Assembly: GCA_027483245.1 (NCBI GenBank) | Contig: JAIXVB010000265.1 | Span: forward strand, 1 to 55,607 | Direction: 5' to 3' | From: Verrucomicrobiaceae bacterium | GTDB taxonomy: Bacteria > Verrucomicrobiota > Verrucomicrobiia > Verrucomicrobiales > Verrucomicrobiaceae | DNA: 55,607 nt | Part shown: piece by piece, positions 1 to 55,607 of the stretch | Layout of the letters: each line of letters opens with the position of its first letter | Position numbering within the stretch: the first letter of the stretch is position 1 | Notes under the pieces: model-generated | The model's database searches: none | What the model was told of the DNA's origin: nothing | The model's input: only the letters and a program-made list of their open reading frames with translations | Translations under genes and position numbers: made by a program

Positions 1-1055
1 GCATAGGCACCACCGCCTTGATCGACATAGACCACGGCCTCGGGGCCGGTCTGCATGACGGTGGACTTTGGCACGGTGAGCACTTCCGGCAGCTCCACCT
101 TCACGCTTCCTTCGGCATAAAGACGGTGCAGCAGCTCGCGACGGCCCTCGACCATCGGATTCGACAGTTCGACGCGCACCTGGGTGGAGCGGGTGGCTTC
201 ATCGAAGTTCGGATCAATGAAGGTGATCTCTCCCGTGAAGACTTTTCCCGGCACCGAGGGCGTGGAGACCTCCACCGTTTGCCCGAGCTTGATCCAGGGC
301 ATGTCTTGCTCATAGGCATTGAACAAAAACCACATGGTGCTGAAGTCGGCAATGGCAAAGAGCTTCTGGCCCATGGTCACATACTGTCCTTCAAAGACAT
401 CGTGCTCGACGACGGTGCCGGTGAGTGGCGCGAGGATTTCCGAGTTCAACGCATCCGCAGGTTTGGTGTCGAGTGCCACGATCTGTTTTTCGGTAAGGCC
501 GAGCTGCCGCAGGCGCAGCGCGGTGTTCTTTTTGAGATCACCCGTGAGCTGCCGATACTCGCGCTCGGCCTGGAGCAGCGTGGGGCTGTAAAGCAGAGCC
601 AGCGGCTCGCCCGCGACGACTTCAACGCCGTGATGATTGGCAAAGAGCTTGTCGATGCGGCCATCCACATACGCGCTGAGGATGCGATGGCGGCGCTGGT
701 CGTCGTTGATGATGCCGGAGACGGGTAGTGACTTGGTGAGCGGTTGAACTTTTGCCGACACGGTTTCGACATGCAGGACTTGGATTTGATTTTGCGTGAG
801 AGGCACGACATCGCCGCCACCTGCATCGAAGCCTTTGTCGCCTTCATAAACAGGGGTCAGCTCCATGCCGCAGATGGTGCAGCGGCCTGGTTTGTCGCTT
901 TTGACCCAGGGGTGCATGGCGCTCTGGTAGTAGAGCACTTTGCGCTCGCTGGTGGATGAAGCGGCGTTCATGGAAGCACCGCCAAAGTTGCCGCGCAGGA
1001 ACCAGCCAGCGGCGAGCGCGGCGATGATGAGAAAGAAGATGAGGAAGGTTTTCAT
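1..1055 (-). CDS. HME-RND efflux periplasmic adaptor (CusB/CzcB-like) with N-terminal heavy-metal-binding domain; C-terminus truncated by window edge
   Basis: Minus-strand frame from ATG at 1055 is open to the left edge (not in the ORF track because it runs off). Reads MKTFLIFFLIIAALAAGWFLRG...VLYYQSAMHPWVKSDKPGRCTICGMELTPVYEG..., a typical heavy-metal-binding domain plus MFP adaptor sequence. Confidence 0.9.
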   Translation of the reverse strand, partial: MKTFLIFFLIIAALAAGWFLRGNFGGASMNAASSTSERKVLYYQSAMHPWVKSDKPGRCTICGMELTPVYEGDKGFDAGGGDVVPLTQNQIQVLHVETVSAKVQPLTKSLPVSGIINDDQRRHRILSAYVDGRIDKLFANHHGVEVVAGEPLALLYSPTLLQAEREYRQLTGDLKKNTALRLRQLGLTEKQIVALDTKPADALNSEILAPLTGTVVEHDVFEGQYVTMGQKLFAIADFSTMWFLFNAYEQDMPWIKLGQTVEVSTPSVPGKVFTGEITFIDPNFDEATRSTQVRVELSNPMVEGRRELLHRLYAEGSVKVELPEVLTVPKSTVMQTGPEAVVYVDQGGGAY

Positions 1056-1059
1056 GGGA

Positions 1060-2328
1060 TCAGGGACGTGAGGATTGTGCGAAGCCGCCAGTGAGCGCGG
1101 TGAGGTTTTGCAGGGCGACCTGCCAGGTGGCGAGCGCCCGCTGATGCTCCATGTGCGCCTCCAGCAGGGCGCGGCGGGCATCGAGCACTTCGAGCAGCGT
1201 GGCCTTGGACGATACCCAGGCGTTTTGCAGCGACTCGACCGTCTTCTCTGACTTCGGCACGACCTCCGTGACGTAGGCGTTCACGAGCTGCTGGTTGTTC
1301 CGTGCTTCGGTCATGAAAGCAGAGAGCTGGGTGTAGAGCGTGCGCTGTTGCGCGGCCAGATCACCCTGCGCGGCCTCGTGCAGCTTGTCGGCACGGGCGA
1401 TGTCGGCTTGGTAGGCTTTGCGATTGAACCACGGCAGCGTCATTTTGAAGTTCAGCATCGCCATCGTGTCCTGAAGGGTGCCTTGGGAGTAGGTGTTGAC
1501 CTGGAGGCCCACGGAGAAGGCGGGCTTGCGCTTCTCACGCGCCGCCACGGTTTCCGCCTGCGCGGCTTCGATCTGATGACGCAGCGAGGCGAGCGCGGGA
1601 TTGTCCCGCTCCAGCCGCACTTTCAGCGCCGTGGCGCTGGCGTGATCCTGAGCCTGCGCGGGAAGTGACAAAGACTGCCACGGGGCATCCGCAGCACGGC
1701 CCAGCAAGAGATTCAGTGTGGTGGCGAACTGGCCGCGCTGACGCCGCGCACTGGCGAGCACTTGCTGCTTCACCGCGAGTTCGCTTTCCAGCCGCAGTGT
1801 TTCCGTGGCGCTGGCATCGGGGTTCTTCGCGCGTTCTGCCGCTGTCTTCACGATGGTTTCCAGCCAGGCCACGTTCTCTGCCTGAAGACGGATCACCTCA
1901 TCCGAGAGCGCGAGTTCCAGAGCTGCCTGAGCCACCATGAGGCCCAGCTCATTCGCGGTCTGCTTCTGCATGGCGGCTTGGGCGAGTTGTTCGGCAGTCG
2001 CGCGGCTTTTCTCCGCACGATACAGCCCGCGACGCGGCAGCATTTGATCCACGCCCACCGCGATGTCCCCCTGGCCCTGGCGGTTCATGTTGCTGGCAAA
2101 CAGGGTGCCCAGCCCGAGCTGCGGGTCTTCCCACAGACGGATGGAGCTGATGGCGGACGTAGCCGCCTGTGTGCGAGCAGCGGCGGCCTGCACGGAGGGA
2201 TGCGTAGTGGCAGCCTCCTTGGCGAGCCGCTGCATGAGCGCCGGAGTGGCGGGAGTGCTGTCGGCGGCCTGGGCCGCGAGTGCTGCCAGGGACAGCGCCA
2301 GGGCAGAAAGTGATGATGTGGTCTTCAT
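1060..2328 (-). CDS. TolC/CzcC-family outer-membrane efflux protein
   Basis: Signal peptide MKTTSSLSALALSLAALAAQA, long coiled-coil OEP pattern, directly upstream of the adaptor. Start chosen at the signal peptide Met inside ORF 1060..2388. Confidence 0.85.
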   Translation of the reverse strand: MKTTSSLSALALSLAALAAQAADSTPATPALMQRLAKEAATTHPSVQAAAARTQAATSAISSIRLWEDPQLGLGTLFASNMNRQGQGDIAVGVDQMLPRRGLYRAEKSRATAEQLAQAAMQKQTANELGLMVAQAALELALSDEVIRLQAENVAWLETIVKTAAERAKNPDASATETLRLESELAVKQQVLASARRQRGQFATTLNLLLGRAADAPWQSLSLPAQAQDHASATALKVRLERDNPALASLRHQIEAAQAETVAAREKRKPAFSVGLQVNTYSQGTLQDTMAMLNFKMTLPWFNRKAYQADIARADKLHEAAQGDLAAQQRTLYTQLSAFMTEARNNQQLVNAYVTEVVPKSEKTVESLQNAWVSSKATLLEVLDARRALLEAHMEHQRALATWQVALQNLTALTGGFAQSSRP

Positions 2329-2412
2329 GGTATCCTCATTGATAAAATGCTTCGTTTCGGGTCCGTGCCTCGCGGGATGCGGGCACAATGCGACTGGGAA
2401 AACGAGCTTTCG

Positions 2413-2781
2413 TCAGATGAGGAGGGCGCAGTGCAGCGCCAGAACAGGCGGGCGGTGCGGCAGGAAGGCATCGGGTGCCAGAGGCCGTGCCGCCTTCTGC
2501 AAAACGAGCGGCGCGAATGTCTGCGTGAAGACATTCACCAGCACTGGCATGAACTTGACCGGCTGACCCTGCGAAGCGGGGGCTGCGGGCGCAGGCTTTG
2601 CGGGCTTCTGCATCGGAGCCATGCCACATTCACAAACCGGGCCTGAACAGCAGCCGAGTGTGCAAGGGGCAGCTTTTGCTACTTTGCTCTGCACGCATGA
2701 AGGGCGGGAGACAGACGCACCCGCCACCTGCACCATCAGGAAGATGGCGGCGAGGATGAGTCTGCTCCAGCGGTGTTTCAT
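2413..2781 (-). CDS. Small secreted Cys-rich protein upstream of RND module
   Basis: MKHRWSRLILAAIFLMVQVAGASVSRPSCVQSKVAKAAPCTLGCCSGPVCECGM... signal peptide plus Cys cluster. Confidence 0.65.
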   Translation of the reverse strand: MKHRWSRLILAAIFLMVQVAGASVSRPSCVQSKVAKAAPCTLGCCSGPVCECGMAPMQKPAKPAPAAPASQGQPVKFMPVLVNVFTQTFAPLVLQKAARPLAPDAFLPHRPPVLALHCALLI

Positions 2782-2847
2782 GTTCGTGCGGATGATGAGG
2801 TTCGGGTGCTTGATTTGCAACGGTCAGTTTGCGGCGTTGCCTGAGAC

Positions 2848-3105
2848 TTACTTCTTCTCCGCTGCCTTCACTAGGGCGGTGAACTTGGCAGCCTCGGCGT
2901 TGAACTTCTTGATGCAGGACTTGCAGCAGAGATACACGTCGGTGCCGTCGTGGGTGACTTTGACAGCCTTGCCCATGGTGCCGAGATCCTCATCGGAGAC
3001 GACGCACTTTTTGAGCGGATAGGTGGCGGGGACACCAGCATCAGCGGCGGAGACGATGCCCGCGCCGAGGAGCAGGCTGGAGAGGAGTGTGAGGATCAGT
3101 TTCAT
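2848..3105 (-). CDS. Small secreted protein with CxxC motif (TRASH/YHS-like, putative metal binding)
   Basis: MKLILTLLSSLLLGAGIVSAADAGVPATYPLKKCVVSDEDLGTMGKAVKVTHDGTDVYLCCKSCIKKF...; signal peptide and CCKSC. Confidence 0.7.
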   Translation of the reverse strand: MKLILTLLSSLLLGAGIVSAADAGVPATYPLKKCVVSDEDLGTMGKAVKVTHDGTDVYLCCKSCIKKFNAEAAKFTALVKAAEKK

Positions 3106-3200
3106 GGGTGTAGTGTTCTATGGGTTTGGATTGGATGATCGCCGGAGAATGGCGGACAGCAGGTGCAACGCCACCCCTCGGCAAACCCCTCCGTGTTTTT

Positions 3201-3776
3201 TCATTTTTCTGCGAGGCTTGCTGCCAGCGCTGCTTTCAAGGCCTGACGTGCCCGATACACACGCACCTCGACCGCCTTGGCAGAGCAGTTCAAAGTGGTG
3301 GCGATCTCGGCATGGCTCATCTGCTCGACGGTGAAAAGCAACAGCGCCTCGCGCAGCTCGGTGGGCAGGGCGGCGATGGCCTGGTTCACGAGCGCGGTCT
3401 TCTCTTGCAGTTCCGCAGCGGCATCGGGCGTGGGCTGTAGATCGGCAGGTTCATGGATCATCACGCCTTCTTCATCCATGAGCGGCACGGTGGGATGCCT
3501 GCCTTTCCAGCGGGCATGACTGCGGGCGAGATTCGCGGCGATGTGAAACAGATATGTCGAAAAGGCCGCCGTAGGCCGGTAGCTGTGACGACTGGTGTAA
3601 ATGCGCACGAAGGTCTCCTGCGTGAGATCCATCGCTGTCGCGTGATCGCCCACCATGCGTAGCAGGAAGGCGGCGACACGCTCGCGCCAGCGGGACATGA
3701 GCGTGTTCAAGGCAAGGTCTTCGCCGGAAGCGAGCCGCTGCATGAGCAAGATGTCGTCGTCAGATGAGGCGGTCAT
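3201..3776 (-). CDS. ECF-type RNA polymerase sigma factor (CnrH-like position)
   Basis: MDLTQETFVRIYTSRHSYRPTAAFSTYLFHIAANLARSH (region 2) and LPTELREALLLFTVEQMSHAEIATTLNCSAKAVEVRVYRARQALK (region 4). Confidence 0.92.
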   Translation of the reverse strand: MTASSDDDILLMQRLASGEDLALNTLMSRWRERVAAFLLRMVGDHATAMDLTQETFVRIYTSRHSYRPTAAFSTYLFHIAANLARSHARWKGRHPTVPLMDEEGVMIHEPADLQPTPDAAAELQEKTALVNQAIAALPTELREALLLFTVEQMSHAEIATTLNCSAKAVEVRVYRARQALKAALAASLAEK

Positions 3777-3790
3777 GCACGCGGGTTCGG

Positions 3791-4273
3791 TTAGTGACTG
3801 CCTGATCCATGCTCTGCATTCGCGCCGATGATCTGCGGCAGCATGGCATCGAGGTATTGCCGCGCCTGATCGGGTGACATGACACTGGCGGTTTCATGCA
3901 GGTGTATGAGCATGGCTTTGTGGCATTCCGCCGCCACGGTGGCCTGCTCCTGGAGCGCGGCCTCCATTTCAGGCGTGGCGATGCTGCCTGCCTGCGCGAG
4001 TGCTTGCACCTTCTTCCGCGATGCCGCCATTTTCATGCACAGCTCCTCACAGATGGGCCGATAAGCGAGGTGCTTTTCCCGCACCTTGGCAAACTGCTCG
4101 TCCGTGAGCTTGAACTCATGGTGCAGCCACTCCAGCTCCGGCAGCATGGAGCCGCCATCATGCGCGACGGCGGAGCCATCACTAATGTCGCAGCAGCACT
4201 GCTGCCGCGTGACGATGAAGCCACCGACGCCGACCAGCAGCGCGGTGAGGAAGATCAAGAGGCCGCGTTTCAT
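3791..4273 (-). CDS. Periplasmic heavy-metal sensor (CnrX-like)
   Basis: MKRGLLIFLTALLVGVGGFIV...LTDEQFAKVREKHLAYRPICEELCMKMAASRKKVQAL...AECHKAMLIHLHETASVMSPDQARQYLDAMLP: CnrX/heavy-metal-resistance family pattern. Start ATG at 4273 overlaps the upstream stop. Confidence 0.85.
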   Translation of the reverse strand: MKRGLLIFLTALLVGVGGFIVTRQQCCCDISDGSAVAHDGGSMLPELEWLHHEFKLTDEQFAKVREKHLAYRPICEELCMKMAASRKKVQALAQAGSIATPEMEAALQEQATVAAECHKAMLIHLHETASVMSPDQARQYLDAMLPQIIGANAEHGSGSH

Positions 4274-4590
4274 GGCTGCGTGGTGGTGTGGACCGCATCG
4301 AGCGGATTGATGGAGGCGAAATACGCTGTGCGCATGGCCTCGCCGCGATCCGGCGCGGTCAGACTGCCCAGGCTGATGCCAGCGGTGAGCATGACGGCCA
4401 CGGTGGCGACCGCAGGCAGCGGACGGGCGAGCCAAAGGAAAAGCATCTGGCTCCAGCGCTGCCACTGGCCTGCCCAGGACTGCTGCCCGGCCACGGCGAT
4501 CTGCGCCCACACCTCCCGCTGAAAGGAGGCTGGAAACTCCGGCTTGGGCTGCGTCTGGCGGATCAGGGAATCAAGTTCGTCGTCATTCAT
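4270..4590 (-). CDS. Putative membrane anti-sigma factor (CnrY-like position)
   Basis: MNDDELDSLIRQTQPKPEFPASFQREVWAQIAV... cytosolic N-terminus then TM helix (PLPAVATVAVMLTAGISLGSL); ATGA overlap with sensor gene. Confidence 0.75.
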   Translation of the reverse strand: MNDDELDSLIRQTQPKPEFPASFQREVWAQIAVAGQQSWAGQWQRWSQMLFLWLARPLPAVATVAVMLTAGISLGSLTAPDRGEAMRTAYFASINPLDAVHTTTQP

Positions 4591-4675
4591 GGTGGTGAAA
4601 GGTGGCGGATGATGGCTTCACACACAACCCGCCAGGTCATCCGATGCCTGGCGGGCTGGCAGGGTGGTTGGTCCC

Positions 4676-4963
4676 TTAGTTGGCGCACTGCTGGCGTTCG
4701 GCGGCGGTGCAGTTCTTCCCGGCGTGTGGCGAGGCGCAGCCGGTGTTGCATACGATGCTCTTGCTCCCCACGATGCCGTTCTTGATGCCGTTGGAGGTGT
4801 AGCGCGTTTTGGTTTCGCAGCAGGACTTGAACGCAGTCTTGGCGGGTGCGCTGGCTTTGGCGGTGAAGCCCGGAGGCAGTCCTTTCCAAGGGTTGGCGCT
4901 TGCACTGGTGGAACTGAAGCCGACGAGGATCGTGACGGCGAGGAGGGCGAGTTTCGTTTTCAT
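4676..4963 (-). CDS. Small secreted Cys-rich protein
   Basis: MKTKLALLAVTILVGFSSTSASANPWKG...FKSCCETKTRYTSNG...VCNTGCASPHAGKNCTAAERQQCAN. Confidence 0.65.
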   Translation of the reverse strand: MKTKLALLAVTILVGFSSTSASANPWKGLPPGFTAKASAPAKTAFKSCCETKTRYTSNGIKNGIVGSKSIVCNTGCASPHAGKNCTAAERQQCAN

Positions 4964-5156
4964 GGTTGGATTTGGTTTGGTTTGGTTGGACGCGGTGTTG
5001 TGCGTTCATCCAGTGCAACTCCACCGGCATGAAAAGCCCTCTGCTTTTTTGCAAATTTATGACGCGGTTGAATAGCTGAGCGTGCGGCTCGTCGAAACTC
5101 GCGCTGCCTGCACTCATCGACGCGGGCGGATTTTGAACTCATTAAAACTACAAGCC

Positions 5157-5393
5157 ATGAAGTCATTCACGAAACTCTCGCGCACTGCCACCGTCACGGG
5201 TGCCGTGCTTGCGGTGGCGCTGGTCGCTACCATCGCCATGCCTGCACAAGCCGCCTATGTGGCGGAGAAAACTGTCTCCACGGCACGCACCGCAGTCATG
5301 CACCTCCACCAGCGTTTCTGCGGGAACCATCATCATCACCACGGGCACCGGTGGTGCGGTCATGGTGAGGACTACTGGTGTCCTGGGCACTGA
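5157..5393 (+). CDS. Small secreted His-rich protein
   Basis: MKSFTKLSRTATVTGAVLAVALVATIAMPAQAAYVAEK...FCGNHHHHHGHRWCGHGEDYWCPGH; signal peptide and His/Cys tail. Confidence 0.6.
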   Translation: MKSFTKLSRTATVTGAVLAVALVATIAMPAQAAYVAEKTVSTARTAVMHLHQRFCGNHHHHHGHRWCGHGEDYWCPGH

Positions 5394-5400
5394 GATCGCG

Positions 5401-5787
5401 TCAGTGCTTGCCTTCGCTTTTCTCCATCGCCTTCATGAAATGAACACCGTCCTCGGGGGACATCAGGCGGCTGATTTCCTCGTGATGACGGTGCTTTTCG
5501 TCACGAGTGCGGGAGGGCTTGATGCTGAAGGGGCTGCCGTTGCCGTGGAAGTCGATTTCGATCTGCTGGATGAGTTCTGCCTTCTCGTCGTCGATGTGAT
5601 AAATGTGCTTCCACTTCTGAACAGTCTTTGAAATGGAGGCAGTCTGGTCGTGAATGGAGCGGCGATGCAAGAAGAAGGCTGGAAGACCAAAAAATAGGAG
5701 TGCAAAGCCAATAAAAAACACCTTCTCACGCAGCTTTAGCGTGGCGGGTGGCGTCACAGCTTTCTTTTTGTAGGAGAGCTTGCTCAT
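5401..5787 (-). CDS. Membrane-anchored small protein, possibly metal-sensor-like
   Basis: MSKLSYKKKAVTPPATLKLREKVFFIGFALLFFGLPAFFLHRR...RDEKHRHHEEISRLMSPEDGVHFMKAMEKSEGKH; one TM segment and a C-terminal MSPEDG motif resembling MSPDQA of the CnrX-like protein. Confidence 0.6.
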   Translation of the reverse strand: MSKLSYKKKAVTPPATLKLREKVFFIGFALLFFGLPAFFLHRRSIHDQTASISKTVQKWKHIYHIDDEKAELIQQIEIDFHGNGSPFSIKPSRTRDEKHRHHEEISRLMSPEDGVHFMKAMEKSEGKH

Positions 5788-5791
5788 CGGC

Positions 5792-7762
5792 TTACTGCTT
5801 GGTGGTTTGTGCAGCGCCAAGAAGCCGGAGTGCGTTCATTATGACCAGCAACGTCGCGCCGGTATCCGCCAGGATAGCAAGCCACAGACTGGTGTGGCCG
5901 GTGAAGGCGAGGATGAGAAAGATGGCTTTCACAACGAGTGCGAAGGTGACATTGAACTGAATGATGCGCAGGGTACGGCGGCCCAGTGCAATGGCTTCAG
6001 CCACGCGGGTAAGGTCGTCTTTCATAAGGGCCATGTCAGCAGTCTCGATGGCGGTGTCGCTACCGATGGCTCCCATGGCGATGCCGACGCTTGCAAGGGC
6101 CAGCGCGGGAGCGTCATTCACTCCGTCGCCAATCATGCCGACATAGTGATGCTCTGTCATGAGGCGGCGTATGTGCTCGATCTTTTGCTCAGGCATGAGA
6201 TCGCCATAGGCTTCGTCAATGCCTGCAAGACGTGCGATGGCATCGACGGTGCGCTGATTGTCGCCGCTGAGCATGACAACTTTTTCGATGCCCGCGTTAT
6301 GTAGCAGGGTGAGGGCATTGGCGGCTTCTGGCCGGATGGTGTCACCTATGCTGAGAATGCCCAGCACTTTGCCATTACAGCCTTCATGCGGCGCGTGGCC
6401 GAGGATGGCCAGGGACTGGCCTTTGATTTCGATCTCAGTTAGGCGGGCCTCGATCTCCGGACCGCATAGCCCCAGTTCATGCGCCATTTTGTGATTGCCT
6501 ATGAAGTGCGGGTGACCGTCAATAACGGCGGTGGCTCCTCGACCCGTAACGGATTTATACTGAGAAGACTCGATCCAAGTGATACCCTTGGCCTGTGCAG
6601 CAGCGACGACAGCTTTCGCCAGAGGGTGCTCGGAATGCACATCAATGGCAGCGGCACGACGCAGGACATCTTCCTCTGCTATATCGCCAATGGGAATGAC
6701 GCTGGTGATCTGGGGGCGGCCTTGCGTGATGGTACCGGTCTTGTCCACGGCGAGAGCACGCAACTTGCCCACGGCCTCCAGATAAGCACCGCCTTTGATG
6801 AGCACGCCACGTCGTGCGAGCGCGGTGAGGCCGGATACAATTGAAACAGGTGTGGCGATGACGAGAGCGCAGGGACAGGCGATGACGAGCAGTACGAGTG
6901 CGCGGTAAGTCCACTCTGACCACGCGCCACCCATGAACAATGGCGGCAGCAGAGCCACTAACAAGGCCACCATAAAAGTCGCGGGTGTATAGATGGCAGC
7001 AAACTTGTCCACAAAGCGCTGCGTGGGTGCCTTTTGCTCTTCGGCTTCCTCCACGAGCTTTATGATGCGAGCGAGAGTGCTGTCGCTTGCCGCTTTGGTG
7101 ACACGCACAGTGAGCGAGCCTTCGCCGTTGATGGTGCCCGCAAACACGGGATCACCGGGCTTCTTTTCCACTGGCACGGACTCGCCAGTGATGGGTGCTT
7201 GATTCACGGCAGACTCACCGGCGATGACCTCGCCATCCAAAGGAACACTGCTGCCGCTGCGCACGCTGATCTCCGCTCCCACGACGACTTCTGCCACGGG
7301 CATTTCTTTGGTAACACCATCGGCTCCGCGCACGAGCGTGGTCTGCGGCGTGAGTTTCAGCAAGGAGGCGATGGCACGTCGCGCACGACCCACACTCCAG
7401 GATTCAAGCAATTCAGACAGAGCAAAGAGGAAGACCACAGCCGCTCCTTCAGCGCCTTCGCCCACGAGCCACGCTCCCGTGACGGCTACTGTCATTAGGA
7501 CGTTCATGTCGAGGCGTGCCTTTTTAAGCGCCTTGAAGGCGGCAGGAAAAACTAGCAGACCTCCCGCCAGTGTGGCGAGGGCAAAGCAGGCTGTGTGTAG
7601 CTGAACCGGGCCGAGTTTCAGCCATTGCAGCAGCATCCCGCTGCCAAGTAGCGCACCGGAGATGATGACGAGCGCATTGCGCGGCAGCGGTGTTTCATCG
7701 TGCCCGTGCTCGCAGGAGCCACAGGATTTGGATTCGGAGGTGGGGTGGTCTTGTGTTTTCAT
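5792..7762 (-). CDS. Heavy-metal-translocating P1B-type ATPase (Zn/Cd/Pb CadA/ZntA type)
   Basis: CPCALVIATPVSIVSGL, DKTGTITQG, SEHPLAKAV, MIGDGVNDAPALALASVGIAMG; His/Cys-rich N-terminus. Confidence 0.95.
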   Translation of the reverse strand: MKTQDHPTSESKSCGSCEHGHDETPLPRNALVIISGALLGSGMLLQWLKLGPVQLHTACFALATLAGGLLVFPAAFKALKKARLDMNVLMTVAVTGAWLVGEGAEGAAVVFLFALSELLESWSVGRARRAIASLLKLTPQTTLVRGADGVTKEMPVAEVVVGAEISVRSGSSVPLDGEVIAGESAVNQAPITGESVPVEKKPGDPVFAGTINGEGSLTVRVTKAASDSTLARIIKLVEEAEEQKAPTQRFVDKFAAIYTPATFMVALLVALLPPLFMGGAWSEWTYRALVLLVIACPCALVIATPVSIVSGLTALARRGVLIKGGAYLEAVGKLRALAVDKTGTITQGRPQITSVIPIGDIAEEDVLRRAAAIDVHSEHPLAKAVVAAAQAKGITWIESSQYKSVTGRGATAVIDGHPHFIGNHKMAHELGLCGPEIEARLTEIEIKGQSLAILGHAPHEGCNGKVLGILSIGDTIRPEAANALTLLHNAGIEKVVMLSGDNQRTVDAIARLAGIDEAYGDLMPEQKIEHIRRLMTEHHYVGMIGDGVNDAPALALASVGIAMGAIGSDTAIETADMALMKDDLTRVAEAIALGRRTLRIIQFNVTFALVVKAIFLILAFTGHTSLWLAILADTGATLLVIMNALRLLGAAQTTKQ

Positions 7763-7765
7763 AAA

Positions 7766-8089
7766 TCAAGTTCTTGGTGCGAGCATGATGACGCCCGCTC
7801 CTAGCAGGCATAGAAAGGTGCCAGTGAAATCAAAGCGGTCAGGAACAATGCCCTCAACCCTCCAAAGCCAGAGCAAGGATGCGGCGATGTAAACACCACC
7901 ATAAGCCGCGTAAATGCGCCCGGCACCTTCTGCGTGATGCAGTGTCAGCAGCCAAGCAAAAAGCGCGAGGGTCACTGCGCCCAACAGTAGCCACAAAGGA
8001 TGCCGTCCCTGGCGCAAAACAGCATAGGTGGCGAAACAACCGCTGATTTCGGCAAGGGCTGTGATGAAGAAGAGAATGAAAGTTTTCAT
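7766..8089 (-). CDS. ynfA: YnfA (UPF0060) family membrane protein
   Basis: [70 protein letters not shown]: classic UPF0060 sequence. Confidence 0.92.
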
Positions 8090-8185
8090 GAGAGGAATGG
8101 ATCAAATGAATAACCGCGACGGCAACCCGTCCGACTTACATGCCGCCCTTTGGCGGTAACGACTCAAACCCAAAACCAACGCATT

Positions 8186-8515
8186 ATGAGAAAGGTCATC
8201 ACTCTGCTGGCGATCACTGCCAGCTTCGCCATCTTCACTCCCGCCGCAGTGCAGGCAGGAGACCGCCATCATTCCAGCCGTTCCAGTCATGGTAGCGGTC
8301 ATAGTTCCGGCCACAATGGAGGCCACTCCAGCCACCACAAATCGGGACACAGATCTAACCACGGGAGTGGCGGCAGTCACGGCTACGACTTTCGTCATGG
8401 TTCCAGTCACGGCAGGCACAACTCCTCTCATCGCTCCAGCCACTACCGCGATAACAGAGGCCATATCAGCCTGCCTGGATTTCACTTCGATTTTGGCGGC
8501 CGTAGCCGTCACTAA
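8186..8515 (+). CDS. Secreted His/Ser/Gly-rich low-complexity protein
   Basis: MRKVITLLAITASFAIFTPAAVQAGDRHHSSRSSHGSGHSSGHNGGHSSHHKSGHRS...; signal peptide and plus-strand terminator downstream. Confidence 0.7.
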   Translation: MRKVITLLAITASFAIFTPAAVQAGDRHHSSRSSHGSGHSSGHNGGHSSHHKSGHRSNHGSGGSHGYDFRHGSSHGRHNSSHRSSHYRDNRGHISLPGFHFDFGGRSRH

Positions 8516-8547
8516 CGAGGAGTGAATATAATCGAAGGATTTCACCA

Positions 8548-8581
8548 ATCCCGCCAGAATATGCAAGAGTTCTGGCGGGAT
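8548..8581 (+). terminator. Intrinsic terminator after His-rich gene
   Basis: ATCCCGCCAGAA-TATGCAAGAG-TTCTGGCGGGAT followed by TTTTG; 12-bp perfect stem. Confidence 0.85.
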
Positions 8582-8616
8582 TTTTGTGCTCGAAGTGAAA
8601 GGATGTTTCATGAGCA

Positions 8617-9165
8617 TCAATCCGTTCCACCCATGAGTTTTTTGATGCTCGGCACACTGTAGGCTTCACCGGCGAGTTTGCCGTCCACAAAGGCCCGCAC
8701 GCCCCAGGCGTGATAGCGCACACCGGTAGCCTCAATGACCTTTGAGAGTGGTCGCTTGCCGCTGCCGGAGCGAACCGAATGGCGAGGAGTGAAGGTGAAG
8801 TTGACGAGCTTGGTCTTTGCGTCGGCCTCTTTGCTTTGCACAAGTTCCACGGTCTCAGTGCCGCCGTCATGTTTAACCACCTTGTTCGAGTCGAGGTTGT
8901 CGCCAAAGAACGCCCAGTCGAGCCGAACGGCGGCAGGCTTTTCGAGATGAAAGGCGGTAACCGAGATTTCAAGCCAGCGGCTTTGCACCTCCTGCGGATT
9001 GTTGCCTTTGGGGTCGTTGTGCTCGCTCTTGGCGGCAACCTGGAGCTTGATGCTGTTATCAGCGAGCGCTGATCCAGTGGTGGTGAGCAAAAGGCAGATT
9101 ATCTGCGCGGAAATCCGGCGGAATGAAATCCGGCGGCTTCGGGTAGAGGTGGTTCGGGTATTCAT
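8617..9165 (-). CDS. Hypothetical secreted protein
   Basis: 182-aa ORF with hydrophobic N-terminus (ISAQIICLLLTTTGSALA); ATGA overlap with upstream gene. Confidence 0.6.
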   Translation of the reverse strand: MNTRTTSTRSRRISFRRISAQIICLLLTTTGSALADNSIKLQVAAKSEHNDPKGNNPQEVQSRWLEISVTAFHLEKPAAVRLDWAFFGDNLDSNKVVKHDGGTETVELVQSKEADAKTKLVNFTFTPRHSVRSGSGKRPLSKVIEATGVRYHAWGVRAFVDGKLAGEAYSVPSIKKLMGGTD

Positions 9166-9530
9166 AGTGCAGACACGCTCCTTCCGCTTTTTGGACTTGT
9201 GATGCCTCCTTGTTTGTTATGCAGCACGATCTGGGTGACAAAATCCGGCCCGATGAGAGGGTTGTGCAGGTTGACCTGGACTCGCATGCCTGTCTTAAGA
9301 TGTGCAGGCAGGGCTTCTGGCTCGTCGTGCCAGAACTTGGCCCACTCCGAGTAAACGAAACGGCGGACAGGGCCGCCATCCTGGGCGAAAACGATCCAGC
9401 GGGAGGCATGATCGACGCTATGGACAACGCCGGTCATCGTGCTGCCTCGCGGGTGTCTGGCTTCGGCGGTCGAAGGAAGCCAGAAGCCCAAGAGGATGGC
9501 GGCAGTGAAAAAGAGAATCGAGTGTTTCAT
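9162..9530 (-). CDS. Hypothetical secreted protein
   Basis: MKHSILFFTAAILLGFWLPSTAEARHPRGSTMTGVVHSVDHASRWIVFAQDGG...; signal peptide and overlap 9162-9165. Confidence 0.65.
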   Translation of the reverse strand: MKHSILFFTAAILLGFWLPSTAEARHPRGSTMTGVVHSVDHASRWIVFAQDGGPVRRFVYSEWAKFWHDEPEALPAHLKTGMRVQVNLHNPLIGPDFVTQIVLHNKQGGITSPKSGRSVSAL

Positions 9531-9603
9531 GACTGTGTGTGCCCGCAGCCAGCAGCGCCGCCCTCACGGTGGGACGGCGCTGTGGCATGACGCAGGCGAG
9601 AGG

Positions 9604-10074
9604 TTACTTTTTCTCCTCTTCACCGTGCGCACAGGTGCAGGCGTATTCCTTGTTCTTGCAGGTAGGGCAGTCGTTGAGGTTCAGATTGAACTTCTCGGTC
9701 ACTGCCTTGGCACCTTCCTTCTCGCGGATCTGCACCACGGTGGGGAGGTCGTTGCCTTCGGGAACTGCCTTGTCTGAGACGAGCTTGTCGCCGTCTTTGG
9801 TGAAGCTCAGCTTCGTGGGAGCAGACCGGTCTCCAAGAGTGACGCTAATGACTTGCGCTCCAGGCGCGACGACTTTCATGTCGTCGTCGATGAATCGGAT
9901 TTCGACCTTCTTGTCCTTGTTCACAAAGAACTCGACGTGGGGCTCGACTTCAGTGATGAGTTTGCCACCGGTAGGTCCGGCTTTGGCTTCATGCTCGTGA
10001 TCGTGTTTGTCAGCGGCGGTCGCCGAGAAGGCCAGAGCGAGGGTCAGAAGGGTGGTGGTAAGCAGTTTTTTCAT
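9604..10074 (-). CDS. Secreted protein with C-terminal CxxC...EYACTC motif, downstream of RND module
   Basis: MKKLLTTTLLTLALAFSATAADKHDHEHEAKAGPTGGKLI...CPTCKNKEYACTCAHGEEEKK; similar to the protein at 16464..16898. Confidence 0.75.
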   Translation of the reverse strand: MKKLLTTTLLTLALAFSATAADKHDHEHEAKAGPTGGKLITEVEPHVEFFVNKDKKVEIRFIDDDMKVVAPGAQVISVTLGDRSAPTKLSFTKDGDKLVSDKAVPEGNDLPTVVQIREKEGAKAVTEKFNLNLNDCPTCKNKEYACTCAHGEEEKK

Positions 10075-10156
10075 GATGTGGTTCGTTTGGTTTGGTTCGT
10101 TTGGTTTTGCCTTGGCGGCGGAAGCCTGAGCCTCCGTCGATTCGGAAAGGGGTGGG

Positions 10157-13100
10157 TCAATGAGACGCAGGCGCATCGTTCTCGATGGCACTGGCGGCCG
10201 CCTTGCGCCCAAAGGTATAGAACACGGTGGGCGTGACGCCGAGGCCAAGCAGGGTGCTGGTGATGAGGCCGCCAACGATAACGACGGCCACAGGATGGAG
10301 GATCTCCTTGCCTGGCTGATCGGCAGCGAGCACGAGCGGGATCAACCCGATACCAGCGGCCAGCGCGGTCATCAGCACCGGCACCAGACGCTCCTTGGTG
10401 CCGCGAATGACCATCTTCCGGGTGAAGCCCTCGCCTTCGTGCTGCATGAGATGCAGGTAATGGCTGATAAGCATGATGCTGTTACGGGCGGCGACACCGG
10501 CGACGGCGATGAAACCAACCAGCGTGGCGATGCTGATGTTGTTCAGCTTGAAGTATGTGAAGACGAGCCCGCCGACCATGGCTAGCGGAATGTCGCACAG
10601 CACCTGGATGGCGAAGAATGGTGTGCGGAAGTAGCCGTAGAGAAGGAAGGCAATCACGGCAAGCACCACGAGGGTAAAGGTGGCAATGCGCTGCGTGGCC
10701 TCCTGCTGCGCCTGGAACTCACCCTCGAAAGTGATGAAGTAGCCTTCAGGGAGCTTGACCTTTTCGGTGACTTCATCCCGCATTTTGACGACGAGGTTCG
10801 ACACGTCCTGCACGGTGGGCTTGATAGCCAAGGCGAAGCGGCGCTGGCTGTTTTCGCGGAAGATGACGTTCGGCCCTTTGGCCTCACGCACATCGGCGAC
10901 AAGTGAAAGCGGGATACGCTGGCCGCCAGCCTCAATAGGGAGTTCGGCGATCTTATCGGGTGAGTCACGCCATTCAACAGGCAGCCGCAGGACGAGATTC
11001 ACTGCACGTTGTCCCTCGCGCAGTTCGGCCACATCTTTACCACCTATGAGAGCGGAAAGCTGGTCGTTTAACTTGCCTGGGGCGATGCCGTAGGCTTTGG
11101 CGCGGTCACGGTCAGCCTCGATGCGAAGCTGCGGGATGGAGGAAGTCTGGTCGAGTTTGCAGTCTTCGAATCCTGGGATGGTTTTCGCAATACTCTGAAT
11201 CTCGATGCCAATCTGGCGGAGCTTTTCGAGATCTGGGCCAAAAACTTTCACCGCCACGGGTGCAGAAACACCACTCATCATGTGGCCGATGCGGTCAGCT
11301 AGAGGGCCGCTGACAACCGCGAAAACACCCGGCACTGTTTTGAGTTTTTTGGTGATGTCTTCGATGATCTCTTTGCGACCGCGACCTCCGGCGGAATGGC
11401 CTTCGCCGTCACCCTCTTCTTTGCGAAAGTCCACGTCAAACTCGGCGGTGGAGACGGGTACAACGTGATCCCCACGCTCGGCGCGTCCCAGACGGCGGCC
11501 TACTTTGGAGACACCTTCGACTGAGAGAATCTGCTGCTCCAGCACGTCGGAGATTTTGTTCATCTCCTCCAGTGAGGTGCCGGGAGCCGCCGTAGCCGCC
11601 ACAAGCGCTGTTTCCTCCTGGAACTTGGGCAGGAAGTCCTTGTTCATCCGGGGGTAAAGCGAAAACGCGGCAATGACGATGACTAGCACGATGCCAAGCA
11701 TGAGGAACGGCTGGCTGAGGCCGAATCGCAGCAGCGTGTTCTCTAGCAGCCATTTCATACCGCGAGTAAGGAAGCCGTCCTTGTGCTCATGGCCTACCTT
11801 GGGATTTAGCAGAATAGAGCACAGCACCGGGATCGCCGTGAGTGAGACGACGAAGGAAGCCATCATCGAGATAATAGTGGCGATGGCGATGGGGGCAAAA
11901 AGCTTACCTTCCACTCCCGTCAAACCCAGCAGCGGCAGGAACACCAGAATGATGAGCACCGTGGCATAGAGGATGGAATTACGCACTTCGCCAGAAGCCT
12001 TGGCAATAACTTGCAATCTGGGGTGTGGATGCGGCAGAGCCGCGTTCTCCCGCAATCGGCGGAAGACGTTCTCTACATCTACAATAGCATCGTCCACAAC
12101 CATACCAATGGCGACGGCGAGTCCACCAAGAGTCATGCTGTTCACACTGATGCCGAACCATTTGAAGACCAGCATGGTAATGCCAAACGAAAGCGGCATG
12201 GCCATCAGCGTGATGAAGGTGGTGCGGAAGTTCAGCAGGAACAGGAACAGCACGATGGTCACCATGATGGCTCCGTCACGAATGGCCTCGGTGAGATTTC
12301 CGATTGCATTGTCGATGAAGTCTTTTTGCTGGAACAGCAGCGTGGTTTCGATGCCTGGAGGAAAGGTGGAGTTCAATTCATCCAATGCCACTTTGATTTG
12401 TTCCGTAAGTGCCCGTGTATCAAAGCCAGGTGACTTGGTTATAGACATGATGACGCCGTAGGTGGCAGACTTCTCCGGGTACTGGCTCACGGTGGCATCA
12501 CCACGCATCGGCTCCACACTCCAGATAACGTTTGCCACATCCCCGATGGATATAGGGCGATCATTGACCTTTTTGATGACTGTGCGGGCGATGTCGTCCA
12601 GTTCAACCGTCATCGCCAAGTTGCGCACCATGATTTCCGTGGGGCCTGTATTAATGAAGCCGCCCGTCGTGGTGTTGGCCGCCTCCGTGGCCGCCTGCTC
12701 CAATTCATCAAAGCCGATGCCATTAGCCTGCATTTTGAAGGGGTCAGGCTGGATTTCGATTCGCTTCACACCGCCGCCCATATTTAGGATTTCGGCAATG
12801 CCCGAGATGCTTTGCAAGCGGCGCTTGATCGTCCAGTCAGCTAGGGAACGCACTTCACGAGGCGGCAGGTAGCCGGGTTCACCTTCCTTGATGGTAGAGC
12901 GCACGCCGACGAGAAGAATCTCACCCATGAGTGAGGCCACCGGCGTCATGAAAGGCTGCACGCCTTCTGGTAATTGCTCACGCACACCTTGAAGGCGCTC
13001 CTGGACGAACATTCGTGCTTTATAAATGTCCGTGTCCCACCCGAATTCCGCGTAGACGAGCGATAGCGCCACGTCAGAATTGGAACGCAGTCGAGTCAGA

Positions 13101-13333
13101 CCAGCTACGCCCATGAGGGCGCTTTCAATGGGCTGTGTGACGCGTGTTTCCACTTCTTCTGGTGCCAGGCCGGAGGCCTCAGTCAGGATGATGACCGTTG
13201 GCTTGGTGAGGTCAGGCAGCACCTCCACAGGCAGCTCCGTGGCCGTCTTCAAGCCCATCACCATGAGGATGAGCGAGACGCCAATGATGAGCGCCCTGCT
13301 GGCGAGCGCCCAATGAATCATTTTGTTCAGCAT
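10157..13333 (-). CDS. HME-RND efflux pump inner-membrane subunit (CusA/CzcA family)
   Basis: MLNKMIHWALASRALIIGVSLILMVMGLKTATELPVEVLPDLTKPTVIILTEASGLAPEEVETRVTQPIE... RND signature over >1000 aa. Confidence 0.95.
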   Translation of the reverse strand: MLNKMIHWALASRALIIGVSLILMVMGLKTATELPVEVLPDLTKPTVIILTEASGLAPEEVETRVTQPIESALMGVAGLTRLRSNSDVALSLVYAEFGWDTDIYKARMFVQERLQGVREQLPEGVQPFMTPVASLMGEILLVGVRSTIKEGEPGYLPPREVRSLADWTIKRRLQSISGIAEILNMGGGVKRIEIQPDPFKMQANGIGFDELEQAATEAANTTTGGFINTGPTEIMVRNLAMTVELDDIARTVIKKVNDRPISIGDVANVIWSVEPMRGDATVSQYPEKSATYGVIMSITKSPGFDTRALTEQIKVALDELNSTFPPGIETTLLFQQKDFIDNAIGNLTEAIRDGAIMVTIVLFLFLLNFRTTFITLMAMPLSFGITMLVFKWFGISVNSMTLGGLAVAIGMVVDDAIVDVENVFRRLRENAALPHPHPRLQVIAKASGEVRNSILYATVLIILVFLPLLGLTGVEGKLFAPIAIATIISMMASFVVSLTAIPVLCSILLNPKVGHEHKDGFLTRGMKWLLENTLLRFGLSQPFLMLGIVLVIVIAAFSLYPRMNKDFLPKFQEETALVAATAAPGTSLEEMNKISDVLEQQILSVEGVSKVGRRLGRAERGDHVVPVSTAEFDVDFRKEEGDGEGHSAGGRGRKEIIEDITKKLKTVPGVFAVVSGPLADRIGHMMSGVSAPVAVKVFGPDLEKLRQIGIEIQSIAKTIPGFEDCKLDQTSSIPQLRIEADRDRAKAYGIAPGKLNDQLSALIGGKDVAELREGQRAVNLVLRLPVEWRDSPDKIAELPIEAGGQRIPLSLVADVREAKGPNVIFRENSQRRFALAIKPTVQDVSNLVVKMRDEVTEKVKLPEGYFITFEGEFQAQQEATQRIATFTLVVLAVIAFLLYGYFRTPFFAIQVLCDIPLAMVGGLVFTYFKLNNISIATLVGFIAVAGVAARNSIMLISHYLHLMQHEGEGFTRKMVIRGTKERLVPVLMTALAAGIGLIPLVLAADQPGKEILHPVAVVIVGGLITSTLLGLGVTPTVFYTFGRKAAASAIENDAPASH

Positions 13334-13334
13334 A

Positions 13335-14510
13335 CTAGTGCGCCTCCTTCTTGGTGGGGGTGGGGGCCTGGGTGTCGCTCTCGTCATCCACGCGGCTTTT
13401 CTTGGTGAAAATGGAAAGCAGCAGCAGGACAAATAGAACGCCCGTGGCATACATCCACATAGAGCTGGCTCCGCCAGATTCTTCATGTCCATGACCGTCG
13501 CCTCCTCCTTGCTTGGCGGCCAACTCGGCTTTTTTCTCGGGGGTTAACTCACCGCCATCGGCGGCGTGTTCATGACCGTGCGCTGCATCCAATGCTTCTT
13601 TCAGCGAGACGCTGCTGGCTCCGGCAAAAGAGAGTGAATATGCACCGCGAGTGACCACTTCATCTGCTGGTAGCAGCCCGTTGGTAACTTCGACAAAACG
13701 GTCATTGATCTCACCCACGGTGACAGGCGTTTTCACAAAGGCGTTCGCGAGGTCAAAATCCTTCACATAGACGAAGCGGTTACCTCCCTCGCCTTGCAAA
13801 GCGGCTCGCGGTACACTGACGACGTTGCCACGCTTGCTCATAACGATGCTGAATTCCGCCCTCATGTCCGAGCGAAGTTGCCCGCCATTGTTCGGAAGAC
13901 GGAAGATGGCGTCGATTGTGCCACTCTCCTTGTCCGCACTGGTACCGAAGCGCAGCAACTCGCCATCAAATTTCTCATTCGGCAGTGCAGCGACCTTGAT
14001 ATGCGCTACGGTTCCTGGCGTCATGCGCCCGGCTTGATGCTCCGGCACACGAGCGACGGCATAGACCTCGCTGAGGTCGGTGATCTCCAGCATCGCTTTC
14101 TCGGGGTCAATGGGATCGCCCAAGCGTGCATCCACATGGGTGACAAGGCCCGCCAGCGGTGCAACAAGAGAAATAACTGGTGGTGGATCGCCTGGCTGGC
14201 GGCTTTCCACCTTCGCAACTTCGTCGCCCAACTTCACTGTTTCCCCAGGCGATACCTTCAGCTCAACAATGCGCCCTGGAATGCGGCTACTGACAGCCGC
14301 GACTTTACTGGGAATGGCTTCGATGCGGCCTAACGAAAAAATGGTGGCCTCGAAGTCCGTTTCTTCGACCTCGACGGTTTCGATGCGGAGGTTCTTCACT
14401 CCAGTCTCGTCGAGCACGACGGTGTTTGCAGCACGTTTAGCATCACCTTCGGCATGGACCACACCAGACATGGCGAGGCAGAGGATCAAAGAGGCAAGGG
14501 ATCGTTTCAT
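13335..14510 (-). CDS. RND periplasmic adaptor (CusB/CzcB-like) with C-terminal His-rich segment and TM helix
   Basis: Adaptor barrel/lipoyl pattern (GRIVELKVSPGETVKLGDEVAKVES...VSLVAPLAGLVTHVDARLGDPID); C-terminus GGGDGHGHEESGGASSMWMYATGVLFVLLLLSIFTKK. Confidence 0.9.
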   Translation of the reverse strand: MKRSLASLILCLAMSGVVHAEGDAKRAANTVVLDETGVKNLRIETVEVEETDFEATIFSLGRIEAIPSKVAAVSSRIPGRIVELKVSPGETVKLGDEVAKVESRQPGDPPPVISLVAPLAGLVTHVDARLGDPIDPEKAMLEITDLSEVYAVARVPEHQAGRMTPGTVAHIKVAALPNEKFDGELLRFGTSADKESGTIDAIFRLPNNGGQLRSDMRAEFSIVMSKRGNVVSVPRAALQGEGGNRFVYVKDFDLANAFVKTPVTVGEINDRFVEVTNGLLPADEVVTRGAYSLSFAGASSVSLKEALDAAHGHEHAADGGELTPEKKAELAAKQGGGDGHGHEESGGASSMWMYATGVLFVLLLLSIFTKKSRVDDESDTQAPTPTKKEAH

Positions 14511-14549
14511 ATTGGGAATCAGATGGGGAATCAGATGGGGAGGGTGAAA

Positions 14550-15800
14550 TTAGCGTTTTGTAGAAGTGACTGGCACTGCGGGCGCGTGCTTGCCGATGGC
14601 CGTCTCGTAGCGGATGCGGGCGAGGTGAAAGTCACGCACGGCATCCAGAGCTGCGGCTTCCAGTTGCAGGCGCTGCTCGCGGGCTCGGAGAATTGTGAGC
14701 AAGTCGGTCTGGCCGCTCTCGTAGGCTTTTTCGAGCTTTCCAGTCTGCTCGATCACGAGCGGAAGTAGCTTGTCGCGGGTTTCGTGTGCGAGATCATAGC
14801 TGGTCTGCATGTCTTTCCGGGCATTCTCCACATCACTACGGATTTGCTTGGCAAGCGCCGCTTGCTCTAGGCGCACACGCTCCGCAGTGGCGGTTTTCTC
14901 GGCCACTTGCCCCTCGTTCTTGTTCCAAAACGGTAACGGAAGCGAGATGCGGAAACCAATCACACCATTGGTCCGTCGATCATCTCCAGATGCATTTTGA
15001 TATTCTGGCCCGGCGAAGATGCCAGCGCTCACGTCCTGCCACTTGTTGGCTTTGGCAAGACCGATGTCGGTTTGAGAAGCGATGAGCTTGGCTTCAGCGA
15101 GCTGATAATCTGCACGCATTATCCAATTTGCACCTTTGCCGGGCACGCCCATTTCAGGGAGGGTGCCGGAGATCGACAGAGCCTCATCTGGGTCAAGGTC
15201 TAGCATAGGCTTGAGAGTGCCCAACAGGCTGCGGCTCTCGCCTTCCAGCTTGCGGGCTTCCACAATGAGGCGTTGTGCGTCCACTTGAGACTGTGCGGCA
15301 TCCAGCGCCGAGAGTTCACCTGCCTTTGCGCGTCCGGCAACGAACGCTGAGAGTTTTGTCGCCAACGCTGTCTGCTGCTGGCGCAACCCCCGCTGCTGCT
15401 CAATGGCGAGAATCTGCACTGCCAAAGTTTGCGCATCAGAAATCAAACTCCGTTCGGCATCTTTTACCTCCAGCTCAGCTGCGGTAACGAGCTGTCCGGT
15501 GAGCTGCTTCTCCAACCGCAAGCGCCTGGTGATTGGAAACGACTGATCGAGCGATAGGGTGACCTCGCCTGGCGAAAGGAATGTTTCATTGCGTGAATCT
15601 AAGCCCACTGAGGGATTTGAGAGCCGCCCGGCACCGAGCTGGCGAGCACGAGCCTCCTCTACAGCCATGCGAGCGGCCTTGAGAGTAGGGTGCGAGGCGC
15701 GGACCCGTGATCCTATGTCCGAAAGGGTGAGTGTAACGGCAGATGCCGACGAGGCGGCTGCACACAGCAGCGGTAGAAGCAAAAAGGAATAGCGAAGCAT
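14550..15800 (-). CDS. TolC/CzcC-family outer-membrane efflux protein
   Basis: Signal peptide MLRYSFLLLPLLCAAASSASA; OEP repeats; operonic with adaptor and pump. Confidence 0.9.
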   Translation of the reverse strand: MLRYSFLLLPLLCAAASSASAVTLTLSDIGSRVRASHPTLKAARMAVEEARARQLGAGRLSNPSVGLDSRNETFLSPGEVTLSLDQSFPITRRLRLEKQLTGQLVTAAELEVKDAERSLISDAQTLAVQILAIEQQRGLRQQQTALATKLSAFVAGRAKAGELSALDAAQSQVDAQRLIVEARKLEGESRSLLGTLKPMLDLDPDEALSISGTLPEMGVPGKGANWIMRADYQLAEAKLIASQTDIGLAKANKWQDVSAGIFAGPEYQNASGDDRRTNGVIGFRISLPLPFWNKNEGQVAEKTATAERVRLEQAALAKQIRSDVENARKDMQTSYDLAHETRDKLLPLVIEQTGKLEKAYESGQTDLLTILRAREQRLQLEAAALDAVRDFHLARIRYETAIGKHAPAVPVTSTKR

Positions 15801-15914
15801 GAGAAAGACAGTGGTTTGTGGTTTGCAGGCGTGGACATGCCATGCCAGGAGCAGTGAGAAGATCCCCAGTGCGCATCAGCCGTCAGTCGTGGACGGCAGC
15901 GCAGGCTTCTTACC

Positions 15915-16361
15915 TCAAACCAAAATCACCATACAACGTGCCACCTGCAACGATGCAGGCGGACTCTCCCCGGCTGTGTCCAGGGGTATCTTCATCCATT
16001 CATTCTCATCGAGCGCTTGAATCAGCACCCAGTCATGAACCCAGGTCTCAATGACCAATACCCCAACAAAAGCAGGAATCGAAACTGCCGTCAGGCTTGA
16101 GGGGGCAGCCTGCATGTCTACATCTAGAGGCGCGTGGTGATCTTTCTCGCCCTGATTTTCACAGTTGTTCGTGGAGGTTTCTTCGCAAGGAACTTCATGC
16201 GACTGATCATCCACCACCACTTGATGGCAGTGCTCAACTTCTGTCTCCACAAGAGCACTGCCATGGTCGCAGGCATAGCCACGCTGGACACCAAACACCT
16301 GCGCACACGCTACGACCAAGACGGTCAGCATGAGGAGAATGTGTTTGCGAGAACGTGACAT
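15915..16361 (-). CDS. Small secreted Cys/His-rich protein upstream of RND module
   Basis: MSRSRKHILLMLTVLVVACAQVFGVQRGYACDHGSALVETEVEHCHQVVVDDQSHEVPCEETSTNNCENQGEKDHHAP... Confidence 0.65.
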   Translation of the reverse strand: MSRSRKHILLMLTVLVVACAQVFGVQRGYACDHGSALVETEVEHCHQVVVDDQSHEVPCEETSTNNCENQGEKDHHAPLDVDMQAAPSSLTAVSIPAFVGVLVIETWVHDWVLIQALDENEWMKIPLDTAGESPPASLQVARCMVILV

Positions 16362-16410
16362 GTTAATGTGCTAAGATGCTCTGACGCCCAATATATTCAA
16401 TTTTAATTTT

Positions 16411-16446
16411 TTTAAAAGCCCCTGATTCTGGCATCACGAATCAGGA
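16411..16446 (-). terminator. Intrinsic terminator downstream of 16464..16898
   Basis: CCTGATTC-tggcatcac-GAATCAGG, followed on the minus strand by a T-rich tract (ggcTTTTaaaaaaa). Confidence 0.65.
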
Positions 16447-16463
16447 GCCTCGAAGTTCTTCAA

Positions 16464-16898
16464 TCACTCGTCGCACGTACAAGCATATTCTGCGTTGCTA
16501 CACCCGTTGCAGACATGGGTTTGGAGCTTGATACGAAAGTTCTTCACCTTCGCGTTAGGTGTTGCCTTGGCCTGCAGAACAATTTGGTAGCCTTCGCCAT
16601 CTGGCAGTGGGGTCTTCGAGACCAGCATGTCGCCTTTCTTCTCAAACTCGATCTTCATCTTGCCGCTCGGCGCTTCGGCTGTGGCGGTGACGACTTCGGT
16701 ACTGGCTGGCTGGGATTTCAGCGCGGCGTCATAGACGGCAATGCTGATGGTACGGTTCTTCTCAACCAAGAATTCGGCATGCTTATCGCCGAATTCAAGG
16801 AGAAGTCCTTTGCGGGGACCAGCTTTGACTTTTGCATCAGCAAAGGCTGACGTGGTGGCAAGGGTGGCAATGATGAGGATGTTTAACAGTGTTTTCAT
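16464..16898 (-). CDS. Secreted protein with C-terminal CxxC...EYACTC motif, downstream of RND module
   Basis: MKTLLNILIIATLATTSAFADAKVKAGPRKGLLLEFGDKHAEF...CNGCSNAEYACTCDE; ATGA overlap with the pump gene. Confidence 0.75.
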   Translation of the reverse strand: MKTLLNILIIATLATTSAFADAKVKAGPRKGLLLEFGDKHAEFLVEKNRTISIAVYDAALKSQPASTEVVTATAEAPSGKMKIEFEKKGDMLVSKTPLPDGEGYQIVLQAKATPNAKVKNFRIKLQTHVCNGCSNAEYACTCDE

Positions 16899-19800
16899 GG
16901 TTTGTGTGTTGTGGGTTTGGTTTTTCGTTCAATCCAGTCGTAAAGCACAGGCACGACGAGCAGGGTGAGGAAAGTCGAGGTGAGGATGCCGCCAATGACG
17001 ACGGTGGCGATGGGCCGTTGAACTTCGGCTCCGGCTCCGGTGGCGAGCGCCATGGGCAGGAAGCCGAGACTGGCGACAAGGGCTGTCATAAGCTTGGGCC
17101 GCAGACGGGTGAGAGTTCCTTCGACAACGGCCTCACGCAGTTCCCGACCTTCACTACGCAATTGGTTAATGAAGCTGATGAGCATGATACCATTCAGAAC
17201 GGCGATGCCGCTGAGTGCAATGAATCCCACCGCTGCGCTGATGGTGAAAGGCATTCCTCGGAGGTGCAGGGCGAAGATGCCGCCAGTGACGGCGAGAGGC
17301 ACGCACATAAAGATAAGCGTGGCTTGTCGCAATGAACCGAAGCTCAGGAAGATGAGAACATAGATCAAGGCGAGTGCGAGAGGCACGACAATCAGCAGAC
17401 GTGCTTTGGCCTCTTGCAGGTTCTTAAACTGGCCACCAAACTCGAAATAATAGCCATCGGGGAATGCGACCGTCTCGCGAATGAGGTTTGTGGCCTCTTC
17501 CACAAAACCCTCGGTATCGCGCCCTCGCACGTTGATCAGGATGCTAACACGGCGCTGTGTTTCTTCACGGGCGATCTGAACAGGCTGGGGCACCAGCACG
17601 ATCTTGGCAACCTGGCCGAGCGCCAGCATCCCGCCATCTTCAGTGCGCAAAGCGAGACGTTTCATGCCTTCGAGGTCGGTTCGGCGGTCTTCAGCCAGGC
17701 GGACGACAATGGAGCTGCGGCGGTTACCCTCAATGAAGGTCCCGACCTCTTTTCCGGCGAGTGCGGTTTCGACAAGGCGGTTCAATTCGTCCGCATGGAC
17801 ATTGAACTTGCGCATGGCTTCGCGATCCGGCTGGATCTCAATCATGGGGTTTTTGCCAATGCTGTCGAACTCCGTCTCTCCGCCGCCACGAATGCTGGCA
17901 ATGGCAGTGCGGACTTCGCCGGCGAGACGTTCGAGTTCATCGTAACTGTCTCCAAAGATTTTGCACACAAGGTCGGCTCTGGCTCCTGCCATGATCTCAT
18001 TGAAGCGCATCTGGATAGGCTGGGTAACCAGGATGTTTTGGCCGGGCACCTGATCGAGCAACGCCTTTCGCATGAGTTCACCGAGGCGTTCTTTGCTGAT
18101 GATTGTGCCATTCTCTTTCCGCCACTGGTCACGCGGATTGAGCATGAGGTAGGTATCGGCGACGTTCGGGTTCATCGGGTCCGTCGCGATCTCCGCCGTG
18201 CCGATGCGGGAGAAGATCTCCTTAACTTCTGGGAATTCGCGGCGAATGACAACCTCGCTCTGTTTCTGCAAATCAAGCGAAGAGGAAAGCCCGGCACTGC
18301 TGCTGCGGATGAGCTGAAAGGCGAAGTCGCCCTCATCAAGTTGCGGTATGAATTCCGAACCGAGACGAGAGAACACCCAGAGCGAAGAACCGAACAGGAC
18401 GAACATAGGCAGCACGACAAGCAGGCGGAAGCGAAGGCCAAAGTTCAGCAACGGTGTGTAAAGCCGCTTGGTGAAAGTGACGAGCCAGTTGTCTTTTTCC
18501 TGAATCTTTCCGCCTAACAAATACGAACACAGCACGGGCATCAAAGTCACAGCCAGCACAAGCGAACCACCTAGCGCCAGCATGACAACGAGCGCCATAG
18601 GCTTGAACATCTTTCCTTCAATACCTTGCAGTGCGAGTATGGGCACATAAACGACCGTGATGATCAGCACCCCGAAGAACATGGGATTGGCCACCTCCTT
18701 GGCGGACTTGAGCACTTCTTCAGTGCGCTCGCTGACGGTGAGCCTGCGACCAAGCGCGTGCTGTCGCTCGCCGAGATGGCGGACGATGTTTTCGACCATC
18801 ACCACAGCGCCATCAATGATCAGGCCAAAGTCGATGGCCCCGAGGCTCATCAAATTCCCGCTGATGTGATAGCGCACCATCCCCGTCATGGCGAAGAGCA
18901 TGGAAAGCGGGATGACGAGGGCGACGATGAAAGCAGCGCGAAAGTTTCCAAGCAGAGCAAACAGCACCACAACGACGAGCAAGGCCCCTTCGGTGAGATT
19001 CTTCTCCACCGTGGCAATCGTGCGGCTGACAAGGTTGCTACGATCATAGAGCGTCCTGATGACAACGCCATGCGGCAGCTTGGCCTGGATGTCGGTCAGC
19101 TTGGCCCGCACGGCTTCAGCAACTTGGCGTGAGCTTTCACCTGCAAGCATGATGGCGGCACCCACGAGGGCCTCGTCTCCGTCGTCGGTAGCCGCTCCAG
19201 AACGAAAGGCGCTGCCGATGCTCACCGTGGCTACTTCACTGACCAGGATGGGCTTTACACCACCTGCAAACTTGAGGGGTATGGCGAGGATTTGTTCGAT
19301 GTCGTTCACGCGGCTGACAGCGCGGACAATAAGCTGTTCACCACCGATCTCGACGTAGCCCCCGCCTGCATTGCGGGTGTTTTGCTCGACGATCTCTGCC
19401 AGCATGTCGAGTGAAAGGCCTCGTTCGGCGAGACGGGCGGGATCAGGCTTGATGACGATTTGTTTTTGATAACCGCCGTTGGTGTTGACCTCCGCAACGC
19501 CGGGCGTGCTGCGCAGCAATGGTTTCACCTGATATTCCTGAATTTGTGCGAGTTCCATGAGCTGCGCCTCACGGGTGACGGGTTTGGTTTTCGCCTCGTC
19601 GCTGTAATCAAGGCTATAATAGAAGATTTCTCCCAGCCCAGTGGCAACGGGTGCCAGCTTCGGCGTAAGTCCTGGCGGCAGTTCGTCCAGCACAGCTTGC
19701 AGGCGCTCGGTGACGAGTTGGCGAATGCGGAACAGATCCACATCATCATGGAAAACCATCGTGACTTGTGACAACCCAAACTTTGACAATGAGCGAAGTT

Positions 19801-20041
19801 CGTTCATCTGCGGCAACCCCGCCATTTCGCTTTCAATGGGAAAGGTGACCAGCTTTTCGATTTCTTCTGGGGCGAGTGCGGAAACAGCAGTGTTGATCTG
19901 CACCTGCGGGTTGGTGATGTCCGGGACAGCATCAATGGGCAGATGAATGGCAGACCATGATCCGATGCCGAGAAGAACCAGCATGGCAAGCAACACGGCG
20001 GCACGATGCCGCATGGCGATGGTGATGAGATGGGCGAGCAT
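16895..20041 (-). CDS. HME-RND efflux pump inner-membrane subunit (CusA/CzcA family), second module
   Basis: MLAHLITIAMRHRAAVLLAMLVLLGIGSWSAIHLPIDAVPDITNPQVQINTAVSALAPEEIEKLVTFPIESEMAGLP...; canonical CzcA/CusA sequence. Confidence 0.96.
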   Translation of the reverse strand: MLAHLITIAMRHRAAVLLAMLVLLGIGSWSAIHLPIDAVPDITNPQVQINTAVSALAPEEIEKLVTFPIESEMAGLPQMNELRSLSKFGLSQVTMVFHDDVDLFRIRQLVTERLQAVLDELPPGLTPKLAPVATGLGEIFYYSLDYSDEAKTKPVTREAQLMELAQIQEYQVKPLLRSTPGVAEVNTNGGYQKQIVIKPDPARLAERGLSLDMLAEIVEQNTRNAGGGYVEIGGEQLIVRAVSRVNDIEQILAIPLKFAGGVKPILVSEVATVSIGSAFRSGAATDDGDEALVGAAIMLAGESSRQVAEAVRAKLTDIQAKLPHGVVIRTLYDRSNLVSRTIATVEKNLTEGALLVVVVLFALLGNFRAAFIVALVIPLSMLFAMTGMVRYHISGNLMSLGAIDFGLIIDGAVVMVENIVRHLGERQHALGRRLTVSERTEEVLKSAKEVANPMFFGVLIITVVYVPILALQGIEGKMFKPMALVVMLALGGSLVLAVTLMPVLCSYLLGGKIQEKDNWLVTFTKRLYTPLLNFGLRFRLLVVLPMFVLFGSSLWVFSRLGSEFIPQLDEGDFAFQLIRSSSAGLSSSLDLQKQSEVVIRREFPEVKEIFSRIGTAEIATDPMNPNVADTYLMLNPRDQWRKENGTIISKERLGELMRKALLDQVPGQNILVTQPIQMRFNEIMAGARADLVCKIFGDSYDELERLAGEVRTAIASIRGGGETEFDSIGKNPMIEIQPDREAMRKFNVHADELNRLVETALAGKEVGTFIEGNRRSSIVVRLAEDRRTDLEGMKRLALRTEDGGMLALGQVAKIVLVPQPVQIAREETQRRVSILINVRGRDTEGFVEEATNLIRETVAFPDGYYFEFGGQFKNLQEAKARLLIVVPLALALIYVLIFLSFGSLRQATLIFMCVPLAVTGGIFALHLRGMPFTISAAVGFIALSGIAVLNGIMLISFINQLRSEGRELREAVVEGTLTRLRPKLMTALVASLGFLPMALATGAGAEVQRPIATVVIGGILTSTFLTLLVVPVLYDWIERKTKPTTHKP

Positions 20042-20047
20042 GGTATG

Positions 20048-20740
20048 CTAGTGGCCGCAGTTGCAGGCCTTGCCGCCGCGCAGGATTTGCAATTCGGCGA
20101 GCCAGAGCGACATCACAGGCGTGGTGACGATCTCATCCCCGGTGTAAAGGCCATCGGTGATCTCCACATGTTCGCCGCTTGCTGAACCAACTTTGACTGG
20201 AGTACGCAGGTAAAACTCGTCGTTCTTGGCATAGACAAACGTGCCTTCGGCGGTCGTGAGAAGTGCAGCTTTTGGAATCGCGGTGACGGCATCGCTGGCA
20301 GGAAAGCGGAAGGCCGCTGTGAGAGCGGCACCTGCATCAACAGGTGCGGCTGTTTGCACGGTTACTTCATAGTCACCGAGGGTCAGGTAGCGGGCCTTCT
20401 CGATGCGAAGCACGCTGCCCTTGGCTGAACCAATTTCCACCTCCATGCCGGGCTGCACCTGCTGCGCCTGGGCTTCGGTAAGCCAGCCGCTGGCTTCGTT
20501 GCCTCGCTGAATGGCCTGTAAATTAACGGTAAAGGATGGTGCTATTTTTTCCTCCTGAACCTCAGCCGTTTGCAGGCCGATGGATTCCATCATGAGCGTG
20601 GTGAGGGAAACACCTTTACCCTCTTTAAACTGTGCGCCGTTTTCCGGTGCGGCTGTGTGACTTGGGCTGGCGTTAGATTGGCTGCAACTGCTGAGTACTG
20701 CGGCTATGGAAAGGCAAAGGATGGAAAGTAAAATTTTCAT
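20048..20740 (-). CDS. Short RND adaptor-like lipoprotein (230 aa)
   Basis: MKILLSILCLSIAAVLSSCSQS lipobox; TDGLYTGDEIVT near C-terminus as in CusB/CzcB; located between CusA-like and CusC-like genes. Confidence 0.8.
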   Translation of the reverse strand: MKILLSILCLSIAAVLSSCSQSNASPSHTAAPENGAQFKEGKGVSLTTLMMESIGLQTAEVQEEKIAPSFTVNLQAIQRGNEASGWLTEAQAQQVQPGMEVEIGSAKGSVLRIEKARYLTLGDYEVTVQTAAPVDAGAALTAAFRFPASDAVTAIPKAALLTTAEGTFVYAKNDEFYLRTPVKVGSASGEHVEITDGLYTGDEIVTTPVMSLWLAELQILRGGKACNCGH

Positions 20741-20752
20741 GGTGGGTGCAAG

Positions 20753-22030
20753 TCAAGGTTTCGGTGCGTTTAGGGTGATGAGAGAGCCGATTGCGCCAGT
20801 GAGTTCTTCCAGCATGAGTCCGGCTTCGAGCGCCTGGGACTGCGCCTCGCTGATAGACTCGACCGCTTCTAGATACTTGTCCTGGAGTTCGACAAAGGTC
20901 GCTGTGGGGACTGCGCCAAGACGGTAATGGCGATCCGCCAGCGCTGCCGCTTCACTGAATCTCGTGATGGCATCCCCTTTCCACAGCAGGACGCGTGACT
21001 GCTGGGTTTTGAACAGCAACATGGACTCGGTGACCAGTCTTTCGACCTCGCGTTGGGCAGCGCTTAATGTAGCCTGGGCCTGCGACAGCCGGGCCTCCGC
21101 CGAGGCGACTTCGGCTTTGCCAGACTTCCAGAATGGCAGGGGAAAGGAAATGCCGAGTCCGCCGACAGTTTGATCCTCTTGGCTTTTCGTGTTCTGAACT
21201 TCAACGTAGGGACCGACGGTGAAAGAGGGATAACGTTCGTTTTTGGCGAGTTCGACCTTGAACCCCTGCTGCTCAAGCTCCGTTCGACGAATACGCAGAT
21301 CGTAATGGTTTTCCATGGCCGTCCCCAGCAATGAGTCAAGGGATGGCGGTGTCTTCATGTCAAATCCGGCTCGCTTCACCACGAGGGGCGTGTCGGCACG
21401 ACGGCCCATGAGCTGGTTCAGTTCTAAGAGTATCTTTTGCACTGCCACAGCGGCTGTCGCTGCCCGCGACTCCGCTACCAGTGCCGCCGCCTCAATGGTC
21501 ACTATCTCCAATTGAGGGGCAATGCCTGCGGGCTCACGCTGCACCATGACCTCACGCAATGCCGCATAACGTGAAGCGACCTCGCTGGCCGCAGCAGATA
21601 TTTCCTGCTGTGCTGCGAGCGTGTAGGCCAGCACCCGCACTCGGGAGGCGAGATGAAAGCGAAAGCGTTCCAAACCAAGCTCCGCAAGGATGATGTCACG
21701 ATTCGCAATCGCCTTGCGCAGCCCCAGTCTTCCTGGCCATTCGATGGGCTGCGCCAAAGAGGCCGAGAAGGCGAGGCCATTTGAACGACTGTCTGCCGAT
21801 GAGACGCGATTCTGCCCGATTTCGAGGCTCAGCTCAGGATTTGAAAGCCTGCCTGCCGTGCTGCGGGTGGCCTTCGCCGAAGCAATCTCCGCCTCATAGA
21901 AGCGAATCTCCGGGTTGGCCGCCAGCGTGCGGGAAACAAGTTCTGAAATAGAACTGGCGGCAGGTTTGGTCTCCGCCGCAGGGAGAGATGGCAAAGCCGT
22001 GATAATGACGAAATAACAGAGGGAACGCAT
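20753..22030 (-). CDS. TolC/CzcC-family outer-membrane efflux protein
   Basis: Signal peptide MRSLCYFVIITALPSLPAAETK; OEP pattern; start chosen at 22030 within ORF 20753..22159. Confidence 0.9.
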   Translation of the reverse strand: MRSLCYFVIITALPSLPAAETKPAASSISELVSRTLAANPEIRFYEAEIASAKATRSTAGRLSNPELSLEIGQNRVSSADSRSNGLAFSASLAQPIEWPGRLGLRKAIANRDIILAELGLERFRFHLASRVRVLAYTLAAQQEISAAASEVASRYAALREVMVQREPAGIAPQLEIVTIEAAALVAESRAATAAVAVQKILLELNQLMGRRADTPLVVKRAGFDMKTPPSLDSLLGTAMENHYDLRIRRTELEQQGFKVELAKNERYPSFTVGPYVEVQNTKSQEDQTVGGLGISFPLPFWKSGKAEVASAEARLSQAQATLSAAQREVERLVTESMLLFKTQQSRVLLWKGDAITRFSEAAALADRHYRLGAVPTATFVELQDKYLEAVESISEAQSQALEAGLMLEELTGAIGSLITLNAPKP

Positions 22031-22165
22031 GAAAAGAACAGGTTGGAGGGGCAAGCAAAGGCATGAAACGGCCTCGCCAAGAGGCACGTAGATGCCCCTT
22101 TGAATGGGGCACCACTTCCGGCGCACTCTGTCACCGCCTTTAGGCGGACAGTAGCGCACGGCAAA

Positions 22166-22552
22166 TCAGGCCCGTAAGGCAGGGGCGCGTGCAGGCAATG
22201 CAGCCCGGCTCACAAATGCCCAAGTCGTTCTCAGCTCTGGGGGTGCCGTTGTTGGCATCGGCACCGGACAAGCGGCTTGTTCAACCAGATCAAGCAAGGC
22301 GAAAGCCTGTATGATACCGATCAGTTCTACCATATGCATTTCCGGCATGGCCAACATCTCAGGCAGATAGCTCTGAGCGATGGTGTCGCTGGGGCAAATG
22401 TCCGGCATCGCAGGGGCTTCATGTCCCTCGTCGCCATGGGAACAGCACCCTGAGTGTTGTTTCTCCACCTTCTGTGGCAGCAAGCAACACACCGTACTGG
22501 GCACCATGAGCGCCAGAAGGATGAATGCGAGAATGGGCCACAGGTGTTTCAT
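22166..22552 (-). CDS. Small secreted Cys/His-rich protein upstream of RND module
   Basis: MKHLWPILAFILLALMVPSTVCCLLPQKVEKQHSGCCSHGDEGHEAPAMPDICPSD... Confidence 0.65.
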   Translation of the reverse strand: MKHLWPILAFILLALMVPSTVCCLLPQKVEKQHSGCCSHGDEGHEAPAMPDICPSDTIAQSYLPEMLAMPEMHMVELIGIIQAFALLDLVEQAACPVPMPTTAPPELRTTWAFVSRAALPARAPALRA

Positions 22553-22683
22553 TTTGGAAGGTCATGATCATAGCCAAAAACTGAAGGTCAAGCGGGATAT
22601 TGAACTCCCAGCCAAGCGTCACCGGGTTCAGGCGGGTTCCATGATTTGATTGTGCGGAATTGGGCTGGTTCTCATTTATTTTA

Positions 22684-22719
22684 GAATAAAAAGCCCCATC
22701 AGAAAAAATCTGATGGGGC
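22684..22719 (-). terminator. Intrinsic terminator downstream of radC
   Basis: GCCCCATCAGA-AAAAA-TCTGATGGGGC; minus-strand read-out ends in TTTTTATTC. Confidence 0.85.
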
Positions 22720-22736
22720 GATGTTTTTATTGCGAG

Positions 22737-23252
22737 TCATATGATGCCACTTTCGCGGAAGGAAAAATAGCGTCGATGACCGATAATAATGTGATCACAT
22801 AGTTTGATGTGTAGGAGCTGCCCGCATTCCTTTATACGCCTGGTAGCGGTGTCGTCAGCGGCGCTGGGCGTTGAATCTCCGCTTGGGTGATTGTGCATCA
22901 ACACAATCGCACTCGCGGCAGCCATGACCGCTATTCTAAAAACCTCCCTCGGCTGAACCATGGCTTCGTCCAGTGTGCCAATAGACACCAAATGGTGTCC
23001 GGTAATCCTTAATCGCGTATTGAGCACCAGCACTGCAACACATTCCACATCCGCATTAAAATGTGGTGTTGTGGCAATGTGATTTCGCCAATACTCCACT
23101 GCTTTTCCTGGTGAATCCATCTGCATTAAGTGCTCGGGAGCTGGACACTCACGGAGGCTTACCACTTTCCATTCCTGGGGTTTCGATTTCGGTCTTCGCC
23201 TTTTTGGGTTTTGGCGGCCTAAATTTAACTTGAATAATTCGAGCTGTTTCAT
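22737..23252 (-). CDS. radC: RadC/JAB-domain protein
   Basis: IVLMHNHPSGDSTPSAADDTATRRIKECGQLLHIKLCDHIIIGHRRYFSFRESG: canonical RadC JAMM motif (HNHPSGD). Confidence 0.9.
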   Translation of the reverse strand: MKQLELFKLNLGRQNPKRRRPKSKPQEWKVVSLRECPAPEHLMQMDSPGKAVEYWRNHIATTPHFNADVECVAVLVLNTRLRITGHHLVSIGTLDEAMVQPREVFRIAVMAAASAIVLMHNHPSGDSTPSAADDTATRRIKECGQLLHIKLCDHIIIGHRRYFSFRESGII

Positions 23253-23370
23253 TTTACTCTCGTTTGCCGTCCGCCTGTTACAGCAGGTTGCTTCTTGTGG
23301 GATTCTCTCGCGCTTGAAGCGGGACGGCGCTTTGATGTAACGCACGCGAGATTTTGGCCAAACGGCCTCT

Positions 23371-23655
23371 TCAATATTCTGAGGGAAGCAGCACCGTTGT
23401 CACGGTGCGATCCGCTTCAGTGATGATCCAGAATTTCTTGTCACCAGCCATAGGGTAGGCGGAGAGAATTCTAAACCCTTCACGAAGAGAAAGTTCATTC
23501 TCCTCAATGTCTTCTTTGCTGAGGTCGCCCCAGTCGCCGCGTTGATGACGCAGCAAAGCAGTGGTAATCTCCAGGGCGGTAAGAACACTTAATGCCCCCG
23601 GTGTGGCACAGACGAAGCCCAATTGAAATTTGGGTTCGATAGGAAGTCTATCCAT
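23371..23655 (-). CDS. Hypothetical protein (plasmid-type, likely DUF)
   Basis: 94-aa ORF ending ...MAGDKKFWIITEADRTVTTVLLPSEY; tight coupling with 23655..23984. Confidence 0.65.
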   Translation of the reverse strand: MDRLPIEPKFQLGFVCATPGALSVLTALEITTALLRHQRGDWGDLSKEDIEENELSLREGFRILSAYPMAGDKKFWIITEADRTVTTVLLPSEY

Positions 23656-23984
23656 TAAAGATGATGCTCGTTGAAGGTGATGACGATGCCGTCGTAATCG
23701 TCGCCATAAATGTCCTCAAAAAGTTGCTTGGTTCTGAGCCGATCAGGATCAGGTTGGGCGTTTTTTGGACATCCAGGGCATCGAATGACATGCATCATGG
23801 TTTTGCTGAATTCATAGCCGACGGCTTTAAATTTCGCCCGGTAGTGGGGAAGCAGACGGTCATTGACCGGCAGCTTCTTCCATCGCTCAATATCTATAGC
23901 ACTGAGATCTGTTTCATGAACGGCCTGTGACTTGAGATGATAATGATCCCAAGGCCCGCCGCAGGTTGTGCAATACACATCCAT
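23655..23984 (-). CDS. Hypothetical protein with Cys-pair zinc-binding pattern
   Basis: MDVYCTTCGGPWDHYHLKSQAVHETD...VIRCPGCPKNAQ; operonic. Confidence 0.6.
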   Translation of the reverse strand: MDVYCTTCGGPWDHYHLKSQAVHETDLSAIDIERWKKLPVNDRLLPHYRAKFKAVGYEFSKTMMHVIRCPGCPKNAQPDPDRLRTKQLFEDIYGDDYDGIVITFNEHHL

Positions 23985-24011
23985 AAAAGCTAGGATTGAA
24001 AGTTTGGCCTC

Positions 24012-25145
24012 TCAATCCAGGAGGTTGTGGAGTTCATCTGCACTCAAATGCTCAGGTTGCGATCCCGCCTCAGGAAGGGGGACTACACGCACGAAGATTT
24101 GATTGGCCAAGCGAAGCAGGGCTTTTTCACGTCCCGCACGGCCAGCATCATCTTCATCGAACATCAGGACGATGCCCGAGCGTGAGCTAGATGCCTCCAC
24201 AAGAATTGCTTCTTGCTTGGCAGACAGTGAGCATCCCATGAGAGAGACCACTCGATGAAAACCAAGCTGCCAAAGCTTGATGACGTCGAAAAAGCCTTCA
24301 ACTACTACCAATGGAAGCCCCTGCCCTTCCCTAACGGCACGGTGAAGATTAAACACCTCCGCGCTTTTGTGGAAGCCGTTCGGCAGCTTATACTTAGGGC
24401 GTCCTTCAGGCGGTGGGCCTGGCCAACGTCCAGCATAACCGATGAGGGTTCCATAAGGATTGTGAATGGGAATCACAATACGACCTGACATCGTTCCTTT
24501 GGCACAAAACCCCAACCCAAACTCTCTAACAGTATCTTCGATTAGACCTCGCTCAATTAGGTATTCGTGGTCTGTCTTCAGATTCTCCAGAGTGAAGGAC
24601 AGCGGCTGATTTTCGCTGGGATCACTCTCAGCTTCATCATTGGGTTCTTCAGTTTTAGGAGCTGGCTTTTGACTTGCACCGGCTGGCTTTTTAAAGACAG
24701 CCGGTTTGGCATTCGCTGCGTCATGCTTGCTTGATGATGTTTCAGATTTGCCAGCCAGTCCGAGATTGAACCACTGATCTATTTTAAGTGCAGCTTCGTG
24801 CGCATCACAATTTTCCATCCTTGACACAAAGTCTAGGTGGTTACCCCCGCACTTGCAGGTTATGTGATGACAGAACCAGCAGTTTTTTGAGAGAGTCACC
24901 TTGAAAGTGTCTTTCCCCACATCGGGATGGAAGGGACAAGAGCCTTCCATCCCGTCCCCGTTACGAGTGCTGCGCATCTTGGCGGTGAAGCCGTAGTGAT
25001 CCAACACTTGTTGAAAAGAAACGGCCGATTTGACCGCTCCAAAATCAATGAATGGTTTTGCCATAATTTGAATGAGCCTTGGTGTTTGTTGGGACGTTTG
25101 CAGGATGCAAACACCTCCGAAGCTCATGGTATCAGCGGTCGTCAT
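24012..25145 (-). CDS. DnaG-type primase, CHC2 zinc finger plus Toprim domain
   Basis: CPFHPDVGKDTFKVTLSKNCWFCHH...GGNHLDFV; LPLVVVEGFFDVIKLWQLGFHRVVSLMGCSLS...VLMFDEDDAGRAG. Start ambiguous: 25145 (ATGA overlap) or 25064. Confidence 0.9.
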   Translation of the reverse strand: MTTADTMSFGGVCILQTSQQTPRLIQIMAKPFIDFGAVKSAVSFQQVLDHYGFTAKMRSTRNGDGMEGSCPFHPDVGKDTFKVTLSKNCWFCHHITCKCGGNHLDFVSRMENCDAHEAALKIDQWFNLGLAGKSETSSSKHDAANAKPAVFKKPAGASQKPAPKTEEPNDEAESDPSENQPLSFTLENLKTDHEYLIERGLIEDTVREFGLGFCAKGTMSGRIVIPIHNPYGTLIGYAGRWPGPPPEGRPKYKLPNGFHKSAEVFNLHRAVREGQGLPLVVVEGFFDVIKLWQLGFHRVVSLMGCSLSAKQEAILVEASSSRSGIVLMFDEDDAGRAGREKALLRLANQIFVRVVPLPEAGSQPEHLSADELHNLLD

Positions 25146-26074
25146 TCGCCGGGAGTTGACGAACCGGCGTCTCTGTTTTGTAAGATTTTCAACCCTGACA
25201 GGACACCAACAGCAGATTCTTCATTTCCAAACACAGTGAACATCCTGCGGGTTCGATAAACCTGGGGTATTGCCGTCTGAATGCTCATTCGGCGAGCTTC
25301 TGATTTAGCGACAAATATCACTTTAAAATGTTCTGAACCCTGGCCCTTTCGCTGAAGGCCTGATAGGGAGGTGGCCTCGTATGCTTTCAGTTTCCGAAGC
25401 ACGCAACTCTGTCTGAGATCTCGACGTTCGATTGGCATCGTTCCTTGATCAGCTTCGAGATAAAAAGTAACGCTTCGCGTTTCGCCTAGATCGCTTTTCA
25501 CTTCAATGGCGAACACCTTATCAGGCACCACTCCCACCCGACGCTTGCCTGGAAGATCAACTGTCCAGCGGAAGGGCTCTCGGCTTTTCTCTCGCCCAGC
25601 AGGGAGTGTTAGCTCGTGTCCGTATCTTAAACGAAGATTCGAATGGAGACGGCATTCGATTTCAAGAGATGCCATAAAGTCGCTGACCATGAGTGTATGC
25701 TCAAGGAAAAGGCGGCCCACTCGTTTATTGCGCGTTGTCCAATCCATTCGATGAAACGGCATATCAAGGTCGCGGCGAAGACGCCCTGCCCCGCGCGATG
25801 CGAGGCCATACACGAGACTCTTTGAGCCTCCTTCGTGATAATAGTCTAACTGAGCACGTGGACGCTCCAAATAGCCATGATGAAAAAGCAAATTGAGGCG
25901 ACGCAGCACTTGCTGCCGACTGCCACCCACAAGCTCGATAAGCCATTCCGAACGGATAAAACGGTGCTCAGCGACATGCCGAAGAATTTCAACATCACGA
26001 GGTGTCATTTGAAATGCCCCCGCTAACTCAGGGTGACGCAAGAAGCGGGGGAGGCGCTGTTGCTTTAAAGACAT
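25142..26074 (-). CDS. Replication-relaxation (Replic_Relax)-like protein
   Basis: MTPRDVEILRHVAEHRFIRSEWLIELVGGSRQQVLRRLNLLFHHGYLERPRAQL...SKSLVYGLASRGAGRL: N-terminal winged-helix pattern of this family. Confidence 0.75.
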   Translation of the reverse strand: MSLKQQRLPRFLRHPELAGAFQMTPRDVEILRHVAEHRFIRSEWLIELVGGSRQQVLRRLNLLFHHGYLERPRAQLDYYHEGGSKSLVYGLASRGAGRLRRDLDMPFHRMDWTTRNKRVGRLFLEHTLMVSDFMASLEIECRLHSNLRLRYGHELTLPAGREKSREPFRWTVDLPGKRRVGVVPDKVFAIEVKSDLGETRSVTFYLEADQGTMPIERRDLRQSCVLRKLKAYEATSLSGLQRKGQGSEHFKVIFVAKSEARRMSIQTAIPQVYRTRRMFTVFGNEESAVGVLSGLKILQNRDAGSSTPGE

Positions 26075-26091
26075 GCTTTAAATTTTATCAT

Positions 26092-26120
26092 AAAAAAGCC
26101 TCTCCCGTTGGGGAGAGGCT
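26092..26120 (-). terminator. Intrinsic terminator downstream of ardC-like gene
   Basis: AGCCTCTCCC-GTTG-GGGAGAGGCT; minus strand followed by TTTTTTATG. Confidence 0.8.
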
Positions 26121-26127
26121 GATGCGC

Positions 26128-27072
26128 CTAGCTTGCAGCGACCGAACTCTGTGCAGGTTCTTCAAGCACTCGCTGACGATTCAAAATGAAGTCGGCTGCT
26201 TTAGTCGCATGAGCCGCAGCGGTAATGATCCATCGCTTGTGCTCTGTGACCCGCAACACTTGCAACCAACTCTGGAGATACGCGGCAGACTGTTCGTGGG
26301 AATCACGGACAATGTCGGCCTCCAGACCAAGGAAGGCAGCTCCCATTTCGGCAACGAGTTCTTCCTGCGAATAAATCGGGCCGCCAAACCTGTCGTATTT
26401 GGTAAGGCTATCCCGATTCAGACGGGATGCATGTCCCGTTGAATGGACAAGCTCATGAAAAAGCGTGAGATGGTAATCCTCAGCTGTTTCAAAGCTCCCA
26501 AACGGCGGCATTTGCACGGTGTCGGCTGCTGGCCGGTAACTCGCCTGTGAATATGCTCCCTCGTGAATGACTGGCCGGTTAGGCATTGCTGCTACCAATT
26601 GCTCGGCTGCGATGATGCGCTCATCCATGTTCTTTGCCTGGGAAGTGGATGTCGTTGGAAACTCAAGCCCATCAATCTGAGTGGAATTGAAGACCGTGTA
26701 TTCCTTCAGGTACATTTTTTTCTTTTCCTGAGGATCAGCAGACGGGGATTGTGCGTGAGAGCTATCTCCGCCCTGAGATTTGGATTTGTATTGGCCATAC
26801 TTTATCACCGTGGCCCCCTTTTCTCCTTTGCGGACGTGGCCACCTCGCTCAAGGGCCTGCTGAAAGGTAAGCCACCAGGGCGAGGGCTGGTGGCGCAGGC
26901 CTAACAATAGGACATTGATGCCGTTGTAGGTCTTCCCAGTGTGAAAATTGCGGGGAATGCCGACATCCCGCTGCCATGGGCAGCGCCAGGGCACAGTGCC
27001 TCGTTCGAGGTGTTCAATGATCAGGTCTGTGACGCTTTGATACGGATCTTTACGTTTGTCTGGGGTGCTCAT
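26128..27072 (-). CDS. ardC: ArdC-like antirestriction protein with zincin-like metallopeptidase domain
   Basis: DPYQSVTDLIIEHLERGTVPWRCPWQR...GIPRNFHTGKTYNGINVLLL...HLTLFHELVHSTGHASRLNR (HExxH) ...YSQEELVAEMGAAFL. Confidence 0.9.
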   Translation of the reverse strand: MSTPDKRKDPYQSVTDLIIEHLERGTVPWRCPWQRDVGIPRNFHTGKTYNGINVLLLGLRHQPSPWWLTFQQALERGGHVRKGEKGATVIKYGQYKSKSQGGDSSHAQSPSADPQEKKKMYLKEYTVFNSTQIDGLEFPTTSTSQAKNMDERIIAAEQLVAAMPNRPVIHEGAYSQASYRPAADTVQMPPFGSFETAEDYHLTLFHELVHSTGHASRLNRDSLTKYDRFGGPIYSQEELVAEMGAAFLGLEADIVRDSHEQSAAYLQSWLQVLRVTEHKRWIITAAAHATKAADFILNRQRVLEEPAQSSVAAS

Positions 27073-27215
27073 AGAGGCTCCTTCTTGTTGATTGTCAGAA
27101 GAAACCAACCTCATCGTGAGGCAGGCTTCAGGCTGACAACCGACTTGCCCAAGAGCACTCCCATTGATCCACTTCGAGCATACCAAACCAGAGACTGGCG
27201 GACAAGGCCTGCACC

Positions 27216-28490
27216 CTAAAATGGCTGTTTCAGCCACCGCTTCAGCTTATCCTCAATTGTAAACCGACTGGTGGCAAAACGCTCACGGCTACGGGCAATG
27301 AGCCGCTGCCGACGGCCTAAATAGGTTTCAATGGGGGGCAGGAGGCGGGCACGCTGAAAGTGGAGCGCACCATTGGCTGACTGATTTCGAATCAGGGTCT
27401 CATAGCGTGGCAGATCCACGAACTGACGAGGTTGGAATTCCTCGCCAAACTCTCCATGCAGGTGCTCGGCATCATCGAACCCGATTCTGAAAGCGATCAA
27501 TGTTCCCACATTTCCAAACACCGCATCCCGAACAGTGGGGGATAGCTGAGCAATGTATTGATGACTCAGCGTTAAATTCAGTCGATATTTACGTGCCTCA
27601 GCCAGGATGGCCGTGAACGACTCAGTCGCGAAATTTTGGAATTCATCCACGAAGAGATAAAAGTCGCGTCGCTCATGCTCTGGCTGTCGGTTCCGGGCCA
27701 TCGCAGCGAGCTGGAACTGCGTGACAAGCAGAGAGCCGAGCAGATTGGCTTTGTCATGGCCGATCTCTCCTTTCGCCAGATTGGCAATGAAAATGCGTCC
27801 CTCATCCATGACGAAAGGAATGCTCACCTTGCTACGCACCTGGCCAATGATGTTGCGAATGATAGGAGAGAGCAGCAGCTGACCCACTTTATTCTGGATG
27901 GGAGCAATGGCCTCACGACGGAAGCGGGGTTCCCAGCTCTCAAACTCGTTCTCCCAAAATTCCTTCAGGAAGGGATCACTGATCTGATGAACGACCCATT
28001 GTCGATAGATGGAATCCGTCAGGAGACGGTTCAAACCCAGCAGTGACGTATTCGGGCAGTGGGCGAGTGCGGCCACCGCGTTATGCAAAATGAATTCGAG
28101 CCGAGGCCCCCAGCTCTCGTGCCACAGGCTTTTAAAGGCACTGACAATACTGGATGCCACAAGTTGCCGATCTTCCGGCTTCGTTTGAGTCAGCAAATTC
28201 AGGCCAATGGGGAAGTCACGATCACCGGGATAAAAATAGACCGTTTTTTCGGCGCGCGCAGGCGGGATGTGATCCAGCAATTCCTCAGCCAGATCCCCAT
28301 GAGGATCAATGAGGCCCACACCATGTCCTTGCTGAATCAGTTGAAGAATCAGATTCCGTAACAGTGTCGTTTTACCAGAACCCGTCTTCCCGATGACGTA
28401 AGTGTGATATCGCGAATCACTCACCTCAAAATCGAACGGCACCTCGCCGCCCCAAGCCTGCCTCATGCCGATGTGAAGTTGATTATCCAT
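27216..28490 (-). CDS. T4SS coupling-protein/HerA-like DNA-translocase ATPase (no TM region)
   Basis: YHTYVIGKTGSGKTTLLRNLILQLIQQGHGVGLIDPHGDLAEELL...FYLFVDEFQNFATESFTAILAEARKYRLNLTLSHQYIAQL. Confidence 0.88.
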   Translation of the reverse strand: MDNQLHIGMRQAWGGEVPFDFEVSDSRYHTYVIGKTGSGKTTLLRNLILQLIQQGHGVGLIDPHGDLAEELLDHIPPARAEKTVYFYPGDRDFPIGLNLLTQTKPEDRQLVASSIVSAFKSLWHESWGPRLEFILHNAVAALAHCPNTSLLGLNRLLTDSIYRQWVVHQISDPFLKEFWENEFESWEPRFRREAIAPIQNKVGQLLLSPIIRNIIGQVRSKVSIPFVMDEGRIFIANLAKGEIGHDKANLLGSLLVTQFQLAAMARNRQPEHERRDFYLFVDEFQNFATESFTAILAEARKYRLNLTLSHQYIAQLSPTVRDAVFGNVGTLIAFRIGFDDAEHLHGEFGEEFQPRQFVDLPRYETLIRNQSANGALHFQRARLLPPIETYLGRRQRLIARSRERFATSRFTIEDKLKRWLKQPF

Positions 28491-28755
28491 GGTCAAGCCA
28501 CCCAAGCCAGCCGCCGCTCCATGAATTGATCACCCTGGCGGAAGCACCCCTCGTTAATATGATGCGAGCCCGGCAATGCGCCGGGCAAACGCTTTTGGAC
28601 GAACCCGGCGGGTAATCAGCGACTGGCTTCGGCGGCTGAATGATGAAGTAATTATAGCACAGACGCCATCAAGCACTTAGATCGCTTTGAACCCTCACTG
28701 TTCTTTCAGCACATATAAGCAGGTTCTAGATGTTCCCGCAAGATATACGAACAGA

Positions 28756-31011
28756 TTAAAAAGCGCGGCCAACGACCTCAAGACACGCCAAATCCTTCCA
28801 CAATTCGAAGCCTTGGGTCTCCATCTCTTTCAACGAGTAAATGAACGCAGACGCTAGCTCGGCACCGCCTGCTAACTGCTCTCCAAATTGCTTCATGAAG
28901 GCCGCAGCATAGGCAGCACCCACCGGAAAGCGTGCGCAAACACAATAACGCGCTCCTGCCTTTATAAGATCAGGCGCTGCACCAACCGGATAGTCTGACC
29001 AAGTAACTTCATAGACTCCGGAATTGCATGCGGAGAGCACTACAACATCAGATTTTATCTGATCTGGAAAAATATCATTGGCGGCTTTACTTCCATCTTT
29101 CACTTCAAGAAACAATGTCTTCTGTCCAGTATTCCAGTCCTCTTTTAGTTCGCCGTGACAGGACACCAAAACTATATGTTCTCGACATATAGCAGCCTCA
29201 ATATCTCTTGAATTGCAATCAAGAACAAAGTGTCCATCTGCACCGAAAGCTTCAGCAAACACCCTGGCCTCAGTATTAAGGTCCACCGCCCCAGCACTTC
29301 CGTTGCCAAGCGCAGTGCATGCTCGCTTGATTACCCGAGTCTGTCTGTCGTGCAGCAATAGCCCAAAACCCGTCGTGCATGGTAGTTGATCCCAAGGAAT
29401 GCCCAAATGATGAAACAAGGCTCTCCAGGGCACGTTATGGAGAATGCTATTGGGAAGGATTGCTTTGATCATGAGGCCGCCAATTTCACCCCTAAGTTTC
29501 GCGCCAAAATCATGTATAAATTGAGGCAGCGCCGACTCACCTACGTCTTTGTGAAGCTTACCTGGAATGAGGCGTATCTCATTGAGCAAGCTCTGGTTGG
29601 CGGTGGAATCGTCTGGGAGCGGAAGGGAGACAGTCTGGATCGACTCCGACTTAACAATAAAAGCAACCAGATCAGGTGGCAAAAATGCTATCACAAGAAT
29701 TGCTTCTTGGTCTTTTAGCTCCGATTGGATAGAACGTAGATGGGTGCAATCAACCGCATCCGCCCGTTCTCCCAGATGGTTTGAATTGACGATCCGGCCC
29801 ATGATGCTCGGATCAACTTCAATTGAGTAACCCAATGCCCGACCTGCCTCGAATGCTGTCAATGCTTCATCCAATCTGCCCGTCTCGATTAGCTTCCTAG
29901 ACAAAAAGCGAAAGTGCTCATGCATAGTATATGATGCAGCCCGAAAGTCTTCACCGATTGACGGCTTTCGCAATCTTTCAAACCAAAGGTGGGCCCCCGT
30001 TATGAGGATATTCAGAACTTCGTCTATTGATGCGCCTGCAGCTTCTCTGAGTTGTGCCATAGGCAGCCTGAGCCGCGCTGGGCTGGGATCGGATGAGTCC
30101 AGATTCGACTCTATTCGAATTGCTGCGGCAACTGCCTGATTGCCAACAGCCACGTCTCCGCGATCTACTGCGAGGGTCGCTTTAATACATCTACGAATAT
30201 AAGCTGTTGAAAAGCGTCCTTGATTTTGAGCCTCTGCGGCTGCTTCCTCCAGAATGACATATGGATCGCCATCCGTTAGCAGCAAAGGATCTAAACGAAT
30301 GATTGCTATCTGAATTCGACGAATCTGGTTTTGATCATTTGCATGTCTCGCGATGGGAAGCGCCTCCTGAAGAGCCATCCACGCATCGTTAAAACGTCCT
30401 AATTCCGTCAAAACTAGCCCGTAATTGGTAAGCGTCTCCGCCATTCCCACTCTGTTTCGGTGTGCGTATTTGCGGTAAATGTCGAGCGCCGCTCGAAGGC
30501 AGTCGATGGATGCGTGAAGATTTCCGATCTCAAGAAGGGTTCCTCCCCAGCTATTGAAGGCGTGACCAGACTCTATTTCCAAGTCTTCAGCAAAGTCTGG
30601 GAATATTTCCATCAACTTGCGCGCATAACCAACGGCCTTGTTTAAAAAGCGAATCGCTTCATGTTGACGTCCCTGCCGGGATACACTCTCACCGAGGTTG
30701 CGGGCAAACTGAGCACAAGAAGGAGGGTGGGGGCAACCGTACTTGTCAAAATGGTCTATCGCCTCGCTGGAGCGTTGCTCGGATTGCTGATATTGTCCGA
30801 GATGTAAAAGAACGAGGCCGCTGTTACCACGAGCCAATCCATAGCAAGGAGAGTCAGCCGACTCCGATTCTAAAAGCGGCAGGGCATCGTGGAGTCTGCC
30901 TTCCGCCAATTCCTGCATTCCCTCAATGTAATTAAGGGTTAACTGATGTCCGGGCGTGTAGTGCCGCATAATCTCTGGATTAGCATTGATCTGTTCTATG
31001 GAAAGCATCAT
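28756..31011 (-). CDS. TPR-CHAT (caspase-HetF-associated-with-TPR) protease-like protein
   Basis: N-terminal TPR repeats (GRLHDALPLLESE...YGLARGNSGLVLLHLGQYQQSEQ...); C-terminal CHAT dyad: His codon 29155-29157 (VLVSCHGEL), Cys codon 29026-29028 (VVVLSACNSG). Confidence 0.88.
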   Translation of the reverse strand: MMLSIEQINANPEIMRHYTPGHQLTLNYIEGMQELAEGRLHDALPLLESESADSPCYGLARGNSGLVLLHLGQYQQSEQRSSEAIDHFDKYGCPHPPSCAQFARNLGESVSRQGRQHEAIRFLNKAVGYARKLMEIFPDFAEDLEIESGHAFNSWGGTLLEIGNLHASIDCLRAALDIYRKYAHRNRVGMAETLTNYGLVLTELGRFNDAWMALQEALPIARHANDQNQIRRIQIAIIRLDPLLLTDGDPYVILEEAAAEAQNQGRFSTAYIRRCIKATLAVDRGDVAVGNQAVAAAIRIESNLDSSDPSPARLRLPMAQLREAAGASIDEVLNILITGAHLWFERLRKPSIGEDFRAASYTMHEHFRFLSRKLIETGRLDEALTAFEAGRALGYSIEVDPSIMGRIVNSNHLGERADAVDCTHLRSIQSELKDQEAILVIAFLPPDLVAFIVKSESIQTVSLPLPDDSTANQSLLNEIRLIPGKLHKDVGESALPQFIHDFGAKLRGEIGGLMIKAILPNSILHNVPWRALFHHLGIPWDQLPCTTGFGLLLHDRQTRVIKRACTALGNGSAGAVDLNTEARVFAEAFGADGHFVLDCNSRDIEAAICREHIVLVSCHGELKEDWNTGQKTLFLEVKDGSKAANDIFPDQIKSDVVVLSACNSGVYEVTWSDYPVGAAPDLIKAGARYCVCARFPVGAAYAAAFMKQFGEQLAGGAELASAFIYSLKEMETQGFELWKDLACLEVVGRAF

Positions 31012-31039
31012 GTCAGATGGTCAAATTATTCACATTCTC

Positions 31040-32068
31040 TCATTTCTCGGGTTTCTGTGATTTTGATCCTACCGATTGCACTCCGGAAGCTTTAGCTTTC
31101 TTGGCCTTTCTTTTAGTTACTTCGTATCGCATACGGTCTCGGAGAGTTTCAAGCTGGGTGTTCCCGAGAGCGTCCAGGGATGATATTGGACTAGGCAATT
31201 CCAGTTTTTGCGTAGCAAAGGAGTAAAGCTCATTTTTCGACCAGTTGAGCACTCCTACATGGGTATAAATAGTCCGGGTGAGAGTGTTTCGATATGCCTG
31301 TGGATTTGCACGCTTGAACTTTTTATCTTTACTGGCTCGGTATTGTTGCAGCCAAGAGAGAGCTTTCTCATACTGTTCTTTGAGCAACGACTGCAAACCG
31401 TGTTCTGTGGTGTGAAATTCTTCGTTAAACTGTGACCAGATGATGCCAAACCACTTTCCGCGCAGCTTCTTGGCCTCGTCGTCGGGAAGAATGGATGCTT
31501 TTACAGCCATTCGGTTAACCACCTCTTCATGAATCTGCCGAAGTCTCGCCCGTTGTTCCTCGGTGATGTGGCGTTCATCTCCGACGAATTTGGGTTTTGG
31601 CGGACTTGTTAATGATTTTCGGTTGGCCTTGCTCGCGCCCATCAGAGATCGAAGACCTCCAATAATGTTTGCCCACGCTTCGTCTTCGTTATGCCAGTGT
31701 CGGCTCACAACGGGTTTCCCGTCTTCGGGCAGGGCTTTGAAGCGGCGCAATGCATCAATTTTCCAGTCGCAATCCCGCACGATTAGCGGAACTACAATTG
31801 CTTTCCGTTTAGCCTGCCGTTCACATGCATGTTTAAACTCCTTCGCAAAGCAGTAGTCAGAATGAATGAACGAGGCACTCACGAGCAGCAGAAAAACGTC
31901 TGCTTCGTTCATGGCTGTTTGGATGTGATCCTCAATCACTCCGCCAGCATGAATCTCGCGATCAGTCCAAGCCTCAAGCAGGCCTTCCCGTCGCAAAGCA
32001 GAAAGGTGGACGAGCAACTTGCGCAGCAGATCTGCGTCTTCGTGGGAATATGAGATGAAGGCTTTCAT
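31040..32068 (-). CDS. TIR-domain protein with ORF6C-like C-terminal region
   Basis: MKAFISYSHEDADLLRKLLVHLSALRREGLLEAWTDREIHAGG...VFLLLVSASFIHSDYCFAKEFKHA (putative catalytic Glu77); C-terminus ITEEQRARLRQIHEEVVNRM...GKWFGIIWSQFNEEFHTTEHGLQSLLKEQYEKALSWLQQYRA. Confidence 0.88.
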   Translation of the reverse strand: MKAFISYSHEDADLLRKLLVHLSALRREGLLEAWTDREIHAGGVIEDHIQTAMNEADVFLLLVSASFIHSDYCFAKEFKHACERQAKRKAIVVPLIVRDCDWKIDALRRFKALPEDGKPVVSRHWHNEDEAWANIIGGLRSLMGASKANRKSLTSPPKPKFVGDERHITEEQRARLRQIHEEVVNRMAVKASILPDDEAKKLRGKWFGIIWSQFNEEFHTTEHGLQSLLKEQYEKALSWLQQYRASKDKKFKRANPQAYRNTLTRTIYTHVGVLNWSKNELYSFATQKLELPSPISSLDALGNTQLETLRDRMRYEVTKRKAKKAKASGVQSVGSKSQKPEK

Positions 32069-32319
32069 ACGGCTAGGCGGCTGGGGGAGTAGGCCTGGAA
32101 TCGTGTTGCGTCCTTCGCCTCCCGGATGAGATCAGATCCTTCGCTGAGCCAGGTTCGGAGGTGGTTGGTAGTATCGGATGCGTGCATGCAGTGGATTCCT
32201 ATGAGAGCAGGTAATGATTTGGTGGCAAGGGGGATGCATGAGAGTAGTGGCATCGACGCAAGTTCTATGATTCGAAGCATTATGCGCATGTTGCTACGTA
32301 TCGGAGGGGCTGTGGCTGC

Positions 32320-32530
32320 CAGGCCCTCGTCGTGACTTTTCAACAGCCGTCGTGTTCTGTGACGGGCGCAGCACGCGAGGTGTGACCCCCACGTGTTTGG
32401 GCGAGGGCAGTCCGGCAGTTTTGCCGGCTGGCCGCAGCGGCCGACTTCACGCGTTTGGTCATTGGCCGAGGGCGGGTAGCCCGGTTCCGGCATGACCTTT
32501 ATTCTCAGTCGGTCAAGTCCTTGCCGCTGA
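32320..32530. repeat. Dispersed ~210-bp direct repeat, copy 1
   Basis: CAGGCCCTCGTCGTGA...GTGACGGGCGCAGCACGCGAGGTGT...GCGAGGGCAGTCCGGC...CCGGTTCCGGCATGAC...GGTCAAG.CCTTG aligns collinearly with 54386..54600. Confidence 0.85.
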
Positions 32531-32743
32531 AGAAAAACGCGTGAAGTCGGGCGTGAGCCCGAACACGTGGGGGCCCCGTGCGACGGCCCTGGCGGCATTT
32601 TGCCGCTCAGTAAGGCCGTTCTGTAGGCGTCGATCTCGCGCCCCATTCGCGAGCCCCTACATACCATGTAAATAGGGGAAAAGTGAGGGGGCATCCATGT
32701 CGGACAATATGTGTTTCCCGACATGGAGCCAGGGAACTGGCTC
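32383..32743. ncRNA. Candidate structured non-coding RNA / DNA hairpin element
   Basis: Stems read directly: 32386-32402/32557-32573 (16 of 17 bp); 32441-32456/32535-32550 (16 of 16); 32412-32417/32422-32427; 32583-32588/32614-32619 enclosing 32592-32597/32601-32606; 32635-32640/32648-32653; 32654-32659/32673-32678; 32695-32703/32718-32726; 32726-32732/32737-32743. Confidence 0.55.
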
Positions 32744-32827
32744 AAAATCACGCTTTCGGACAAGCCTGTGTCTTTGAACGAATCTTTGGTCGCCCGTAGT
32801 TGGTGTCCTTGACCTGTCTCTGATAAC

Positions 32828-32850
32828 AGAAAAAGCTGCTTCGCAGCAGC
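32828..32850 (-). terminator. Intrinsic terminator downstream of ParE-type toxin
   Basis: GCTGC-TTC-GCAGC; minus-strand TTTTTCTG tail. Confidence 0.7.
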
Positions 32851-32936
32851 CTCTTAAAGATCGGATTATTGACGGATTCGAAGTCGTGTGATGTAGCGCT
32901 GAGCAGCCGGTGGGCAAGGGTCTGAACGCTTGCTAG

Positions 32937-33257
32937 TCAGAACATCTTTTTTGCTTCGCTGATTCGCCCGCTCCAGTAATAGGGACGGCGCTTGGCATGT
33001 GCGATGGCCAGAATGACGACCTGCTGATTCCAGATCATGTAGGCGATGTAATACTCGCCAAAACGCGGTTTCAAATTCGCACGACGGACAGAGCCGCGAC
33101 GGATATTAAATAGCAGTGGACTGGCCAGAATGGTGTCCAGGTAGCGAAAGAATGCGGAGTCAAATTCGTCCGCCAGCTCCGGATCAATCTCCAGGTAATA
33201 GTGGAATGCCTCGTCGAACTCCTTCTGGGCTCCCGGATGGATTTGAAACGAGGTCAT
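32937..33257 (-). CDS. RelE/ParE-family toxin
   Basis: FQIHPGAQKEFDEAFHYYLEIDPELADEFDSAFFRYLDTILASPLLFNIRRGSVRRANLKPRFGEYYIAYMIWNQQVVILAIAHAKRRPYYW. Confidence 0.9.
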   Translation of the reverse strand: MTSFQIHPGAQKEFDEAFHYYLEIDPELADEFDSAFFRYLDTILASPLLFNIRRGSVRRANLKPRFGEYYIAYMIWNQQVVILAIAHAKRRPYYWSGRISEAKKMF

Positions 33258-33535
33258 GCCTGACGGCTTCGGGTGAGCCCTTTTTGAGCAAATAGCTGGT
33301 CCACGTGACGCATGAAGCTTTCACCAGAAATGAGTTCGACCGTGCCGCTTTCAACTTCTTTCACCCGTGCATCAATCTCGGCATCCCACTCAGCTTCAAT
33401 TGAAGCTGCGCTGTCCTCAGGATCAGCCTGAGTGGCCATTGGAAAGTCCCGCTGCAGCTCAAGAAACAGCTCCTTGGCTTCATCAGGAGCCAAGTGGCTA
33501 ATTTCCTTTTTGATGTGTTCGACGGTTGCTGTCAT
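33254..33535 (-). CDS. Addiction-module antitoxin (unstable antitoxin family)
   Basis: HLAPDEAKELFLELQRD...SIEAEWDAEIDARVKEVESGTVELISGESFMRHVDQLF; ATGA overlap with toxin. Confidence 0.85.
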   Translation of the reverse strand: MTATVEHIKKEISHLAPDEAKELFLELQRDFPMATQADPEDSAASIEAEWDAEIDARVKEVESGTVELISGESFMRHVDQLFAQKGLTRSRQA

Positions 33536-33579
33536 AGGGGCATTCTACCAAATAGACGAGATTTGTCGAGGGGATCAGT

Positions 33580-34416
33580 TCATCGCAGAGAGTCATCCTC
33601 TCTCACCTGCTGTTCCAAATGGCGAAGGGCGGTGAGCATGGCTTCCCTGCCCTGAGGTTCGCGTTTTCCTTTGATGGTGGCAATGCAGCTCCCCTGCCGA
33701 TGTGTAAACTGGACGACCGAAGTCGCACGCGGTTTTCGAGGTTCCGAGCCTCCTTGATTGCGATGCTTTTCGATCCGGGAACGGATGTCGCGTGTGGTCT
33801 CCCCTGCCCTGGCTGCTGACACAAGCTCTTCCTGCACTTTGGAATCATCGACCGTGGCGATCCGCTGGGCCATTTCATAACCAATGCCCGGAGCGTTACG
33901 CAACTCCTCCTGAAGGCGTGCAGGAAGCTCAAGCACCCGGAGCATGCTGCTCATCCACTGCTCGCTCTTCCCTACTTGTCGGGCGAGTTCGCGCTGGGTT
34001 GCTACAGAGCCGGAATCGAGCAAGGAGCGTAAAGTTTCAGCCAATTCAATCGCCCCAATATTTTCACGCTGGATGTTAGAGATCAAGCTTTTGAATCGGC
34101 GAGTCGTTTGATCATCTGCGTCCCGAACGATGACCTCAACCTCAGAGAGGCCAACAGCTTTGGCCGCACGGTAGCGCCGATGCCCCGTGAGAATTCGATA
34201 ATGTTCTCCGTCTTGGGTGACTGTGATCGGCTCGATAATGCCATGACGACGAACAGACTCGATCATGTCCTCCATGTTGAGGAAGATCTTGCGTTCGTTG
34301 TCAGGATCTTCCTGGAGTCTGTCAATGGATACGATGAAGCGGCCTCGTTTTGGCAGGCCTCCTACAAGACCTGACTTGACCATATCGAGACGGCTTTTGC
34401 CCTGGGGTAATTTCAT
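33580..34416 (-). CDS. parB: ParB/RepB/Spo0J-family partition protein
   Basis: DRLQEDPDNERKIFLNMEDMIESVRRHGIIEPITVTQDGEHYRILTGHRRYRAAKAVGLSEVEVIVRDAD...ISNIQRENIGAIELAETLRSLL. Confidence 0.93.
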   Translation of the reverse strand: MKLPQGKSRLDMVKSGLVGGLPKRGRFIVSIDRLQEDPDNERKIFLNMEDMIESVRRHGIIEPITVTQDGEHYRILTGHRRYRAAKAVGLSEVEVIVRDADDQTTRRFKSLISNIQRENIGAIELAETLRSLLDSGSVATQRELARQVGKSEQWMSSMLRVLELPARLQEELRNAPGIGYEMAQRIATVDDSKVQEELVSAARAGETTRDIRSRIEKHRNQGGSEPRKPRATSVVQFTHRQGSCIATIKGKREPQGREAMLTALRHLEQQVREDDSLR

Positions 34417-34422
34417 TCTGTT

Positions 34423-35262
34423 TTAAGCGGCGACCGCTTCGGCCAACGGCTCGGTCTGTGAACCAGGATCGTTGGTCTCTGCGGCCTCCGTTTGGGCGGA
34501 GCGCCCATTAGTGAATAATTCGCGAACCTCTTCGACGAGGGCCGCCATGTCCTGCGCTCCTTTGGAAAGAGGGCGGTAGTGGAAGATGCTGCCTCCATTC
34601 TCATCCACCTGTGCCATCCATCCACAAGAGCGTATCTCGCTTCTGGCGGAAGCGATGCCATCATCGCGCAACAATGTCAGAACTCTTTTCCGCAGCCCTG
34701 GCAGCCGGGTAAGATTGCTCAGAACATGCAGCATCTTGAAGTCATTGCCTGATCGGAGTTTAACAAGGAGTTTGTAAATACTGGCATAGCTTCTAACCGC
34801 CTTCGTGCTCTCAAAGGGGACGATGAATGCATCGGCTGGGAAAATCGCATTTTCCATGATCGGAGAGATCTGGTTCGGTGAGTCGATCACAATGAAATCG
34901 AACCGGTCGGCGATGTGTTCCTCGGCGAGCAACTGGGTGAGCATTGATGGGTAACCTTCGGTCTGGCTGATCTCTCTGCCGAGGTCTTCGAGTCCGTCCG
35001 CGCTGGCAACGAAGGACAGTCGTTCAAAGCCAGTTGGCTGAATGACTTCACTCAGGGATTGCTGGCGTGTGAGTGCTGAGACAAGAGTGCCCTCTGGAGT
35101 CAGACCATCCCCTGCGGCAAGCCACTGGGTGACTTGGGCCTGGGGATCGAGATCCATGAGAAGTACACGATGTTCATAGCGTGCGAGTCCGCTGGCCAGA
35201 TTCATCGCTATGGTGCTCTTGCCGCACCCTCCTTTGGCGTTGATAACTGTAATGATATTCAT
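34423..35262 (-). CDS. parA: ParA-family ATPase
   Basis: MNIITVINAKGGCGKSTIAMNLASGLARYEHRVLLMDLDPQAQVTQWL (deviant Walker A), IVIDSPNQ. Confidence 0.95.
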   Translation of the reverse strand: MNIITVINAKGGCGKSTIAMNLASGLARYEHRVLLMDLDPQAQVTQWLAAGDGLTPEGTLVSALTRQQSLSEVIQPTGFERLSFVASADGLEDLGREISQTEGYPSMLTQLLAEEHIADRFDFIVIDSPNQISPIMENAIFPADAFIVPFESTKAVRSYASIYKLLVKLRSGNDFKMLHVLSNLTRLPGLRKRVLTLLRDDGIASARSEIRSCGWMAQVDENGGSIFHYRPLSKGAQDMAALVEEVRELFTNGRSAQTEAAETNDPGSQTEPLAEAVAA

Positions 35263-36977
35263 TCGTTTGGTTGAAATGGTTGGCTGTTAATGGTGACATC
35301 CCACGCCCAGAAGTCTGGAAGGCCTAGAAACTGGCGGAAGGCAAGGATGCGAGATTGATCCGTCTCAAAGGTCTCCATAACCTTTCTAGACCAAGGCTTT
35401 GGATCAGCAGCCAGCTCATCGCGCTCACGATCACGTTTGGCCGTAAAGAGAGCGTATTCACTGGAATCTGAGCGACGCATTTCCTGCTCCCTCATCGCGA
35501 GCCAGGCTATCCACGCTGGTCGATACTGCTTCTCATGGCTCTCACGAGCGTCGATAGAAGCTGCGTGTTTAGCATGGAGCTGAATCTTTTCCATCCGAAC
35601 TAGATAGGCATCGCCCAGTTGGCGGATGGCTAGTTTAAGCGATGGGAAAGGGTTGCGCTGTTCTCGGGCCATTTGCCCTAGCGTTCGCCCCCATTCGGTG
35701 GGTGTGCCTTTCGTTCCCAGAACACCGATCAACCTCTGAACGAATGCCTCGGCAAATTCGGCTTCTTGAGGGGACGGCTCATTAACGGGTTCTCCTTGGT
35801 TGCCCCCATAAGCTGCGTAAAAGCACCGTGCAAACTCCCATCCCGAACTTCCAAAAACTTCGGTCGCCCGAAGTTTTACTGGGGCATTCCATTTTTGTTC
35901 AATCGCCCGTCTGAGCAATCCTGCCGGACTTCGAGCTGGTGCCCTTGCAGGCAGCCAGGCGATCTGTTGCTTGATGGCATCGATGCTGTGTTCCCTGATT
36001 AGCTTGCGGGCAGTCCTCTCACTAAATCCAATGCCAATGAGCGTTTTTGACAATTCATTGTTAGCCGCTGGTTGCTTGTTTGAAGTTTCATTTTCTGGTT
36101 TCGTTTTAATACTGGTTCGTTTTTCCGACTGATCCGTAGGTTCGGATATCTGACCGATACTGGTGTGATTTTCTGACTGATATACGGCTGGTTTGTTTTT
36201 CTGACTGATCAGATAATCCGACCAGCAAAGAGCATAAGTCGCACGGCGTCTTTCGGTTGCCGCAGGGCTAAACCTGCCGTCTTCCACTCTCACGATGTAG
36301 TTTTTCTCCATCGAGGTTCGGATCGCTTTTGCCAGATCGGAGCGACTGCCAAATCGTGCGTAATTTTCTATCTGCTGGTAGGAGAGGGCCACCTGTTGTC
36401 GGCGACGACCATGCTTTGCCTGAAAACCAATGCTGTGACGGATAACGGAGCCTACGACCTTGATCACTGATAATGGCTCATTGGGAATCAGGTCATCAAA
36501 GAACTGATTTGGGATGTCTGTGCGGTTGCCTTCACCTTCAAAAAAGCCCGCAAATTCAGGGTGGCGGGTAGTGTAAGGCAAGGGAGACCAGCAAAGTTGG
36601 TAACGTGCAGATTCTCCAGGATCATGAGCTAACTTGGGCCGTCCTGCCGTCACACACTCAATAAGATGCCCAGCCAGAGCGGCATCGAGAGCAGAGCGAA
36701 TCATGTCTCGGCTTACACCAGCCCTTTGCTCCAGCTCGGAATAGGAAACACGGATCTGCTCCTCTTGAGGATTTCCATTGGCGTCGCACCATCCAAGGGT
36801 CTTTCGCAACAGGTAGGCGACAATGCGGACTACGCCTCTGGGGAAATTGGGAATGACTATGTCGAAGAACTGATTTGGCGTGTAGGTCGTGTTTGAGGTT
36901 GGAGTTTTAAAACCCTGAAAGGTTGAAGAAGCCTTGCTGCTGAGGGATCTTTTACGTTCCGTGACAGGAGTCAGCAT
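35259..36977 (-). CDS. Putative replication initiator with two tandem winged-helix-like domains
   Basis: Internal duplication TPNQFFDIVIPNFPRGVVRIVAYLLRKTLGW / IPNQFFDDLIPNEPLSVIKVVGSVIRHSIGF; ATGA overlap with parA. Confidence 0.65.
   Translation of the reverse strand: MLTPVTERKRSLSSKASSTFQGFKTPTSNTTYTPNQFFDIVIPNFPRGVVRIVAYLLRKTLGWCDANGNPQEEQIRVSYSELEQRAGVSRDMIRSALDAALAGHLIECVTAGRPKLAHDPGESARYQLCWSPLPYTTRHPEFAGFFEGEGNRTDIPNQFFDDLIPNEPLSVIKVVGSVIRHSIGFQAKHGRRRQQVALSYQQIENYARFGSRSDLAKAIRTSMEKNYIVRVEDGRFSPAATERRRATYALCWSDYLISQKNKPAVYQSENHTSIGQISEPTDQSEKRTSIKTKPENETSNKQPAANNELSKTLIGIGFSERTARKLIREHSIDAIKQQIAWLPARAPARSPAGLLRRAIEQKWNAPVKLRATEVFGSSGWEFARCFYAAYGGNQGEPVNEPSPQEAEFAEAFVQRLIGVLGTKGTPTEWGRTLGQMAREQRNPFPSLKLAIRQLGDAYLVRMEKIQLHAKHAASIDARESHEKQYRPAWIAWLAMREQEMRRSDSSEYALFTAKRDRERDELAADPKPWSRKVMETFETDQSRILAFRQFLGLPDFWAWDVTINSQPFQPNE
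35854..35877. repeat. Palindrome copy inside rep-like gene
   Basis: AAAACTTCGG-TCGC-CCGAAGTTTT; core 22 bp identical (reverse complement) to 37255-37276. Confidence 0.85.
36111..36210. repeat. Iteron-like repeats inside rep-like gene
   Basis: 36111 ACTGGTTCGTTTTTCCGACTGATC; 36159 ACTGGTGTGATTTTCTGACTGATA; 36187 GCTGGTTTGTTTTTCTGACTGATC. Confidence 0.6.
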
Positions 36978-36985
36978 CACAGCAT

Positions 36986-37186
36986 TTAAAGGTGAATCAC
37001 AGGCTCTGACTTTGCAGATTCGACTTTCTGCCGCCCCTGTTCGAAGAGCCACTTTGAGTACCACCGCAACACAGCATTGATAATGAAGCTTCGGCTCCTT
37101 TGCTGATCACGCGCCAGTCCATCAATGAACGAGAGAACATCACTCTCGAATTTCACCCCTGCCGATTTTCTCACGATTTTTTGCAT
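36986..37186 (-). CDS. Ribbon-helix-helix (CopG-like) DNA-binding protein
   Basis: MQKIVRKSAGVKFESDVLSFIDGLARDQQRSRSFIINAVLRWYSKWLFEQ; short RHH pattern just upstream of rep-like gene. Confidence 0.7.
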   Translation of the reverse strand: MQKIVRKSAGVKFESDVLSFIDGLARDQQRSRSFIINAVLRWYSKWLFEQGRQKVESAKSEPVIHL

Positions 37187-37205
37187 GCCTTCATTTTACC
37201 ATGAA

Positions 37206-37276
37206 GGTGACACACGTGGTCACGTCCCCCTGTGGATAACCTGATCACGAGGTTAAACTTCGGGCGACCGAAGTTT
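37206..37276. promoter_or_regulatory. Candidate replication origin / rep control region
   Basis: GTGACacacgtgGTCAC inverted repeat, TGTGGATAA (reverse complement of consensus DnaA box TTATCCACA) at 37231-37239, palindrome AAACTTCGG-GCGA-CCGAAGTTT at 37255-37276. Confidence 0.55.
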
Positions 37277-37564
37277 TGAATTTGGCCCGGCATCAAATAA
37301 GTCTAGCTGCAATTGGAGTGGCAGCGGTAGTTTACAGGTCGGGCTTTGAATGAATCAGATGCTGAAATTGGCACAATGAATGGCACCTGGTTCATTCTAA
37401 GCGCTTCAGGGGGCAGGTTCACGGTGTGCGTCCGCGAAGCAGATGCTGGCCGTGAGAGGGAAGATATGGTTTGGGAGGGGAGTTGCGGGGAATCCTCCCC
37501 GCTGGAAGGGGTAGCGGCCCACGAAGTAGCCGCGAGGGGAAAGCTTTCCCCACCAATTGCTGAT

Positions 37565-40348
37565 CTATTTTCGTAGCTGGAATCTGATGCCCTGCTGTTC
37601 AATCATGCCATCATTCGTGAATTGAAAGTTAAACTCCCTGCCCACAAAAGCAGCTGCACTTCGTTCACATACGAGGAGAAATTTAGGCTGACCGTAATTT
37701 TGCGCCCACCCCTGCACCTTGACGTAGAGACTCGCGCTTTGCCCCCCTTGGGAGACACCTCCAGAGCATTCATAGATGGCACGACAGGTATTTAATTCTT
37801 TGCCATCCTTGGACAATTCACGATACGTCCGGTGCCAATGGAGGCCGTTCATGAAACTGATGTGATCGGTGATTTCGATTTCTTTTCGGTCGCCCACCAT
37901 AGTCGTGGCCACATAATAGGGACGCGGCACGGACATCGGCACTCCCTGAGTTCTTTGTGGAACCGCTTTTGGTTTTTCTTCAGGGGGCTTCGCCGCGCTC
38001 TTGCTGTCCTGCACATCGTACACTTTTGCTCTCTGGCTGGTTATGCGCAGTTTTCCGTCCTGAATACTAACGACCATCGTCAAGTCCACCTTGCCTCGAT
38101 GCCACTCACCAGCGGCATTTTCGTTTGAAAACTCAATCGAGTACCCTGCAATCCACCCATTTGCATTTTTCGTTAGAACGATGTCGCTGATGATTTTCTC
38201 CACGCCCTTTGGCCATTTGACTCGATGAGCACTTTCCTCGACCAAAATTGCGCTCGAAAGAATCCGCCCTTTATCCAAGAAATCGACAGTCGAATCATAA
38301 TTGGAAACCATTCCCTCAACGTCTCCCTTGGACGCCATGGCGTGATGAGCCGTCAAAAAAGTCTTCACATCATTATCAGTAATTTGCGCGACGGGAGCTT
38401 CGGTGGGGACAGTCTGGGCTTTGGGCTTTGCCGGGCGAGGACGCTCGGATGCCTTTACAACCACCAATGATGACCCTTGTTCAGCCAAGGTTAAAAGCGC
38501 AGGAGACTCGATATATTCCAGTTCAGATGTTGGGAGCTCACGGCGAATTGGCACAGGTTGCTCCCACCAATCCTTGAGCTCTGGAACTTTGCAAAGATCC
38601 ATGGAGCCCGCATCCCATGAGTGGAGTGAGGAAATAACATCGGTTGATGAGAGGGCACGATCAAATGTTGTGACAACAAAAACCGCTTTTTTTCCCTTCC
38701 ATTCAAGGATGCGAACTATAGCCTTAACCTGACTATAATTCGGCCCGACAGTCTCTTTCGTCAGGGGATTTTCAAGCGGCGCGTAAATGAATGCACACAA
38801 TTTTTTCAGTGCAACTTTGAGTCTGACGACTTCGTCCTTAATCTCCTCAAATGCTACAGGCATCGCCACTTCGAGATGATATTCAGGTGCCTGAACGACC
38901 TTCATGTAGGTGACCTCAGCCCTACTATCCGAAATCCGAATAATCTTCGAACCATCAGGCACACAAAGCACGCGCATCCCCTCCTTGACACCCAAAGAAC
39001 TAAATCCCATGGCAATATCAGAGGCTGGATGAGTCAATGCGCAAACTGTATCTCCTCCCAACCTCCAAGCGTCGTCTGGACTTCGGCGGGAAGCAGGAGT
39101 TGCACTCCGAATCAGAGTTTTTAGATCGACCTTCCAGTCACGTTCTTCTGGCACTTTGACGCGCGGCCCCTTCGTCCAAAACTGTTTCGTTGGTTCATCA
39201 GCCTTATCCAAAAAAGCTGAATCCCTCGCAGGTTTCAATGTCAGGTCGTCCAGATTTAGTACTAGCGATGCCTCATCATTCGGGTAAAAAATCAATTCTT
39301 TTGGCTGCCACCAAAATACATCTCCAGTTGGAATGTCTCGATTTTGTGGCCTTGGCAGTTCAATTCCTTTCAAGGAGTCGATTTTTAGAATCCACACCCT
39401 CCGATTTTCATCACCTTCACCGGCAACACATGCCAAAGCTTTTTGATCTGGTGCCCAAGCAAGACACGTTACTGAACCGAAGGAAACTGGGATTTCTGCC
39501 GTCTTTTTGAATCTGTTTAGATCAAAAATGACCGCCTGAGTCTGGGTAGAAGATCTTTCAAGGTAGGCGAAAAAGTTTCCGTCTGGCGATAGGCTAGGAG
39601 CCGCCTCGCTAGCGACATTCTCAATCGTCTTTGTGAAGTCCGGCTGAATCGTCCCAATTTTGGCAGTTTTAATGGACAAAGGCGCATCATAACGAAATGA
39701 GGGGGGAGCCGGAGGTGGAACCGCAGAAGTTGAAACAGGCACAGGGTCTGTTTTCATAGGTCTTCCAAGTATGGAGAGGGGAGAAGCAAGCCCGACTATA
39801 CTGACCATCATCAAGGCTCCAGTCATCCAGCTTAAGCCCATTACAGTAACATCGCTTTTTCCACTTTCCTGAATGGACAAGTGCGGTTTGAGAATTCGAC
39901 CTCCCAGAAGTCCACCAATGAAACCACAAAGGATAGCAGGAAGAATGCTGGACAAACTCACCCAAAAACTGAGCCACATGTGATGCCTTGCCAGCATATC
40001 CACATGGGCGTTCTCAGCGCTGCGCACATCCGCTGTAGCGAGAAAAGTTAGCAGTCCACCAGTAGCAAGTGCGGAAAACAATCCCGCTTGGATACCGATC
40101 CTCGCACCCATGCCGCCAGAAAGTCGCTTTGATCGCAGATCTAAATAGCTGATTAAAGCCGCTATTGCGCCAGCAATAAAGGCCAATGACAAGACAAGAA
40201 GAATAAGCAGCTTTGCCGGGGTAACTCCTAACAACTCAGTTCTGGTAATATCTCTGAAACAGATACCGAGCCCTCCCGTGGCGATTCCCACCGCACACGC
40301 ACGAATTCGTGAAGAATCAGTAATTTTCACTTGGGTATGAGTCGCCAC
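37565..40348 (-). CDS. Large hypothetical membrane protein: multi-TM N-terminus, beta-propeller-like middle, NTF2-like segment
   Basis: TM segments (LLILLVLSLAFIAGAIAALISYL etc.), ...PSLSPDGNFFAYLERSST...ITCLAWAPDQKALACVAG (WD/TolB-like), NDVKTFLTAHHAMASKGDVEGMVSNYDSTVDFLDKG. Confidence 0.7.
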   Translation of the reverse strand: MATHTQVKITDSSRIRACAVGIATGGLGICFRDITRTELLGVTPAKLLILLVLSLAFIAGAIAALISYLDLRSKRLSGGMGARIGIQAGLFSALATGGLLTFLATADVRSAENAHVDMLARHHMWLSFWVSLSSILPAILCGFIGGLLGGRILKPHLSIQESGKSDVTVMGLSWMTGALMMVSIVGLASPLSILGRPMKTDPVPVSTSAVPPPAPPSFRYDAPLSIKTAKIGTIQPDFTKTIENVASEAAPSLSPDGNFFAYLERSSTQTQAVIFDLNRFKKTAEIPVSFGSVTCLAWAPDQKALACVAGEGDENRRVWILKIDSLKGIELPRPQNRDIPTGDVFWWQPKELIFYPNDEASLVLNLDDLTLKPARDSAFLDKADEPTKQFWTKGPRVKVPEERDWKVDLKTLIRSATPASRRSPDDAWRLGGDTVCALTHPASDIAMGFSSLGVKEGMRVLCVPDGSKIIRISDSRAEVTYMKVVQAPEYHLEVAMPVAFEEIKDEVVRLKVALKKLCAFIYAPLENPLTKETVGPNYSQVKAIVRILEWKGKKAVFVVTTFDRALSSTDVISSLHSWDAGSMDLCKVPELKDWWEQPVPIRRELPTSELEYIESPALLTLAEQGSSLVVVKASERPRPAKPKAQTVPTEAPVAQITDNDVKTFLTAHHAMASKGDVEGMVSNYDSTVDFLDKGRILSSAILVEESAHRVKWPKGVEKIISDIVLTKNANGWIAGYSIEFSNENAAGEWHRGKVDLTMVVSIQDGKLRITSQRAKVYDVQDSKSAAKPPEEKPKAVPQRTQGVPMSVPRPYYVATTMVGDRKEIEITDHISFMNGLHWHRTYRELSKDGKELNTCRAIYECSGGVSQGGQSASLYVKVQGWAQNYGQPKFLLVCERSAAAFVGREFNFQFTNDGMIEQQGIRFQLRK

Positions 40349-40487
40349 AGGTGGTCAAATATCACGAGACCACTTCCGTGACAAGGAATTCATCCGAGAT
40401 TTGAGCTTAAGCTTCCGAAGCATTTTCGTATGATATAAAAACAATAATGAGATTTTGAATCCTTCTTTGATGAGTGATAGTTCTTAA

Positions 40488-40920
40488 TCACTCAAGCGGT
40501 TTTGGATGCATCTCGTGAGGCATGATTGCAAGTTCCATGATGCGCATGCGCACTTCTGCGCTGGGGCATGTAGAGCCCTTTTCAAGTTTACGATAAATTT
40601 CCGGTGCTACTCCAATTGCAGATGCCATGGTCTTTTGATCAAAGCCCTGACATCTTCGTGCCTTTAGCACGATTTCTGATTCGCTAATTCCCGTGGAAGG
40701 GTAATACCCTAGAAATCTCAACAAACTCGGCCATTCTGAGATTACGGGCATGCGGATGTCGCGCTCCCACCGTTCGTAAACCTCTCTTAAAGTCCCCAAA
40801 TGCGATGCTACATCCTCTTGTCGAAGGCCCAGAGTAAGACGATGTTTTTTTAGGTGCTCCCCGAGTGTCAACGGAGTGCATTTAACGCCTTTCTTCTTGA
40901 TAATGAACGCCTTGAGTCTC
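40488..40920 (-). CDS. Xre-family HTH regulator (start codon unclear)
   Basis: LTLGEHLKKHRLTLGLRQEDVASHLGTLREVYERWERDIRMPVISEWPSLLRFLGYYP...FDQKTMASAIGVAPEIYRKLEKGST. The upstream part of ORF 40488..41159 is probably unrelated. Confidence 0.65.
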
Positions 40921-40999
40921 TCTGCTCTTACCCAAATGGCAAAGTAGCAAAATGGCAAAATAGGATGACACGTATTTTGCCGATGCGTGATTGCTGGAT

Positions 41000-41284
41000 C
41001 GCTGGGAAGCAAACGTGGAGATCGGGGCTTTCCCGGCCGACCGGCATCGCCTTCAAAGGCCGCATTCAGGTGGAGGGCAGCCTGTTCCGCCCCCTTGGCC
41101 TGTTTCGCCGCAGCGCTTGCCAAGTCCGCCGCCTCACGGAACCGCCCCAATTCCATCAAGGCCCGCCGCCCAGAATCACACCCCGCGCCTCCTGCCCGTC
41201 CTTGGGGTCTAAGAGCCGCGCCATCGTCACCGCTTCTTCGAGGCGTCCTATCCGGTCGAGATGTTTGATTTCATGGGGCTCCAT
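41000..41284 (-). pseudogene. Frameshifted remnant of a TPR-like protein
   Basis: MEPHEIKHLDRIGRLEEAVTMARLLDPKDGQEARGVILGGGP* continues in another frame as ALMELGRFREAADLASAAAKQAKGAEQAALHLNAAFEGDAG. Confidence 0.4.
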
Positions 41285-41412
41285 GATCCACCCCTCTGAC
41301 CCATCGCCTTTGCACTGCCTGTCAAAAAAGTTCGAGACGTCAAAATCCCGGAATGGTTGTCCGGCGAATGCCCCGGGGAATCAGCCGCCGTGCGGGCATC
41401 TTCTCCGCTCAG

Positions 41413-41748
41413 AGGCCAGGGAATGAGCTTCCCAACCCCGACTTCCGAAGCCACAACCTCCCCTTTCGGCTTCGCATCCCCTGGCGCGGGAGTTCAAAAC
41501 ACCGTCTTCAGCTTCATATCCTCCGGTTTGAACTCCCGAACCCCGCCCGACGAAGCCGCAACCCCGACCTCGGAAGCCAAAGACTCCTCATCGAAAGCCA
41601 AAAGCACCGCCTCGGGAGTTCAAACCGCTCGATTGGAAGCCCAATTCCCAGCCTGCGGAGTTCCTACCGCAGTTTTCGAAGCCGCATCCCCAGGATTCAG
41701 CTTCAAAAACTCAGGTTCGAACTATCAAACCTGAGAATTTGAAGTCGA
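41413..41748. repeat. 21-bp degenerate tandem repeat array, 16 units
   Basis: Consecutive 21-mers from 41413: aggccagggaatgagcttccc / aaccccgacttccgaagccac / aacctcccctttcggcttcgc / atcccctggcgcgggagttca / aaacaccgtcttcagcttcat / ... / aacctgagaatttgaagtcga; period confirmed by counting coordinates. Confidence 0.85.
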
Positions 41749-41886
41749 AAACTCTTTTTCTTAAGCCTTAACTTGTCAATAATCGCTCTTTTTGCCATGT
41801 TGATCCCCGATTCGCCATTCTGACCCGCTCAGTTTCGCTCCGTCGGGTTGGATTGGTGAGTTCCCCCACCCTAACTAGATACTGCC

Positions 41887-42264
41887 ATGCCAAATCCCAA
41901 GGTCAGAGTTGACATCCCCAGCGATCCCACAGCCAAGATCGCCCTGCTCAAGAGGGTCAAAACCAAGCACGAAGAACTCGCGGCAAATTCCCCACTCAAA
42001 GGCTTGAAGTGGGAAACCGTCATCGCCCCAGCACTCGCCCGAGCCGAGACCGCTGACCAGCTCAGCGATGAACTCCGCCGCAAGCGCGAGAAAGCCACCG
42101 GCGAACGCGACGTGGAGATGCCCACCGTCACCGAAGCCCTGCGCTCCGCCCGCGACGTGCTCCTCGGCTTGAACCGCGACAACCCCGACGCCCTCGGTGA
42201 CTTCGGCTTCGATGTCGCCGACGCCACCAGCTCGTCGCCATCCACACCCCCACCCGCCAAATAA
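41887..42264 (+). CDS. Hypothetical protein
   Basis: MPNPKVRVDIPSDPTAKIALLKRVKTKHEELAANSPLKGLKWETVIAPALARAE...; coherent composition. Confidence 0.55.
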   Translation: MPNPKVRVDIPSDPTAKIALLKRVKTKHEELAANSPLKGLKWETVIAPALARAETADQLSDELRRKREKATGERDVEMPTVTEALRSARDVLLGLNRDNPDALGDFGFDVADATSSSPSTPPPAK

Positions 42265-42833
42265 AGCGGCGGGATCACGGCGGAGACAGGTCCTCAGTCG
42301 GCCTGTCTCCGTCCTTCGCAGTCCTTGCTTCGCCCAAAGACGACTCAAGCGGCTTGCATCCAGGATTGACAAGATGCGCAGGATTCACCGGATTTTTCAG
42401 TTCGTTCAATCCTATTCGCCGCAGCTTGAGTTCGTCGTTCGGTCACGCGTGCTGCGGGACCGTCTGGAAACGTGATCGCTGGCTGAGTTCAAAGAACATG
42501 CTGAAGCATGAACAACGAACCAAGAACCAAGAACCGCACGACCAGCCCCCACCTCTGCAGCCCCCGAACAACCCGGCAGCGAAAAACCCCAGCGCGCCAA
42601 ACCCGGCTTCATCAGCAAAGACCTCCTCCCCGCAAAGGCGAGCAGCCGCAGGATCTCCAGCGCCGCCTCAAACGCTTCCGTGAGCAAGTGCCCGGCGGGT
42701 TGTGAGCAGTCCGCAGTCTCCTCCACTCCTCGTCTTCCTTCCTTGCGCTCTGCGCAATTCCTTGCCTTCGGAGTCATTCCCCGCTTGGATGCGGGAAATC
42801 TCTACTGCGCTTTCCCTTTTTGCCTTCCTCTGG

Positions 42834-45800
42834 ATGGAAATCATCGACAACATCAATCAGCTCCTCGGGGAGAACCTCAAGCAGACTCTCACGCCGGGTT
42901 CCAAGCTGCGCATTGCAGCGTCCTGTTTCTCTATTTATGCCTTCGAGGCGCTGAAGGCAGAGTTGGAGAAAATCGATTCGCTGGAGTTCATCTTCACATC
43001 CCCCACCTTTGTCCCGTCAGATGTGACGGACAAACTCAGGAAGGAACATCGGGAGTTTCACATTCCTAAACAGCAACGCGAGCGCAGTCTCTGCGGCACC
43101 GAGTTTGAAGTTCGCTTGCGCAATGAACTGACACAAAAAGCCATTGCCCGAGAGTGTGCAAATTGGATGCGTCGGAAGGCGCAGTTCCGCTCAAATCGCA
43201 CCCAGGCTCCCATGCAGCAGTTCATCACCGTGAGCGGTGGCGAGGGCAATGCCGCTGCTTATATGCCACTGCATGGCTTCAGTGCTGTCGATCTAGGTTA
43301 TGAGAAGGGCAATGCCGTTTCTAACTTGGTGAACAAGATGGATGAGCCGCCAATGACGAGCACCTATCTCGCCCTGTTCGAGCAGATTTGGAACGACAAG
43401 GAGAGATTGGAAGATGTGACGGCCAAACTCTGCGAGCACATCGCCTCCATCTACCAGGAGAATTCCCCTCAGCGCATCTACTTCCTGATGCTCTACAACA
43501 TCTTCAATGAGTTTCTCGAGGACCTCAATGCGGATGTGTTACCGAACGACCTCACCGGCTATCAGGACAGCCTCATCTGGAAAAAGCTGTTCAACTTCCA
43601 GCGTGATGCCGCCACCGGCATCATCAACAAGCTGGAGACCTACAACGGCTGCATTCTCGCCGACAGCGTGGGGCTTGGTAAGACCTTCACCGCACTCGCT
43701 GTGGTGAAATATTACGAGCTGCGCAACAAGTCCGTGCTTGTGCTCTGCCCGAAGAAACTGGCTGACAACTGGCTCACTTACAAAGGCAACCAAGTCACCA
43801 ACATCTTTGTCAAAGACCGCTTCGGTTATGACGTGCTCTGCCACACCGATCTGCTGCGTGAGAGTGGTTATTCCTTCGGCATGCCGCTCAATCGCATCAA
43901 CTGGAGCAACTACGACCTCGTTGTGATTGACGAGTCACACAATTTCCGCACCAATGATCTCTACCGCGAGCGTGAGACCCGCTACCAGCGCCTGCTAAAT
44001 CAAGTCATCCGCCAGGGCGTGAAGACGAAGGTGCTCATGCTCTCGGCCACGCCGGTAAACAACCGATTCTCCGACCTCAAGAACCAGCTCGCGCTGGCTT
44101 ACGAAGGCAATCCTGAAAACCTGAATTCCAAGCTGCGCACCGAGAAAAGTATCGACGAAATTTTCCGCCGGGCGCAAGCAGCCTTCAATGCGTGGTCAGC
44201 CCTGCCACCGAATGAGCGCACAGCCGCCACCATCCTGGGCTCCCTGGACTTCGATTTCTTCGAGGTGCTTGACAGTGTCACCATCGCTCGCTCACGGCGG
44301 CACATCCAGACCTACTACGACACGAAGGACATCGGCACTTTCCCAGAGCGTTTGAAGCCGCTTTCCTTCCATTGCCAGCTCACGCAGCGTAAAGATGTCA
44401 TAGGCTTCAATGACATCTTCAATCAACTCACTCTGCTAAAGCTGGCGATCTACGCCCCTCTCAGCTACGTCCAGCCGAGCAGGCTTTTCAAATACGAGCC
44501 GGAATACGAAGAGGATGACGATGGGGATGGCTCAAGCAATCTTGGCCAGAGCGGCCGTGAAAAGGGCATTCAGGCGCTCATGACGGTGAACCTGCTCAAG
44601 CGCCTCGAAAGCTCCGTGCATTCCTTCCGGCTCACCCTGAAGAGCCTCGCGGACAACCATCACCACACGATGAAGAAGATCACGGCCTTCAAGAAGACGG
44701 GGAAAGATGCCACTTTTGCGGATGTCTCCCCTTCCTTTGCCGATGCCGAACCCGAGGACGAAGGCGAGTTTCCCGATCCTGAGGACGCCCAAATCGGCAA
44801 GAAGGTGCAGATCAGTCTGAGCGACATGGATCTCCCGGCATGGGAGCATGAATTGCGAGCTGACCTTACCATCATTGAGGCTCTGTGGGAGGAAATGCAC
44901 AAGATCACTCCAGCGGATGATGCCAAGCTCCAGCACCTCAAGACCACCGTCCTGAGCAAGCTCGCTTCGCCCATCAATCCAGGGAACAAGAAAGTGCTCA
45001 TCTTTACTGCCTTTGCCGACACCGCTAATTACCTCTTTGATCAACTCGCTCCCTTCTTCCTGGAAAAAAATCACCTCCATACGGCCAAGGTGATTGGTGG
45101 CAACACCACCAAGAGCACCCTCACCAAGCATTACGATTTCCAATCGCTCCTCACGCTCTTCTCCCCACGTTCGAAAGAGAAAGCCGCCATCCTGCCGAAG
45201 GAACCTGCCGAGATCGACATCCTCATCGGCACCGATTGCATCTCAGAGGGTCAGAACCTCCAGGACTGCGACTACCTCATCAACTACGACATCCACTGGA
45301 ATCCTGTGCGCATCATCCAGCGCTTTGGCCGTATTGATCGCATTGGTTCCAAGAACCAATGCATCCAGCTTGTCAACTACTGGCCGGACATCTCGCTCGA
45401 TGAATACATCAAGCTCAAGGAGCGCGTCGAAAACCGCATGGTCATCGTGGATGTCGCAGGCACTGGCGACGACAACCCACTCGATGCCAGGGCGAATGAC
45501 CTAGCCTACCGCCGTGAGCAGCTTCGCCGCCTTCAAGAGGAGGTCATCGAGCTGGAGGATCTCAAGACCGGCATCTCCATCACCGATCTTGGCCTGAACG
45601 ATTTCCGAATGGACTTGCTGAACTATGCGAAGGCTCATGGGGACCTTTGCAACATGCCCAATGGCATGCACGCGGTCGTGCCTGCTGCCCCTGAGCGCGG
45701 ACTGCCGCCCGGTGCCATCTTTGCCCTGCGGAACCGCAATGACGGGGTAAACATCAACCGGCAGAACCGCTTACATCCCTACTACCTCCTTTATGTCGGG

Positions 45801-46223
45801 CAGGACGGGCAGGTGATCGTCAATCACACCGAGCCGAAACGTCTCCTCGACCTCGCCCGCGCTGCTTGCAAAGAACGCCCTGACCCCATCCCGGAAGTCT
45901 ATCAGCCGTTCAACAAGGCCACCAAGGACGGACGGAGCATGGATGCCTATTCCGAGCTGCTAAACCAGGCCATCCGCTCAATGATCGAGTTGAAGGAGGA
46001 GAAGGACATCGACAGCCTCTTCTCGGGCGGCAAAACCAGCGCTCTGCTTAACACCATCAGCGGGCTGGATGACTTCGAGTTGATCGCCTTCCTCGTCGTC
46101 TATGATTCGGCCTCGTCTGATGGCGGCACGACACGCAAGGTCATTGAGACGCTGCTCAAGAAGCGGGGGGTAAAGGTCACCAGTGAACTCATTTATGAGA
46201 TCATGGAAAAGGAGAGAATCTGA
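42834..46223 (+). CDS. SF2/SNF2-type helicase with N-terminal domain (possibly degenerate PLD-like)
   Basis: GCILADSVGLGKTFTALAVVKYYE, VVIDESHNFR, LMLSATPVNN, IGTDCISEGQNLQDCDYLINYDIHWNPVRIIQRFGRIDRIGSKN. Start Met chosen as MEIIDNINQLLGENLKQ. Confidence 0.9.
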   Translation: MEIIDNINQLLGENLKQTLTPGSKLRIAASCFSIYAFEALKAELEKIDSLEFIFTSPTFVPSDVTDKLRKEHREFHIPKQQRERSLCGTEFEVRLRNELTQKAIARECANWMRRKAQFRSNRTQAPMQQFITVSGGEGNAAAYMPLHGFSAVDLGYEKGNAVSNLVNKMDEPPMTSTYLALFEQIWNDKERLEDVTAKLCEHIASIYQENSPQRIYFLMLYNIFNEFLEDLNADVLPNDLTGYQDSLIWKKLFNFQRDAATGIINKLETYNGCILADSVGLGKTFTALAVVKYYELRNKSVLVLCPKKLADNWLTYKGNQVTNIFVKDRFGYDVLCHTDLLRESGYSFGMPLNRINWSNYDLVVIDESHNFRTNDLYRERETRYQRLLNQVIRQGVKTKVLMLSATPVNNRFSDLKNQLALAYEGNPENLNSKLRTEKSIDEIFRRAQAAFNAWSALPPNERTAATILGSLDFDFFEVLDSVTIARSRRHIQTYYDTKDIGTFPERLKPLSFHCQLTQRKDVIGFNDIFNQLTLLKLAIYAPLSYVQPSRLFKYEPEYEEDDDGDGSSNLGQSGREKGIQALMTVNLLKRLESSVHSFRLTLKSLADNHHHTMKKITAFKKTGKDATFADVSPSFADAEPEDEGEFPDPEDAQIGKKVQISLSDMDLPAWEHELRADLTIIEALWEEMHKITPADDAKLQHLKTTVLSKLASPINPGNKKVLIFTAFADTANYLFDQLAPFFLEKNHLHTAKVIGGNTTKSTLTKHYDFQSLLTLFSPRSKEKAAILPKEPAEIDILIGTDCISEGQNLQDCDYLINYDIHWNPVRIIQRFGRIDRIGSKNQCIQLVNYWPDISLDEYIKLKERVENRMVIVDVAGTGDDNPLDARANDLAYRREQLRRLQEEVIELEDLKTGISITDLGLNDFRMDLLNYAKAHGDLCNMPNGMHAVVPAAPERGLPPGAIFALRNRNDGVNINRQNRLHPYYLLYVGQDGQVIVNHTEPKRLLDLARAACKERPDPIPEVYQPFNKATKDGRSMDAYSELLNQAIRSMIELKEEKDIDSLFSGGKTSALLNTISGLDDFELIAFLVVYDSASSDGGTTRKVIETLLKKRGVKVTSELIYEIMEKERI

Positions 46224-46231
46224 ACACGGCC

Positions 46232-46642
46232 ATGTTCCTCCTCGACATCAATATACTGATTGCCCTGGCTGATCCAGATCATGTTCATCATGATCGGGCG
46301 GAAGCTTTCTTCCTGGCGAATCACAAGGCTGGCTGGGCGACGTGTCCGATCACCGAAAATGGATTCGTTCGGATCATCAGTCATCCGAAGTATCCGAAGG
46401 GACCGGGATCACCGGACCTTGCTCGGGACGTGCTGCGGCAACTTTGTGCTCATGAGGGGCATCGATTCTGGCCTGACGATGTCTCGCTGCGCAGCTTTGG
46501 CAGCCTGCCTGTTTCCAAGCATCTGACGGACCAATATCTTCTGAGCCTTGCCATCCATCGCCAAGGCAAGCTGGCTACGTTTGATGGTCACATCAACGCC
46601 GCACTCATACCGGGTGGAACGGCGGCCTATGTTGTGATTTAG
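46232..46642 (+). CDS. PIN-domain (VapC-type) toxin
   Basis: MFLLDINILIALADPDHVHHDRAEAFF...WATCPITENGFVRI...LTDQYLLSLAIHRQGKLATFD. Confidence 0.88.
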   Translation: MFLLDINILIALADPDHVHHDRAEAFFLANHKAGWATCPITENGFVRIISHPKYPKGPGSPDLARDVLRQLCAHEGHRFWPDDVSLRSFGSLPVSKHLTDQYLLSLAIHRQGKLATFDGHINAALIPGGTAAYVVI

Positions 46643-46648
46643 ACGGCC

Positions 46649-47305
46649 ATGTTCTCCTACCCCAAACAGGCCGAGTTCAACCGCTTGCTCCCGAAGAGCA
46701 AGATCTACGCTCATGCCAAGCCGGGGAAGGCGGTGAAGGATCTCTTCGTCTCGCAGATCGGGGAGATCGTCTGGAAATACAAGCTTTCGCCGGAAACCAT
46801 CAATCTTCCTGCACGCCACGGCATCACCGAGATCCAGGTGTTCGAGATCGCTCTGAAGGGCAAGGAGTTAGATGAGGATGTCCTGCGCACCATCGACAAG
46901 ACCATCCCGTTCCCCATCCTCTTCCAGCTTACCCATGGCGGACGCATCCGCTTCTCCGCCACTTACAAGCGCCCCAGTGATTCCGACTCCACGAAATGGG
47001 TCATCGAGGCCAGCTTCATGACGGATTGGCAGCCAGCCATGCAGGAACGTCCATCGCTTCCCGTCGCCCTTGATCTCGCCAGCCTCTACGAGCACCTCAT
47101 CCGCCGCCACCTTCCGCTGCCGCAGCGCTCCGGTGAGAGCATCCGCGACCACGTCGCCCGCTACACCGCCATCCAGACCAAAGAAAAGGAGTGCCAGCAA
47201 ATGGAAGCCCGCCTAAACAAGGAAAAGCAGTTCAACCGCAAGGTGGAGATGAACGCCGCGCTGCGCAGCCTCCGCCAAGAACTCTCCGACCTTCATCATT
47301 CCTAA
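46649..47305 (+). CDS. DUF4391-like protein
   Basis: MFSYPKQAEFNRLLPKSKIYAHAKPGKAVKDLFVSQIGEIVWKYKLSPETINLPA...VQVFEIALKG; family and RM context recalled from general knowledge. Confidence 0.7.
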   Translation: MFSYPKQAEFNRLLPKSKIYAHAKPGKAVKDLFVSQIGEIVWKYKLSPETINLPARHGITEIQVFEIALKGKELDEDVLRTIDKTIPFPILFQLTHGGRIRFSATYKRPSDSDSTKWVIEASFMTDWQPAMQERPSLPVALDLASLYEHLIRRHLPLPQRSGESIRDHVARYTAIQTKEKECQQMEARLNKEKQFNRKVEMNAALRSLRQELSDLHHS

Positions 47306-47320
47306 TTCACACTTTCAGCC

Positions 47321-49171
47321 ATGGACAAGCTCAAGCTCCACACGCCGGACCTCACGGCCCAGAACATCGAAAAACTCGCCGCCCTGTTTCCGAACTGCGT
47401 CACGGAGACCACGGATGCCAAGGGCAAGCTCAAGCGCGGGATCGACTTTGACCAGCTCCGCCAGGAACTCTCCGACCATGTGGTGGAGGGGCCGCGTGAG
47501 CGTTATCACCTGGACTGGCCCGGCAAACGTGAGGCCCTGCTCGCCGCCAATGCCCCCATCGCCAAGACCCTGCGCCCCTGCCGGGAGGAGAGCGTGGACT
47601 TCGACACCACCAAGAACCTCTTCATCGAAGGCGACAACCTCGATGCGTTGAAGCTGCTTCAGGAAACTTACCTCGGGAAGGTGAAGCTCATCTACATCGA
47701 CCCGCCTTATAACACGGGGAACGACTTCATTTATGAGGATGACTTCGCGGAGGATACTAACAGTTTCATGGTCCGATCCAATCAGCGTGACTCTGAAGGC
47801 AACCACCTGATCGCCAACACTTCATCAAATGGGAGATTTCATTCAGATTGGATCTCGATGCTCTACTGTCGTCTGAAAATTGCCTGGAATATGCTGGCTG
47901 ATGATGGCCTTCTAATGGTGAGCATAGACGACAACGAAATCGGAAACCTAAGGCGGATTTGTGATGAGCTTTTCGGTGTCGACTCCTTTTTGATTACCTG
48001 TGTTTGGAGACGCAGGCAAGTTGCTGATAGTCGCAATGATGACAGGGCATCAACGGATCACGAATATGTGGTATGTTACAAAAAGCCCAACGCTGTATTG
48101 AAGGGCATTCCCATTGATCAGGACAAATACACAAATCCAGACAATGATCCGCGAGGTCCATGGTTTAGTGACAATCTCACTGGCATAGCCAACCAGAAAG
48201 AACGTCCAAACCTACACTATGACTTGGTGAATTCCGAAACGGGGCGTCGATACCCGCCTTCACCTACTAGAGGTTGGATGTGCGCACCGGAAACAATGGA
48301 GCGTCTCGTTGCCGAAAATCGAATTCTGTGGCCCAACAAGGTCGATGGCAGGCCTCGACTGAAGAAGTTCCTTTTGGAAGCGCGCACGCTAGATACGGGC
48401 ATCTCCTCTTGGTTTGATGATGTTGGATTTACAACCGAAGGCACCAAAGTAATCCAGGACCTGTTTGGTGAGAAGATTTTTCCATTTTCAAAGCCGCTCA
48501 CCCTCCTCAGTAAACTTGTAGTTCAGGCAACCCCAGCTGGGGAAGGTATCATTCTCGACTTCTTTGCCGGCTCAGGCACTACGGCCCATGCTGTAATTCA
48601 AGCTAACGCTGCGGATCAAGGGAATCGGCGGTTTGTAATGGTTCAGATTCCCGAATCGACGGGACGCGAAGATTTCGCTTCAATCTGTGAAATTACTAAA
48701 GAACGCATTCGCCGAGCCGGAGCCAAGATCAAAGCCGAGAACGCCACCACGGCCCCCAACCTCGACATCGGCTTCCGCGTGCTCAAGATCGACACGTCCA
48801 ACATGAAGGACGTGTATTATGCCCCGGATGAGGTGAAGCAGGGGCAGCTCGAACTGCTGACGGACAACATCAAGGAGGAGCGCACACCGGAAGACCTGCT
48901 CTTCCAGGTGCTGGTGGACTGGGGCGTGGATCTAGCCCTGCCGATCACTCAGGAGACGATTGCCAAGAAGAAGGTCTTCTTTGTGGATGGCAATGCCCTG
49001 GCCGCCTGCTTTGACCCGAACATCACCGAGGAGCTAGTGAAGGAACTGGCAAAGAAGAAGCCCCTGCGCGCCGTCTTCCGCGACAGCAGCTACGGCAGCG
49101 ACAGCGTCAAAATCAATGTGGAGCAGATCTTCAAGCTCCTGAGCCCCGGCACGGAACTGAAGTCCCTGTAG
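47321..49171 (+). CDS. mod: Type III restriction-modification DNA methyltransferase (Mod)
   Basis: KLIYIDPPYNTGNDFIYEDDF (DPPY) and IILDFFAGSGTTAHAVIQAN (FxGxG), beta-class order. Confidence 0.95.
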   Translation: MDKLKLHTPDLTAQNIEKLAALFPNCVTETTDAKGKLKRGIDFDQLRQELSDHVVEGPRERYHLDWPGKREALLAANAPIAKTLRPCREESVDFDTTKNLFIEGDNLDALKLLQETYLGKVKLIYIDPPYNTGNDFIYEDDFAEDTNSFMVRSNQRDSEGNHLIANTSSNGRFHSDWISMLYCRLKIAWNMLADDGLLMVSIDDNEIGNLRRICDELFGVDSFLITCVWRRRQVADSRNDDRASTDHEYVVCYKKPNAVLKGIPIDQDKYTNPDNDPRGPWFSDNLTGIANQKERPNLHYDLVNSETGRRYPPSPTRGWMCAPETMERLVAENRILWPNKVDGRPRLKKFLLEARTLDTGISSWFDDVGFTTEGTKVIQDLFGEKIFPFSKPLTLLSKLVVQATPAGEGIILDFFAGSGTTAHAVIQANAADQGNRRFVMVQIPESTGREDFASICEITKERIRRAGAKIKAENATTAPNLDIGFRVLKIDTSNMKDVYYAPDEVKQGQLELLTDNIKEERTPEDLLFQVLVDWGVDLALPITQETIAKKKVFFVDGNALAACFDPNITEELVKELAKKKPLRAVFRDSSYGSDSVKINVEQIFKLLSPGTELKSL

Positions 49172-49218
49172 CGGATGCTTGGTTGACATCAAGTTGACAA
49201 CAGGTTTACACTGACGCC

Positions 49219-50013
49219 ATGAGCTATCCAATTGAGACCGTTCCCATTTGCTTCACCGACTCAACCAAGCAGGGGACCATCCCTGTCTGGGCCAAGAAGT
49301 ATAACGCCAGAGGAGTGGCCTATGCCAAGGTGATGGAGGGACAAAGGCCCGGGGTGGTGATTGTTCATGCCAAGAACCCTGGAGAACTTCAAAAACATGC
49401 CCAGCAAACGCGACGCTTGGCGGGAAAGCTAATTCAGGGAAAATCTCCGTTCCAGGTAGTCGTTCATTTTGACAAAGGAACCAAGGGGCAGGAGGTCACA
49501 GAAATGGCAGGTGTCTTCAAGCTATTTCCACGTTTGGCTCCCCGCCTGAATTTCTCCTGGAGTCGTCAGAATCTGAAAGACCGCGTGCTGGAGGCGGCAG
49601 CCAAATACGCCGCCGAAGAAGAAGAGCGTCAAAAGGAATTCCCCGACGCACTCGCTCAAGCGAAGGAGGTGATTGCAGCGACTAGGCAGCTTCGATCGAG
49701 TAGCGGACGGCTATCTGCGACAGCGATTGCCTCTGCTTTGGGGCTCAAGGATGCCCAGATGGCGGCACTGCTTGGCCGCTCCCGACAGGCTCTGGCCAAA
49801 ACGCCAGATGCACCTGCCATTCAGCAGGCGCTGATTCCCTTCGAGCGCATCGTCCGACTGTGCGCCGTGCTCAAAAAGCCCAACTTCCTGGCCTGGCTCC
49901 AAAGAAAGAATCCCCATCTGGATGAGCTTTCCCCCCTTGAGGTCATCACTTCAGGCAGACCCGAAGTGGTGGCCGACTTGGTGGAAGCCATGCTGACTGG
50001 AACTCCCTCCTGA
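49219..50013 (+). CDS. Xre/MbcA/ParS-like antitoxin with an N-terminal extension
   Basis: C-terminus ...IPFERIVRLCAVLKKPNFLAWLQRKNPHLDELSPLEVITSGRPEVVADLVEAML resembles the antitoxin C-terminal domain paired with RES toxins. Confidence 0.65.
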   Translation: MSYPIETVPICFTDSTKQGTIPVWAKKYNARGVAYAKVMEGQRPGVVIVHAKNPGELQKHAQQTRRLAGKLIQGKSPFQVVVHFDKGTKGQEVTEMAGVFKLFPRLAPRLNFSWSRQNLKDRVLEAAAKYAAEEEERQKEFPDALAQAKEVIAATRQLRSSSGRLSATAIASALGLKDAQMAALLGRSRQALAKTPDAPAIQQALIPFERIVRLCAVLKKPNFLAWLQRKNPHLDELSPLEVITSGRPEVVADLVEAMLTGTPS

Positions 50014-50021
50014 ACGACACC

Positions 50022-50573
50022 ATGGCCTCTCCTGACCTGAAAACTCTGCTGATTAGCGCTCCCAGGCGTTCTTTCAGCGGGCGCTTGGTGCGTTGCATTC
50101 CCCAGCTCACCTTTCAGAAAGGAAAACCACCAAGTTATCTTTTCACCTCAGGTGTGGTGAACCGCTGCAACCCTGCGGGAATCAAGACTCTGTATTTGGC
50201 TGAGGAGCGTGAAACTGCACTGGCGGAATACGACAGCTATTATATCACACCCGAACCCCAGCTGATCTATTATGCGGACTATGCGGCTGGCGCTGTCATC
50301 GACCTGGGAGATCAGGCAACATGCGATCATTTCGGGCTCAGTGACGATGATTTTTTCAAGGCCTTCAGGTTGGCCACGGCTCCAACAACTCTTCAGCAGT
50401 TAGGGGCAGAGATCGCTGCACAGAAGGTGGTCACAGCGATTCGTTTCCCTTCGAACGCACGCCATCAAAAAGGCGAGTTGGGCTACAACTTTGCTATTTT
50501 CCCTGGCTCACTCCAGTCACCGGATTCCTTGAGTATTCTTGGCAACCCCGCCCCTCTAGAAAGCTGGCCGTAG
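50022..50573 (+). CDS. RES-domain toxin
   Basis: YLFTSGVVNRCNPAGIKTLYLAEERETALAEYDSYY...VTAIRFPSNARHQKGELGYNFAIFPGSL; RES pattern, adjacent antitoxin. Confidence 0.85.
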   Translation: MASPDLKTLLISAPRRSFSGRLVRCIPQLTFQKGKPPSYLFTSGVVNRCNPAGIKTLYLAEERETALAEYDSYYITPEPQLIYYADYAAGAVIDLGDQATCDHFGLSDDDFFKAFRLATAPTTLQQLGAEIAAQKVVTAIRFPSNARHQKGELGYNFAIFPGSLQSPDSLSILGNPAPLESWP

Positions 50574-50606
50574 ATAGGTTAACACATTCAAGAACTCCGT
50601 TTTCTT

Positions 50607-53600
50607 TTGAAACTTAAATTCAAACAGCAGGCCTTCCAGACGGATTCCGTCCTTGCCATCCGTGACTGCTTTGCCGGACAACCTGCGAGCAAGGGGAACA
50701 AGTATGCCATTGATCCCGGTCGTGGGGATGCCCAGGGCCAGGCCACGATGGAAGACGTGGTAGGCACTGGCTTTGCCAATGCCCCTTTTGCCATTTCACC
50801 GGTGAAGATCTTGGAGAACCTCCAAGAAGTGCAGCGCCGTCAGGACCTGCCCATTTCCCCCGAGCTGAAGAAGACCTCTGTCTGCGATCTGAATCTGGAC
50901 ATCGAGATGGAGACGGGGACGGGCAAGACCTACTGCTACATCAAGACGATGTTTGAGCTGAACAAGGCCTACGGCTGGAGCAAGTTCATCATCGTGGTGC
51001 CCAGCATCGCCATCCGTGAAGGGGTCTGGAAGTCCTTCGACGTCATGGCCGAGCATTTCCTGGAGGACTACGGCAAGCGCATCCGCAGCTTCATCTACAA
51101 CAGCAAGCAGCTCCACAACCTGGAGAGCTTCTCCTCGGATGCGGGGATCAATGTGATGATCATCAACGTGCAGGCCTTTAACGCCCGTGGCGAGGATGCC
51201 CGCCGCATCTACCTGGAGCTGGATGATTTCCAAAGCCGCAAGCCTATCGACGTGATCGCCAAGAACCGGCCCATCCTCATTCTGGACGAGCCGCAGAAGA
51301 TGGAAGGCAAGGCCACGGTGGAAAAGCTGGCGGACTTCAACCCGCTGATGATCCTGCGCTACTCCGCCACACACAAGACGGAGCACAACAAGGTCTATCG
51401 CCTGGATGCCCTGGACGCCTACAACCAGAAGCTGGTGAAGAAGATCGCCGTGCGCGGCATCAGCGTGAAGGGATTGGCCGGAACGAATGCCTACCTTTTC
51501 CTCAAAGGCATCGACATCAGCCCCAGCAAGGCCCCGGAGGCCCGCATCGAGCTGGAGATCAAGCAGAAGTCTGGCATCAAGCGTGAAGTCCGCAAAGTCA
51601 CCAAAGGAACCAACCTGCAAGACACCTCGGGCGGACTGGATCAGTATGACGGCTTTGTCGTGTCTGACATCGATGCACGGGACGGCGTGGTGACCTTCAC
51701 CAACGGCACCATCATCCAACAAGGCAAGGCCGCCGGGGATGTGAACGAGTCCTCTCTGCGCCGGGTGCAAATCCGCGAGGCCATCAAAGCCCACTTTGAG
51801 AAGGAAAAGGTGCTCTTTGCCAAAGGGATCAAGGTGCTTTCCCTGTTCTTCATCGACGAAGTGGCGAAATACCGCAGCTACACCGATGCCGGTGAGCAGG
51901 CTGGGGAGTATGCCCGAATCTTCGAGGAGGAATACAACCACCAGCTCAATGAGGTGCTGACGCTGGAAGACACGCCCTACAACCGCTACCTGAAAGACAT
52001 CACCGCCAACCGGACGCACAACGGCTACTTCAGCATCGACAAGAAGACGAAGCGTCTGGTGGACCCCGCTGCCAAGAAAAGCGGTGAGAATGCCGGTGAG
52101 ACGGATGACGTGGACGCCTACGACCTCATCCTGAAAGACAAGGAGCGCCTGCTGACTTTTGAGGAGCCGGTGCGCTTCCTTTTCTCCCACTCCGCCCTAC
52201 GGGAAGGCTGGGACAACTCCAACGTCTTTGTCATCTGCACCCTGAAGCACAGCGACAATACCATCTCCCGCCGTCAGGAAGTAGGCCGTGGGATGCGCCT
52301 CTGCCGTGATCAAAGCGGCGACCGCATCGATGATCCGGCTATCGTCCACCAGATCAACGTGCTGACCGTCGTAGCCAATGAGAGCTACAAGGACTTCGTG
52401 GCCGGATTGCAGAAGGACATCGGTGCCTCTCTCTCCGCCCGTCCGCAAAAGGCCAATGAGGAGTATTTCAAAGACAAGGTGCTCAAGACCGAGAAGGGCG
52501 ATGTAAAGGTGACGCCACAGATGGCGAAGCTGATCGAGCGCTATCTGATCAAGAACGACTACACCGACACCCAGGACAAGATCACCCAGGCCTATCATGT
52601 TGCCCAGCGGGAAGGCACGCTCGCACCGCTGCCGCCCGAATTGGCCCCTTACAAGGAACAGGTCTTCCAGCTGGTGAGCACCGTTTTCAGCGCGGGCCAA
52701 ATGCCAGACATCGACGATGAACTAAAAGCCCAGCCCAACCCGCTGAACGCGAACTACGCAAAGAAGGAGTTCCAGGAACTCTGGCACCGGATCAACCACA
52801 AGGCCGTCTATGCCGTGGACTTCAAGACCGAGGAACTGATCCAGAAGTGCATCGAGACATTGAACAAAGAACTCAAAGTCGCGGCACTCCAATACACCGT
52901 CACTGCTGGTGAACAGAAGGACGAGGCTACCTTTGAGGAGGTGAAGAAAGGTGAGTCCTTTCAGCTTCGCGAAAGCACGACTGAGTACATGACGAGCACG
53001 TCGAGTTCAGCGGTGAAGTATGACCTCATCGGCAAACTCTGCGAAGCCACTCAACTCACCCGCCGCACCATCGCGGCCATCCTTCAAGGCATCCTCGCTG
53101 CCCGCTTTGGCCAATTCAGGACCAATCCTGAGCAGTTTATCATGGAGGCGACCCGTCTGATCAACGAACAGAAGGCCACGATTATCGTCGAGCACCTGAG
53201 CTACGACACCACCACCGGAACCTACGAGGCCCCCGAGATCTTTACTCAACGTAAAGAAGACCTCAGCAAGGGCTTCAAGGCCAACAAGCACATCTACGAC
53301 TACGTCTTCACCGACTCGGGCGGCGAACGCACCTTTGTCGGCGAACTAGATGCCAGCACAGAGGTCATCGTCTATGCCAAGCTGCCCAAAGCCTTCTCCA
53401 TCCCAACACCTGTCGGCAATTACAGCCCAGACTGGGCCATCGCCTTCGAGGCAAACAAAGTGAAGCACATCTACTTCATCGCCGAGACCAAAGGCTCCAT
53501 GTCCTCGCTCCAGCTCAAAGACATCGAGAAATCCAAGATCGCCTGTGCCAAGAAGTTCTTCGCCAAGATCACCAACGACCAAGTGAAGTATGAGATGATC

Positions 53601-53636
53601 GACAGCTACGGAAAGCTGATGGAGCTGGTGAAGTGA
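50607..53636 (+). CDS. res: Type III restriction enzyme Res subunit
   Basis: [47 protein letters not shown]-terminal [14 protein letters not shown]...[10 protein letters not shown] nuclease motif; TTG start. Confidence 0.94.
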
Positions 53637-53645
53637 CCCCCTTTT

Positions 53646-54002
53646 ATGCCCTACAATCCAAGCAGCCCTTCCTCAATCCGTCCTCACAAATGGACCAATC
53701 TCAACGTCGTCTATTTTGATGGCTTCGCTGCACTCATCACTGGCAATTATGACGGGGATCCAATTCCGTGCGTCGGCATGCGATGGATGCGTGCCGAAGG
53801 CCCGCAAGGCTACCCCGTGACCTCTGGCCATCCGACCTGGATGGTATTGCCGTGCAAGATCGCGATTTACGTCATTCAAGGTGCCTTGGACGATACGCCA
53901 CCGTCCGGGCCAGACACGGTTTTCGATCCAGAAGCCCTTCAAAAAGCTCTGATCAATGAACAAGCACGACGTGCTCGTGAAGAATTAGAATCGTTGAATT
54001 AG
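53646..54002 (+). CDS. Hypothetical protein
   Basis: MPYNPSSPSSIRPHKWTNLNVVYFDGFAALITGNYDGDPIPCVGMRWMRAEG...; follows res by 10 bp. Confidence 0.6.
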   Translation: MPYNPSSPSSIRPHKWTNLNVVYFDGFAALITGNYDGDPIPCVGMRWMRAEGPQGYPVTSGHPTWMVLPCKIAIYVIQGALDDTPPSGPDTVFDPEALQKALINEQARRAREELESLN

Positions 54003-54385
54003 CTTCGTTGCGAACTTTTGCCGGGGGCTAAACCGAGCAACCCAGCAGTCCTCAACCCTTATCCAGGGCCTGCTGGGGCCCGCCCATCCGGTCGCGTTTG
54101 CCCTGGTTCATCCGCAACGGCATCAGTACCAGATTGGGGAAACGGTGTCGGGCTGCAACTGGCTGACAAACGGAAATGCGGAGAACCTAAGCAGCCGGGT
54201 TGAGCCTTGAAAGCATGACCGCGTGGCCTGAGATCGACCGCAACGGCAGGCGCGCGTGCTTGTTTTGCAGCATGAAAGGGTCGGGCGGCGGTTCGTGACA
54301 GCCGATCCATTTCGTTGATGGCGCTGCTGAAGACGAAGGGGGGAGTGAGTCATCGAGAATCAGAGACAGGTGCCGCATCGTCCGG

Positions 54386-54600
54386 CAGGCCCTCATCGTG
54401 ATTTTTTCTACATCCGTCGTGTCCAGTGACGGGCGCAGCCCGCGAGGTGTTCCCCCCACATGTATGTAGGCGAGGGCAGTCCGGCTTTTCAGCCGGCTGG
54501 CCGCAGCCGCTGACTTCACGCCTTTTGGAGACTGGCTGAGGACGGGTATCCCGGTTCCGGCATGACGTGTGTCCAAAGGTCGATCAAGGCCTTGTGACGA
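54386..54600. repeat. Dispersed ~210-bp direct repeat, copy 2
   Basis: CAGGCCCTCATCGTGA...GTGACGGGCGCAGCCCGCGAGGTGT...GCGAGGGCAGTCCGGC...CCGGTTCCGGCATGAC; collinear with 32320..32530 (offset 22,066-22,070). Confidence 0.85.
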
Positions 54601-54700
54601 ACGGCTGGAGTTTATTGACCGTGAGCTCGAAGTCCAAGCTCCTCGGCATCCATGCGGTCTCGCGGAGTAACGAAGAACCGAAACTGAAAGCAGCCAAGGT

Positions 54701-55607
54701 TCAATACTTGGGGAAGATGTCTGGCGTCGGGAAGCGTTCTTCGAGGCTGTCGTTGAGGTATTCTTCGCGTGGCACTTGGACGGCAGGCCAAGTTGTGGGA
54801 CGGACGCGGACGACGCGACCGGGGCGGATGCCTTCGATGATGAGGTCGGTCTCAAAACGGATCTGGATGCCACTGCTGCCGAGGGGGGCTTCTCCGGGAG
54901 CTTTGGTGACTTCCTTGAGGGGCCCCTTGGAGGCCATGTGCGCAGGACCGTAGGCGCCGTGGGTGTGCTTCAAGGTGTTCTCGACGCCATTCATCAGGGC
55001 CGGGACATCCTTTTTGAAGTCAGCGTAAAGCGAGTCGTCCATGCCACCAAACAAGGTCGCGGTCACGGTGGCGCGGCCGAACTTGCCATACTCGACATCG
55101 TCGATCCACGCAGCCATCCACCGACTGCGGATGAAGGCCTTGTGAGTTTCGGTTTGCTGTTTGGCGGCGCGTTGCATCGACACATCATCCAGCCAGATAT
55201 CGGAAATGTGAAAGCGGGTGAAGATGCCATCGGGGGTGGGTTTCCAGGTCAAGTCAAGCAGGACGGCTTGGCCACCGAGGGATTTTTTCCCCGCCGCAGG
55301 CCAGGCACCTTCGGCGATGAGTTCTTCAATGCTCAGGCATTCGCGGCCGCGCCAGATGCGGGTGGCGGCATCGAAGGTGAGCTTTTCTTCGCTGGCCTTG
55401 CCGTCTCCGCCTTGCTTCGGTTCGCGGCTGGCGATGATCATGCCTTCGTTGTTCTTGAGGTCCACTTCCTTGAGCTTCCAGACCAAGCCCTCGCGTTGGC
55501 AGTGGCTGGGCTCGTCTTCGAGCAGGAGGACGTGGTTCTCGGCCGGTTTGATTCCGGTGCCACGATTGTGGTTCGCGTCGATGTTCTTGCTGTTGACGGG
55601 CAAGACC
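54701..55607 (-). CDS. Hypothetical protein, N-terminus truncated by window edge
   Basis: ...KLTFDAATRIWRGRECLSIEELIAEGAWPAAGKKSLGGQAVLLDLTWKPTPDGIFTRFHISDIWLDD...; open to right edge. Confidence 0.7.
   Translation of the reverse strand, partial: VLPVNSKNIDANHNRGTGIKPAENHVLLLEDEPSHCQREGLVWKLKEVDLKNNEGMIIASREPKQGGDGKASEEKLTFDAATRIWRGRECLSIEELIAEGAWPAAGKKSLGGQAVLLDLTWKPTPDGIFTRFHISDIWLDDVSMQRAAKQQTETHKAFIRSRWMAAWIDDVEYGKFGRATVTATLFGGMDDSLYADFKKDVPALMNGVENTLKHTHGAYGPAHMASKGPLKEVTKAPGEAPLGSSGIQIRFETDLIIEGIRPGRVVRVRPTTWPAVQVPREEYLNDSLEERFPTPDIFPKY

Follow-up and report, generated by a model that had tools for sequence, protein, structure and literature searches.

Type IV Thoeris, as summarised in PMC12847820 (citing Rousset et al. 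2025), relies on a TIR protein whose product, N7-cADPR, activates a caspase-like protease that then degrades cellular proteins. TIR signalling to a caspase-like protease is already known in this form, a point missing from the earlier note on the DNA studied here. CHAT proteases, for their part, act in type III-E CRISPR systems, where cleavage of Csx30 leads to abortive infection, and in Borvo (PMC10952713), and a target protein of diversity-generating retroelement (DGR) 2 of Thiohalocapsa PB-PSB1 carries TIR and CHAT domains in a single chain (PMC10907252). Bacteria have two main groups of enzymes related to those of cell death in animals and plants, TIR NADases and caspase-like proteases.

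The window analysed here is one whole contig (55,607 bp) of a genome in 758 contigs and has no terminal overlap. It encodes a TIR protein and a TPR-CHAT protein side by side, and together they are probably a small immune unit, a two-gene abortive-defence cargo. If the genes act together, they link a TIR NADase and a caspase-like protease in a minimal two-gene unit whose order of action is testable. The earlier note had recognised no named system in this pair, and that impression stands: PADLOC and model scans gave no fitting system, and no description of the pair was found in the open-access literature searched. The closest known kind is type IV Thoeris, in which, as PMC12847820 describes it, the genes for a TIR enzyme and a caspase-like protease likewise stand together; by the same description the locus differs in that its protease is of the TPR-CHAT kind and its TIR protein carries an ORF6C-like module. 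As in Thoeris, the TIR protein finds its best PADLOC match in ThsB (E=5.3e-39, confined to aa 3–152) and has an invariant Glu77, whereas no ThsA of type I or II (SIR2-type or TM-macro) was found by Pfam among the neighbours, which are TPR-CHAT, TrwB and a toxin-antitoxin pair.

Other described systems resemble the locus in part. Craspase (TPR-CHAT, Csx30) has the same TPR-CHAT architecture with a possible substrate or executor next to it, but window scans showed no CRISPR or gRAMP genes, no gRAMP/Cas7-11 or Csx30/31 domain appeared among the neighbouring genes scanned, and a PDB sequence search gave no match to a Csx29 chain. Borvo (BovA) likewise employs a CHAT protein in phage defence; unlike Borvo, the locus has a TIR partner gene, and its BovA match is weak (E=0.0063, aa 610–708 only). 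The DGR 2 target also brings CHAT and TIR together in one predicted conflict system, but there both domains lie in one retroelement target protein, whereas here the genes are separate and there is no DGR. An FxSxx-COOH system with TIR-like and TPR proteins was considered and rejected (FxsC, 22.6 of 130 bits; FxSxx_TPR, 30.7 of 300 bits).

The two genes and their products

The earlier note had placed two genes on one strand, 28 bp apart, with catalytic residues in place, and the reanalysis agrees on each count; both reading frames are intact and free of internal stops. The features of the two genes are as follows.

31040–32068, minus strand: TIR gene (342 aa), a TIR domain plus an ORF6C-like C-terminal module (Pfam; homologs)
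31838–31840, minus strand: codon of the catalytic-type Glu77, invariant in 40/40 aligned TIR sequences
31592–31615, minus strand: 8-aa linker insertion SLTSPPKP (aa 152–159) at the junction of the TIR domain and the ORF6C-like module (alignment)
31091–31582, minus strand: ORF6C-like module (aa ~163–326), from a weak ORF6C match and homologous segments elsewhere
28756–31011, minus strand: TPR-CHAT gene (751 aa; Pfam and our own CHAT profile)
28846–29271, minus strand: CHAT (caspase-like) core (aa 581–722; Pfam CHAT, 45 bits, and our own CHAT profile)
29155–29157, minus strand: codon of the catalytic His619 (VSCHGEL), invariant against five other CHAT proteins
29026–29028, minus strand: codon of the catalytic Cys662 (LSACNSG), invariant against the same five

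Pfam assigns TIR_2 to aa 4–109 of the TIR protein (E=5.8e-15), which is predicted to be an NAD+-consuming enzyme. Compared with its four nearest relatives, this protein has gained the Ser/Pro/Lys-containing linker and lacks a C-terminal module of ~90 aa, the linker difference being drawn from one alignment of five sequences; such a gain and loss would be expected if the protein had adapted to a new partner. The ThsB model, confined to the N-terminal part here, runs full length in two restriction-modification (RM)-linked TIR proteins of the order. In other genomes, segments homologous to the ORF6C-like module have matches to ORF6C and to phage anti-repressors; the module is also found without a TIR domain, once alongside an HNH nuclease domain and once in a protein resembling phage anti-repressors.

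The TPR-CHAT protein matches TPR_12 (E=1.9e-20) and CHAT (E=9.2e-12), the latter (PF12770) at 45.4 bits against a cut-off of 24 and with both His619 and Cys662 present; TPR and CHAT are its only recognisable domains, and Pfam matched no nucleotide-binding domain. Its AlphaFold model, built from the single sequence, reached a pLDDT of 41 and was unusable for a fold search. As judged from sequence in the sets searched, the protein is an orphan: the family, order and phylum genomes (overlapping sets of 68, 357 and 388 genomes, respectively), plasmids, phages and viral contigs yielded no relative that aligns across more than roughly half of its length, and the best matches cover TPR stretches only or 70–170 CHAT residues at 24–37% identity. 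Plasmids gave TPR matches only and phage records zero matches. Genome and viral contigs were also scanned for patterns from the TIR protein, the TPR-CHAT protein or the TIR alignment; these scans, which depend on short exact peptide matches and are insensitive, likewise returned no relatives.

Relatives of the TIR gene and recurrence of the pair

Three order-level homologs share 55–57% identity with the window TIR protein over aa 1–327, and the four nearest relatives (genomes G389, G645, G454 and G513) are 55–61% identical. For G389 and G645 the identity is 55–57% across the TIR domain and ORF6C-like module, and for G454 it is about 61% across the TIR domain. The G389 gene stands between HsdM and HsdS, and its start overlaps the stop of HsdM; the G645 gene follows HsdM with the same start/stop overlap and precedes two genes matching the PADLOC candidates PDC-M65A and PDC-M65B (L157 1946–6622, with the TIR gene between HsdM and these two); the G454 gene overlaps a downstream HsdS, and the HsdM further upstream is 83% identical to that of G389; the G513 gene has no RM neighbour. 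Among the more distant stand-alone TIR genes, the one in G302 comes after HsdR-M-S, those of G630 and a second G454 locus after a type III-like N6/N4 methylase, the G059 gene after a type ISP specificity region and the G611 gene after an Eco57I/MmeI-type methylase. In 8 of the 12 stand-alone TIR loci inspected in the order and phylum, the TIR gene directly adjoins an RM modification or specificity gene; this clade is repeatedly associated with restriction-modification operons. Its members possibly serve as a back-up abortive module of RM systems. The RM-adjoining loci (L028, L157, L159, L160, L161, L164, L167, L036 and L033, in G389, G645, G454, G630, G059, G611, G302 and G115) involve type I, IIG, III and ISP systems, often with overlapping genes; the G115 case, a TIR-STAND gene after HsdS, lies beyond the count of eight.

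The window gene belongs to the same clade, but the RM-associated genes (G389, G645, G454, G302, G630, G059 and G611) follow or split modification or specificity genes with no CHAT gene, and the nearest of them have the extra C-terminal module. No CHAT gene lies next door to any of the nearest TIR relatives. Related TIR genes on plasmids are mostly without an obvious partner; one adjoins a reverse transcriptase (Microvirga, L119 2510–4451) and another a patatin-like phospholipase (Aliarcobacter, L127 3405–6336). From these RM-linked and partnerless relatives we infer that the TIR module swaps partners often and that its adjacency to CHAT was not inherited within the clade; since relatives sit in operons without any CHAT gene, the TIR protein is plausibly an executor by itself. 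An RM remnant upstream of the window TIR gene was considered and rejected, as the window holds no HsdM or HsdS match.

A neighbourhood survey for conserved adjacency, the check named in the earlier note, went against it: across everything searched, the pair turned up in a single genome. Of the 388 phylum genomes, 34 carry CHAT genes (48 matches in all, the window gene among them), and 0 of the 47 others lie near a TIR gene within about 5 kb on each side where the contig allowed, as scanned with a profile built from 40 relatives of the window TIR, which very distant TIR proteins could escape. Running the CHAT and TIR profiles over each other's neighbourhoods showed no recurrence, so an operon conserved across taxa was rejected; these reciprocal scans placed a sole CHAT gene near a TIR gene, in Calothrix, about 2 kb off, on the opposite strand and with genes in between. 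As a conserved system, the pair is unsupported. Within the window, gaps of 250 and 868 bp flank the pair, compared to 28 bp inside it; because short same-strand gaps are frequent on this contig, the 28-bp gap alone is weak evidence for an operon.

A cargo slot on a mobile element

The mobile-element setting proposed in the earlier note is confirmed by the flanks, which encode ParA, ParB, an Unstab_antitox/ParE pair, a TrwB-like ATPase, ArdC, Replic_Relax and a Toprim primase; together with a gene at the Rep position, these make up the backbone of the element as assigned by Pfam. Comparison to sister elements defines a cargo slot with the following parts.

27216–28505, minus strand: TrwB-like ATPase, the gene that bounds the slot on the right (Pfam; sister elements)
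28643–32385, no strand: the cargo insertion (limits approximate), flanked on both sides by sequence that sister elements conserve, empty sites among them
28651–28656, minus strand: TATAAT-like -10 element at the start of the conserved block on the right, before the TrwB-like gene (consensus resemblance only; position conserved across elements)
32315–32718, no strand: conserved palindromic repeat of ~0.35–0.4 kb at the entrance of the slot, shared by the 11 sister elements whose fetched sequence extends to it
32937–33535, minus strand: ParE-like toxin and Unstab_antitox antitoxin, on the backbone side of the slot (Pfam)

Relatives of the TrwB-like gene, 82–87% identical, were found in 12 other genomes of the genus, and the order Rep-ParA-ParB-repeat-slot-TrwB is kept in every fetched stretch long enough to show it, with ArdC and Replic_Relax mostly coming next. 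Eleven sister stretches reach the slot (the G042 contig ends before the repeat, which contains long inverted repeats). Three of these are empty sites (G052, G047 and G041), in which TrwB starts 235–261 bp after the repeat, and the boundaries of the window insertion coincide with blocks conserved in them, which places it at about 28643–32385. The other 8 of 11 bear cargo. G019 has an Ssp system, SspC and SspD with neighbouring genes; ubiquitin-like genes occupy the slots of G027 (E1/E2 type, of which G031 has a 90% identical copy) and G028 (E1/E2/JAB, beside a gene of metallo-beta-lactamase type); and the cargo genes of G050, G023, G026 and G032 have weak or no PADLOC assignment. This family of mobile elements, among which defence genes are exchanged, has a definable cargo slot that is empty in some members; in the window, only the TIR and TPR-CHAT genes can be recognised between repeat and TrwB. 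This isolation speaks most strongly for a joint arrival of the two genes; it is positional evidence and no proof of cooperation. The TATAAT-like box, by its resemblance to the consensus, suggests that cargo and transfer genes are transcribed separately.

The earlier note's candidate immune module is sustained in part: the genes are intact and form a discrete cargo in a slot that holds defence genes in sister elements, but the pairing does not recur. The variable slot region (window 28505–33580 and L191–L202) belongs to an element family of one genus, and some of its cargos are defence genes. A second copy of the entrance repeat (82%) lies at 54386–54594, about 750 bp past a type III RM island, and perhaps marks a second cargo site. 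That island (42702–53636, plus strand) encodes an SNF2-type helicase (PADLOC C3a139 HKD+Snf2 match), PIN and DUF4391 proteins, a type III methyltransferase, an Xre/MbcA-RES toxin-antitoxin-like pair and a type III restriction enzyme. Elsewhere in the window are an efflux/metal-resistance-type region (1060–22159, minus strand), with a heavy-metal P-type ATPase, two RND transporters, outer-membrane and membrane-fusion genes, a Metal_resist protein and an ECF-type sigma factor, and a 927-aa gene with no Pfam match (37565–40348, minus strand), which recurs upstream of Rep in several sister elements at 36–47% identity. An Rfam scan of the window gave no matches.

Possible orders of action

Our tentative preference, held at somewhat short of even confidence, is that the two genes form a single cargo unit, a small abortive module against phages or mobile elements, with a protease switch as its most likely wiring. 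The TPR array would hold the caspase-like TPR-CHAT protease in check until infection triggers it; the protease may then cut or otherwise release the TIR protein, the unusual linker being a possible site, and the released TIR protein would deplete NAD+ so that the cell stops. For this scheme we infer the enzyme activities of the pair, their cooperation, the trigger and the order of action. A single unit is favoured by the slot, in which the pair is sole cargo with boundaries at the empty-site blocks and defence genes in sister slots, by the intact catalytic residues and by the 28-bp gap between much larger ones. The protease as switch and the TIR protein as NAD+-depleting executor are favoured because TIR relatives act without CHAT and because this TIR protein has an altered linker and tail; cleavage wiring has a precedent in the CHAT protease that cleaves Csx30 in type III-E CRISPR (PMC10952713). 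Against a single unit stand a pairing seen in just one genome, the orphan status of TPR-CHAT, and the sister elements, whose slots can hold unrelated genes side by side. The stronger proposal, a stand-alone two-gene system in which TPR-CHAT cuts the TIR linker and protease-gated NAD+ depletion is distinct from Thoeris, Craspase and gasdermin systems, seems to us improbable.

The reverse order, in which the TIR protein senses infection and makes an ADP-ribose-type messenger that sets the TPR-CHAT protease to degrade cell proteins, would make the pair a CHAT analogue of type IV Thoeris; it is rather unlikely taken by itself, and as an order of action nearly as likely as the protease-first one. 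It draws on the ThsB match (E=5.3e-39), on adjacency and sole-cargo status, and on type IV Thoeris itself, in which PMC12847820 describes a TIR protein and an N7-cADPR-activated caspase-like protease in one operon; it sits less well with a ThsB match that stops at aa 152 here and spans other TIR proteins of the order, with a protease in which only TPR and CHAT were matched and no nucleotide-binding domain is recognisable, and with nearest TIR relatives that have no such effector next door. A serious third option, likewise on the unlikely side, is that the genes are independent neighbours, a lone RM-type TIR and a Borvo-like stand-alone CHAT collected successively in the slot. That the pair does not recur fits this, as do the promiscuity of the TIR relatives (beside type I, IIG, III and ISP RM genes, beside PDC-M65 genes, or alone) and the CHAT protease of Borvo (PMC10952713), to whose BovA the TPR-CHAT protein has its weak match (E=0.006). 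Two independent genes are harder to reconcile with a 28-bp gap on the same strand in a common insertion that holds no other gene, and with a TIR protein that has both lost and gained segments relative to its relatives.
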